From positions 21,038,001-21,102,000 of the forward strand of contig AP031357.1 in assembly GCA_037833965.1 (NCBI GenBank): a stretch of 64,000 nucleotides of DNA, written 5' to 3'. The stretch is from Marchantia polymorpha subsp. ruderalis (Eukaryota > Streptophyta > Marchantiopsida > Marchantiales > Marchantiaceae). Under the pieces are notes generated by a model. That model saw only the letters and a program-made list of their open reading frames with translations, was not told the origin of the DNA and searched no databases. Of the stretch, positions 1-64,000 are shown piece by piece. The position numbers and the translations under genes were made by a program. Numbering within the stretch: position 1 is the stretch's first letter; every line of letters begins with the position of its first letter.

Positions 1-3000
1 ACATATAAATAAATAATATATTTTTGTGTAATAAAATATATCGGAGATATATATATATACATATATACATTATCACCTACAAAATAACATAATTTGTCGA
101 ATATATTTTTTCGTAAATAAATAAACCCAAACATTCAATAAGACATACACAGATTGATATAATAGGTGATGAATAATAACAACAACCGCAAAATACTCTG
201 ACTCTTTGTTTTGATAGGTAAGATACTCCTCATTTAATTAAGTAAAGGGATGAAAAAACTTCTTGAATTATATAAAAAGCCTGTTTGAAATTCAAGATTA
301 ACATCAGAATTTTATGAAAATATACCTGTAATCCACATATGTAACAAATTTGTATTCAACACATTAATAATTTTAATTTTAATTTTAAAATAAACTAAAA
401 TCACAGTTTATTACTTGAATATGATGTTAAATAATTGAATCTATGGCTATAAATGATGAAAATAGTGAAACATATCAAATCTTTTGTTTTGCGTTAAACA
501 TACTAAAAGAAGTGATTCTACATAAATTTGAATATATAATAAATTTATAATATGCACATAATATATAAATATATAATACGCACATAATTAAAATATATAT
601 TTTATGAAAGTAATATTCAAATTGATTAAAATATTATTTCATTGTCAAAATATGTTTCTAAATATCTAAATATATTATTTATTTTTAATTTCAATTAAAT
701 TTTTTTGAATATTTAGAAATAATTATTCATACATGGTTTAAGAATTGTTATCATATTTTAAAAAAAATGTCATTTTATTTACATTTTTATAATTATATTA
801 AAGAAGCAGAGAATTTAAATTATAAATAATAGATTATGCAAATGCTTATAAGATAATATTAAAATTGCTATTTCAATTATGTATTTGGAACATGTGAAAT
901 TATTTTTCTAATGAGTTGTTATCATCAATACAAATTAATCTTAATTGAACCAACTTATATACATAAATATGTTTTTTTTTTTTTTTCATTTTATTTTCAT
1001 ATTTTTATTAAATTTATGTTTCTTTTTTCTCAAGATTTATCAATTGCATCTTATTATGTAAAGATGATTGAATTTATTCAACTACACTATATATGAAACA
1101 ATTTAATTTCAATGTTGATTATGCATTTTCTATTTGATCATCACTTATCATGACACTATAGTCATATGGACATATTACATATTCAAATGCAATACTCTTT
1201 TCTATTTTTTGAAATTTTTATATTTTTGAAATTTTTATATTCTCGTCATATATTGATATTTGGAAAACTAATTGATATTTATTTGGTATCAATTTTAAAA
1301 TTCAAGTTTTAATTTATTGTAACCATATATTATTATTATGCTATGATAAAGAATATATAAAAACTATTTTATTTTATTTTATCATGTGAATGTTTATAAA
1401 TATACATGACTTAATGTACACAGATTAATACTTACAATTAATTTACAGTTGTCATTGGAACATTGTTTTTAATATCCAATACATACATTATTCAAAATTT
1501 TCTGATTTGATCAAATTTCATTATCATATAATTGCAAAAATAAGACCTACAGATTTTTTTTTCTATTTAAAAAAAAAATCAATGAATTTGGATATTTTAA
1601 TTTTAACATAACTAATATATAAAAATATATATACTATCATAGTAATATTCATAAATAAAAATAAATACATCAAATATATCAATAAACAAATGTTTCAATG
1701 TATGTATATATTATGTCTAAAATAAAAATCACAAATGTGATTGTGTAATGAAGAAAATTCAATACAAAAATAATATGTGTCATTGATTTTCTATCATGAT
1801 ATCATATCAAAAAATCCATTTGAGTTTGTTCAAGTAATATTGATTATTGTTGAATTAAAATCATGTGTTATGGCTTTCCTCTGGCTAGCTAAGTGTAACT
1901 AGCGACCATATGAACTTGGGTACACTAACCCTAGTTGAATCTATACAATCACAAATTTTCACATCAAAATACTCATGCGTGAATTTATTGCCAGTGAAAG
2001 CAACACTCAATTGGTTAATCTGGTTACATCCCGATGTAAACTTGTGATTATAATCTCACCAATTTTTGTGTTTTGCTATTTGTGATTCATGACTTTGTGT
2101 AAAAAATTATTTATAAATTATTAAATTGATAAATAATATTTTTATTAACAAAAAATCAAGAATGATTTTTCATAAATATAATTAAGAAATTATTTAAGAA
2201 AATAAAAATTGATAACAATTCTAATACCATGTATGAATTACTATTTCTGAATATACAACATTTATTCATTGATATAAAAGATAAACAATATATCTTAATA
2301 TTTAGAAATATATTTTGATAATTAAATAATATATTTAAATTAATTTAGAACCACCTATGAAATATATAGATATATTATAAATAAATCTAAGCAGCATTTT
2401 TGATAATGATGTATAAATGGTGAATCAATTATTATATATATTTTGGAAATATTTTGTTCATCACAAATGAAAACATGGCTAAGAATATATTTGTGATAAA
2501 TATCCATGATGTGGGTTTTGGTAATTACTTTAAATCCAACGATAGATATTGATTGTGATATACAAAAAAACAGATTTGTTAATTAAAGTAAAACAATTGA
2601 ATAAATGCATTTTTCAACTATTACGAAACTAACTAATATATGAAGTAAAATAATTGGAAATATTTTTCCAGAAATTAATTACAAAAAGAAAAAAAAAACC
2701 TTGTTCACTATTATTATTTTGAAATTATACTGAAACAAATGTAATTTTACACTTAATTTTCTTATTTTAAGTATTTTGAATACTGATGTTCACTTTGACT
2801 ATCTTGAATATATTGATTGTCACTATTTTTTTAAACGAAATATATATATATATGATTATATATAAATAAATTATATATATATAAATAAATAAAACACTAT
2901 CCAAATCATTTTTTAATTTCAAAGAAACCAAATTAAAACATTATTAAAATTTCAACAAGTTATATCAACAACTTCATTATCAATCAAGTACGGTTGTGAT

Positions 3001-3500
3001 TAAATATTGATTGGATGATGAGATTTTCTCATCATGCTGCCGTTCTTGAGCAACTACTTATTTGATGAATTTTGGTTCTATACAAGTAACGACATAGGTT
3101 TAAGAGTATATTATATAACTCATAGTTGTTTACAACACTTATGTTTAGTCAGGCCGATATTTGATTGTTGAGTTTAGTTATGGTTATGATTTTTCACAAA
3201 TTTCAGTCGCGGAAGATAGCGAAAATTGTTTCATACGTCTATCAAAATCGTTTGCAAATTAAGTAAATAGCATGGAGATGTAGATAACATGTGAAATGCT
3301 TGAAAAGTTACAACATACTTGAGCAATTCTATCATTTTGAGATCAATACATTCTTATGTCCAGTAACCAAAATCATAGAGAAGGCGCTTAATCATCATCC
3401 TCCGTCAATAACAGTATGCTTTATTTGTTACCTGATTTTGAACACATACAACATTCAAAATTATTTACGGTATCAGACTCTGTCTGTTAAATAATGTTTT
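1..3500. other. A/T-dominated intergenic block
   Basis: Long stretch of A/T-rich DNA with runs of A or T and short (TA)n tracts, for example near 46-68 and 2840-2890. The only open frames are short and of biased composition, so none is supported as a gene. Around 1870-2080 there is a patch of more balanced sequence with no recognisable product. Confidence 0.7.
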
Positions 3501-3688
3501 AGTTAGTTAAGATAAAAAAGTACGTTTGTGACATATGCAAATGCTGAGAATATAGAGAAAATTGCTTGATGGACCCAACAGGTTTTATTTTACCCCAATG
3601 GACTGCCCTCCAGCAGCAACTTAGATGATATTCCAATATTATCCTAGGTTATTTCGAGTAGAATATAATATACGGGCAAGACCATAAC

Positions 3689-3932
3689 CGGATTTACTCG
3701 GACTCATGGTGCCCTTCTTTTTCTCACACTTGGATTAACTCAGTGGCCTCACAGAGGTGGACACTCCCCACTCTACAGAGCAAATCAATAGGATATAAAA
3801 ACATAGCTTCCGGATTTACTCGGACTCATGGTGCCCTTCTTTTTCTCACACTTGGATTAACTCAGTGGCCTCACAGAGGTGGACACTCCCCACTCTACAG
3901 AGCAACTCAATAGGATATAAAAACATAGCTTC
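3689..3932. repeat. 122-bp tandem duplication, two near-identical units
   Basis: Unit 1 spans 3689-3810 and unit 2 spans 3811-3932. Both begin CGGATTTACTCGG and both hold GGATATAAAAACATAGC near the end. I see only one base difference between the units, in the CAAATC/CAACTC stretch. Such similarity implies a recent duplication or continuing homogenisation. Each unit carries a TATA-like TATAAAA, but no gene is visible beside it. Confidence 0.93.
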
Positions 3933-4232
3933 CGGTGACCCATCGGGTGATTTGAAACCAGATGGGTCACTTCAAGACTATAGACGTTTCCAAGGGGTAC
4001 CATCCAGTAATTTACTCAGGAAATTTATGATTTAGTGGTGTTTCTAGGTAATATGATGACTAATTTAACATCTTCACTTTACCTATGATTCGTGCTTGTA
4101 CGTTCTCAGTAAGTTCGGAGATACGTTAGTAAAAAGAATAATAATTCGACATTCGTTTTAGAGATGAAATCAAAACGGTTAGATGTTGTGATCTAAAGAC
4201 GTTTGTGAGCCACGCTGAGCAAATATCATTAC

Positions 4233-4270
4233 GTGCACCCAAGACGTGTTCCCACACGTCTTGGGTGCAC
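4233..4270. repeat. Perfect 17-bp inverted repeat with 4-nt loop
   Basis: The left arm 4233-4249 (GTGCACCCAAGACGTGT) is the exact reverse complement of the right arm 4254-4270, around loop TCCC. Directly after it the phrase ATTATTGTTCCGC occurs twice in tandem (about 4271-4303). No coding frame is near. It could be a foldback remnant of a DNA transposon or a transcribed hairpin. Confidence 0.9.
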
Positions 4271-5430
4271 ATTATTGTTCCGCATGCTAATTATTGTTCC
4301 GCGATGTGATGAGAGCGTTCGCGGATGAAACATTCTTACCAAGTCATAATTTTGAAAGGGACCTTTCAGTGACGTAACAGAAGAACCGCACTGAAGTTTG
4401 ATGAGGCATTGACCATCATCCTTTTTCTCATGTATGTTGATGATCTCAGAATGTACAGCTTACTTTCCCCACGCGATACTCTTCTTCAATCTCACAACAA
4501 TCTTTTAAATAGCAAACATTACAAAGTTTAGAGCAATCAACTTATATACTGAGTTAGATACTCTTCTGAAACGCGGGAACACATTTCATGTGCTACCTCA
4601 TTGAGTAGGTAGAGTCTACTCTACAGGTCCATCGAACAGTCATTATTCCAACCTTGGATACACTGTCGTGACAGAAAATTATGAAAAGAATAGGTAGACT
4701 ATTTGCATTCGTGAACAATGATATTACTTCACACGTGTAGCAACAGAGTGTTTCTCACGAGACATCACTTCACAAGATAAAATCGTATACCCAGACTTGC
4801 TCTCCAAAATGGTAACATCACAAAAACGGCGATCAGGTCCTTGTACAACACTTCGACCATCATGATACCCGTCCAAGCAAGTTCGCTAATTGATAATCAC
4901 TTTTCACATGGCTTGCACAGGGTCATACACTACTGTCTCAACCACCTTCCTCTGCACTCAACTCCATGGCCGCATGTGAAATCCTTGCCTGGAAATAGGT
5001 GAAATGAATTGGGGCACAGAACAGACTGTGAAAGAAGAATTTCGATTTTGGTATTTTGTTATCATTGACATGCTAGATATATCGTCAAAGTGCAATAATA
5101 TATGTTACCGACCTCACTGCCAAGGAATGGATCCACAGACAGTTGAATATCAATTTTCTGAATGAACTGTAAACTTGCCATATACTGATCTGTTTTCTTA
5201 TCCATTTGTCACGTTTTCCTTGGTCATACATTTTGTTCTCAAACGGAGCCCCTAACTTCTACATGGCGTTAAAATGAGGAATCCGAGAGAAAGTATCTGG
5301 ACGGAGAATCAGAAGAGAACAAAAATTCGCATTTTACACCGGGGAACTCCCCTACCACAAATGACCTACAGTGTTCACACGGAGTGGGCAAAAGGGGACC
5401 TGTGGAGCAACACCACGGTAGCTTTCAGTA

Positions 5431-6078
5431 TCTGCTAAAATGTGGGAGATGCCACAAATCGAAACAAATTATACAAATGCGAGTGTCCCTCGTATGACCT
5501 GAAACGCTTGGCAACTAAAACGGAAAGTTCAGATACGGAACCAACACAAAATACATTTCTTTCACCCACCAGGAGATCAAAATTCTGACAATATTTCATG
5601 CATATCATACAAAGCAGTGGAATAGCAACGACTAATCTCATCAGTCGCAGGCTTCAAAGCAGACGATACTGAACTCAAGACAATGTAGGCGTGCGGTGTA
5701 CCCTCCCTATGAAATAAGAGACTTTGAAATCGTAACGCGATACTTCCCAAAATAAAATCAAACCAATCAAAAATCACAACAAACCACAAGCTGAAACCAC
5801 TAAAATAAAAATTAGTGGCATATATCCATCCTCACCTATATTTCATGGATGTGTACACTCCCTTGTAAGAGGAAATAATCCAAACAACAGCATCTATTGC
5901 AACAATCCACTTGAGGATAGAGATGCCCATTGACCTCGCTAAATAAATCAATGAAAATTTGGGAAAGTTGTAACCTACAACATATTTGTCTCTTTGATTG
6001 CTGTACACATATCCGCTCCCACATTTTCCAGGATACCTTCCTATAAGCTCTGATGTCTGAAGTAAAAAAAATGACAGC
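5431..6078 (-). other. Probable 3' UTR and downstream region of eIF4G
   Basis: This lies just past the eIF4G stop codon on the minus strand. No protein-like frame is recognised. The A/T-rich stretch near 5790-5815 contains a short hairpin (CCACTAA/TTAGTGG). The cleavage site cannot be fixed from the sequence. Confidence 0.45.
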
Positions 6079-7846
6079 TCAGTCTTCCTCGTCTCCACCG
6101 TCCTCTGGAGCCTCCTCTAGCCAGCGAAACCATTTGAAGGTGTCCTTAATGGCCTGCATCACAACAGTTTAGAAATTAACAACAGCTTTGGTTTTTTATT
6201 GAAGTTTGACTTCAAAATGACGACTTACAATTACCGGCTAAGACAATATATAGCTGTAAGTTCACTCTCTTCAACACTAATATAACACTGACAGCGAAAT
6301 CGAACACACAGAAAACATAATGTCAAAACATGGTCATTATCTTACCTTAGCCCTTCCTGGGGTAGAATCATTAACATCATCTTGCCACTGTAGGAAGGCC
6401 CGTTCGGAAATTACCTGAAATTCAAAAAACAATCAGTGCCATCTTTCTTCGCTTCAGACAGCATCGCACTATATCACTCAAATCCTATCACTTCGTCTCT
6501 GACCGGAAGCATGGGACATACATGAATGTTGAGAAGAAAAGTTAAACCAATTTTTTTATACATTCAGTATAGGTTCTTCAAGAAGCATATAATCAATGCA
6601 CTTACTTCTTCTCTGTAAAGATCAGAAAACAGTGCAGTGACCAGTCCCGGTGGATGGCCTAGGTCGTCTGCAAAAAGCTGCACTGCAACAATATCTACGC
6701 AGAAAAGAAATGATAGTAGTGATTAGTATAATGATAATAAATAACTTGTAATCACTAGCATCAAATTTTACAAACATTATCAGGTCACATGTTTTCAAAT
6801 GTCATTGTGAAGATTCAATTTTTTGCTGACAATGTAGTTTACCATCTATACCTCACTTCAACTAAAAATGTAATGAACTGTTGTTTACAGTAGATCAAAC
6901 TAGGAAGAACATTTGGAACCATCTGACAGTGGATTTAGCTTTGACTGGTTCAAAATCCTCTACAAAGTGTATCATCACTGTTAACCAGACACGTTTACAA
7001 GCTAACTCACATTGCCTTTGGTTAGCTTCAGCCGTTTTTGCCTTTCCGGTGGCAAATCCCTTCAAAAGACTGGCGTACTTCTTTACTTTGCCTTCTAAGG
7101 TTATCTGCACATCAACCGATTAAATAGGGCATTAATTTGCAACACAGTATAAAGAGTATTTGAAGAGAACTTTCAAACTTACTGTTTTTAAACTTCGTAG
7201 TATTCTAAAAGTGTAGACACAAGGCAAAAAGGAAACTTGACTAACCTCAAACTGGGGTGCTATTTTATTGTTTTCAACCGGTACAGAACGTCTCAAGACC
7301 TGCCTCATGATCAAACGCAAAAATGAAGCTTCGGTCCTCGTCGATTGTGGAACATTCTTCTGCCGTAAGATTAACAAAGGCAACAATGTTAAACATAAAA
7401 TATGCCAGCTCATTACTTAAAGAGCATACACTGAAAGTGGAAGCGAATGATGACTAAGAATAACCCCATGTATGAGACAAGGAGAATATCTTGATCAATT
7501 CGTAGAGTAAGTATCTGCTTGACTATTGATACTTGAAAGCCAGAAGCTACTAACAAGCTTGTGGCTTTCAAGTATTCGGCTTGAACAAGCAAGCTAACAC
7601 AGAGAGATGCAACAGACTCAAGGAACAATAATATAATAATGCAACAGACTCAATAAGGCGGGATCCTTAGGTCTAAAATGGAAAAAACATGGTGTCACTT
7701 AAAATTGTCTCTTCACCTACGCATCGTTCACACTTGGTGAAGTTCCGGAGCAAAACAAAGTTATTTACCTCCAACCATTTCAAAATGTCTGCAACTGGTT
7801 CGTCTTTATCCATAGCGTCCCTCAAATAATTCTCCACGGGTATCAT
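6079..7846 (-). other. W2 (HEAT-3) domain of eIF4G, exons 10-15
   Basis: Six exons with GT/AG borders and continuous frame code for about 172 residues with the W2 pattern. Exon 10 ends in DKDEPVADILKWLE. Exon 11 has TEASFLRLIMRQVLRRSV. Exon 13 has GHPPGLVTALFSDLYREE. Exon 14 has SERAFLQWQDDVND. Exon 15 has TFKWFRWLEEAPED, followed by an acidic tail and TGA. The order and spacing match the end of human eIF4G1 (IFQWIEAN, NTLVRALMTAVC, NLLRMFFDALYDED, EDAFYSWESS, AFFKWLREAEEE). In animals this domain contacts eIF4A and Mnk kinases. A plant partner is unknown to me. Confidence 0.88.
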
Positions 7847-10800
7847 CTGCAGACGGTAGAAATGTGTGAGACTGGTAGTGCACCGTTCTTGTAAATAGTA
7901 AGAGCGTTGCCAGAAGCATAGGATCACATCCGTTGAAACTTTAAAGACATGAGAAGAAACTCACTTCTAGATTCAACACTTTCATGTACTGACTCATATG
8001 ACTGTATTATACTCATTACTCGTGACTTACAGGATAAAGACATTGCAGGTTCTTCTTCTCGAGAAAAGATTCAAAATAGCCTCCTCCTCTTTTGTGTTCG
8101 GAGGAGAGGAAGTCCTCGAGATGAAGTCCAGAATTTCTGTACATAGCAATCATATCTTCCTCTCCCTTTTCCCTTCTAAACGTATCTAATACACTCCCGA
8201 ACATCGAGAACGCATGGCCAGATTGCAGAAGACTTCCCCCACCCGCCTCCGACATGCAATCCTTCAACAATTTGCCCACTTGAGGGAGAGAAAAGATGCC
8301 AGCAACAATGAGCTTTGAAAACATTCCTGCAACATATTCCGGTGCTTTCGGCACGTCCACCGCAAGATCCTCTAGAGAGGACAAAACTTGTTCGAATCTG
8401 CACACAAGAGTCCAGTTTACTGTCAAAAGACAAGCACAAAAAAGCTTTATTTATCATGCCGGGCATTTTCTTAAATTTGGCGACAAACTTTCGATCTTGA
8501 TGAAAACGTGAAAAACTTGATCTTTGTTTTTTTAACAAGTACATCCTAAGAAACTGGTCTAGTCGATGTATATATACCGAGATAGAAATTATATCCAGAA
8601 AAGAGTGCTATTCACTCCACTGAGCGCGATTGAACATACCCTCTAAGTATGTGCTCCGAAGTGAGCAGAGCAGGATCCGTGTTGCGGAGGTGTATGATCA
8701 GTTTCATCACGAGCTCCCGCTCTACATCTTTCTTCTCCAGAGCATCAGATAACCACATCGAAATCATTGTTGGATGAAACTTGGGGGTTTTCAATTCATC
8801 TACACAAACTGCAGCTTCTTTGAGATCTCGCACGCTGTCAGAGAGAAGAAGATTACGTCAGAGAGAGAAAATGCCACGTTAATGTTGCAGACAACCTAAG
8901 GCATATACGGTGGAGAGAAATCTGTATCTGGTAAACAAAGATAATTCACCTGTAGTATTCAGCAATGGTCGATAGACTTTTCTTTTTCAATTCGTCTTCA
9001 CTCAACGCAAGAGTAGCTGCAGGTGCGTGACGGACGGGTGTAGGAGGTGTCATTGGTCTCATTGAACTAGTGGCACCATACGGTGTTCTAGGTCTCTCAA
9101 GAGGTCGATCCGAAGCCCTCATATCTCTTCCTGATGTTGGCGCCAGTCTCTCTTGTCCGAGTGGCGAATCTAATAAAGGCCTATCAGCACCAGCGAGAGG
9201 TCTGTCAAAACCGGGCCCTCTCATTAACATACTGTCGTCTCGTCCCCCATAAAGACCTCGTTCAGAAATCATCCCTGTACCAAAACCTGACATATGTCCC
9301 ATGCCAGGCCGCCTATTTTCTCCAAAAGGCATCTGAGGCACATCTGCCAACGCACTTCTTCCAGAAACAAGGGGAGCTCCCCTAGACCCCATCCCTCTCC
9401 CTAAACCTCCTTGCGGTCCCAGTTTAATACCTTCATCTGAAGGCCTCTGAGACAGTGGCATGGGCACAGGTGGCCTGTCCATCAACAGGCGATCCTCCGT
9501 GCGGACGTCCTGACCAAAGCTACCTCGTATGGGTTGAGGTTGAGCTCCTCGAATACCAGACATTGGCATGTTTCCAACCATCTGATTTCCTTGGGAATAC
9601 ATTTGAGGTTGTGGGCCACGCATAGCAAAATCATTCCCTGGCCGCCTACCTCCTCCTGCGGGCATACCTCCTCCACGCTGTTGTAAACGATCTCGACCAG
9701 AAGCAGCAGCAGCTTGTCGTTCCTGCACTGCATCTCTATGAAGTTCATCAATCTTCTTAGGGCCCTCGACCTTCCTCCGTTCTTGCCAGATATTTCTTCG
9801 TAGGTCGATGACATCTTTAAGCATGAACTTCAGTCTTGAAGACAGCTTATTGTTTTCTGTAAGCATCTCCATTCTTTTGAAGTAAGCGTCGATGTGCTCT
9901 TTTGCCTTTTGATGATCGATAATCCGACCAATAGTACTCATTAGTTTGCACAATGCTTCGACATCTTCTTCGTCAGGATTTTGATACTCACCCAGAAGCT
10001 TCTTGATGCATTCATGCATAATACGTTCGGTGAGCATGTTCTTTTTATAAAGCTCACCGATAAATCTAATGTTACCGAGCATACGTCTTCTGGCTTTCGT
10101 CCTCATCTCTTCTCTCTCCTCGGCAGTGAGCTTCACTTCACCCTCTTCCTCAACCTTCTCGGCTTCCTGCTGTTCCCTTTCACCTCTTTCGAACTCCTCT
10201 TGACATTTGTTGAGGAGTACACGCTTGAAAGTGATCTTCTCTTCGTCCTCAGTAAACTCCGGTAGCTCAACAGCTAGTTGGACGCAGAATTTGGCATACA
10301 TCTCACAGAAAGTGGGTTCTGTTAAGGCCTTATCAAAAATCTGCGAAATAACACCTGTAAGCGTCGTCGCAGAGTCTATGTGGACTTCCTTAACTTGAGC
10401 AAAGAGCTTGTCAAAATTCTGAGGCGTAAGCTTGTTCAATATGCCTTTCATTAACCTCTGCTTGCCCTGCTCTTCATCAGACACCTTTCCAACTTGATAA
10501 CGATTCTCAGTCTTGTGGATGGCTGGCAAAGGCGTTCGAGGGGAGGGAATGAGTCCCTTCTGTGCGACAGGAGCACGCTGCCAGCGATCGGCATCCACGC
10601 CACCACCAGCGCCACCGGGATTCATGGGCCTCCCAGGACCAGAATTTGGATGCATTTGGACCATGTGTTGTTGTTGCGCTGTAATCAAAGGGTTGTTCGG
10701 AAGAAGACCACCGGATCCCATGGGCATTATACCCCCTTGCGATACCATGCCGCCTGGTCTCATACCAGGCGGCATGCCCATGAGCCCTGCATTTCTGCTC

Positions 10801-13800
10801 TGTCCACCGGGTCTGAAACCACCAGGAGGGCCAGCCATTCCCATAGAACCATCCGGAGGAACCCGGCCAGGAGACTGCACTGAACCTGGCTGGCGCGTCC
10901 ATCGATCTTCTTCGGCACCAACATTGCTGTTGCGCCGATCAAGACGAGCGCCAGCTCCAGAAGCTTGACGTTCATATCGTCCAGGGCTAGGTAGGGTGTC
11001 CCCAGAAGGATGAGAATCGCGGTTCAGGAAAAGTTCAGACAGGTCAACTCGAATCTCAAATTCTAAAGGCAGATCCCGGTTCAAGTTTTGCTGAGTAATC
11101 AAAAAGTCTCGGGTATACTTTTTGATCCCAAAATTACCAGGACTTGGAGAGTCCACTGATGCCACCTTCGCATCAGAAGAAATACTTGGCACACCCGATG
11201 TTATTTTCGGAGTCGGGAGCTCAGCTGCGTCCTCCCAGTCATCGAGCTCTTTGAGCACTGTGGGTTTCTCAAACGTTGATGATGAATCCTTCTTTGAATC
11301 ACCTCCGGCGTTAGAGGAGCCTACAACTTCAGACCTCTTGACCTGATCATCCAGTTTCTTCTCTTCAGGTGCTTTGTAAGCAGTAAATAAGTCCGCAGTA
11401 GGACCTTGGGCATCAGCTTTGGCATAGATTTCTTTCTTCTTCTTTTTCTTGCTCCCAGAGGGCTTCAATTCTGGAGCCACTGAAGAGGAACTCTCTAGTT
11501 CAGCTGAGCTCGCAACTGACGCATTTTGGACTTCTGAACCATCCCTTGAAACGTAGTCTTCAACAACAAATCCAGAATTGTCAGAGTTGTGGTGTCCATC
11601 CTGTGTCTTCTCCACCGACGACACAGAACCCTGGTCACCTGACGGATGGTTAGGCAAAAAACTGTCGCTGGGTTCCACAAGATTGTCTACGTTGACAGTA
11701 ATGTCGGGCTTGTACTTCGGTCTTTTGGGCTCAGCACTTACTGAACTCTCTGAGTTTCCCACCGACGCGGCTGATTTGGCGCGTGTACTTTCTTGGCCAG
11801 GCGTACTGTTGGTGGGGTTCGATACAAGTACATCGGCGATGTGTTCAACAGCTTCCTTCTCTTTTGCAATTGCCTGGACAAGAGATATGTTCTCGTTTCC
11901 GAGAACGCTCTCTATGTCCGACTCTGCTGAATGCAGATGACTACTTGGTGGAGCATCTGTCTCCGCAACATCAGCTGTTGGTTTGGCCTCGGTGAGAAGG
12001 TCCTTTTCTTTGGAAACTGTCTCCGACAGAGGAGCAACTGGCTCATCGGGAGTGCCATCAACAACTGAGTCATCTGCAGATGTAGTGCTTATCTCCTTCG
12101 CAGATGTAGATGTGAGGTCCGCTGGGCCGTCTGATTCCGATACTGCCTTCGCTTCAACAACTGAAGTACCGTTAACGTGTGACTTCTTCCCAGCTTCTTT
12201 GTCGATGGAGACAGTTTGATCACCCTGTGTGCCATCGGCAGGACGCTTCACGTCTTTCAAACCTTCTGTACATGGACTCCGAGCATCAACAGTCACATCT
12301 TCCACTCCATTGACAACCTCTGGCAACTTGGCCACAGTCTCAACAGGCACTTCACTGTCGACTTGGCTGGGAGCACAAACTGGGGTATCCTCGTCTTGTT
12401 GAGAGGCAGGAAGTTCAGGAGTACTTGTAGAGCTCCCTAGAGAATCTAGAGTGGCAGCCTCCTTGATGGCTTCATTGCTTTGAGAAGCCTTCCCTCCTAG
12501 ACCCTTCTTGGGTGAAGATTCTCCACCGTGTCCAGAAGGTACTTCCTTGACAGCAGTGGTCACAGACAGGGTCTTCGAGGAAGAGGAGCTCAATTTGGAG
12601 ACTGATGAATTCTTCCCAGTTGTAGAGGCATCAGCGTTCAGAGAATCCTTTCCTTCCAAACTCTTGGAAGATGTCAAAGATTTCCCTGACCCTTGCTTGG
12701 GAGTTAGCTTGCGTGAACCGTCATCACCTTCCGATACAACCATAACTTGGACAGAAGAATTGGATTCAGAATTTGCGGTTGCCAAGACCGAAGGCTTTCC
12801 GCTAGCTCTTTTTTCCGAATCGGCAGCTAACTTCGATGTTAACTTCGCGTCTTCGGACTTTCCAGAAGAGCTTGTTTTCCCTGCAGTTCCAGGATTCGAC
12901 TGTACTCCTGAGTAAGATCGCTGCAAGGCGACCTTTGGAGAGGCCGCTGTAACCTTCTCTGATGCTCCAGGAGTTTGCCCTGCTGTCGTTGAGGCATTAA
13001 TAGGAGCATCTCCCTTCCTTTCTCCATCACTGTCAACAACAGGCGGAGTAGAAGTCAACACCTGCTGCTGTTGTTGCTGATTCCTTTGAGCCTTTTCCTT
13101 CTTCTTCCGGGAGTTTTCTCGGGTTATTGCTGGTTTGGGGTTCTCGGGCTTTGTTTTATCTACCGATGGTGTTGAAGATGGCCCACTGGCAACTTTAGGA
13201 CTACTTAGGTTTGAGCTAGATGGAACGCTTCCACTTTTCGAAGACGGCAGCGAAACCGTGGGTTTAGGTGTAGTAGCAGGAGTTGAATTCCTACTTCCGC
13301 TGTCCTTCCTCCAAGATGATCCCTCCGAACCTGGAACAGTTGGAGTCGTACTACTAGTGTCTTCACCTGCAGGTGTTGATCCATTGGTAGAAGATACCTG
13401 AACTGGAGCTGAAGACACGTTCTCTGGAGAAGATTCTGCACCAGGAACTGCAATCGTCGAACCAGACTCATCGACGTCACCGAACTTGAAACCCAGAGAA
13501 CCTATAGCAATCGGAGTTACAGGAACTGGAACATTACCTACAGCAGGACCAGAAACCAAAGCAGTTGCACGTCCATTAGAGGAAGGAGCTGGGTTTCCTC
13601 CAAGTTGAGCTTGAGGCGGAACCACACGTGCCGACACGACTGGAGCACTCGTTCCAGTAGATGCTGCTGTAGGTGGCGGTGGCGGTGGGCCACCAACTGG
13701 GCTCGCCACCAGGGAAGCGGGAGGCGTTGCCGTGCTCATCTCTGAAGTCGTCACAGTAATTCCCAACCCAGCCGGTGGGACCACTTTGGTTCCTGCGGAA

Positions 13801-16800
13801 CTTGGCACAGCTCCGGGATGGTACGTAGGTGGTGTCGGTACTCCATAAGAGTATCGTACAGATGATGTGTTTGTAGGAGGGCCAGCTGCCGACACAGCAC
13901 TCTTGGGAGGAGGGACTGACTGGAATCCATATGGAGGCCCTGCGTAACCACTGGGCATCGGGAAGTTATACATGTTCGGAACCATAGTATGATGGGGGGC
14001 GCTGCCATAGTTTACTGGAGCTCGGGTTTGGGGGGGTCCATTACTGGTCACTCTGACAGGCAAACCAGCAGAAACAGATCCCGTTGTTGGGGGCCCAGAG
14101 TCCATGAAAGAGTCTCCTTTCTTTGATTTCCCATCGAATCTCACCTCTTCGTGTGTATGCGGGTCTACAATCTTTACAGCTCGACTTCTTTGCGGTTGTA
14201 TAAACTGTGATGAAGCAGGGGGACCATACTGCGCTCCCGTTATACCTGGAGGAAGCTGCTGTCCCATAGCACCACCCATTTGAGGTCCTAGCTGGTGGGC
14301 CATTTGAGGAGGTACCTGTTGGCCCGAAAGTTGACCAGCCATAGGATTGCCCATTTGTTGGCTAATCATCTGTGCTCCGTGTGGAGGTGCCATCATTGGT
14401 TGAGGATATTTCATTCCTTGACTGAGACTCTGTTGTACCATGGCCTGCTGGGGCAATGACTGCTGCGGCAAAGTCTGCTGTGCAAGCACCTGCTGCTGCG
14501 CGTGAGCTTGTTGGGCCTGATGAGCCTGAGCTTGGGCCTGGGCCTGGGCTTGAGCTTGTGCCTGCGCCTGAGCCTGAGCCTGAGCCTGAGCCTGCGCCTG
14601 AGCCTGGGCTTGGGCCTGAGCATGAACTTGAACTTGAGCAGCCATTTGAATGTGAAGCTGCTGAGAAGCAGCTTGAGAAATCTGGTGCCCCTGATGGGAA
14701 ACAGGATGCCCTTGTCCTTGACTATATTGTACAGGTTGTTGAGCCAATCCAGGTGGGTGGCTGACTTGTTGTTGCTGCGACTGAACTCCAGAGGTGCCTC
14801 CGACAGGTGATCCCTGAGCGCTTAAACTTTGCTGCAAACTGGCCGGTGGTTCATTGGCACTACCGGCACCACGGGCGACCTGGGATACAAGACGCGTTTC
14901 AAGAGATGTCCAAACAAATATATTGAAGGCAGATTAAAAAATGACCGATCTGTGACGTCAAGTGTAATCAAACAGTTCTACGGAACAAGAAAAGAATCTG
15001 TGATCATAGGCTAAAAAAAATGACAATACTCGGCGATGCGTCCTCTATCTAAATTTTGGACACTCACCACAGTTGAAAATCTTGAAGGAAGTTCTAAGGC
15101 ATACAGACGGTAGATTTTTTGGCACATACTAACAGCAATTTCAGATGAATAACTGAAGAGCACAAGATACAGTGTAGGTTGTCTAGAGGTGAAGGTTGTT
15201 TGAAAGTCATAGAAGTCTGTAAGAGGTGCGCAAGGAGCAAACTAGAGTGGATTAGACTACAATATATTCGAATGTAGGCTACTCACTTCAAGATAGATAG
15301 ACAGATACTGGACTTCAAAGACATAAGAAACGCTCAACAAGTAAAGTGATACACGATGCCGCACCACGATAGAGAACGTTGTCGCAAAACATAGACAGTG
15401 TCTCTCTCAATGTGACAAGAACACAAGATCAAAACTTTCCGTCATAATTGATTGCTGTGGGTCATGATGTATAGAACCTACGCGAACGGCCAATAATTAC
15501 AACACTTGGAAGAGACGCTTGGAGAAAGGCTGACGGCGTATGCAATCAGATGGCACTTTATCGACCACCGTTATTCAGACAACAAGAATTCAAAAACGTG
15601 GTCATACTTACAACTCGTATGTACTAATCAACTCCACGACTCCATGCTAATGTTTGACTAGAGGCCACTTCCATACAACAAATCCGATTCGGGATCTATA
15701 CAGTTGATATGATGCGCTGCGAAAAGTAAAGTACCTGCCCTGGCGGGGGCCCGGTTGGAACCGTCGGCACTTTATTTGCTGCATTTCCACGATTAAGTTC
15801 GAAACGCGCCTGTGCATTACAATTTTCATGTCAAAATCCTCAGTTCTTTTGACCATCACCGTCAATATATGAAGAAAGTGCCTTCATTTTCATAACACTT
15901 GATTACCTAGACTTAGAAATGAACTGTGAAGGCCTGATAGAAGGATTCCTCTCAAAGTGCATAAAACTTGTGCTTTCCATACCTGATCACGTTTCTGTTC
16001 GTCCAGATTGGGTGGAGCGGAGCTTGTTCTCGCCGGGATCTGATCATGAGTTGAAGAGAGATTCCAAACACCAATTAAACCTCAGGCAACCCTCAGACCA
16101 GTAACGATAAAGACTTCCAAACACCAATAAATACTTTCAAACACAAAAAGGGTACTACCTGCATCGCCTGCAACCCTGTTAAAGGGAAACCTGGAGTTAT
16201 GCTTCCAAACTGGAAAGAAAACGAAGATTGCAGCGTAACTCGTGACATATCGACGGCGGAAGATGCTGTACCACAGTACAAAGAAGCAAGATGAGAAATG
16301 ATCCACAAGTATTCAAGACAGAATGGTCACCTTGCAGAACTGAAGCAGATAATTGTTTCGAGGCTGACGATGAAATAACCAGCCTCTAGACAGTCGGATT
16401 TTAGATTAAGGAGCACCCAAATTAGTAGGAAACATGAATGGGTCTTGACCACGTTGTGAACGGAATATAAGTCAACCCCATACTGAGAGGTATCATGTCA
16501 GATTTTTTTCAATTTCTTGAAACAACCGAGCAGAAAAGATTACGGTTTGCCAAGGACTCAGGAGAGGGAAAAGGCATGGCAGAGGGAAAGACAGTTTTCA
16601 TGCTCCACCGGTCCGGGCTACTTTGGGAAAAATTGCAAAATCAACGTTGCATAATAATAAACGAGTCATTTCAAGAAGTTTGAGTTCTCGAAAAAATTCA
16701 TTATGTACCAGAAGTCGCCACAGGTGAGACAGGATCCGTTCCCACAACAGTGGCTGCGGACAGAGATGGAGGTGGTGGTCTCGCGGCAGCTCCTGGAGCC

Positions 16801-18259
16801 ATGTTAGATCCGACAACATGCTGTCTGGGAATAGAAGGCGGTGCACCTCCTGTCCCTGGGAGAGATGCTCGAGGAGTTATTTGTCTAATCTCGGATTGTT
16901 GTCCAGCATTCGTTGCCGGGTGTTGATTAACGTCTGTGGGGCCCAAACCTTGCCGAACCACCGCTAAAAGCAAGCACAATGAAAATGACAATAAGAACGA
17001 AAGCGGTCTCCAAATTCTCAAGAATCCATCCTGAATACTATGTCATTCGCCACTTATTGTCCAAGACTTCTCGTCAACTAAGAAATTGATGCGAACCTTG
17101 TTGCGGCGGCTGAGGCTGTTGATTTGGAAATGGTGGCCCTGCATATTGGGGCCCTTTGTAACTTCCCCCGTAGTCCACTGGGGCTGCGCTCGCAGTGCTG
17201 CGGCTAGCTCCTGCCGGTCCATTAGCCCGCTTTCCACTGCCAAAAGCATATAGCGCTTTAAATAATAGTCGCAAAAGAACATCTAGCCTTCAAACCTGTC
17301 TCATTACGGACTGAATAGAGATGGCCACAAAACTCCTGCCTTGGTCTTTCGATAGTACGGTCCAACTCAACCTAGAACGAAATTCTGAATGGACAGCGGT
17401 AAATAGCAGACTTGAGCACGCCTGTTCCTCGTCAATCCTACAAAAATCGATCCTCCAGAACCTTCTGACCTAAATTAGGGCTTCCAAGCTAAAATGCCCT
17501 ATACCGATTGATGAAACTTGTATTGTTGCACATTCATCAAATTTCGAACAGCGTCAGCACCCTGGAGGTTTCATCTTCGAGAGATGGAACAGATGACAAT
17601 TTACAATCCCAAGCCCTCAAAATTGAGAGTTTGTCCAGAAACCGCATGAACTTGAAGAGATCGCAACAACCGCTCTCGATAAGAAACCATAGTCTGTATT
17701 CTTTCGGACAGTTAGACACGACGGACGGAGCAAAGGCCTCTACTAGACAAATTCCCGGCACAAACTGCGCTTACTCCATAGGCTCTTGAAGTATTGGTCA
17801 GGCTTGCTCTTACTTACTGACAATTCTTAAACCTAAAAGGATGGCCAAAGGCTGATTCAGACATACGGACGACATCATGTGTTCTAATGTTCGGTGAATA
17901 TCACAGTATCGAGGATTATTTGACGTGGAGTGACCGGACGTAATCTCAACAGCTCGAAGATCCAAACGTATGCTGTCACACAAAAAATCAAGACAGGAGT
18001 TCATGACAACATACCCACGATTGGTGGAAGAAGCAGGTGTTGTAGGGCGCGCAGGAGGTGCACCGGCAGGGGGCTGTACACCACCTAGAGAGGCCGCAGG
18101 GGCAGGGGGGGCGCTACCTGAAGGGCTGGGCCCTCCTGCGCCTCCACCCTTTACAGCTGAAGGTGGAACTCCGGATCTCTGATGCCCAGGACCACTGGAT
18201 CGCCCAGTCTTTTTCAGCTGTCCCTCACTCCGGTCTCCCTTGTTTTGATAATGGGACAT
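6079..18259 (-). CDS. EIF4G: Eukaryotic translation initiation factor 4G, three-HEAT form (MIF4G-MA3-W2)
   Basis: Scaffold of the cytosolic cap-binding complex eIF4F, which binds eIF4E, eIF4A and eIF3 to recruit mRNA to the 40S subunit. The start MSHYQNKGDRSEGQLKKTGR matches the N-terminus of plant eIF4G. Exons (minus strand) read from GT/AG sites and frame: 18259-18015, 17236-17097, 16963-16709, 16209-16159, 16039-15983, 15809-15735, 14879-8950, 8834-8640, 8397-8031, 7846-7769, 7359-7246, 7104-7011, 6694-6606, 6414-6346, 6153-6079 (TGA). The frame joins cleanly everywhere except between exons 3 and 4, where one base is left over, so a small exon or a different donor is missing there. Total is about 2,610 residues, clearly longer than the roughly 1,700-residue flowering-plant protein. 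Family assignment is very secure and exon edges are good to fair. Confidence 0.95.
8031..9010 (-). other. MA3 (HEAT-2) domain of eIF4G, end of exon 7 plus exons 8-9
   Basis: LSEDELKKKSLSTIAEYY at the end of exon 7 continues into exon 8 (SVRDLKEAAVCVDELKTPKF, then FHPTMISMWLSDALEKKD) and exon 9 (FEQVLSSLEDLAVDVPKAPE). This matches the plant eIF4G MA3 domain, a second eIF4A contact. In flowering plants the protein ends soon after this point. Here exon 9 instead ends at a GTAAGT donor and further exons follow in frame. Confidence 0.93.
9765..10475 (-). other. MIF4G (HEAT-1) domain of eIF4G
   Basis: Residues from about 1,740 to 1,975 hold the conserved MIF4G core: LMKGILNKLTPQNFDKL at the start, then RRMLGNIRFIGELYKKNML, ending with DLRRNIWQERRK. 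This domain binds the helicase eIF4A and RNA. The whole domain lies in one uninterrupted exon and looks intact. Confidence 0.95.
11098..11118 (-). other. eIF4E-binding motif YTRDFLI in eIF4G
   Basis: The encoded KKYTRDFLI fits the canonical YxxxxL-hydrophobic motif through which eIF4G docks on the back of the cap-binding protein eIF4E. Plant eIF4G has YSRDFLL at the equivalent place, before the MIF4G domain. Estimated residue position is about 1,530. Confidence 0.93.
14515..14640 (-). repeat. Gln-Ala dipeptide repeat in eIF4G exon 7
   Basis: A hexanucleotide repeat (CAGGCN CAGGCN on the coding strand) encodes about 20 alternating Gln-Ala pairs, flanked by further Gln/Ala/His-rich sequence. 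It lies in the disordered N-terminal part of eIF4G. Such arrays change length easily by slippage, in steps of two residues, so the frame is kept. Confidence 0.92.
15735..18259 (-). other. EIF4G: eIF4G exons 1-6 (N-terminal region)
   Basis: Six small exons code for about 274 residues of Pro/Gly/Ser-rich N-terminus. Exon 5 (16039-15983) encodes IPARTSSAPPNLDEQKRDQ, which matches the PARTTSAPPN-DDQKR motif of Arabidopsis eIF4G. Exon 4 gives FGSITPGF, the plant FGSLGP element. Exons 4, 5 and 6 are 51, 57 and 75 nt, all phase 0, so each could be skipped without shifting frame. Intron 1 (17237-18014) and intron 6 (14880-15734) are long. The junction after exon 3 is not resolved. Confidence 0.85.
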
Positions 18260-19060
18260 ATATAACGTAATTGATGCCTCCGTTTGGTTCTAATTGACGA
18301 CGGATCCACGGATCCGCTTCTCCTCTCACACTTGTGTGTGATCAGGAAGCAAGCAAGGTCGGCCGTGCATGGAGAATCAACGAAGCCACGGGAAGCTCTT
18401 CACCACACTCCCCTTCACTTTCTGTGCCCAAGCGAACAGCAACAACGAATAGTTTCAGTCCCCGACACCAGTACTGACCAAGAATTTCAATCCGAAGAAA
18501 TCACACCAAGCTCATCGACAGAAACAACATCCCGTGCAGATAACAGCGGCGCCATTCGCCCTTTTTAAGTCCAGGCAGGGAATGGAAAGATAATCAGAGA
18601 GCGGGAGTGGGAGACCGCCACGACAGTCGATTATAAATGCGACCTACCGAAAGAAGATCCTTGCAGCAGACGACTGGCAGAGATGGGAACGATAGGAAGA
18701 GGAGAAAAGAAGAGAGAGAAATTATCGGAGGAGGTCCCGATTCCTCCTGTAGAGAGGAAGAAGAGAAGAAGAGGAGGAAGAAAAGAAACACCAAATCAGG
18801 AGGGAGGGAGATCACAGGGAGGAGGAGGAGGGGGGGAGGAATAGGGAAAAGAAAACCGAGAAGAATAAGGAGAAAGGGAAGGGAGGAGGGGGGGGGGGGG
18901 AATTGAGGAGAGGAGGAAGAAAGAAGGGAGGAGGAGAGGAAGAGCTGGTTACAGCACGAGTGCTGCAAGCGATCGTTGAATCAGTTGATCCGATATGAGA
19001 AATGAAGAATGAGAAGGAAATTGGCGGAGAGAGAGAGCGGTCAGAGGTAAGAGCAGCTTG
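18260..19060 (-). promoter_or_regulatory. eIF4G 5' leader and core promoter region
   Basis: On the eIF4G coding strand 18660-18960 is almost pure pyrimidine (C/T), as many plant 5' leaders are. Polarity changes at about 18.95-19.1 kb. I infer transcription starts near this switch, giving a leader of several hundred bases. No clear TATA box is seen. A run of 12 G on the plus strand is at about 18888-18900. Confidence 0.5.
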
Positions 19061-19104
19061 AGAAGCCAAGCCAGGGCCTGGCTGCAGCAAAGCTTTCGCC
19101 GAGC

Positions 19105-19335
19105 ACCTCCTTGTTCTCTAGGGCAAGCCCCCTCCCCTCCCCTCCCCTCACCCTCGACCCCCTCCCCTCCCCTCCCTTCCTTCCACCCACGCCACCCCCC
19201 CGCCCCGTTAACCTTCCCCCTTAACCTCGGGTTCGCCGCTAACCCCCCTTGCCCTCCGCAACCCGCGAGCGCCCCCTCCCTCCCTCCTTGACCCGCGGCC
19301 GGCGGTCCTCTCCCTCTCTTTTATTTAATCCATCG
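19105..19335. repeat. C/T-rich tract (CCCCTCCCCT repeats)
   Basis: The plus strand is nearly all pyrimidine, with repeated CCCCTCCCCTCCCCT, so the minus strand has closely spaced G-runs that could form G-quadruplexes. It faces a purine-rich plus-strand tract at 18660-18910. The two are partly complementary, so the segment could also fold back or form a triplex. No gene is supported. Confidence 0.75.
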
Positions 19336-19439
19336 TTCGGGATCTCGTCGCTCGAATTTCATCCCGCTGGCCTTTCTTTACCAGCTCATGGGCCATGGAT
19401 TCTCCCACCTCTTACCGTCGACGGCAGATCGACGGGACG

Positions 19440-19910
19440 GTCGCGTTCCGTTTTTCTATTTCATCACGCTTGTGTAATTTGCAAAAATTTATGAAATCAT
19501 TATCGAACGAAATGAGAAACATCCCAACGACGGCTGCGCAATTAATTTTTGTTCATTTCATTAGCAACTTTTGCAGCTTCTCTTGTCACGCATTCCGATT
19601 CATGTCGACTTTGCTTTCATAAATTTGTACCATATGAAAGTGCCACACAAGTCAATGAACGAGGAGAGAGACGTACAAACGACGGCTAGACAACTGAAAT
19701 TGTTGATTTTATCGGCAACTTTCGCGACCTCACCGGTGCGTATCACTCCATTTGACATCGACGTTAAATATCAATAACTTTTCTACCATGGCAAATGGCA
19801 TAAAAGTTAATGAAAGGAAAAGACGACATGCAAATGACGGCGAGACGATGATTTTCGGTCGTTCGATCGGCAACTTTCGCAACTTCACCCGTTCGTTCGT
19901 GGACGGACGC
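19440..19910. repeat. Three diverged tandem repeats, period about 153 bp
   Basis: The landmark ACGACGG/ATGACGG near GACGGC recurs at about 19529, 19681 and 19836. Around each are shared blocks: TTAATGAA- or TCAATGAA-like sequence before, and GGCAACTTTCGC-like (AGCAACTTTTGC in the first unit) with TTCACC or CCTCACC after. Units are clearly diverged, so the array is old. The ORFs crossing it are not conserved between units, which argues against coding. Confidence 0.75.
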
Positions 19911-20866
19911 TGCTCACGTATTCCAAAGTTCCCTTCTTTCAATCCACAGTTAGCTCAACCGGTAGAATCAGATGCGGCCTATGCGCGCACATCGGAGCGA
20001 GGTCAGCATTAAGGACTACAGCATTGAACGAGTTCGTCCGGATGCAAAGCGAACCCGGAGGTTGAGGTGGAGGTGGAGGCTGTGGCATTCGCGAATGATG
20101 GCCACGGTCGAGCGATGGCGTTGCGAGCGAGTGAGTACATACGCGCTGCGCTCGGTTCTTTCTCGTCGTCTCGGTCCGAGCATCATCTCTCGAATCGTAC
20201 TTCTCCGGATTGGACACGTTGACGTGCGACCCTGGGACGCAGAACAGCTCGTGTCCGATCGATCGGTCAAGTTCTCATTCCTCGACTTGTTTCATCTTCT
20301 TCTAGCGAATCTTGCAGAATCTCTTCTCCGGTAGCACCAGAACTGGTGGAAATGGGTCGGACAGATCTACGACGTTGACGCTACCACGTACTGACCGAGA
20401 TTCGACAATTTGGAATGGAACCAAGCACATGTCGCCGAGAATTAGTAGCATCCCGCATTGTAATGATACACCACAATACAATACACGTACAGTGGTACAA
20501 GTAATTGAAGCAAGTCCATGATCATGCATGGGGAATTCTTATTCCACTCGATATTCCTTACAATTTGACGGTGGACCCTGTCAAGGTCGTACATCCATGA
20601 AACGAACAGGGAGGATGGGCCTAGGCCTGGATAGAGTCACAATGGAAAACGTGCCAATTGCAAGTAGGATACGCGAACTGCCTAATTTTCACATAATCTT
20701 CTGGATAATCAATTTCTCTCCTTCAAAATGTATTATCAAATATTGGGTAACAAGTGTATAGAACCAACAATAGAAGATCCATCAAGGCTTATGGTGATAT
20801 TTTAGTATACTCTCTCTACTTGTCATGCAACCGTGATGATGTATAATAAGACGTTTTAAGTTTTAA
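19911..20866. other. Unassigned GC-balanced sequence
   Basis: CpG-rich sequence next to the tandem repeats. An open frame of 120 codons on the plus strand (19972-20334) is Arg-rich and resembles nothing I know. A transcript divergent from eIF4G is possible but not shown. Confidence 0.4.
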
Positions 20867-21055
20867 GGGACGTGTTAATTATCATTCAGTTTAGGCTCAT
20901 TCTCATTCACTCTACGGAGCAGAGTTATGTGATTATTCGCCCTGTGTTTACTAGAGCTCCGTGATATAATCTACAATTTTCTATGTAGAAATAATGCACA
21001 TTAGGTTAACGTGAAGTATAATTAGCCCATACCGAGTGATAAGTAGGCGCTCCCC
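20867..21055. mobile_element. MITE copy 1 (older, diverged), ~189 bp
   Basis: The start GGGACGTGTTAATTATC and the end ATTAGCCC...GGCGCTCCCC form imperfect terminal inverted repeats. The centre shares GTTTACTAGAGCTCCGTGATATAATC and ATGCACATTAGG with the better-preserved copy at 22931-23121. Length is the same within 2 bp. No transposase is encoded, so it is a non-autonomous DNA element. Flanking target duplication is not clear. Confidence 0.75.
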
Positions 21056-24000
21056 ATGTTAATTGCCTTGAGTTTACAAAACATACACATTTTTGCTTTG
21101 ATAAAATGGCGTACATGAATGAATTGCATGCCCTAGCACATTTTTAGATTCCAAGACACAAATTATTGTATTTCATATAAACAATTGAGATTTTTTTTTA
21201 CACATGAAAAGCATCGTTTCAGGTATTTCATCGTTTCACTCACATCATGCAAGCAAAAACATGTATGATGTAAAGTATTAGGTTAACAAATAAATTAACA
21301 AAAATATTTTCATAAGTATTTTTAGTGTCTAGTTTTGAACAAATTCGATTTAATTTAGCTTATTAGATTAAGTGTTTTATTAATATGATCATCATAGATT
21401 GATTTGGACCAGAGATTTGTTTGAAGTGAACAAATTTTTTACACACAATTATTCTATATGTAAAAAAATGCATTGTGATCTTATTCATGTACGTCATGCT
21501 ATTAATGCAATGATATAATGCAACAATAAATTTATTTTTTATTACTGATACGTGACATTAAATACACTGTTTTGTTATATATTCCGAGCAATTATCTATT
21601 GACTGATTATGAATTTTCGGCATTTGATGGAGACCCTCAATTAATAATAATATCACTTAAACAATCGCAATGATACATACATTTTTGAATTGATTAAAAA
21701 TAAATTAAATGTGCATTATTTTCAATAAATAATGAACACAAAATAAGTCATACAGATCAGATCATTGCTTTTACTACTACTCTAAGCACTTTATGATATA
21801 TGCAGAAAATGACTAAATTCTATCAAATAAAATTACACTTATTTATTATGGTCAAAAAAAATTAAAAAGTAAAATGTTATATAAAATTCACACTTGTACA
21901 AGATTGATTTACATCAAATGATGAGATGAATAAGGCATTACTTTTCAAAAATGAACTTGGAATAGACTTCTAAAATAAAATAAAATGTAACCAAAAAATA
22001 ATTTAGATGTTCATAAAAATTAAGTATTCAAATCTACTCTGCAAATCATCACATGGTCATCCAAATAATAAAAAATGAAAAATCAGTGCAAGAATAATTT
22101 GAAAAGTTAGATCAGTGATAAAAAATTCACAGTATATATCAAATCGTGACATAAATATAATTAATCAATCAATCTAATATAGAAACATTTATAATCATAA
22201 CCACAATCAAATATATTACATAATTTTCAATAAAAATTGTTGGGAATTATGATCTTTGAGAATAAGATATACTTTTAAGCATTGCACGACTTAATTTCAT
22301 TTAGATATTTGTTTAACAAATAAAATGATACTAGTTATAAAAATATTATTATAGCAAATTATTTATAGCAAACTTTTCAGATAGAAGTAATTTAAGTTGA
22401 ATTTCAATAAATTTGATATAAAAAAATAAATTGAAAACACATATTCCATTAGCTTTTGACAATAAAATTTTCTTTCAAAATTACATTTTAATAAACCTAT
22501 ATTAGAATAAATAAATCAATAATATAATTTTTTTAAATATATGTTCAAGAAAAATAATTTTCATATTACATGATTAATCTTTGTTCTAAAAGCATGATTT
22601 TTATTCTTCAACGTAAATAATATCATTGATGTCATTCAATTTTTATATAACAATTCATCCACAAAATTTAAAGCCTCAAATTGAGTAACTCTTAAAAATT
22701 ATTTAATGTGACATATGAAAATTTTATGCTGTTATTTATAGATAAAAAATACCTTTATTACATTATTTATAATTTTTTCCCAATATTATAAAACATCATT
22801 TTATAAAAACATATTTCCTATGAAACTATACTGATTTTTTTCTTACTTTTTATACATTCTTCATATATTTTATTTGAATATAAAATAATGTATTATATAC
22901 ATTGTATATTTTTTTCATATATTTTAAAAAGGAGTGGCTAGTTATACCTCGGTTTGAGCTAATTATTCCTCATCCTAGTGAACAAAATGATCTAATTGGT
23001 CGAAGCTATCCCTATGTTTACTAGAGTTCCATGATATAGTCTTCACGTCACAGAGAAGTAGTGCACATTAGCCTAGGGTGAGGGATAATTAGTACAAACT
23101 GAGGTACAACTAGCTGTTCCCTTAAAAATACATATAAAAATATATAATATAATAATTTTTTTTCTGTATATTTTAATTTACATACATTTAATAATAAATC
23201 TTCAAGAAACAAACTTAACATTTTTATATTCAACAAAAAGTCTTGCTTTAAAAAAAAATCCACCTCAAAATATCTCTTTTTTGATGAAATTTAGAGAAAT
23301 TTATATAATACTTTTACTAGTTTTATTATGAAGTGGATTCAATAAGTTGTTGAAAGTTTATTCACTTCAAAGAATATTGATTATGTTCTTTGATTAAATC
23401 AGTTTTGGAAAAAATATCATTTTTTTAAATATAAAAAAAATAATTTACTTGCAAAATATACTCTTATTTGCTCAGTTTTTTTTCATTTTAATCTATTCAA
23501 TTTATTAGTATTTTTTATTTAAAAAAACATGTTGAACAAATGAATTCAACATGTAATTCCAAAATGTAAATGATTGTTTTTCCAAAAATTAATTGATAAA
23601 TTTATTTTTTCATTATTTAATATAATTCTTATGATTTTTAAAAAAAAATTTAAATTATTTATAGACTTGCAATATAATTTAATTTCTGAAAAATGTATTT
23701 TTTTACTGTAATGAATTAATTATAAAACACCATTGAAAGTCTTTAAATTTGCAAAATTCTATCATGATATATTATTTATCTATAGGCACGTATAAATTAG
23801 AAATTTTTAAAAAATTTATTAATGCGTTTAAATCTATGATATAGATATTTTTAATTGAATACTGCATAATGGATTAGTTTAGTGGTTCATAATGTCAAAT
23901 TAGCAAATGATTAGAACTAAAAAACATTAGAGCGCGATTGTATCACGACTTATATTGTTCAATATGTTGCATCAACAAGAATGCGGCCTTTTGATTTTAG

Positions 24001-26600
24001 ACTAAGACAAATCATGTCATCGTAGTTGCATGTAGAATTTATATTGCATCTAATCACAAGTACAAAATCAGAACAAAAAATTCAAAATGATCATTAAGAA
24101 TACTTTTTTTTATTTACATTTATTACCAACAAATATTATGTTTATCTTAATGAACATCCATTTTGTTGGGGAAAAAACTAGTTACTATTAATAAACATGA
24201 TTCAAAAATTTAAGGTATGAGATACAAATCATTTTATCTACATCACTAATAACGCATCGTTGAGATCATAATCAGAGTAATGTTATGACATCGAAATAAT
24301 GCTAAAATTCAATCATACAATATCATCATGCGTGTGTTTACGTTTGATCTTCAGAGTGATAATTTATTTGTGATGTCTAAATTCCAATGACATAACACCT
24401 CCCAATCAAAAACTTTGGCATTGATTCAATTTTGTATAAACTACATTTTTTTAAAGCAATAAAAAAGATTGCAATTGTCTCCGAGCTAAGTGAAATGATT
24501 TCAAGATCCCTACATTTATACATGTTTAATTATGTGAAAACTTGTAGATCATTGATAAGATCTTTTGCATAATGTACAATTTTTTGATTGCTAGATGCAA
24601 TCATATGCATGGCAATCTCATACATTGATGTTCGCATTTGTTTTGTTAAATGTAGTTCTACAATTTGCACTTCATTTCAATATTATTTAGTTGTTTTACA
24701 TTGATTTGACATAGTTCAAAACTATTGCACATTTTCATGATAGTCATTTTCAATGCATGAATTTGGAAATTGATTGGTCATATTGTGTCATCACATAGCT
24801 GTAGTTATTTTAAAGATTAAATGCAAACTCTAATTCTAACATTAACAATGTTGATAAATTCATTCATATCATTTGCGATGGTTATAATGATTTCTGGAAG
24901 GTTAAATGTCTCTTGCAACTTTGACATTGACAATGTAGACAAAGTTGTGCATGTCATTTGTAACGATTGATTGTATTTTTACATTTAGATCATAAATTTT
25001 CTTTAAAAAATTGGTAATTTTGCTTTGATGATGGATGTTTAATCAAATCAACTCTGTTGTTATTTTTTTGTAACATTGCGGTAGTTATTTTTAACATCAT
25101 TGACAAATTTATAAATTGGGTTGCAATGCAACATGAACTCGTCTCCAACAACCTCGTTCATCTTGATTATTCACAAGCGTGATATTTTAAAACAATGAAG
25201 CTTAAAGTTTTTGATATTCGCCGTTGATCATCCAATATTAAACTTGTTTCAAGTGTGATATGTCTTCTTGCAATATTCAGAAGATTAAATCTCAACTTGC
25301 AAAGCTTTGCGACATGTACAATAATGAATTAATGTGTTAAAAAGTCATTACTTGATGCGACCATCAATATTCAGTTAACTATGCATGAATTTTTTGTGCA
25401 TATGTAGGTTTATTTCAATTTTTTTTCATTCTTGTTGGCAGTTTAATTTAATCATTTTTTCTAACATGACACAAGTTGAAAGCAATTTTACTATGTTAAA
25501 ATTCTGCAAGATTGTATTAAACATGACATTGACTGATTTTTCTCTAAAAAATATGTTTCAATTCTAAGAATATGCTCACAATTCAATAATCAATTAATCA
25601 TATCATAGTGTCTTCAGCTTTCTTTAAAAACTAAGATTATCCATGCATACTAGTTTTTGAAATTGTCTCTTATTGCTTGAGATTAGATTTCTATGACATA
25701 TGTTTAATCTGTATAGTACTCCTTATACGTTAATGTTTTTTCTTGTAAATAATCAATGTTTAAAATAATATAATCATTAATTATCTTCAACTTTTTAGTT
25801 GATGACATGATTTGTGTATATTTTTTCAAATCATAATTATCTATAATCTCAATTTATATTATCATATAAATTTGGATAAAATCTCAATCAAGGTTTCAAA
25901 TCATAGATTTCTTAACATATAAGTGAATTTGTATATTCAATCATTTTGTTCATCAAACATAATCAAATAAATTATTTTTCTAAAATTTCTTTCAAATTTC
26001 AGTGTGTATATATATACATTGATGACTAGTTTAATATTTTATTCTAGAATTTCTCAAACATTTGTTTAAAAAAATGTAAGGAAATAAAATTCTAAAGGGT
26101 TGACATCGCGTGCACTTGTAAGAGCTAAGAGAGACTTCATAGCCAACAATAGACTTGTTATGCAAGTGATAGACAAATAACCACACAAAAGAGAAAAAAG
26201 CTAATGAAATATTTCAGTCTAAAGCTTTCTCGTATTTCAAAACATTACATGGAAGGAATCCTTCTGTTGATTCGGAAACTTAAGTAGAGGACTCACCAGG
26301 ATACTGAATTTTCTAACATCCCCGTCATTGTTTCGGTGTTCCCCGTCATTCATCACTGCGCATTTCCGCAACCTTTCAATTGATATCGAAAACACTTGCC
26401 AATGTTAAAATTTGGTTGCAAGTTGACTGAATGAGCAATTGTTTTATCGTACCTCGCAATTCCCACTAACTGTAGACAGTTTCCTATGATTGTTACAGCC
26501 TTGGATTCTTTCGACAAGGGTATGATAAGTGCTGTAGGATACAGTTACAGTCATCACTGGATCTTGCCAGCTTCCTCACATTCAGGAATTCCTCTCATGT
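21056..26600. other. A/T-dominated intergenic block with one MITE
   Basis: Strongly A/T-rich with homopolymer runs. The only feature I can define is the MITE at 22931-23121. Short open frames such as 25385-25567 are A/T-driven. From about 26100 composition rises towards the next GC-rich island. Confidence 0.65.
22931..23121. mobile_element. MITE copy 2, 191 bp, with terminal inverted repeats and TSD
   Basis: The first ~50 bp (GGAGTGGCTAGTTATACCTC and on) pair with the reverse complement of the last ~50 bp (GGGAACAGCTAGTTGTACCTC and on) with few mismatches. TTAAAAA flanks both ends (22924-22930 and 23122-23128), a probable 7-bp target duplication, though the A/T-rich setting makes chance agreement possible. 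A TTA-type duplication, as in PIF/Harbinger, would also fit. No coding capacity. Confidence 0.85.
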
Positions 26601-28590
26601 CGAGAAGAGAATAAACGCGTAACAGGAGAGAAGCCCTCTTAGACGAATTGAGCGGCAAATAATACATACGGATTCACACACGTATGTCAGATTATAACAC
26701 TCAGGAGTAGTCGGGCGAGAGGTAGAGCTATCCGGGGGGTCGGGAGGTCAAAAGTAAAACACTGCTTGAACGGCTACTTGCTTAAGGCGATCGCACTCTT
26801 GGACTTAACGGACGCATGAATCTGACATTCTGTCATTCCGGAAGTAAAGTCGAGAAATCGCCGGCGATTGAGACCGGCGACGCACGTCGTCCTGTGGTCC
26901 TGGGTCCTGACTACAGGTCGCGCGCCTGACAACTCGGCCACGCGGACTCGCGGAGTAACTCTTACTTCCCACTCACGGGCGACCGACCGACCGTAGAGCG
27001 TAGAGGTCGAATCCGACTCGGTCAAATGCGGTCTCGTACCAAAAAGGGGTGACACAAGGGAGGGATCACGTGGTTGAGAAGCGTGGTCGATATAAAATCC
27101 CGTTACGCGATCGCGTGGAGCGTGGGAGGTTGATGGCGGTGGGGTTAAATCTAGAATCACCCGAGGACAAGCTTTGCTTGCTCGAAGTATCGGGCAGAGT
27201 GGGTGATGGGACGCGCTCTAATTTCAGGTCCTTCTACGACAGAGCGAGGACAATATTCTGTAGGCGCTGCTTTGGTGGCTTGGCTCGGCCCTCTCGCCGG
27301 TCGTGCTGCCGCCAGATCACGATTCCCTGCCAAAAGGGGGAAGGGCGCTATTCGAGGCCTTCTATAACTACACGGGGCGGTGGATTTTTTCTCGCGGACT
27401 GGCATTGGTGCCAATACGGCGGGCGTGCTTGCGAGGTGGGTGTTGCGATCCCAACCGCGGATTTGGACGGAGAATATTCCCCCGGGCTACGCCTAGAACA
27501 GTCAAGCGAGGGGCGAGGGCAGGAATTATAATAATCGAGCCGGTTCTGCCATGTAAGCGAGTTTCGAGCGTGTGGGGAAACTGCGTGCGATGAGTCCGAG
27601 AATTCATGACGCGCATGATGTACGCGGTTCACTCGGCTAATGGGTGAGGGTGTAAGGTCGGCAAGGAGGGGGAGGCAACCACGATTGACCGTGACCTGGC
27701 TTGACTGGTTCTGGCAGTTGTATGATCGGCAGTACATGTACCACACCTTCAACACTTACCTGCTCCGAGCTCTTACCAACTGCGCACGGCAACTCATGGG
27801 CCAACTGTCGTGGCTCACGGTCATGATCCTCCTCTACGGACGTTTTCGTTCGACGTGTACAGCTACCGGCGTTGATTCGCTGCCCTGTACGATGGACGAG
27901 GTTGGAAAGTGGACGAGATCCAGCGGCGCAACTGCGGCGGTCGCTGAGTTAGGGGTACGGTGACAGGGAGGCGGTGTAAGCAAGTCTTCGTCGTTCGTCG
28001 GCGGTAGACGTAGTCACAGGGCCTTCGTCCCACAAACAACGTAGCAGTTTGAAGCCAACTTCGACTTCGCAAGAGAGGCGAGGCCAGGCAGCAACACGGT
28101 CTACTGTCCTCGGAGCATACGTCGTCCTCAGTTGGCCATAGTCGCAAGCGCATATGCACAAGGGAGCGGGTAATAGCGCGAATCGCAGTACATGCATGGG
28201 ACAAGGAAGGCGAGCGCTGCTAATTCAAATTCTAGCGGACGAGGCAAACGAACATAACGGTCGCGCTGGGCGCCCAATGCTCGTCAAACGAAGCACAGAA
28301 GGAACGAACGAGCCAAGAACAACACATCGAGAAAATTGCGCACTCACAGATGCTCGACAGAAAGTCTGCAGAGGAAGAAGCTAAGGAGCACCGGGAGTCA
28401 TACAAAGTCCCCTAAAGGGGTGGTAAGAGTAATTTCCCCCAAAGCGGGTCAAAATGGTACAAGTTTGGAACAAAATGTATACAATATAAGGTGTCGTGTC
28501 GCCAACATTTGCGAACGCTAGCTAAGGGAAAGACAACCAGGACATGGGGAAGGATACCAACACTCTACGATCTGTCGGTTGATTCCTCAC
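26601..28590. other. CpG-rich island with no recognised gene
   Basis: Dense in CpG and of high GC compared with its neighbours, particularly 26.75-28.4 kb. Open frames of 80-160 codons occur on both strands, but they overlap each other and are Arg-rich, as chance frames in CpG-rich DNA are. None resembles a known family. It could be a promoter or leader of an unrecognised transcript. Confidence 0.45.
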
Positions 28591-28606
28591 TCTCTCTCTC
28601 TCTCTC
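28591..28606. repeat. (TC)8 microsatellite
   Basis: Eight TC dinucleotides in the intergenic space downstream of the BolA gene. Confidence 0.9.
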
Positions 28607-29017
28607 CTCTTCTCCAGTCTAAGCATGTAGACCACTCGTGTAGTGACAACACCACGTTGAACTTCCACAATCCTTTCGTCTCCAACCGAGAGGTCCATCG
28701 TCAGGCTAAGCCCATTTGCAAGATAGATCGGGAAAGTTCAGGGTGGAAAAACTTCGATTTAACTACGAATGTGTTCCCGAGTTACACATTAAGTTCGACC
28801 TAGCAGTCAGGGCAGTAGTAAGCTGCCAGCCTCAAACCTGCTTTCACCACCACTGCAAGGTTATCATGGGCTCCTGAAACTTGTGCAGCAACTCCTCATC
28901 CGGATAGTTGCAAGGAATAAACAGCATCAGCTCCAAAACCATCCTTGCATCTTTTATATCTCTTCATAGCCACCTACCGCAATCGATTATATTTTAGTGC
29001 ACTGATTAAACGTAATC

Positions 29018-29450
29018 CTAACGAGTTGCAGCCTCTGTTGGGGTTCTTGCAACTATCGACAGGGCATGCACACCGCCCTTCAGCTCATCCTGCAAAATCT
29101 TGTAAACCATCCTATGCCGTTGAATGCGACTCTGCCCCTCGAAAACTGTTGAAACAACCCTCACACTGCACATCGATCGAGACAAGGTGATTAGCGTCCA
29201 CAAAACTGGCCCTCAACATTTCAAACAGGTCTTCGGGTCTACATTACACAGAGACTCCACAGAGACGGAATACCCAGAAAATGCGCAGAAAACACAGGGT
29301 ACGTTTAGAAGAAGCTCGACGCACGGACTTCAGATAATAAGAACACACTTACTTGAAGTGCGTTCGGGCGGCTCCAAGTTGCAACCCAGCAGCGTGCTCG
29401 ACTGAAACATCCTCAATCTCCAGATTTGTCGGAGTCAAAGCTTCCGTTAA
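29018..29450 (-). CDS. BolA-domain protein (last two exons; 5' exon not resolved)
   Basis: Exon 29450-29353 encodes LTEALTPTNLEIEDVSVEHA and ends in THF plus two bases at a GTAAGT donor. Exon 29165-29018 continues NVRVVSTVFEGQ, then RIQRHRMVYKILQDELKGG and VHALSIVARTP, ending in TAG. The RHRxVYxxLxxEL-xxxHALSIVAKTP signature is that of BolA proteins, which work with monothiol glutaredoxins in Fe-S cluster trafficking and redox control. The wording (IEDVS, HFN, LQDELKGG-HALSIVA) is closest to the BolA part of plant SUFE1, yet I see no SufE domain upstream before the trihelix gene. An upstream exon is needed for a start codon. An in-frame donor near 29600 is only a weak candidate. Confidence 0.85.
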
Positions 29451-30074
29451 CTGTTCACATAAGTCGAATATATTTCAAAACCCGTCAGACAACACGTTGA
29501 AAAGAAGATTTGAATGTCCAGACTCACTTGATGGAGACCAGATGAGAGCGCCAGAAAATGGTAAGGCTTTCCATCCTCTCTTTCCTACGTAGAGGCTCAC
29601 GTGACGACCTCTAAATTTTTTTCCTACAGAGAGGGAAAATACAAACTTCATCTTTGCAACTCGCTGGAGAGAAGAGAAAAAAGAAAGACTCGAGCGCCTT
29701 TTCAGGAAGACACTTGGCAGAAAATCTAAAAAGAAGAGGATAGGAAAAGATCGTTGTCTCATAAACAATTCACTACAGGAGCCGAGTAAGAGGCAATACG
29801 CCCCTCACATGCAAAGAAGACAAAGATAGTTTTCTGTGACATTATTCTGAAGTAGGAGAACAAGTGTTTTCGCTACAGTCACACGGTTTTGAAAAACCAT
29901 TATGCCGCAATTACCTTTTGATGAATGCTGTTTCGGCCTGGGGCCGTCGACGGGCCGGACGTCGAGCACCACCTACACTGCTCGTCCACAGAGCAAATAC
30001 AAGAAAACACGTTAGGACTGGTAAAACCGTCGAAGACCATCGTGAAAGACTGGTGGAAAAAAAGACCATGCTTC

Positions 30075-31049
30075 TCACACCATTGAAAATAAGATAGGAG
30101 GTTTCTCGACCTGGTCGTTGTCAGAAGGAGCTTGAGAAATTCTCGGGCGCTTTCTGGTATTACTGGAGATCAGTTCTCTGAGCATTTGCATCCTTTCCAC
30201 TTCGACCTTCGCCATAGCATTGAAGAAATTACTGAAGCTGGCTGCGAGATCCTTCACCGGACTTCGCACCGAAGTATTGCGACGCCTTTTCCGGGCGGAC
30301 TTCCCAGAAATCTCAGGCACATTCTGCATGCAACGAGTTCCACAAGCAGCAGTGGACCCCTGTTTTCGGTCCTTACCAGGAGGAGTTTCCATAAAACTGG
30401 CTCTCTCACTGGAGATCTGAGACTCGGTCAGAGCTCGCATCTTACTGTCGTCTCTCATTGCAATCGGAACAATTCCGAGTTGCGGGAGGAGTCCACCACC
30501 TTGCCCTTCACCCTCGCACTCCTTCTCGCCATCGGGACCCTCCACGGTCGACCCTAACCCTAATGCCAGAGTCCCACCCTCAGAATCCTCGATCAGGCCA
30601 ACCTGCTTCGGAGCCTTTCCAATTATGTCGTGCAAACGCGTGAACCAGGGCCAGTCGCTCATCACCTCGCCGGCATCGTTTTTCTTTTCTCTCTCCAACT
30701 TGTACCTCTTCTTGAGGTTTTCAATCTTATTCTTACACTGCAAAAACGTTTTCCTCTCGCCTTGCCAATGGTACCGCTCGTCCATCGTACTCGCGACATG
30801 TTCCCAATCCTTCACGCGCAGATTGCCAAAACTCACCCCTCGCCACTTCTGCTCATACAGCTCCAGCAGCAAATCCACCGCTCTATCAGTCCACTCGTTC
30901 CCGTCCTTCTTCTTCTCGCTCTTGACAACTACTCCCTCTTTCGTCTCCTTCACGCCCACTGGCAGCACACCGCCTCCCATCGTCACGGACGGTGTCGTTG
31001 GCAGTGCCACTCTCACGCCCCCTCCCGCCATTCCCCTCCACCGTCCCAC
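30075..31049 (-). CDS. Trihelix (SIP1/ASIL-type) transcription factor
   Basis: Intronless, 324 residues. Residues 52-140 form a trihelix (Myb/SANT-like) DNA-binding domain: EWTDRAVDLLLELYEQKW, then KDWEHVASTMDER, QCKNKIENLKKRYK and SDWPWFTRLHDII. The spaced tryptophans at about 53, 69 and 82 build the hydrophobic core. The QCKNKI-LKKRYK and WPWF-RL segments are typical of the SIP1 clade that includes ASIL1/2, repressors of seed-maturation genes in Arabidopsis. A basic stretch (SARKRRRN) is a likely nuclear signal. The C-terminal part VEVERMQMLRELI is predicted helical, as in the family. Met1 at 31049 is chosen as the first in frame, but Met at codons 7 or 24 is possible. Looks intact. Confidence 0.9.
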   Translation of the reverse strand: MGRWRGMAGGGVRVALPTTPSVTMGGGVLPVGVKETKEGVVVKSEKKKDGNEWTDRAVDLLLELYEQKWRGVSFGNLRVKDWEHVASTMDERYHWQGERKTFLQCKNKIENLKKRYKLEREKKNDAGEVMSDWPWFTRLHDIIGKAPKQVGLIEDSEGGTLALGLGSTVEGPDGEKECEGEGQGGGLLPQLGIVPIAMRDDSKMRALTESQISSERASFMETPPGKDRKQGSTAACGTRCMQNVPEISGKSARKRRRNTSVRSPVKDLAASFSNFFNAMAKVEVERMQMLRELISSNTRKRPRISQAPSDNDQVEKPPILFSMV

Positions 31050-32520
31050 TCCACCCTTCCCCCTCCTCTCCTCCCTCTCGCGCCGTGCCTCGCCTCCTCA
31101 CCGCTGCCTACCTCGTCTACCCTTTCCTGTCTCAATTCTTCGTCGATCTCGTCGTCCTCACTCACTCGCTCACTCACTGCCTCACTCACTCGTCTTCCAA
31201 CTCTCACCACGGTAGAACGCCACCCTCACAACGCCCTCCACCGCACTCACTTCACTTCACCATTCCACCGCACACTCCCCCCCGTCCCGTGTCGCTCTCC
31301 GGCTTTGTCCTCGCCCAGCTCACCTCGAGCCCCCGCGCTACCCCTGCAGCCCCTCGGCCCTCGCCCGAGCACGACCCTAATCTCCGCCCGGCACCCGCTA
31401 AACTGCGATTACCGCCCGTAATCGCGACCTACTCGCGTAGTGGCAACCTAATACCGACGCGCAGCAGGTACACTCGCCAGGGCCGCGCCGCATCCCGGCC
31501 GTCCGCCCGCGCATCGGACGGCCCGCCTCCGCAGTACAACACGCTAATCTCGTCCTTCTTCTCCTACTGGCTCTCTACGACATTCGCTGCCCCCCCGAGG
31601 CCTGCGCGCCGCCCGATCCCGCGCGTCCACGGCTGCGATCGCGCAACGCTTTGGTCCGCAATCGCGCACTATCGCGCTAATCAGTGCCCCTGCCTACTGT
31701 GTTTACCCTAAACGCCACAGGCCGTTATTGCAGACCCCGTGTGCGTCTGCCGCAGTCGCCGCAAACCTGCCTCATTGCACCGTTGAATGTCGTCTTTTCG
31801 CCTCATGCGGCCCTGGCCCGCCGTGCCGGAAACAGCAGTCATGATCGACCTACCCCCACCTATAACTCACGTCCGCCGTACTGCCGCAAATCCATGTGAA
31901 TAAAACGCCAATGGTGCAATCGGCCTCGGGATGTGCCGATCGACGGCCGGCCTGCATCTGTCGGGGAATACAACAGGTAATAACGAGTCGCACTCCTTAC
32001 TGCGCGTTATTTGTTGCCTCTACGGCATTCAACTCACCGTGTTCAGCCAATCATATTATACTGTTTTATCATTCTACAACTCCGGCCTGCCGCTTACAAT
32101 TTTTTATATATTGAAATGATTCTCCGCGAGACTCACCTAAATGGTCCTTCCGGAATATTCCCACTCCCCATCGACCAGGACGATTAGACTTTTTCAACCG
32201 AATCGTGTTCATACTTACTGACCTCGCAAGTAACTCGAGTTATTACATCTATGATTAAAGAATTTAACCGGGTGTATATAATATTTGATCTCCTCATCAA
32301 GATATCTATCGCGTATCTCATACATAGAGCCAGTATATAATTCCGTGTATCAGATATTTTTTTCTTCGCTGACAGGAGCAGTTTATTGTACTACGGCCTC
32401 CAACGTTAGTTTGATGATGGGTTACACGTCCCGAGCGGGATTCACTCCCGAGTTACCGACGCGAACTTCCTTCACGTGTGTGAAAATAAACGATCCAACT
32501 TCAAGATGACCACGCAGTAT
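31050..32520. other. Upstream region of the trihelix gene, CpG- and repeat-rich
   Basis: The coding-strand side (minus) at 31050-31310 is G/A-rich, with a GTGA/GCGAGTGA repeat at about 31160-31195. From 31400 to 31900 the sequence is CpG-rich and includes an inverted repeat GGCCGTCCG...CGGACGGCC (31497-31522). Long frames on the plus strand here are Pro/Ser/His-rich and unlike known proteins, so I regard them as non-coding. Likely 5' leader and promoter of the trihelix gene. Confidence 0.5.
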
Positions 32521-35500
32521 GGACTGGTACCGACGAGGGAAAGTCCTCGGTGTGATCAAATTGAAGGAGATTCATGAGTTAGAAGCACAGTCCGGCGACA
32601 GCAAATATTGAAGGAACATAGATAGCATATAATCTACAGTTTCGAAGCCGTGAAGAAGCACGAGAAGTAGTCCTCTTGGCGACGACAAGAACCTTAGTGT
32701 GATAGTGGAGAAATGAATCGTGGGAACAAAGAGGAAGAATTGAACAGGCTCTGTAATTCCAAACAGTCCGCAACAGATCCACCTCTAAAAGTACTTTCAA
32801 CTGACTTTCTTCCGCTATGGCATCATCTTCGTTCCCGCCTGGAAAGGATCGCCCATTTTGCTTAACTTTCATCGGACGCATCAATTCCTAATCTAACTTC
32901 GTCATTCATTGAAACCTGTCGTATTCTTACGTTTACGGGCATGTTTACTTCTTGAAACTATGAGACGGATATTATTTATAATCGCAAACTGGTATCATTG
33001 AGTGAAAGTGAGCCTGGTCCTATTTTCTTCCCATTCTCCTTTAAATATGCACCAAGCAAGATTTGCTTTATATATAAAAGTAATATACAATCTTATATGT
33101 TTCCCCAACCCTTTTCTTAACAGATGTTGCAAATTATGCACCTATGATATTATTTGTTATCAGTAGTTTCATACTGAAGTGAGAACCACTAACGATCCAA
33201 CTAACTCTGTATGGGGACATATTTGAAACACACATCTTTGTATAAATGTTATTATTCTTAAAATTGAGCTGTTTGAATAACTAACTTTGAAGAATAAGAA
33301 AATCCTCGTGATTTTTAAAATTATTTTGAGAAAATCTACAAATCAAATTACTAGTATATACATTGCAGGAATCCACACTTAACATTTAAAATTGACTCGA
33401 TATTTTAAATAATCTACTGGTCATTCAATCTATTTTGATTCGAAATATGATGTCGAGTCCATGAACTGTCATTCGTTTTAATATTGTAGTTTTAAACAGA
33501 ACTACATGAATTTTACGTGCTAAAAAAATGTTGTTCCAAATTTATGACCTTTGGGACAAAAAAAATTAAATTTTCAATGAAAATCAAGCTATGTATTGAT
33601 AAAATTTCTTTTAAATGAATCAAATTTTCATCAAAGTTCTGGAAAACGACAAGGATTTATTAAAATTTAGTGAAATATGCAAATTGTTTAATACAAAATT
33701 ATTCTTCAACTCAAATGTCACATTTGGAAAGATTAAAGTGATATTACACTATTTGAATTTAGCTTGAATTATATTGAACGGTAAGGGAAAATAAATTTGG
33801 GACGGCTATTTTATTTGTTATCAGATTGTGCACAAATCGAATTGCATGTATCAGCAGATACAGAACATATTCAGATTCAGAGTCTACATATGAATTTGGG
33901 ATGAAATATGTGTGAAATAAATTTCAAACTTTTACATCATGGATGTAAGAATGTACCATATTTAATTTTAGAGTCATTTTTCATGAAATAAACATGTATT
34001 CTGATTTTCCTTTATCTATAATTTTTTATCTATGTGGTGATTTACCTCGATATATAAAATTGGTAAAGTTGAAAAGAAATTATAGAAATGATAGCAGCTT
34101 GATTTTCACCAACACATAAATAATTTATACATAGAGTAGTAGTATAAATACATTCTTCAATTATCTTAAAAATTCTGCAATGATTTATGTAAATGTAATT
34201 CTTTGATCTTTTTGCTGTATTACAACATAAATTTGACCAAATAACTAACTCATTTGGTGTAATGTAATCAAGTTTGATTTGAAGGGTATTTTCTGGTATG
34301 GTGTGATACTTCAGTGTATGATAGTAAATGTTGTAAAATAATCAGATTTGTATTTAAAAAATATATTTCTCAATTAAATTTTATTTTAATATTTGAAGGT
34401 CAGCATGCTTGGAATTTATATAAAAATATACAAGCAATATACGGATGAAACTTTTTTCCTTTTTTTTCATTTCAAGTTACTTAAAAAAACATGAAATAGA
34501 AATGTGGGCTAATTTACAGTGAGCCTTTATGTATGCAATGTACTTACCTTGGTGCAGGGTAACCTTGAGTTTACCTATTTCGAGTATTAGAACGTACCTT
34601 ATTTCAAAATTTTTTAAGTATACTCCATGTAGATAAAATATTAGAAAAGGTACGCGTAATGTTTTGTCGAACCTTTGTTGAGCCTATGCATAATCATGGT
34701 CGGAACCTTCTGGCTGGCTTTTGCCCAAATTTCACTACGAACAAGACATCATGGCAATATACAATCATTTTGAATGGGACCGCGTATACTACGACTTATG
34801 TCCTAGGCAAAAACGCTTTGCAACTGTAACTTTGACACACTAGTCAATTGAAGCCATGCATCTTAAGCTAACATATTCAAGCACATGCTCTTGTTAACAG
34901 CTAGTCGTTCACATTCTGCTCAGATCCGACTCAATAATGTGGATCGTTGTACTAAATTTGTCCTATAGAAAATAGTCTTAACTGCATTGGGTCATAGAGA
35001 GCAATTTCACGAACCGTAAAAATCTCCTGCAACAGTAACTTTCATCATTCACTATTAGTAATTAATACACTATCTCTAATCACGTCAACATGATGTGTGA
35101 TCAACCAGCCACGATACGGTACCGCTGAGATAGTTCAATCGAGGCCCACGTTATATCCGTGACCATGGAACATCGTTGAGAGTACAGGACACTAGTTGGC
35201 CGTCACAGTCGAAGGCCGTAGTTTTAGGTCAAGCTTCCCGCTTTCCCTTGGGAATACGTTTGCGTACCAGTGCCCGCTTGATTGTACACGTGTGTATCAT
35301 TCACGTCTGTAAGATTCTGACGGAGTAAGCTACCAGGTTGCTTCCAACAGAAAGTAGTAGCGTAGAATGTGGACAGATTAAAGTTTCTTGACGCTAAAAA
35401 ACTTTTAAATAACTGATGGATATTATATTTCCGATATTTTCTGAAGCGATTTTGTGCAATATAATAACCATACCGAAGTTAGCTGTATACTAGCATAAAA

Positions 35501-37380
35501 GTTTATACTTTCAAATAAATTATTAGCTTGCTCCTTACAGTTGCGGCCTAGGAGTCTAGGTCCCATGAGGTGTTTTAAATTCGTTTTTTGAATCAGTTGC
35601 CCTAATCATAGTTACTTACGGGTCGTTCATATGGCCTCCATACTTGGAATTCATGCGCATTTGATTTGCACTCGAGTACTTTCCTCGAACCGTTCTGAAC
35701 ATATCTGATTTATTCTCAAGAAATTATTTTAGCAAAGTAATTAAACGTTTGCATTACGGAAAGAATCTAGACCGGAAAAATAATTTTATAATATGGAGTA
35801 ATAATAATAAATCAATTAGCATGAACATGCATGCATGTTACAAATTGGATGTGTTTATTTTGACAAAACATCATGATGCAAAATGGAATGTAATCACATT
35901 GATTCAATAATCAAATATGCAATCAAGAGATTTTTTACCACTTTTCTTTTAATCTTCACACCTAGTTTGTGTGTTTCCTTAGTATAGCACACATGGATGA
36001 ACCTAGTATGTACATGATTCGTGTGCGTGTGTGACTGTCATGATGTTATCGGAAATTTGATGTTTAGAAAAATACACCTACATCAAAATTACATGATTTA
36101 CCTTTGTAGACTAGGTTCATTTAACATCTCATGTTATACCGAAAAACCCTAAATAGTGTCATTGAAAGTTTTAGTGAGCTATCTTCAAAGATTCATAGAG
36201 AATTGTTATAATTACATCAACCTGATTTATACCCATATAAAATTTTGTTCCATATATACATACAAGTTTAATTGTAGCCTACAATCAACATTTTGCTAAA
36301 ATCTCTAGCAAGTTTGTCTTTGATTTGTCTCTTCCAGAGCATATAATTGTCACCTCTGTCATAGTTTACAATATCATACTTCAAACTTTATGACAATCAT
36401 TTTTTTTAATCATTGAGGTTGTTTCTTGTGTCATTTGTATGAATGTGTATTTTTCATTTATAGGAAATTACCATGCATGAAAATTAATCTACAAAATTAG
36501 AATATAAAACTCCAGGATATAAGATTCATGCTCAAAACTCATGGCTTTTAGGATTTAAACTCAGGTCAGAAATATTTGCTCTGTAGTGTTTTGAACTCAC
36601 AAAAATGCTTTTACAAATATTTTTCCTCAACTTTTGATTTATGACAATCGCCTACATTCAAATTGAGTTTGTTTTCAAATTCTGCAAACATCAATTTGAT
36701 GATCTAATCCATGTTTCATTTTTCTTTAGTTCTGAAATCTGAGTGTACTTCAGAGTATTTCACTAGTGTTATTCTTCTTGCAGCACAAGGTTATAAATCT
36801 TTCGTCTAAATTTTCTTTCACTATTCAAACAAGTTGCACACTAATATTATTATTTTTACTTATTTATTGTTGTCAAAATTTGAAACTTGTAAGGGAAGAA
36901 AAACACTATGACTTTTTTTTCATCTCTTGCATATGGAGCAAAATCAAAATCACAAAGATTCAATTAAGTGCAAATAGCGAAGTGAAATCTAACAACAATT
37001 AATATCAAATTGATGTTACTTTCATAAAGTACTATTTTGAATGTTAGACAAATTTGTGGGTAACAAAATTTGTTCTTGCTTGTTTTGCTCCAGTAGCAAG
37101 TATAGCACTTTGACCATAACAACAACAACAAGTGTAATTTAACTTTGAGTCAATTTTTTTTTTACTCCATCATCAAAACATTTGTTATTTGACCTGCATG
37201 CCATGATTTGTACCAACCCGGATTTCCAATATATGGTGCTTAATTAAATATTATATTATATTATATATAATTTAAATTTTAAATCTTTAATAACATCATG
37301 TCAATATGGAAAAATACATGAAATAAACACTCATGTTTTTTATAATGGATTTATATTTTATCTATATTGTCATGGCTCGA
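32521..37380. other. Mostly A/T-dominated intergenic block
   Basis: No recognisable gene. An inner patch at about 34640-35640 has balanced composition but no protein-like frame. At 35824-35839 lies a perfect 16-bp palindrome, AACATGCATGCATGTT, which holds overlapping CATGCATG (RY-type) motifs. With no gene nearby I give it no role. Confidence 0.6.
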
Positions 37381-39699
37381 GACGTTGGGTCGATTTGAGT
37401 TTGAGGACGCGGTACACGTTGGGACGCCCTGCACGTTGGGACGATGGCGGGCTCGGGTTTTATAGGAGGCGAACTCGAAGAACTGTCAGTTCTTTGAGTT
37501 GAGCCTTACGCGCAGGAGGTTTCTCCACTAGCTTCGACTCTCATTCTACCTCAGGGTAGTGAGTTTGGCTCGACTCTCTATGTACAGTTTGTGTTTCGAC
37601 ACTTATGTTTTTACTCGAAGATCTGCGCAGGCACTGTTCGTGTTTCTCAAAAGTCCAAGATTTGATTGCCAATGCCTCGTTCAAGTCAACTTAGGAGCAC
37701 AGGTGGAAAGTTGGGTTCAAGGAGTTCCAGTGACAGTGAGAGCAGTGAAAAGTTTTGATTTTGATTCTGGATACAAATTCACGATCTTAAAAAGCACATC
37801 CAATGGAGAATGTTGTGAGAATCAGCAAGTTTTTGGTCTTAGAGCAAACTGAATATGGGATCTTGAAACTGTAAAGCCGCTAGTTGGCGCGTAAAGTCGC
37901 GGTTCAGAAAGCTGTGGAACGATTTAATTCTTGTACTTGATCTACCTTGAATTGACTGATGGTTTTGCCTCTTGTAATGTGAATTTAGAAGTGAATAATT
38001 TGAAACTCGCGGTTGTATCATCGTCGGTCAATCAATTGACGCTTACAATCGACTTCGCAAGGAATGTAGATGTTTGATACAATCCAGGAGTAAAATGCCT
38101 GGGCTCCAAGATCGAGGCATGGTTTTGATCTTCGAAGTCGAGCATCAAGTTCCGAGTCGGTGCATTTTTATACTCGATGCACTGTCGAGTCGAATCCTCG
38201 AGGTGGAAACTTACTGTTGGCTTCGCCGTGCGATCTTTGGCTGGGGACGTCTTGCTCAGGTCGGAGATTTAGGAGAATCTGCTGGGACTGTGTGTAGGGA
38301 CGAATCGCGGTGCTCCGCTTCTGGACCTCGTCTTCCGGGGGGCGATTCTGCTGTGCTGTGATGCGGAGGAGTGGGGGATTTTTTTCTGCGAGTTGGTATT
38401 TGCGTATTTTTTTGGATTAGGTTGGTTGGCGGAGCTGCTGCTGTGCGGGTGCTTGTGGTTTGATTCGATTGACAAGGTTAGATTTTTGGCTTCTTGGGGG
38501 CAGTTCCGCTTTGAAAGTGAGAAGGCCGAGCGGGAAGAATTTGTGCAGACGTTGCTGGTGTTTGACGCAATGTGGAAGCTTGGGTTGAATCTGTGCAATT
38601 GAAGAGGTGTAGAAGGAGGAGGCGATGATGAAGGCTGTAGATACTCGCGGGTGGATCCCGGTTCGAGACGAGCAACCAATGATAGGTTTGCTCGAGGTTG
38701 TGCCTTTCGCAAGACCTTGCCGGAGCTTTAGACGATATTCGAGCTGTCCTCTTCTGCAACAAAAATCCAGTCGGCCTGTTTGCGTTCGTGCCGCAGCTGA
38801 TAATCATGCTGTGCCGTTTCCAAGAATCAATGCCACAGAGCTGTAGGGTCAGGCTCGCGCTCAAGATGCTCAAAAGTTTGTGAGTGGACCTTTTGAAAAT
38901 CCGAGAGGGTCTTTTATAAATGATAAGGAAAGCCCAAAGACCAGCGCGAAGTGGCAAGACCGAACATGCATGAGACATAGATTTTGTTTTATAGTGTATA
39001 TTTAGTCGGTACATACAGCAAGCACGCGATGTTTCAAATTGAATAATAATAATTATATCAGCAGTGAAAACAAATAAAATAAAATAAATAAAAAATATAA
39101 AATAAAATGAAAATGAAAAATTCAGAAGGGAGAAGAGTAGTATTCTGAAGAGATTGAGAATTTGCACTCGTCTCACTTACTATGGTTTTTTGATTGTGAA
39201 AACATTCTACTCCTATATATATGACGTGGTCAACATTATACTAGAGTTTTTAGTGTTTCGTGTATGTGTTAGTTGAAGTGGTGAAAGTATACATTTCATC
39301 AGTATACCATTTCTTCTGGGGAACGAGTAGAGTAGACGGACGTTTAAGATTCCTGGCCCTAGTTGAAGGGGAGAAGTGAGTTGTCAGACGAGACAGTTTG
39401 GCAGAGATATTCTCTTGGCAATGCGATGCAGGAGATAGCAGTGGTGACGAAAGGTGGCAGGGAGGGATGGAGCTCGACTCGAGATCGCGATGCGAGGCGA
39501 CTTCCCGTGTGTTGTGTTGTTCTGTGCTGTGTTTCATTTTGGCTGGAGAGTCGTTGCTAGCTGTTTGCTTGTGTTTGGATCCTCTCCAGTCTGGCTTCTT
39601 GATGCGCGCCCATGTCTGGGTTGACGTTGATTTCAGGAGTAGTTTTACTTTAGTGTGCTGTCGATAGTGCGGCTAGATTTGATCATCGGCGTCTATCTT
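37381..39699. other. Unassigned GC-balanced region left of the retroelement nest
   Basis: Near 37390-37445 an ACGTTGGG phrase recurs three times. TTTTATAGGAGG and the palindrome AAGAACTGTCAGTTCTT (about 37480) follow. Open frames at 37559-37852 and 38074-38361 (plus) and a 232-codon frame on the minus strand (38478-39176) have no family likeness that I can see. A CCTATATATATGACGTGG box lies near 39212. Part of this region may belong to the outer retroelement, whose left end I could not find. Confidence 0.4.
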
Positions 39700-39936
39700 T
39701 GTTTCTCTCATGGTGAGACTGGAGTGATGACCAGTGTACCATGAGAATCTTCTTGCGGTGATGGCAGGTTAGGTTGCCCATATCCATAGTCAGTAGGGCT
39801 AGAGCAGGTTAGTGCAGGGACGAGGGCAGGTGGAGTTGTGGCAGTGGTGCCGGTTGGTGAGTTAGTCATTACGGAGGAGTTTGGTGGTTCCGTTGAGGAC
39901 CGTGGAGGATTTACGCGGAGTGGATTGAGGTATCGG

Positions 39937-39941
39937 CTACC
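39937..39941. repeat. Target-site duplication CTACC (left) of the inner element
   Basis: CTACC lies directly before the 5' LTR and again directly after the 3' LTR at 45975-45979. A 5-bp duplication is normal for Ty3/Gypsy integrases and shows a single clean insertion event. Confidence 0.95.
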
Positions 39942-40348
39942 TGTAACCATCTTTAGTTAGTTAGAACTAAAGTAGAGGTTACTCTGAATATTGATGTAGA
40001 TACTTTAGTGTGCACTAGTCATAGTTGCCACGTCAGCGATCCGCGCACTTGGTAGGTACAGAGTGGATGTGTTAGTTGATAGTGCCACGTCAGCAATCCG
40101 TGTGCTTGTAGGTAAGGATTGAGTGTGTTAGTTGGGTGCGCCACGTCAGCGATCCGTGTGCTTGTTAGGTTATCCGCCACGTCATCCATCCACTAGAAGT
40201 GGGATGGATGGTGGGGATTAGATCTTATCACCTTGTACTTGTTGGTGAGAGCTATATAAGGGAGAGTAGAACCATTGTTGGTATCTCTCATCTTCAGAGT
40301 TTACGTTTCTATCTTCGAGTGAACTTCTCTCTAAACCCTAGTGTTACA
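39942..40348 (+). repeat. 5' LTR of the inner element
   Basis: Starts TGTAACC and ends GTGTTACA. A TATA box (CTATATAAG, about 40252-40260) marks the U3/R border region. GCCACGTCA recurs at 40027, 40084, 40140 and 40176, the first three in a 56-57-bp tandem repeat. This core contains ACGT and is a likely bZIP-binding site. Confidence 0.95.
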
Positions 40349-40349
40349 A

Positions 40350-40361
40350 TGGTATCAGAGC
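40350..40361 (+). other. Primer-binding site, tRNA-Met(i)
   Basis: TGGTATCAGAGC starts two bases after the 5' LTR. It is complementary to the 3' end of plant initiator tRNA-Met and is the usual primer site of plant LTR retrotransposons. Confidence 0.93.
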
Positions 40362-42130
40362 GACCTTGCTCATCCTTGAGTGTGGATTACCCCTCATGGA
40401 ATAGCAAATGAGTGATGATGGAGTGTAGTCTTGAGAGTGTATAGAGGCTGGCTGAGGTCATCCATCTGCATGTAGAGAGAGGTGGAAGGGGGAAATTGTG
40501 TTTTTGCAGATATGGACGGGATTGATAGAAATCCAGTACCGCACTGGCCAATTCCTAACCTATTCGATATTCACCTTCGTTGCATGGAGAAACATCATTT
40601 TCGGATGTAACTTGTGGCTTGTTGGGGTGCAGATTTTATGACTAGAGTGATGGAGTCAAGAGTGCCACTGATTCTTCCAATAGTTACTTATGGAGAGAAT
40701 TGGGATTGTACTATATACATTCTATACTGATTGTTTCATGGATTTGAATCGCGAACCACCTGTCCCGGTTCGATTCAGCACTTATGTAGAGATTAGAACA
40801 GTATATAGACAGAAGAGTATATAGAGAGATTTTCTTGTGATGAATTATGGAGAGGAGTACTATAGAGCTGTGATAGAGTCACCTGCACCTTTTGTGACTC
40901 CTTTGTTGAAAGGTCACATAGTGATTATACTCACTTTGTATTAGAGGGAGTGTGAGAAAGCATGGGAACATCAATGGATATGGGTGAGGTTCTCAATGCA
41001 ATCATGGCGGAGATGAAAGAGTTGAGAAAAGCGATAGTAGATGGGCATACCAAGCAGCAAGCCATGGAAGATAAAATCTTTGCATTAGAGAGTGAGAAAG
41101 TAGAGAGAGAGAGTTGGAGAGATGGAAGTTGAACCTCAAGTTCAAGCTTCCCAAGTTCAGCCAGAACCAACTCCTATTGATGCAGTAGATGCAAATATGT
41201 GACGTCTTCAAGAGATTAAAGATCAAGCAAATCTTTTGCTTCGAATGGAAAAATCCTGTAAGGTGGAAGCTTACAAAGGGAGTAGAGCAATGGGAGTGTT
41301 AGAGGGATGGATTATGAGGATGAATATTCATTTATCCCATTTTCATGTTTCTGATTATATTGCAGGAATGTTCATGAGATCTTATCTTACGGATAAGGCT
41401 CTCACATGGTACACAACATGGGAGAGAATGCTTTCAGAACGAGGTGCTACCATTTCGTGGAGTGGAATGCAGGAAGAACTTCTGCAAAATTTTCAAGCGG
41501 TGGATTCTTTTCAAACTGCAAGAATGAAGTTGTGGGATCTGAAGCAGAAAGGAGGTATTCATGAGTAAATTGAAGAATTTCGTGATCTTCAAGTATCTAT
41601 CATGGATATGAGTGGAGCTGAAGCCTTGGACGTGTTCAAACGAGGCTTGAAAGATCAAATTCGAAAGGAGGTGATGGTAAGCAATCCATCTACTGTGAAT
41701 GAAGCAATCGCAATTGCTCAACGAATTTCAGGTGCCTTTGGTGTCACACACGGTGAACCAGTGAGCAATTTTAGAGATCCATCTGGTCCAACACCGATGG
41801 AGTTGCGAAACCTTCGACGTAGAGAAGGTTTTGCACTAACAAGAGGACCACCACCAAGATTTGGAGGTGAGATTAGGCGACCAGGAGTTCCAAATTTGCA
41901 AGAAGGTTATGCAAATAATGGAATGGTTCGAGGAGTAGCTGGAGTTCGTGACAATCGTCAATGCTATGCATGTGGACGAATAGGTCACATAGCCAAGTTT
42001 TGTCGAGTTCGGCCGACACAACAAGGAGGACGGCCCATGCAACGACGACCGTTCAACAATATGGAGGGGATAGAGTATGAAGAGGTGGAGGAAGCAGTTT
42101 CGAGAAACGAAGATCACCAGTAATCTTGCC
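40362..42130 (+). other. Inner element: leader and gag
   Basis: After an untranslated leader, a gag region runs from about 41200, with RSYLTDKALTWYTTWERML, a typical retrotransposon capsid phrase. A CCHC zinc knuckle, CYACGRIGHIAKFC, is encoded at about 41962-42003 for RNA packaging. Confidence 0.88.
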
Positions 42131-45100
42131 TCGCGGCCTTACTGGTTCGACAAAGCGAAGAAAAGGCGAGGTTGGAAGAAGGCAATGGTTGGGAGCTCAT
42201 GGAAGGAGTAAGAAGCAAGCTCAACTCATTGTCACTAATGGTTTCATGGAAAGACACAAGGTGAGATTTTTAATTGATCCTGGAGCAACTGAGAATTTTC
42301 TATCAAGGAGTGTTGCTATGAAGTTAGGTTTGATGTTGATGAAGGACGTGAGTGAAGAAGTTGAATTGCCAAACGGGCAACTGAAGTGATAGAAACACTA
42401 CCACGGAGTGTAGAATTAACCATAGGTAGATACAAGGAGAGCATTGAATAGAGAGTAATTCGTTTAGCTCGATATGATGTCATCCTTGGAATGCCATGGA
42501 TGGAACAATATAATCCGAAGGTAGATTGGAGAAAAAAAGTGATTACAAGTAGTGGATGGAAGATCTATGGAGATAGAATTAGATCTCAGAATAGGAATTT
42601 ACCCCTCTTTGTGATGGGTACAGTATCCATTTCTAGAGATGATGTATGTTTCCTTGGACTTATAAGAGATATTGGATACACGGACAAACCTTACATCCCG
42701 GAGTCCTTGAACGACATTTTTATGGAGTATAAAGATGTTTTTCCAGATGATCTACCTGTAGGATTACCACCAAAGAGGCGAGTAGATCACAAGATTGAGA
42801 TGATACCTGGAAGTACACCAACTTGCAAAGCTCCATATCGTTTGGCTCCAAACGAATTGGAAGAATGCAAAGCTCAAGTGGAGGAGATGTTGAGCAAGGG
42901 ATTCATTCAACCAAGTGTTTCACCTTATGGAGCTCCAAAACTCTTTGTGAAGAAGAAGGATGGATCCATGAGACTATGTATCGATTATCGCGGGTTGAAT
43001 CAGCAAACGATGAAAAACAAATATCCATTACCTCGTATGGATGATTTGTTTGATCAACTTCAAGGAGCGAAATACTTCACCAAGCTAGATTTGAGAAGCG
43101 GCTACAATCAAATTCGAATTGCAGATGAAGATGTTCACAAGACAGCTTTTCGTACTAGGTATGGACACTTTGAGTATCTGGTGATGCCTTTTGGTCTCAC
43201 TAATGCACCAGCTACATTCATGGGATTGATGAACGATATCTTTCGCCCTTATCTAGATAAATCTGTCATTGTTTTTCTAGATGATATATTGGTGTATAGC
43301 AAAACTTTGAGTGATCATAGAAGTCATTTACGAGAGGTACTTCAAGTTTTAAGAGACAATCAATTGTATGCCAAAGCTTCAAAATGTGAATTTGGCAAGT
43401 CAAAAGTAGATTACTTGGGTCATAGAGTTACAGCTACAGGAATCCAAGTGATGAGTGAGAAGATAGATGCCATCCAGAAATGGATAGCACATGAGGATCA
43501 AACTCAATTGAAGAGTTTTCTAGCGCTCACTGGATTCTATCGTAGATTTGTGAAAAGTTTTGCTCGACTAGCTCAGGCCTTGACTTCCATGTTAGGGAAA
43601 GGTCAAAAGTGGAGATGGGGAACAGCTCAAGAGTTAGCTTTTCAAGCATTGAAAGATGCTTTGTTACACGCACCTATTCTCAAGTGGTATGATCCTAACC
43701 AATCTATCAAGTTGGCCACTTACACATCAGGTACAACAGTAGGTGGCATACTTCAACAAGAATGGGAGGATGGATGACATCCAGTTGCTTTCTATTCTTG
43801 AAAGTTGGTGGCGGCGGAACAAAATTATCACACGACAGAACGGGAGGAGTTAGCCATCGTGTTGGCAACCAAACATTGGAAGCATTATTTGGATGATAAG
43901 GAGTTTGTGGTGGAGACTGATCATAAACCCTTGGTTTATTTGGAAACTCAGAAGTATCTGCCCAAACAACAAATTCGATGGGCAGAGTGGTGTCAACGTT
44001 TCAACATGAAGATTGTGTATGTGGAGGGAAAGAAGCAACTTGCAGATGCTCTCACACGCATGCCTTGTTTGAATCATGTTGCAGAAGTGAAAATTCAGGC
44101 GGATTGGTGGAGCAAGATGTCACAAGCCACAAAGGAGGATGAAGAGATCACTCGGGCACTACAAACTGGAAAGGCAGAGAAATCTCGAGGTTTGGCGTTT
44201 TACAATCAGCGTATATGGATTCCACAAGATCACGATTTGCGCACAATGATTTTGGCAGAAAGTCATGATACAGCCATTGCAGGTCATGTGGGAGTGGTGA
44301 AAACCGTGAAGAGTATACAACGAGTGTACTATTGGCCCAAAATACGTGAGGATGTGGAGTCTTATGTTCGAAGTTGTGTTGCTTGTCAACAAAACAAGGC
44401 AAGTAATAAAAAACCAGCGGGTTTATTACAGCCTCATCCTATTCCCGAACAGCGGTGGGAACATGTCACCATGGATCTTGTATGTGAGTTACCAAGGACT
44501 TCGTTAGGACATGATTCTGTGGTGGTTTTTGTGGACAAATTGAGCAAGATGATTCACATCAGGCCAACCACAAAAACAGTAACAGCTCCACAACTAGCTC
44601 AATTGTATCTAGATGCAGTTTTTGTGAATCATGGCTTAAGCAAAGGGTTAATCACGGATAGAGGTTTTCACTTCACTAGTTTATTTTGGAAAACTTTGTT
44701 TAGTTTTTTCAAAACAAAACAAACAATGTCAACGGCCTATCACCCTCAAACTGATGGACAAACTGAGAGGGCAAATAGAACCATAGAGTATATGCTACGA
44801 GCATTCACATTAGAAGAGCAAGAAGAGTGGGACAACCTTTTGCCACTTGTGGAATTTGCATATAACAATTCTGTTAATGCATCCACAAAAGTGTCTCCAT
44901 TTTTTCTTATGTATGGAGCTCATCCTATAACTCCTTCAAGTTTGATGAGACTTCCCAAAGGAGAGGAGTTTTCGATCAAAGTTGCAGCAGTCAACGAATT
45001 CGTGGAGCATATTCACTGAGGACTACATCAGGCCAAGGAGAAGTTGGTGATAGCTCAAAATCGGCAAAAGCAGCATGCTGATGCTCATCGTAGAGAAGTG

Positions 45101-45553
45101 ATTTTTGAGGTTGGAGATCATGTTTGGTTATCTACAACGAATTTGTCTCTTGTAGTAACACCAAAGTTAAACCCTAGGTTCATTGGTACATTTTTGGTTT
45201 TGAAGCGTGTTGGTGAAGTGTCATACAAGTTGGAACTTCCGTCACATATGAAAATACATATAGTATTTCATGTGTCACGATTGCGAAAACATGTACCACG
45301 ACCAAACCAATTCACCAACCAACCAGCACCACCTTCTCTTCCAACCTTGATAGCAGATCATGTGGAGTTTGAGGTAGAAAAGATACTCAAGAAACGTATT
45401 CGAGGTCATAAATATCCCAAAGTAGAGTATTTGGTTCAATGGAAAGGCTATCCATCGTATGAATCAACTTGGAAACCAGCTAAAAATTTAGCAAATGCAC
45501 CTTTGATAGTTCAAGAGTTTGAACGTATGTGCAACGAGGACGTTGCATCTTGA
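42131..45553 (+). other. Inner element: protease, RT, RNase H, integrase, chromodomain
   Basis: The protease phrase LIDPGATENF lies at about 42271. Reverse transcriptase includes [27 protein letters not shown] and FLDDILVYS (about 43270). RNase H includes VETDHKPLVYL. Integrase has AGHVGVVKTVKSIQRVYYWP with CVACQQNK (zinc domain), and STAYHPQTDGQTERANRTIE (core). A chromodomain at about 45360-45540 reads VEYLVQWKGYPSYESTWKPA. The chromodomain places it among the chromoviruses. Confidence 0.93.
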
Positions 45554-45566
45554 AAGGAGGGAGGTT
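45551..45566 (+). other. Polypurine tract of the inner element
   Basis: TGAAAGGAGGGAGGTT lies directly before the 3' LTR. A purine run here primes plus-strand DNA synthesis in LTR retrotransposons. Confidence 0.85.
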
Positions 45567-45974
45567 TGTAACCATCTTTAGTTAGTTAGAACTAAAGTAG
45601 AGGTTACTCTGAATATTGATGTAGATACTTTAGTGTGCACTAGTCATAGCTGCCACGTCAGCGATCCGCGCACTTGGTAGGTACAGAGTGGATGTGTTAG
45701 TTGACAGTGCCACGTCAGCAATCCGTGTGCTTGTAGGTAAGGATTGAGTGTGTTAGTTGGGTGCGCCACGTCAGCGATCCGTGTGCTTGTTAGGGTTATC
45801 TGCCACGTCATCCATCCACTAGGAGTGGGATGGATGGTGGGGATTAGATCTTATCACCTTGTACTTGTTGGTGAGAGCTATATAAGGGAGAGGAGAACCA
45901 TTGTTGGTATCTCTCATCTTCAGAGTTTATGTTTCTATCTTCGAGTAAACTTCTCTCTAAACCCTAGTGTTACA
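45567..45974 (+). repeat. 3' LTR of the inner element
   Basis: Same 408-bp sequence as the 5' LTR apart from seven substitutions and one inserted base. CTACC, the target duplication, follows at 45975-45979. Confidence 0.95.
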
Positions 45975-45979
45975 CTACC

Positions 45980-47160
45980 TCATCCTAGCGCATCAGTGGT
46001 TGCAGAGGCACGGGGTGTGACAGATGGCGGATCTTTGGTGGTGATATCATCTAGGGTCCCACACTCGTGGACTGGGGACATGGACGGTATGTACGGGGCC
46101 ATGAAGGGCCCACGGCGGTACTCTAGTGCAATGGGCACCATTGAGTTGGATGATTTCATCCAGGAGTTTGACACGTGGTGCGATAGGTAGTTCTTGCGTA
46201 ACCCCACGTTGTTTACATCTTTCTTTGCATGGAAGGGGTTGTTTCAGCATCTGGAGGGGCCTCCCATGGATGACTACCATGAGTTTGGGAGAGAGTATGC
46301 TGTGGAGATTGATGCATGGAGGCGTCATTGGTCTCCAAACTACATGTCTATTACACAGAGTGGTGTTGGTACTAGTGGAGATGCGAGTGGTAGCATCACC
46401 GATGGTACTAGTGAAGCAGGTACCACCAGGGGTGCTATTGGCATTGCCAACACGAGTGGGGAGACTACTGGCGTACCTTCGTTCAACCCCATTCCTGAGT
46501 TCTTCAAGAGGTTGAGGAAGAACTATCAGGGGGTGAGGACGAAGAAATTGAGGAGTCTCCAAGAGTTTGAGCGGAAGACTGGTGAGAGTCTTCGGGAGGC
46601 ATACACTAGTATGCGGCCGTTGATCTCAGTTACTCACGGTGTAACTGAGGCACAGGCGGTCCAGTATTGGTACAAGATACTGGACAGAGAGCTACGGCGG
46701 AGGATTTGGGATGCTACCCTCTTGAGCGATGCGTCACCGACATTGGCCTATGTGTTTGCTCTTTCTTAGAAGATTGAGCTGAACATAGTGGAGGAGAGAG
46801 TGGTGACATCTTCATTCGCTAGAGACACGCCCACTACGTATCGTGTCCCTTAGAGCACGACACAGTCTAGACTCTTTGGTGGTGGTAGTGGTGGAGGTCG
46901 CGGAGCGCAGACACGACAGCAGGCGACCGCTAAAGAGACTAGAGCTCGTACACCAGTACCATCGTTTGCTAATCAGCAGCAGGGACCAGCATGTTGGACA
47001 TGGGGAGGTGATCATCTACGTAGGGATTGTTCCCAGGAGGCCAGAGGACGGAGTACACAGGCGAGACACCAGTCAGCACAGGTGATGTGTGACCATTGTG
47101 GTCGAGCCGGTCATCCTCGAGATCGATGTTTTGACCTTCATCCAGAGTTGACATCTGGTG
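45980..47160 (+). other. Outer element: gag-like region and zinc knuckle
   Basis: Right after the inner element, the sequence encodes retrotransposon-gag-like stretches: FFKRLRKNYQGV, LRSLQEFERKTGESLREAYT and QAVQYWYKILDRELRRRIW. These fit the capsid-type gag domain. A Gly/Arg-rich part follows, with the zinc knuckle CDHCGRAGHPRDRC. No clear protease motif was found between this and the methyltransferase domain. Confidence 0.75.
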
Positions 47161-47494
47161 GTAGAGGTCGTGGTGGTGATGCTCCCCGGGGCCGAGGTGA
47201 TAGAGGTGCTAGTGCAGTTGGACGACCGGTAGTGAGTGCTGCGTCAGCTACAGAGAGCGCGATGGCAGCCCGGATTGAGCAGTTGGAGCAGAGGCTTGCT
47301 GCTATGGCGGGTACTGGGGCGAGCTCGTCCACATTTCACGACGGAGAGGATTTCCCTTATTTAGCTTGGAGGAGGCATTCTTACCAGCAAAGACAGAGCG
47401 AGTTTCAAGTGGTCGGCTAGTATGTGGTCTTAGCACCATATCACCATTAGTTACTACACCTATCGTATGGGAGTATTCCCCATAGGGTGTTTGT

Positions 47495-48450
47495 TTGCTG
47501 GATCTTTTTGGAGGGATCAGCACGGGTTTGGTTGCAGTGTTGCAGTCAGGTATTCTTGTACGTAGATACTTGTACGTGGAGAAGGACGAGACTGCACGTC
47601 GGGTTTCTTCACGACATGTTATAGAGTTGATGCAGCGTTTTCCTTTGTTGTTGCCGCGATCAGCTGTTTGAGGATACTAGAAGACGTTGCCTTCAGACAT
47701 TTCATTGTTGGGGGCGCCAGACCTCGATTGAGTTGGACATATCGATTTGGTGATTGGGGGATGGCCATGTCAGGGGCACACACGCGTTGGGCATGGAGCA
47801 GGGTTACATGATCCGAGATCTCGGATGTTTTGGGAGATGCTACGAGTGTTACGTCATCTCCAAGAGCAGCAAACACGTTCTCCCGCATACATTCTAGAGA
47901 ACGTACCATTGTTGGGTAACACTCGAACCCAGTTGATGGCGAGTGTCCATGAGGTCAGGGCATGGATTGGATCAACAGTGTTGTTGGATGCTGCGAGGGT
48001 TGGTTCACGTGCTCATCGTGCACGTTTATGGTGGACCAACCTTGTGCCACGAGAGATATTGCGTCATGCGTATGATTCTGTGCATCGCGATCCTACACTC
48101 ACCGTTGACAAGATCTTGGATGTCTCTCGATACTCTCAGGTGGTGAGAGTTGCTGACAGGTCACCTATGGCATTGATGAACCGCGTAGGTCAGCCTCGGA
48201 TGGCTTTACCTACGTTAGTCAGTTATCCGACATCACATGCATATCGTGATGGTGGATCTGGACTACTATGGGACAGTACTCTACATCAGTTGGTGGAGCC
48301 CAACGTTGATGAGAGAGAGCATGCGATGGGATTTATGACTGGTGTGACCGCGGCTTCTTTAGTTTCAGAGGCGTCGCGTCGTCAGGTTTTGGGTCAGGCT
48401 ATTGACCTAAACTGCTTGACATGGATTGTGAGCTTGGGCTTGGCCGAGCA
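47495..48450 (+). other. Outer element: DNMT3-like C5 cytosine methyltransferase domain
   Basis: The canonical motifs of C5 methyltransferases occur in their normal order. Motif I is LLDLFGGISTGL, with VEKDE after it, for S-adenosylmethionine binding. Motif IV is VIGGWPCQGH with the catalytic Cys. Motif VI is YILENV. Motif VIII is GSRAHRARLWWTN. The C-terminal motifs are VDEREHAMGF and VLGQAIDLNCLTWIV. VxxAHRARxxWxNL and the IATGL-like motif I are features of the DNMT3/DRM side of the family rather than DNMT1 or bacterial Dcm. The domain lies between gag and reverse transcriptase on the same strand as both. It shares in the decay of the element. Confidence 0.88.
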
Positions 48451-48719
48451 ACGCCGTTTGCGCGTTGATTTGGTGGTTGTTACATCACTTGTTAGCTCAT
48501 TGCCTACCGAAACGGTAGTGGCAATGGCTGGGGGCGACAGGCGAAACATTCGTCATCCTTGGAGTTCATGGGACGTGACGAGAGGACTTGCTAAAGTGGC
48601 CGCCCATGCAGTTGGAGATGTTGGTCGCGGGGAGGTTTCTACGAAGGAGGGTACGGAGAACCGTTCTTTGGAGGAGGTGTCATAGCAACTAGTGACAGTA
48701 TCGCCTCCCTCTTGTGGGT

Positions 48720-51600
48720 CCATAGAGGAGGAGTGGGAGCCATCGATTGGTTCTCAGATCACCGGAGGAGAGAGGCGACGGTTGACACAATTCCTACGTG
48801 ACTATAGGAGTTGTTTTGCCTTCAGTATGAAGGAGTTGGGTACTTTGATTGGACCCGGCATACGGATAGAGTTGGCTAGTGATACGCCAATCTTCCGTCG
48901 TCCCTATCGATATAGTGATATGGAAAGGGACTTGATTAGGAGTCGTACGTTGGAGTTATTGGAGGCAGGGTTGGTGGAGTTGTCGCATGGTGAGTATGCG
49001 TCAGCCACTGTTATGCCAGCGAAGAAGGATGTACATGGCAACTACACGGATAGGCGCATGTGTGGAGACTACCGTCTTATCAATCGGCAGACAAAGGCCG
49101 ATAAGTATGCCATGCCTACACCTGCGGAGATCTTCGATGTGGTGGGACATGCGAGGATTTTTTGTACTTTGGATCTTCGGGCGAGATACCATTAGTTGCC
49201 GATTTGGGAGGAGTACAAGGCCAAGACAACGTTTTGAGGTGTCAACTCCCATAGCAAGGATTGTTTGTATTAGTGGCGATTCTTACCCTTTGGGTTGAAG
49301 AATGCACCTGCCGAGTTCCAGAGAGTGATGGATAGGATTCTAGCGGGGCTAGATTTCGTCAGATGTTACATTGATGATATCTTGCTGTTTAGCGACACGG
49401 TGGAGCAACACTAGATACATTTGCAGATTGTGCTTGAACGGTTGAGGGCTCATGGTCTGCGGTTACATCCTGGGAAGTGTAGGTTCTTCTAGGAGAAGGT
49501 GGAGTACTTGGATCATGTGATCTACCCAGGTGGTTTGGGAGTTCAGCAGGCAAAGGTGGAGGCTATTGCGTGCATTCCTTGTCAGGCGGATGTGAATAGG
49601 GTTCGTGCATTCATGGGTTTGGCGAACTATAACCTGAGGTATGTGAAGGGATTCAATGCTATAGCAAAGCCTTTGAACCAGTTGCTGAAGTCGGATCAGG
49701 AGTGGCAATGGGGAGATGAGCAAGAGAGAGCTTTTGTTGAGCTCAAGGCCAGATTGATGGCCGCTCCCATCTTGAAAAGACCTATCAGAGGTCGTTCATA
49801 CGAGTTGCACACTGATTGGAGTATGTTGGGACTTGAAGCGGTGTTGACGCAATGTGATGATGAGGGCAAGGAATTTGTGGTTGCGTACGCTAGTCGTTCG
49901 AACAATGCAGTAGAGTCGTGGTATAGTTCGTACGAGGGAGAGTGTTTGGCAGCGGTGTGGGCTGTGGCACACTTCAGGTGTTACTTGTTTGGTACGCAGT
50001 TTACCCTTGTTACCGATCATCAACCGCTCAAGTGGTTGATGGAGTCTGACAAGCTCACAGGAAAGCTTGCACGGTGGGCTATCATCTTACAGGAGTACGA
50101 CTTTCAGGTGGTGCATAGGCCTGGAGATGCGAACTTGGATGCCGACGATTTGAGTTGGAACCCATGCACTAGCCAGGAGGATGACACTGGAGCTAGATGG
50201 CATGATGAGGTTGAGGAGAAGATGATGCCCGGTTGGCATGCATCTGCCTTCATGTGTTTGTTACGTGGAGCCTCTAGTAGTGAGAACCACTTGACATCTT
50301 ACTCTAGTCAGAGAGTAGATAGTTAGTCTTCGGATCCTGACGTTGAGGATGGTGGTGTGGACCAGCGTGATGTCCACGATGATGCGTTGGTGTTGGAGTT
50401 CCTACGGACCAGTATGGTGCCTGGCACAGTGGGTGCCAAGGAGCGAGATCGTGTTCTCCAGCGGGCGAAGAGATACCGATTGGAGGGATCACATGTTCTC
50501 CGAGTGTGGGAGGACGGTAGGGTACGAGTAGTACCGCATCCAGCTCAGAGAGCACGCATTGTGAGGCATGCTCATGAGGAGTTGGGACATTTTGGAGTGA
50601 AGCGTATGTACAGCTTACTCCTAGGTCAGTATTGGTGGCGTGGTATGCATACGCAGGTACAGCAGTTGGTATCACGTTGCATGGTTTGTGATCGAGTGAG
50701 GGCATCGTTCAATGCCCCGACACCAGAGTTACATCCCTTACTTATCATGGAATTGGGTTACCGTTGGAGTATGGACTTTGCTAGACCACTACCTTTGACT
50801 GCACGACATCATCGGTTGTGTTGGTGATGGTGGAGCATTTCTCCAAGTGGATTGAGTTGGTGGCATTACCTGACAAGGCGAGTGAGGGAGTAGCATATGC
50901 TTTCCTTGACAAGGTGCTTAGTCACTTTGGTGCACCAGCTGAGGTGTTGACCGATCAGGGGACAGAGTTTCAGGGTGAGTTTCAGGTCTTGTGTGACAAG
51001 ACGCTGATTGATCACCGGACTACTTCCCGAGATCATCCAGAGGCGGATGGTTTGGCTGAGCTGATGGTACAGACGGTGAAGAGAGCGTTGCGCAAGTATG
51101 GCCTAGAGAAGGGGCATCTTGGGGACTGGGATATTTAGTTACCATGGCTGGCCATGGGATATAGATTCAGTCGTCAAGCATCCTTGGCTTCGTTTTCACC
51201 ATATTTTCTATTGTACGGCCGAGATCCAGACTTGCCTGCAGCGATTCATCGTGAGTCTAGCGAGGTGGTGAACCTTGATGATCCAGATATGTGGATGAGA
51301 GTGTGTTCCCAACGTGCAGTGCTCTTTTGGAGAGTTATGCCTGCAACGTTCGAGAACCTTACGATTGCTCAGCACAGGGATACGTTGCGGTATGCAACTA
51401 TTCGAGGAGGAGGTTATCAACCATCGATTCGTAGGTTCCGTGTGGGAGACTACGTCTATTTACAACAGACTGCACCGACTACGTTGGATGTGACGGCAGA
51501 ACGCACTATTTTGCGAGTGCAAGAGGTGTTACCTTCTGGAGTTCTCATGTTGGAGGGTCGTGATGGTGTCGTTTGGAAGGATCATGTGCGCAACTGTGCG
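48720..51600 (+). other. Outer element: reverse transcriptase, RNase H and integrase
   Basis: Reverse transcriptase motifs include FRRPYRYSDMERDLIR, MCGDYRLINRQT, TLDLRARYH and the catalytic YIDDILLF (about 49360). RNase H has VTDHQPLKWLM. Integrase has the H-H-C-C zinc domain HEELGHFGVKRMY...CMVCDRV (about 50570-50700). Its core has TDQGTEFQGEF and DHPEADGLAE. The domain order RT-RH-IN is that of Ty3/Gypsy rather than Copia. No chromodomain follows, and a PHD finger stands in its place. Confidence 0.85.
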
Positions 51601-51649
51601 CCTTGCCACCTCCCAAATGTTGATGGTACTATGGATCCAAGCTCTGCGA

Positions 51650-51820
51650 TTGTATGTGCCGGCTTGAGGTGCATGTTATGTGGGTAAGCTGATCAGGCGG
51701 GCCATATGTTGGTGTGTGATAGGTGTTCTAGGGGATGGCACATGTTGTGCTTGACTCCACCTATCGATGTTGATCCTACTGGACGGTGGGTTTGTCCTCG
51801 ATGTACATCAAAGGGTAGAT
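51650..51820 (+). other. Outer element: PHD finger after the integrase
   Basis: The Cys/His spacing is that of a C4HC3 PHD finger: CMLC, then MLVCDRCSRGWHMLCL, then WVCPRC. The GWHxxCL and WxCPxC phrases are very typical. In host proteins PHD fingers read the H3 tail (K4 state). In chromoviruses a chromodomain at this position steers integration. By analogy I infer a targeting role here. Confidence 0.8.
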
Positions 51821-52085
51821 GACTTGATCTTCACATGTTATGAATTGCAGATAGGCGACTAACGATGGAGCGACATAGCACCCGGCCTACTGGTTTGCGC
51901 ACCCACGAAGGTGCATAGCATGTAGTTGTAGATAGGGCTACCTGGGAGTCAGAGGGACCTGACTGCCAGCTAGAGGGGCAAGTTGTGATACCTTTGTGTG
52001 TGGACACTCTCGTTCCTTGTGTATGTACGTGTGAGTTGTGAGTAGAGCATGTCAGCGATGTATGATGTATGGTGATACTTAGTCG

Positions 52086-53240
52086 CACGACAATATTTTT
52101 TACATTTACATTAGAATTTTAAAAGTCATATATAACAACAATCGTAATTAACAAAAAAAAGACCACAACAAAGAAGTTTGTTTATTACTTTTGACTAAAA
52201 GTACAAATCTTTGCATAGTTTATACCATTCTTAGGTTTTGACATTGTGAGAAAATTCTTGTTTTTCCAATTTGAACATAAAACATCATGTTATCATGAGA
52301 TTTTAAAAGTTTATCACAATGAAGAGTATAAAATAAACAGATTTTTTTCAATTCATACATCTAGCCTGTTAATAAATTGAATTTTTTTAAAAGAATATTT
52401 AGGTTAAAAAACCATTGCAACTATATAAATATGATAAATAGTTTGATTTTTTGGATTTTTTTTTCAAGTTATGATTTCATCACCAAATTATTCTTTTAAA
52501 ATCGTACTGAAAAAATCAATTGATAGATAATACAAGATTTCAAAATTATATGTATGTCTTACAGTCAATATTTTTCAAAGTTTAATGTTCAATAGAAATA
52601 CATGTTTTCTTAACAATTTTGTTATCTTGTTTGAAATCACAAAACTGACATCTGAAAATATGAATTTACATTTAAATAAACAAAAGAACCTAAAATCTAT
52701 TCAAAATATTATTATGCATGTATGAGAATTATTTAAAATAAATTCTTCTTTATTAAAGTCATTTTTCAAATTTGTGTGATTCAAATATATTTATGAAAAT
52801 TTTAGATTAAAAAAAAGTGACTTGAATGGATGGAAAACTAATTAAAATTTTTTAATATATGAATGAAAAGTGTGTGATATCCTTCCAGTTGTTAGTGATG
52901 TTTTGGGCGAATAAGAATTATTTTTAAACAGAAGAACAGTATTTTATCATTTATCCAAAAAATGTTTGATTCTCGCAAATAGGCACACTTTTCTTCACAA
53001 GTGTATGATTATCATAATTGTCCTACATTTTCATGTTAAAATGTGACTTATGTCTTTCTCTTTGTTTCATCTCGTGAAAATTTGATCCGCAACGAAAACA
53101 ATGTTGTGTATGCGTTTATTACATCTTGCGCTAACCACTTCAGTTTTGTGGTACATTTAATTTAATACATAATAGGAAGTAATATCTGTCTGATTACTTC
53201 TTTATTTTATAATTTTTAATCTAAACAGGATTTGTATTGC
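52086..53240. other. A/T-dominated intergenic block
   Basis: Starts abruptly at the right limit of the outer retroelement. Contains no frame or repeat that I can define. Confidence 0.6.
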
Positions 53241-55486
53241 TAGGAATGGAATGCTCAATGATAAACATTGTCAATTTCAAAATTGCAGTACGAAAAGATG
53301 CAAGATGAACGCGGAAGGGAATCTTGAGGGGATAATTCTAGCCACGCGTACAGGTTAGACAATAAGGTCACCACTATCCAACAAGCCCGTATCACTCCAA
53401 GTTCGTATCCTTGGTACATTGGTCGCTTCTGCACTGCCTTCACATCGGATTCAGAGAGTGCATATTGTTTATAAGACTACTAGTTTTCTCGTGCTGATAT
53501 ATTCAGACAGAGGGAAGCCACATTCAAAAATTAAGTAAATTTAGATGATTATATTCTCCGACGCTACCGTGAATGGCTGAATACTCTTTCCAATGAATTT
53601 TAAGATAATACTTCTGTCATAGATGTGTAAAACACCTGAGCCTACTCAGGTGTTTTACTCAGTTGTCACGCGGTCCTTAATCTCAAAAATGACGTATTTC
53701 AACTGCTTCTACAAAGAGCTACCTCTCAAAATGGGTTCACAATTCCGGTTGATCGAGCAAGCGAGCGAATAAAGAGCCTCACTTACAAACGTCCAACCAC
53801 ACAGAGGGCATCATCATATCGACGTGTCGGACTGGCACACGCTGCAAATCATTCACCCATTCGGAACTTAATGTGTTACTCCTGACTCCAAGAGACTAAT
53901 CGTATCGGTTTTAGTTGCATTTCAAGACGGGCTGTTAAGGCAGTGTTGAGTTCAATTAGAGGCCGGATGGAAATGTATCAGTCCCTGCATATCAATCCGA
54001 CAAACGGCATGAGCCGTCACTTACTCATCCGTGCAGGACTTCATTGAGTGGACTTGAAGTGCTGGGATTATCTCATCAAGAAACTTTGCGACAAGTAATA
54101 TCAGTGTGCAATCGGTTCATTTGATCTACAAACTGCCACGATAACTTTTTAGTTGTATGATCGTCACTTGGACTTGGAAGCCGTCAGAGGAAATAGCTGG
54201 AAATTGACGTGTTCGGCCACATACGTAGTTAACACTCAAAGCAGAAAGAAATTGTAACGATCATTGTTAGAGTGAAGAGAAGCTCGTAGAAGACGACGAG
54301 CCGTCTTTTCCATCAATTCCACAGGAAGACCAAAACAAACGCCACTTTTCATTCTATCACATAAGACGTGAGAGAATTTCATCAGCTGACCGGATAATAT
54401 TATCTAATCATGGTAACTCTCTCTTCAGAATATGGAGCCTGCAAAACAATGGCGTATAAAGTTTGCATGCTGGCAAAGTTCCATATCGATACATTTCTAC
54501 TCTGTGCAGCCATAGCTTATAACCGGAAGAACCTGAATTAATCCCACTCTGTGAGAACGCAAACGCTTGTTTGAATGACTGACTAGACGAACCTAGATAG
54601 GTCAACCAATTATACATGACACACCTGCGGATGATTAGAAGACACTCACCTTGTGTTCATGTTGACCAGGGTCTTCCATTTTACCATGATTGTTTCAGAC
54701 CAAACACGCTTTCAGAAGGATTAAACAATTTCGTAACAAGATGAGCTAAATCTTAAATGTACACAGGTTGGTCGGTGATTTGCATTGCACTGAGAAATAA
54801 CAACCGTATTGACCAACCCAAATTAAGAACCAATGAACTCCTCTCCCCTATTGGAACATGATCGCATAGACATTTTGGTATACATAGATTTATTTCAGTT
54901 CCCTCCTCTCGCTGTGGACTTCAAAGTTTTGAGATAATGCAATCTAGCAAACATAACCTAGGTGAAGGATTCCTTGTCTACCTTCGATCCCTTAGCAAGA
55001 GCATCAGTAAATCGTCAGAAAAGTCACAAGAGAGGTGACAAACGTGTGTGACTGTGAGCAATCTTCCTCATTAAATTTGAGTAAGATCCTAGTGTACAAC
55101 TGATGTCCGGTTCATGACCAACCTCATAAATTTTCACCATCGAACTTTTATTTTTTCGAACGGTTCTAAACTAAGAATCTTAAATGGGCCAAGCCGGCAG
55201 AACCAGCTTGAACAACTGACCGTGTCAAGAGTGTGAGGCTCCCTCCAGGATGAACGATAATCAAACGTCAACCTGGATCACGACGGAGACAAAGAGAACG
55301 AAATGTACTCCTAGAGGAAAGCCTGCCTAAGCCTCGCGAACCTAGGCTCTGCCAGCAATAATCATGTACTGTACAGGAGAGAGAAAAAGAGAGGAACTTC
55401 TATGCACCAATGTGGGTACTTGTGACGCTAAAATCCTGTCAGTCAAACTGAGATGTACACAAGCATGGTGAAAAACTTTCTACAGA
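53241..55486. other. Intergenic region downstream of the BOU-type carrier
   Basis: Balanced composition with only short frames and no recognised gene. It contains a perfect hairpin (listed separately). The part next to 55486 is the likely 3' UTR of the carrier gene, which is read towards it. Confidence 0.5.
53627..53658. repeat. Perfect 14-bp inverted repeat with 4-nt loop
   Basis: Left arm GTAAAACACCTGAG (53627-53640) and right arm CTCAGGTGTTTTAC (53645-53658) are exact reverse complements around CCTA. It lies about 1.8 kb past the carrier gene, and no host transcript is evident. Confidence 0.9.
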
Positions 55487-56440
55487 TCAGCCCATGGCTT
55501 CCCTGGCCATCTCATATGCCAAAAAGCAGGCGGCATTGGCAGGGACACTACGGCACATGGCAGGACCGAAACCTCTGTAATACCCTTTGATTCCTTCGGC
55601 AGCAAAAACTTTCTTGAATGCATCAAAGGTACCTTTGTATTTGGGATTCCGATGGTCGTCAACTTGAATTACACTTTTGATTACATCCGCCGGATACACG
55701 GACATCCAGAATACAGCACCCGCCACACCTCCAGCGGTCAGTTGAGATCCTCTTCCCAACTGTGAAGTGTCTTTTCCACCAGCAATCAGCTGTTTCGTCG
55801 CCTCGTAAGTCCCAAACATGGCAGCATTGCCGGGTACTTCTCTCATGAGAGTAGGAGTCATGCCTTTGAACAGACCGAGGATCCCACCCTCGGACCTTAG
55901 TACATGTCTGGCGACATCCATGGGGCCAGTGTACTTGATGCTTTGGGCGGCAGCGCTAGCAGTGGCAGCTGGGGCGCCGGCCATTGCAACTGCTGGGGCG
56001 CCTTCGACAACGACTGCAGCGGATTGCAAGGCACTCTGAGCTTGCAGTCTGCACTTGACGAGCTCTGTAGGGCAGGCCACGAAGGCGACGGCCAATCCAG
56101 CTCCAGCTCCACAAATGAATTGCTGCCCAGCCGACAAGTGAGCTCCAGGCGCATCTCTCAGAAGCGTCTCCATCTGACCTCGTGAGGTGAAGAGAACAGC
56201 ATTGAACACCGCCACAGTGGCCAGAGGAGCACCCATGCCTTTGTACAATCCTCGGGGCCCTTCAGCGGCGACTGTTTTCCTGACTGCATCCATCGCCCCG
56301 GTGAAGTGCGGGGGTTGCCCGGGAGGTGGCCTCGGCTGACTCTGCAGCTTCACTTTGATGGTGTCGAAGGGATGCCCCACCAGAAGCTGTGCCACACCGG
56401 CCAGCGTACCAGCTGCCAAATCCTTTGCGACGTCCCCCAT
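55487..56440 (-). CDS. BOU: Mitochondrial carrier, BOU / carnitine-acylcarnitine carrier-like
   Basis: 317 residues with the three-fold repeat of mitochondrial carriers (SLC25). Signatures: GHPFDTIKVKLQ (Pro24), ACPTELVKCRLQ (Pro124) and YPADVIKSVIQ (Pro250), each ending a first helix of a repeat. Start MGDVAKDLAAGTL, FTGAMDAVRKTVA-EG-GLYKGMGAPLATVA-FNAVLF, GPMDVARHVLRSEGG and the end SVPANAACFLAYEM agree closely with Arabidopsis BOU (A BOUT DE SOUFFLE), an inner-membrane carrier needed for photorespiration. Its substrate is disputed (carnitine or glutamate-linked). Met at 56440 is chosen. An upstream in-frame Met would add 11 residues unlike the family. The loop after the second signature is enlarged and Ala-rich (about residues 134-167). 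No intron interrupts the gene. Confidence 0.95.
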   Translation of the reverse strand: MGDVAKDLAAGTLAGVAQLLVGHPFDTIKVKLQSQPRPPPGQPPHFTGAMDAVRKTVAAEGPRGLYKGMGAPLATVAVFNAVLFTSRGQMETLLRDAPGAHLSAGQQFICGAGAGLAVAFVACPTELVKCRLQAQSALQSAAVVVEGAPAVAMAGAPAATASAAAQSIKYTGPMDVARHVLRSEGGILGLFKGMTPTLMREVPGNAAMFGTYEATKQLIAGGKDTSQLGRGSQLTAGGVAGAVFWMSVYPADVIKSVIQVDDHRNPKYKGTFDAFKKVFAAEGIKGYYRGFGPAMCRSVPANAACFLAYEMAREAMG

Positions 56441-57110
56441 CTTGAAAGATCTCGACACACACAGACAGCACACTCCAACACTACCTCAAATTTCGATTCT
56501 CTTCACTCCAAGTGCAACCGACGACTGCCAAGCCTCGCAATCGGGTGAAATCGGTACCAGCAACAAAATGTCCACCCCGGGAAGCTCCCTTCGAACACCG
56601 ACTCAAGCTACAGACTCAACTCGCAGCAGCAGAGGCAGCAACTCGAAGAGTCCGCTTGCTTGCTGCTGGAAGCCTGGCTCGACTCCAGCGGCGGACCACA
56701 GAATTAAATACGAATTGGGATGAGAAGACGAGCAATGCTCGAGAGCGAGCGAGCGCTGGGAGGCGCACCGAAGCCCTGGGCCCTCGTCGCCCTTCGCTTC
56801 CCTTTCCTTGGGTTCGCACGAGCCCAGCCACAAACCAACCGTACGCGGTGCACGAGAGGTCGGGCGTCAGAACTGCAGTTAACTGCAAGGTTGGAAAGGC
56901 GGGCGCGAGCGGGGGAGCAGCGCTCGGCCGCAGAATGTAGCGGTCTCAAATTCTGTGCAGGCAGAGAGCGCAGGGGCACAGCAGCAGGAATCCCGTTTCA
57001 CCATTCGTGTCCACATGCGTACGTCCATCGGCTGAAACCGTCGGCCCTCCTTCAAAGGGGGCTGCACCTGCGGATGTCTGCCCCGTCCGTTCGTTCACGA
57101 TAGATTTCAT
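56441..57110 (-). promoter_or_regulatory. Upstream region of the BOU-type gene
   Basis: CpG-rich sequence 5' of the carrier. Overlapping Arg/Ala-rich frames on both strands are chance frames. No clear TATA box on the minus strand was found. Confidence 0.45.
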
Positions 57111-60100
57111 GATCTTGTGCTTCGGTCCCTGCACCTTGAGTCCGTGGTTTCAATCATTCCATCGCTTCGCATTCGGAATCTGCGTGACCAGATATGGGCA
57201 CAGGGATGATTCCTTCCTGTGGGATCCAAATGTCTTAAACCTGTTCGAAGCTTTGGATATTTGTTTCTTGTTTTGGTCAGTGCAGAGGTTGTTTCTAACC
57301 TTCGTAATAATTATACTCTTAGCAAATGAATTGTAGGGAGCTAATTACAAGGCTCAGCTTTGCGTTGCATTAAGGCCCATAGCGCAGAGAGTTTCCTTCA
57401 AACAGGATTCTTGGGGAGGTCCCCTTGTACTTGTGTAGCTGGTGATATGAACTCTGGTGTAAAACAAATGATTTGTCTCATGCGTAGCCACACGGTTCAA
57501 AATTGGTGAGTAGGTTTGAATAGTCCAAGTCTGTTTTATCCCTCCTTGAATACTCTGCTCGGTATCTCTTCAAATTTCAAGAGCTTTCTGTAACTGTTCG
57601 AAGATTGTTCTTTTGGTAAAAGAACAGGGCAAGAACTCCAGTATATGAAGTATTCCTGCCCACACGCTTCATTGACCAATAGAGGAATGCGTACACATAG
57701 TTTTGAGTTATCTTCTACGTCATGTCATTCGTTGCGGGAGTGATGCATTCTACCGATGATGGGACTTAGCTCGGATATGGTGGTTCCATTTGAAAATTGA
57801 ACATTCAAGATCGCAATCCTGAATAAAAGCACAGTTTGATACATTTTTTGGGGAATTAAGTATATCATGTAATTCAAGGATCTTAAATTTATAATATCAT
57901 TGTTGTTACCACCAATCGAATCCCATCCTTTGTACGGTTAGTGTGCAAATAAACAAGAGCTCGAATGCAGTGTTAGTGATTTAAATCGAACGTATCGAAA
58001 GAGGTTTCATTGATCTATTACCATCATACATTATCCTCATGCAACTCAATGCACAACTTTGATGTCTGGTAAAAATAATTATAAGACAAGCGCTACTCTT
58101 TGTTACATTTGTAGAACCTCAATATGTTTTGAAGTAAGCATTGTTCAATTGTCACCTTACTATTATGAAATAGATGATAACATGAATAATCTTAAAGAGA
58201 GAGTAGATATGAATTTGATATTTCGAGCCAAAAAGATCGTGTGATCAATATGAGACAACAAAAGAACCATCTATCGGATCAAATACTCAAATATTAGTTC
58301 TTCACGGAACATGACGTTTTACTCGATCAAAAGACTGACAAAATTGAAAAGAATAAAACATTGAAAATAAATCTTGGTTGTAAAAAATATTCCTATGATT
58401 CAAATGCAGTTCATGTCAAACATGAATAGGAAAAATACTAGGATTGTAAAAAGGTGCCAATACATGATAAGTTTGTGATTAGCATTAGAATTTTCTATCT
58501 TTATCATTTAAAAATATGGTGAGGATATTATTAAAACATTCAATAATGATAAATTTTTATATGAAATTTACTCTCCATTTATTTCTTATCATGCAATTTG
58601 AAATTTGCCAATAGGATAACTATGGATCTCAATTTGCATATCGTGAAAAAAATTCAACAGGTTATCACATTTTAACTGTGAGAAGATAAAGCTTAGAAAG
58701 AATGCTAGAAGGAACTGAAGATTCTGATTTATTTCTCATTGTTTGATGTCGATGAAAATGACATCTCTCATAAATCTTAATTCACAGTATGAGGTTATGA
58801 CAAACCTTGTGATGTGTGAATCAATAAGTGATGAAAGAATATCAAACGTTTTCGACAGGTGAATCCACAGGGAATTGACAAGTGTTTGAACAGAAGGACA
58901 ACGAGACGGTGGGCTGTGATGTGTATTTTACGGCTGGAGAACAATGGCTTTCATGGCGGCATCTCTATTTTCTAGAGGAGCAATGAAGATGCATTCAGAA
59001 GCCATGGAAAAGGTGTACCCTGTCGATCCGCCTTTGGATACATGAGATTTGAATGCAACACAAGAGAGTGGAGTAGCGTAGAGGGAGAAATTAGCTTCCT
59101 TATTTGTCTTATGTTATGATTACTGTCAATTACTGTCGTGCTCTTAGATAAAGTGCTCCGAAAGAAGGGAGTTACACTTTTGAAGTATTGAAGAAATAGG
59201 TAGTTAAGAAATTGAAGCTCTTGGTAGGAAGAACCTTCTGAAGCACCGTTCCTTGATAAACTCATGTGGAGAAAAAACACTGGATGTTGCATTTGCATGA
59301 GAAATCAGTTAGTGATGATTGGTCATCCGCATGGTTAAATAAAATATCTTCAAGAGTAATTGATTTTAGAAGGCTACACACCCAGATATTAACATGGTCG
59401 TGGCTGTGTCTGTTTCTTACACATAAGTTGCAAAGGTGGAGAGATTTGAGGGCTATGAAGTGATAGAGATCTCTTTGCATCGATCATGTTCGTTTCCACA
59501 CATATCAGCCTCTGATTGAAACTGTAAGGCAGATCTGCCTTACGGTTTCATATCTGCCAAAACTCTTCATGCTTTCCCCAATGTTCTGACAGCCAGTTTA
59601 ACATGAACTTGAGCATCGTGTGCGGTTTTCTTGATGTGGATGTGAAGTGAGTAGAACGACGAGAAGGATGGTCAAAGCGGTGTCTCAGACCATCCAATTG
59701 AAGGGCCCTCGCGCTCTCTGGAGTGTGGACTCAAACAAGTAGCAATTCCATACTTAGACCCACGAGAGATCAAGACTTTCAAGCATAGAAATTGTTTGGT
59801 CAAGTGTGCATCCACTAACTGCTTCCATATCTGCATAGATGTGATGATCATAAGAGAGAACGTCGAATGTGTCTCCAGTGTGATACACATCTTACGCTCA
59901 GAGTTGTAATCAGTATTCATCTGACCAAGAGCTTAGCATATTCTTAACTCTCATCAGACTTCGCTGGAAAATTTGGTGAAGGCGAATCACGAGCATACAA
60001 GCGGAGAGGTTCTCACGCTCTGCAAATAGGAGCCATTGAAAGACGGAATAGTCAGAGAACTTCGAGACCCATTCTCGAGAGAAATAGTCTGATATGTCTT

Positions 60101-62000
60101 CGAAGCAGTCTGTAAGGAGACAAAGAACATCTAATCGTGATTAAAGACTAGCAGCAGATCCCTCATACTGCATACGACTCAAACTTATAACATTGCACCT
60201 CCGACATAGGCCGTGTATTGATTTTAGTGATTTTCTCCAGAATTTCGTTCAGCAAAGCAAAACATATACAGTACTCTGAGAAAAGGTAGCGAGAAGACTA
60301 AGAGCCTCTAAAAGCAGAGGTTGCTTTGTCTAGTATTTTTAGGAGACGTAGGGCAATGTGGGACGGGCCAAGGAAATTTGAAGCATAATAAGTCGGGCTG
60401 GAAATCTCAAGTTACAGGCACTCCAACCCAGGTCAGGCAGAGCAAGCAGGGGAATGCCCTGCTTGAAGACAGTTGGTGCCCGAGTCGAGGGACTTAATCC
60501 CGAAGCTGGACATTCATTTGAGCCAAGAAAGATCACTACCCAGTGACGACGGATCAATCGATTGTTAATGATGGATTGCCAATCGATCATTTCTTGCCTG
60601 GAATGTGAATGCTATTAACAATCGAAGTGTTACTAACTATCTGGAAACGGTGCCAGATATCGAAATTATTTACTGGAGTTTGGAGAACCAGGCTAGAAAA
60701 TCAGAGTTGAAGTATAGAGACCGATCCAACGAACATACTATAACACTCGTGCTTAGCACTACTCTTGAGGATTAGCCATTCAAGAGAAAGCTACTGACTC
60801 ACAGCAGTGACTGGAAGCTCTCCCAAGGTCACATGCTTCTTTTAGAGGATACTTCTGTCGGACTGACATACATCCTTATGGCAAGGCACAAGGAGATTTC
60901 ACTGAGAAGAGAGCTGACCGATTTCTCTCGACCGCTATGAGAGGCGTCATTAAAATCAGAAATGCAGCAGGCAATGATATGAAAGTACGGCAAGGGCAGC
61001 AGGCCCGTCCTGGGATCCTCCAGAGTTTCGTTCACAAACGATCGGTCGTGATTTGTACTAGGACTAGAAGACGGTCAAAGAAGGATAGAAAACATTCCTC
61101 GATTTCTATGTCTTCGTGATGTCACGTCCACTTGCAGTTTCGATCTCAATTCGGGGATCGATGGGAGAAAGAAATACTTCTCGATTACTCCATCATGCTT
61201 ACTTGACAGCTGTCACATACAGCATTTACCTCGATATACTTCATCTGATCAGTCAAGCATATAATATCGTATAATTTCTTGAATAAGAAATTCAACAACC
61301 TTTTTTCTTCTATAGCGTAGGCTAAAGATAAGAAGGTGTGGTTTACTAGAGATCTGATGATGGTTGCTGTGTCTTGTGCTTATGTGGTATTATCGAGGTG
61401 AATCTTCAGAATTCGTATTATGAATGTGACGGCAGATTCGCACACCCAAGAACTTTCAGTGAGCTTGAGAGAATTTGCAGCTGCGTTGAAAACTTTACGA
61501 AAGAGAAGATTGTCTTGGACATTGTGTTCATGACGGCAAAGTGAAACCGCGTGACACAATCAGACATGACCATCTGCGTGTAGTGCCACCAGAATGTGCA
61601 TTCAAACCAACGAACTGGATCCTGCTGTTGCTCTTCTCCGGTATATTAAAATACTGTTAAGGTGCACTTCCTTCCTAGTATTGGGAGTTAAATGCACAAA
61701 ATGAAGGTAATTGATAATGGTAGCAGACCGAAATATGCAAATCGGATTCAGAAACACTTCCAAAAAGAACACAGTGTTGCAAACTGGGTTGGCCAAGGTC
61801 TTTACTGATTCCAAACGTGATTTCAGCTAAACATCATCAAATGTCTTTTTGACTCGCTGGTCTAATATTCAGTCTCATCATGCAGCGAAAATGTCCACAT
61901 CACTGTCTTGTAAGTATATGTACTGACTTTGCCACCATGATAGGTCTACCGTTTTCCTCAAACGCTTTTGCCACTAAACGACCTTTTAGTGATGGCGGAG
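57111..62000. other. Intergenic region without recognised gene
   Basis: Part of 57.8-58.7 kb is A/T-rich and the rest is balanced. Frames up to 108 codons occur, for example 58972-59298 on the minus strand, but none resembles a known protein. A near-perfect palindrome at 59518-59549 and a shorter inverted repeat CAAGCAGGG/CCCTGCTTG near 60443-60464 are the only structures seen. Confidence 0.5.
59518..59549. repeat. 32-bp palindrome with one mismatched pair
   Basis: GAAACTGTAAGGCAGA followed by TCTGCCTTACGGTTTC. The two halves are reverse complements except for one position, and there is no loop. The centre AGATCT is itself palindromic. No gene context explains it. Confidence 0.9.
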
Positions 62001-62166
62001 TCCTCTGATTCTAATCGCCTAACGTGGAACACAAATGCAGGTCAAGGTCAACAAAAATCCCATTCCAAGCTCCTATTGTGCTGGGAGGAGTTGCTGCAAC
62101 GCACCCGGAGAAGAATGCAGGCCAGTGCGAACATGTAGACATTCGACTTAAGGCCATCAAGTTCGA

Positions 62167-62382
62167 TCACAGCCATCGAGCTGCGACGAATCCGGTGATG
62201 GCAGCCATCAGGCTGGTCACCACCCCTAGTGCTGGCAGCGAGATAGAAGCTGCCGACGTTCCCATGGGTGCTGGTGCCGGGGCGTGTACATGGCCCTCGT
62301 GTGCTAGAGCTACTCCAACGGTGGACACTGCCACAGCGGCAATCAAAACTCTAGCGGCAGCTGATCGCATGGTGGAAGCCAT
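62167..62382 (-). CDS. Arabinogalactan peptide (AG-peptide), GPI-anchored
   Basis: 71 residues. MASTMRSAAARVLIAAVAVS and a few more small residues form a signal peptide, cleaved probably after VALA. The mature part is very short (HEGHVHAPAPAPMGTSAAS). Its Ala-Pro repeats would be hydroxylated and carry arabinogalactan. The C-terminus LPALGVVTSLMAAITGFVAA is a hydrophobic GPI-anchor signal ending in RWL. This is the standard plan of plant AG-peptides at the outer face of the plasma membrane and wall. The frame is open 49 codons further upstream, but Met at 62382 gives a proper signal peptide. A paralogue lies head to head at 63927. Confidence 0.9.
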   Translation of the reverse strand: MASTMRSAAARVLIAAVAVSTVGVALAHEGHVHAPAPAPMGTSAASISLPALGVVTSLMAAITGFVAARWL

Positions 62383-62600
62383 TTGCCGTCCTGTAAACGA
62401 ACTCGAGGTAAAGATGTAAGAACTGGAACGTGAAAATAGGTAGGAAGAGGGTGATGTATGTGAGCTTCTCGATCGAGTAGAGTTGTTGAGTGGTCGACGA
62501 ATTCGGTTCGGAAAATGTTCAATCACCAAACAACTCGACTGCGAAAGATGATGGGGAAGGAGAAAGTGAAAGACGACGAGTCCTGCTGAACAACCAAACT

Positions 62601-62610
62601 ATATATATAA
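62601..62610 (-). promoter_or_regulatory. TATA box of the minus-strand AG-peptide gene
   Basis: CCCTTATATATATAG on the minus strand, about 220 bases before the start codon. This would give a leader of roughly 190 bases. Confidence 0.6.
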
Positions 62611-63684
62611 GGGCCGGTCAATATTCGAGCATGTGCCAGCGGACGAAAAATGTCACTGTCCACTATCGATCTTTCATCAATCAGGCTCTCTGGCACTTGT
62701 CTGTCGGTGAAGTGAAGCGAAATCAAAGCCTTAAGGTTCGGGGAAGACGAGCTACTGAGATCTGGCAGCTTGCGGCAGCCATTCTCTACTATGTCCGTAT
62801 AATTGCCTGTCTCGAGAGGACCCGAATCGGCCTCTCAAACAGAGAGGAGTCAACTAATGCAGCGTAAGTTTTCATCATAAACGACTCGACCTTCGCAAAT
62901 TACTGGACTCCGTCGACATAGGATCCAGTACAGGACGTGCTATTCTGTTCTGCATCAAGCAAGTATCAAGTTCAATCTCCTGCCTGAAAGGGAATGATTA
63001 CTGCCTGTACAAGTCGTGGCCGACTGCATTCCAAATTTAAGTAACCGAGGTATACTCCCATAGCTCTGCTCCACTATCACGAGGCCATGAGATCACTGTC
63101 CTGTCAGAACGTACTACCTTTCTGGACTCGAAATTCCTGGTCTGGACCGTTTTCATCTGAAATTGGCTGTTGGAGTGCTTGCTCACCAGGAACCAGGGAA
63201 GGAGCATTGACCGGAGTGAACATGAACAACTCAGTGTCTATTTGCAGGCACTGTTGGCGCAAATTGCAGAAGGAAATCAGAGAAATCGCAGCTGCTGGAG
63301 CAGAACATTGTAACGCTAGACACGGAGGTGAATTAAAAAGAAAAGGTAGGAAGAGATTGAAGTTCTTAGATTCACCTTACGTACAATTAAGCCTCATCGT
63401 ACAGCGAGAGCGGGGGTTGGGGGGAGAGCGCCCTCTACGCTGGCTAAGCTGGCAAAAGGTGAGATCAGAGATGTAGGCAGTGTATGTGAGCGAGCGAATA
63501 AACAATGTGAGGTGTCAAGAGGCTGGCACGCAACGAAAGCGGGTCAAGATCGTGGAGTGGGGAGCGTCGTTCGGGCTTGTACAGTGCGGTTGTAATCGAT
63601 TCGTGATCGTAGAGCGCTGGATCATCGAGTTCTGTACAGATCGGGGAGAATGCCAAGGCTCGCTCGGTTGAGTGGGCGATGTCG

Positions 63685-63690
63685 TATAAA
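63685..63690 (+). promoter_or_regulatory. TATA box of the plus-strand AG-peptide gene
   Basis: GTCGTATAAATGAGG, about 240 bases before the start codon at 63927. A start of transcription near 63715-63720 would place the CAT repeat at the very beginning of the leader. Confidence 0.6.
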
Positions 63691-63714
63691 TGAGGAATTT
63701 TGTGAATCAGTACT

Positions 63715-63735
63715 CATCATCATCATCATCATCAT
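63715..63735. repeat. (CAT)7 microsatellite
   Basis: Seven CAT triplets in the presumed 5' leader of the second AG-peptide gene. Confidence 0.92.
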
Positions 63736-63926
63736 CTTCCGCTTCTCGCCTCCCTCCGTCTTCTCCTTCGAGTCAGAGTTGCTCCACATCGACGCTCAGT
63801 CCTTCCGATCGGTCGACAGGTGAACTCTACTCGAACGAGAAGCTCTATCACAATCTTCTCATACACCGTTCCATTTGCTCGACCCTTTTTTTTCTTTCTC
63901 TACACTCCGACAGTCAGTCAGATACG

Positions 63927-64000
63927 ATGGCCTCAACCATGCGATCAGCTTTGGCCAAGGTTTTGGTGGCAGCTGTGGCAGTGTCCAGCGTCGGACTCGC
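63927..64000 (+). CDS. Arabinogalactan peptide, paralogue, cut by the window edge
   Basis: Begins MASTMRSALAKVLVAAVAVS, nearly the same as the signal peptide of the gene at 62167-62382 (MASTMRSAAARVLIAAVAVS). Only about 24 codons are inside the window. The two genes form a divergent pair about 1.5 kb apart and must come from an inverted duplication. Confidence 0.85.
   Translation, partial: MASTMRSALAKVLVAAVAVSSVGL

What the first reader, a model, noticed from the sequence alone, without database searches (positions are those of the whole stretch)
47495..48450. Ty3/Gypsy retroelement carrying a DNMT3-like cytosine methyltransferase
A C5 methyltransferase domain with motifs I, IV, VI, VIII and X in order sits between gag and reverse transcriptase of one element, all on the same strand. 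Retrotransposons with captured methyltransferases have been reported from dinoflagellates and charophyte algae (work of de Mendoza and colleagues). I know of no such element in a land plant. An element that can add cytosine methylation may mark its own DNA copies or neighbours, which reverses the usual picture of methylation as host defence only. What I see is the domain and its position. The function is inference, and this copy is a fossil.
Basis: partly seen in the sequence, partly recalled or inferred. Interest (0 to 1): 0.93.

Follow-up and report, generated by a model that had tools for sequence, protein, structure and literature searches.

The report
Jumping gene carrying a DNA methyltransferase
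This is one worn-out copy of a large, recently active family of retrotransposons that carry their own DNA-methylating enzyme and a histone-reading finger, so a mobile element encodes the kind of tool that hosts normally use to silence it.

Summary
Window 47483-48451 encodes a DNMT3-like C5 methyltransferase (MTase), motifs I to X in order, between gag and reverse transcriptase. It is not a lone fossil insert: the same genome (241 Mb, species unnamed) holds about 170 MTase places on all nine contigs, and 118 of 150 scored reverse-transcriptase matches have an MTase within 2 kb upstream. In 20 fetched copies, chosen for long frames, gag, protease and MTase share one open frame; a conserved TAG (TAGCAAC, 21 of 21) separates it from an in-frame RT-RNase H-integrase-PHD frame. 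Between subfamilies the MTase is under purifying selection (Ka/Ks 0.13; adjoining linker 0.59). Ends, 4-base target duplications and repeats were resolved: A-body-B or A-body-B-A-B, the split layout reported for KnitGypsy-Dnmt3 of the alga Klebsormidium nitens. Not in the papers I saw: the PHD finger after integrase, the MTase before a read-through-type stop, an 11-base self-primer site, and apparently captured host stretches near the 5' end. The window copy is broken: stops, a deletion removing the protease, a nested Gypsy element. Self-methylation of new DNA copies is inferred, not shown; CpG content gives little support.

The parts
37364..37367 (.). Target site duplication ATAT (left)
   Evidence: ATAT precedes the TGTC start and, at 52093-52096, follows the GACA end. 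Two other copies have 4-base duplications (TACT, TGTG).
37368..37613 (+). Repeat A1 (starts TGTCATGG), left end of the element
   Evidence: matches A repeats of L025 and L026 in pieces (34-35 bases at 100%, 147-172 bases at 83-86%; 37402-37454 not aligned).
37488..37498 (+). Self-primer-like 11-mer inside A1 (decayed here)
   Evidence: in L025 and L038 the exact 11-mer is complementary to the 11 bases just after A1.
37614..37624 (+). Putative primer binding site directly after A1 (decayed here)
37660..38157 (+). Apparently captured stretch 1
   Evidence: C3:13181078-13181575 at 95%; a weaker second match in two pieces at C3:13242434-13242999 (82-86%).
38156..38958 (+). Apparently captured stretch 2
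   Evidence: C9:5740723-5741520 at 95%; a weak match at C5:3567390 (66%). Holds a short frame with Met.
38948..39789 (+). Element leader shared with other copies
   Evidence: many matches to 38948-39200; 39451-39942 is 95% identical to L025.
39790..39941 (+). Position of the start of ORF1, cut by the nested element
   Evidence: L025 18-509 aligns to 39451-39942; its ORF1 frame opens at 357.
39942..45974 (+). NOT part of the element: nested Ty3/Gypsy with LTRs 39942-40348 and 45567-45974, target duplication CTACC
   Evidence: pol domains.
45975..46769 (+). gag-like part of ORF1 (stops inside)
   Evidence: In other copies a weak Retrotrans_gag match only, below Pfam's cut-off.
46854..47364 (+). 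CCHC nucleocapsid-like region; about 1.2 kb (with the protease of other copies) is missing right after it
47483..48451 (+). DNMT3-like C5 methyltransferase (in-frame stops in this copy)
48683..48685 (+). TAG between ORF1 and ORF2 in TAG-CAA-CTA context
   Evidence: TAGCAAC invariant in 21 of 21 sequences.
48686..50326 (+). ORF2: reverse transcriptase and RNase H (broken)
50327..51660 (+). ORF2: integrase zinc-binding, rve core and C-terminal part (broken)
51670..51804 (+). PHD finger at the end of ORF2
   Evidence: PF00628 E 3.7e-12, 46.5 bits against cut-off 24 (one stop written as X).
51981..52092 (+). Repeat B, ends GCACGACA = right end of the element
   Evidence: 95-97% to B of L025 and L026.
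52093..52096 (.). Target site duplication ATAT (right)

Best explanation
SHOWN: this is a decayed member of a multi-copy Ty3/Gypsy-type retrotransposon family with young copies. ORF1 encodes gag, nucleocapsid, protease and a conserved, selected DNMT3-like C5 methyltransferase. A TAG in read-through-type context separates it from the in-frame ORF2: reverse transcriptase, RNase H, integrase and a C-terminal PHD finger. Its repeats are split (A-body-B or A-body-B-A-B). INFERRED: occasional read-through of the TAG makes Gag-PR-MTase-Pol, so MTase is made at Gag level and packed with the nucleic acid. Reverse transcription starts by self-priming (11 bases). The conventional LTR would be B-GC-A; integrase opens circular DNA inside it, at GACA/TGTC. 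One-LTR circles then give A-body-B and two-LTR circles give A-body-B-A-B. The MTase methylates the new DNA copy, or the site where it lands, before or at integration, while the PHD finger tethers integrase to histone H3 tails. An insertion that arrives already methylated is quiet: less harmful to the host and less exposed to sensing of naked DNA. My estimates: anatomy 0.95; read-through and packaging 0.7; self-methylation of new copies 0.4; PHD targeting 0.5.
For: Copy number and co-occurrence. One frame with gag and protease. Catalytic motifs invariant in 20 of 20 aligned copies (I DLFGG, IV PCQ, VI ENV, VIII HRAR). Selection between subfamilies: MTase Ka/Ks 0.126 (Ks 0.28), protease 0.148, gag 0.099, RT 0.056, PHD 0.172, linker after MTase 0.594. 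Youth: B1/B2 identical in 10 of 13 copies holding both, 97.7-98.3% in three; A1/A2 identical in the two copies where both were read. TAG context. PHD in open ORF2. Ends and 4-base duplications. Both repeat forms and polypurine tract. Self-primer. DNMT3A/3B best in the PDB (3e-10), DRM 7.6e-5, bacterial HaeIII 4e-4, none named DNMT1 up to E 1.
Against: No activity, transcript or methylation data. CpG observed/expected is 0.71-0.75 in 17 undisrupted copies (0.86, 0.69, 0.68 in three disrupted ones) and 0.74 in this one, against 0.57 in the nested MTase-free Gypsy and 0.86 in the rest of the window: no unusual CpG loss. CpG-context transitions are only mildly over-represented between copies (17% of ORF1 differences at 10.6% CpG columns; 11-17% in ORF2 at 9-10%), as host methylation alone could give (all). 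Motif IV is PCQ, where DNMT3A has PCN. The paper on the alga saw no activity of its KnitGypsy MTase in yeast and calls that inconclusive (PMC5890265). Which histone state the PHD finger reads is unknown: its PDB relatives are mixed. The 20 copies were chosen for long frames, so the share of open copies is biased. 28 of 150 RT matches have no listed MTase. No transcript supports the self-primer or the read-through.
Confidence: 0.6

Rival explanations
1. The MTase acts on the host rather than on the element's own DNA: it changes methylation at target sites or genome-wide, or competes with host methyltransferases, to ease integration or weaken silencing.
For: Conserved, selected MTase in about 170 places. 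The paper on dinoflagellates raises effects of retroelement MTases on the host methylome (PMC5890265). The PHD finger points to chromatin contact.
Against: Its place in the Gag-PR frame suggests packaging with the element. The same paper found the alga's methylome like that of land plants despite such elements.
Confidence: 0.2
2. The domain no longer methylates DNA: it binds nucleic acid as a structural part of the particle, or methylates RNA.
For: PCQ instead of PCN. No activity of the alga's domain in yeast, called inconclusive by its authors.
Against: Catalytic Cys, ENV and HRAR invariant in 20 of 20; Ka/Ks 0.126. DNMT2, the RNA enzyme, scores far worse than DNMT3 (0.0019-0.023 against 3e-10).
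Confidence: 0.15
3. The MTase is a host gene fragment or separate insertion lying by chance between gag and RT.
For: The window copy alone looks patchy: stops, deletion, nested element.
Against: One open ORF1 in 20 of 20 fetched copies; congruent MTase and RT trees; 118 of 150 RT matches with an MTase less than 2 kb upstream.
Confidence: 0.01
4. ORF2 is not made by read-through of the TAG; it is translated separately, or the TAG is bypassed by splicing.
For: ORF2 has a Met codon near its start. No translation data.
Against: Single in-frame TAG with TAGCAAC invariant in 21 of 21 across two subfamilies whose upstream codons differ.
Confidence: 0.2

Closest known systems
KnitGypsy-Dnmt3 of Klebsormidium nitens (PMC5890265; parts 1-4 of 7 read, abstract to start of methods; figures not held)
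   Same: Gypsy domain set, DNMT3-like MTase, no introns, repeat structure described as that of a DIRS element, Ka/Ks under 0.2.
   Different: There the MTase is said to lie in the Pol polyprotein ORF; here it lies in the gag-protease frame before a TAG. The main text holds none of the words PHD, gag, protease, chromodomain or Marchantia. No sequence comparison was possible.
SymbioDIRS-Dnmt3 and SymbioLINE-Dnmt of dinoflagellates (same paper)
   Same: Retroelements with captured cytosine MTases; split repeats in the DIRS type.
   Different: The DIRS type has a tyrosine recombinase and the LINE type no LTRs; here there is an rve integrase and a 4-base target duplication.
Chromoviruses, incl. Tf1/Sushi and Tcn1 (PMC6317226; passages read)
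   Same: Gypsy pol with a chromatin-reader domain after integrase (chromodomain there, recalled); self-priming predicted in Tf1/Sushi and Tcn1.
   Different: PHD finger instead of chromodomain, an added MTase, permuted repeats.
Host DNMT3 enzymes
   Same: Unpermuted motif order, best sequence match among solved structures.
   Different: PCQ for PCN; no ADD or PWWP domain found; fused to Gag-PR.

Membership tests
Ty3/Gypsy LTR retrotransposon | Pol order RT-RNase H-integrase (rve) | tested here: met
Ty3/Gypsy LTR retrotransposon | Long terminal repeats at both ends in usual order | tested here: not met
   split A/B repeats. Read as a conventional LTR B-GC-A cut internally, they would fit; that is inference. 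I therefore call it Gypsy-type by its proteins.
Ty3/Gypsy LTR retrotransposon | Short target site duplication | tested here: met
   4 bases in 3 of 3 copies with both ends read.
DIRS | Tyrosine recombinase | tested here: not met
   Pfam finds rve integrase and no recombinase in ORF1 or ORF2 of two copies.
DIRS | Repeat order A-body-B-A-B | tested here: met
   Whole order read in 2 copies; B-GC-A junction in 14 of 20 copies.
KnitGypsy-Dnmt3 | Gypsy domains, DNMT3-like MTase and DIRS-like repeats together | tested here: met
   against the text of PMC5890265.
KnitGypsy-Dnmt3 | MTase inside the Pol ORF | tested here: not met
   MTase is in ORF1 with gag and protease, upstream of TAG. The paper's figure was not seen, so its ORF borders could not be compared.
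KnitGypsy-Dnmt3 | Common descent with the K. nitens copies | not testable with these tools
   No K. nitens sequence was available; the protein database was off.
DNMT3 C5 methyltransferase | Unpermuted motifs I, IV, VI, VIII, X | tested here: met
DNMT3 C5 methyltransferase | Closest to DNMT3 among solved C5 methyltransferases | tested here: met
   no tree with host DNMT3, DRM, CMT and MET1 was made.
DNMT3 C5 methyltransferase | 5mC activity on DNA | not testable with these tools
   -
Chromovirus | Chromodomain after integrase | tested here: not met
   PHD finger in that place, no chromodomain match.
Tf1-type self-priming | RNA 5' end complementary to the primer site | tested here: inconclusive
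   11-base complementarity shown in 2 copies; transcription start not known.

The most novel reading that the evidence does not exclude
A retrotransposon that both writes and reads chromatin: it packs a de novo cytosine methyltransferase with its RNA at Gag level, self-methylates its new DNA, and uses a PHD finger on integrase to choose unmodified-H3 chromatin, so that copies arrive already silenced. It replicates by self-priming, integrates from circles opened inside the LTR, and repeatedly picks up host RNA fragments behind its primer site, so that each lineage spreads a different, methylation-ready host cargo.
Probability: 0.2. Interest if true: 0.92.

Novelty: new variant of a known kind. 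Interest (0 to 1): 0.78.

Why it matters
DNA methylation is usually seen as the host's weapon against transposons. Here a family with young copies and open frames keeps a DNA methyltransferase under selection and pairs it with a histone-reading finger on its integrase. Whether a transposon methylates its own DNA becomes directly testable. The shared split-repeat layout with an algal element raises a clear question: one old capture, horizontal transfer, or convergence. The anatomy also suggests how split repeats can coexist with an ordinary integrase.

Tried and rejected
Rejected: lone fossil or host fragment. Rejected: DRM-type permuted enzyme. Rejected: DIRS with tyrosine recombinase. Led nowhere: AlphaFold model of the MTase from 20 near-identical copies (mean pLDDT 35.5), so no fold search was made; viral contigs gave only 6 loci with best segments of 28-39% identity; CpG content gave no clear signal. 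Not settled: whether the genome has a host DNMT3. Human DNMT3A and PF00145 find four places without the element's signature (C6:12459429, C3:19066767, C2:342506, and C2:6440771 with C2:6442483). The first three match DNMT3A at 39-43% over motifs I-IV only, as a DRM would; the element copies match it at about 34% or less. None of the four could be read. Not settled: sister Gypsy lineages without MTase. The 28 of 150 RT matches without a listed MTase were not read; for one, C5:26521413, places put leader and RT about 2.2 kb closer than in L038 (worked out by hand), as after an internal deletion. Host species not identified; nine contigs with one small 5.6 Mb contig recall Marchantia, from memory only. 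Papers: eight searches answered; judged by titles, abstract openings and the passages read, none reports a methyltransferase-bearing retrotransposon of a land plant. No preprints are held.

Full report
What is in the window. The MTase match is real and lies where stated: PF00145 at 47732-48682, E 2.6e-9, with motif I upstream in the same frame. The nearest solved proteins are DNMT3A and DNMT3B. Its left end is TGTCATGG at 37368 and its right end GCACGACA at 52092, with ATAT on both sides. A second, MTase-free Gypsy element with a CTACC duplication sits inside it at 39942-45974 and splits ORF1. About 1.2 kb that copy L025 has between the CCHC region and the MTase, including the place of the protease, is missing at 47364/47365. 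The MTase frame and ORF2 contain stops. After integrase comes a PHD finger, 51670-51804, PF00628 E 3.7e-12 (one stop written as X).

How many copies. In the same genome (241,466,482 bases, 9 contigs, unnamed) the 317-residue MTase piece has 125 scored matches, itself included, out of 630 first-look candidates, 83-100% identical. A PF00145 search gives 123 of 290. Merged, the two lists hold 173 distinct places on all nine contigs; four of them look like host enzymes, judged only by which part of the profile they match. A search with an RT piece gives 150 scored of 3015 candidates. Of these 150, 118 have an MTase place less than 2 kb upstream on the same strand, 4 have one at 3.8-16.6 kb, and 28 have none listed. 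Conversely 115 of the 173 MTase places have a listed RT within 9 kb downstream and 58 do not.

Anatomy of better copies. I fetched 20 copies, chosen for long open frames. All 20 have an uninterrupted ORF1 of at least 1250 residues and 14 of 20 an uninterrupted ORF2 of at least 1000; this share is biased by the choice. ORF1 holds gag-like sequence (Retrotrans_gag below cut-off), two CCHC knuckles and a protease motif (DSGA, by eye), then the MTase. ORF2, in the same frame after one TAG, holds RT, RNase H, integrase zinc-binding and core, and PHD. TAGCAAC at the junction is invariant in 21 of 21 sequences. From memory, TAG-CAR-YYA is a known leaky context; 19 of the 20 fetched copies and the window fit it, and L026 departs at one base. 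A piece with the integrase end and the PHD finger has 150 scored matches of 514 candidates.

Selection. NG86 Ka/Ks between the two subfamilies (8 x 12 copies for ORF1, 5 x 9 for ORF2): MTase 0.126, gag 0.099, nucleocapsid 0.153, protease 0.148, RT 0.056, RNase H 0.051, integrase 0.093, integrase C-terminal part 0.050, PHD 0.172. The stretch between MTase and TAG gives 0.594. Within subfamilies the MTase gives 0.175 and 0.255 (all). So MTase and PHD were kept by selection while the family multiplied, and a neighbouring linker much less. Trees of MTase (21 sequences) and RT (20) both separate the two subfamilies; the integrase-PHD tree (19, midpoint-rooted) does so for subfamily II only, with one very long disrupted branch (L027) in subfamily I. 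In 20 of 20 copies the catalytic motifs are invariant.

Repeats and replication. In two copies both A repeats were read, 291 and 293 bases, 100% identical, and the layout is A1-body-B1-GC-A2-B2 with target duplications TACT and TGTG. In five other copies whose upstream sequence was fetched no A1 was found in the stretch at hand, and more could not be fetched. Of 20 fetched copies 14 show B1-GC-A2. Three, like the window copy, end exactly at B1 (GCACGACA, then unrelated flank), and three are disrupted there. B1 and B2 are identical in 10 of 13 copies holding both, and 97.7-98.3% in the other three, so recent activity is likely; these repeats are short (112-128 bases). A polypurine tract precedes B1 in the 17 undisrupted copies and, altered, in the window. 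Directly after A1 stands CTCGAAGAACT, whose complement occurs once inside A in both copies; 11-base complementarity to the preceding 291 bases occurs at 14 of 12,483 and 6 of 12,077 positions, true sites included. My reading, inferred: the conventional LTR is B-GC-A, RNA starts at the 11-mer and primes itself as in Tf1, and integrase cuts circular DNA at GACA-GC-TGTC inside the LTR. One-LTR circles then give A-body-B and two-LTR circles A-body-B-A-B. This accounts for both forms, the TG...CA ends and the 4-base duplication.

Apparently captured stretches. Between A1 and the leader, copies otherwise 98% identical (L023 and L025; L036 and L038) carry unrelated sequence, though some copies share theirs (L033 and L035). 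In the window copy this part is two stretches matching C3:13181078-13181575 and C9:5740723-5741520, each at 95%, abutting within 2 bases; the second overlaps the leader by 11 bases. Weaker matches exist at C3:13242434-13242999 (82-86%) and C5:3567390 (66%). In L025 it matches one more element copy (C8:14541111, 98%), C5:22811783-22812993 at 100% in two blocks with about 60 extra genomic bases between them, and, in two halves overlapping by 12 bases, C9:2898561 (95%; C6:2691476 92%) and C3:5311008 (97%). In L038 it is shared with two other copies (97-98%), and one part matches C8:17049734-17051111 in three blocks whose genomic gaps of about 800 and 170 bases are largely absent from the element, as after splicing, at 78-86%. 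I take this as capture of host RNA by template switching. That is inference: none of the matching places was read, and only three copies were tested.

Function. DNMT3-like by sequence: DNMT3A 3e-10, DNMT3B 2.5e-8, DRM 7.6e-5, HaeIII 4e-4, DNMT2 0.0019-0.023, and nothing named DNMT1 up to E 1. Motif IV reads PCQ where DNMT3A reads PCN. Placement before the TAG predicts Gag-level synthesis and packaging, hence action on the element's own nucleic acid. No activity or methylation data exist here. CpG content is not unusually low (0.71-0.75 in the 17 undisrupted copies, against 0.57 in the nested Gypsy and 0.86 in the rest of the window), and CpG-context transitions between copies are only mildly in excess. 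The PHD finger's PDB relatives include CHD4, KMT2C/D, PHF12, DPF3, PHF21A and KDM5 (KMT2C is my name for the listed MLL3), several of which, from memory, read unmodified H3K4; its own target is unknown.

Known or new. de Mendoza et al. 2018 (PMC5890265; parts 1-4 of 7 read, whole main text word-searched) describe a Gypsy element of Klebsormidium nitens with a Dnmt3 in the Pol ORF, DIRS-like repeats, Ka/Ks under 0.2, and an inconclusive yeast assay. A 2025 paper (PMC12344493; passages) refers to DNMT3 in retrotransposons of streptophytes and dinoflagellates, citing that work. PMC6317226 (passages and word search), a survey of plant LTR elements, contains neither PHD nor methyltransferase. PMC5784723 (passages) lists MET, two CMT and two DRM enzymes for Marchantia polymorpha. 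So the kind is known and this is a variant: PHD after integrase, MTase in the gag-protease frame before a conserved TAG, and host capture are not in what I read. Common descent with the algal element is suggested by the odd shared repeat layout but untested.

Noticed in passing
37625-38958; 5' regions of L025, L038, L023, L031, L033, L035, L036: Between the A1 repeat and the leader, many copies carry different, otherwise rare sequence, in the three copies tested with matches at places away from listed elements, joined with 2-12 base overlaps and in one case with intron-like gaps removed. Looks like repeated capture of host RNA fragments.
   Followed up: partly
L033, L035, L031, L036 5' regions: A conserved extra frame of about 115 residues (starts MPLGEK, acidic) lies upstream of gag in these four copies; in the three whose letters were printed it ends in TGA-TAG. 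No function found.
   Followed up: no
39942-45974: Nested Ty3/Gypsy element with 407-base LTRs (97-99% identical), primer-site-like TGGTATCAGAGC, target duplication CTACC; no MTase.
   Followed up: partly
L032 around 7871-8317: A copy of the family runs from its A2 repeat straight into the 5' part of another copy: a head-to-tail pair.
   Followed up: no
G000 C6:12459429, C3:19066767, C2:342506, C2:6440771-6442635: MTase places without the element's signature, probably host DRM or DNMT3 genes; could not be read.
   Followed up: partly
55490-56485 (-) and 8949-14933 (-): Long host-like frames: a mitochondrial-carrier-like protein (by eye) and a 1995-residue glutamine-rich frame.
   Followed up: no
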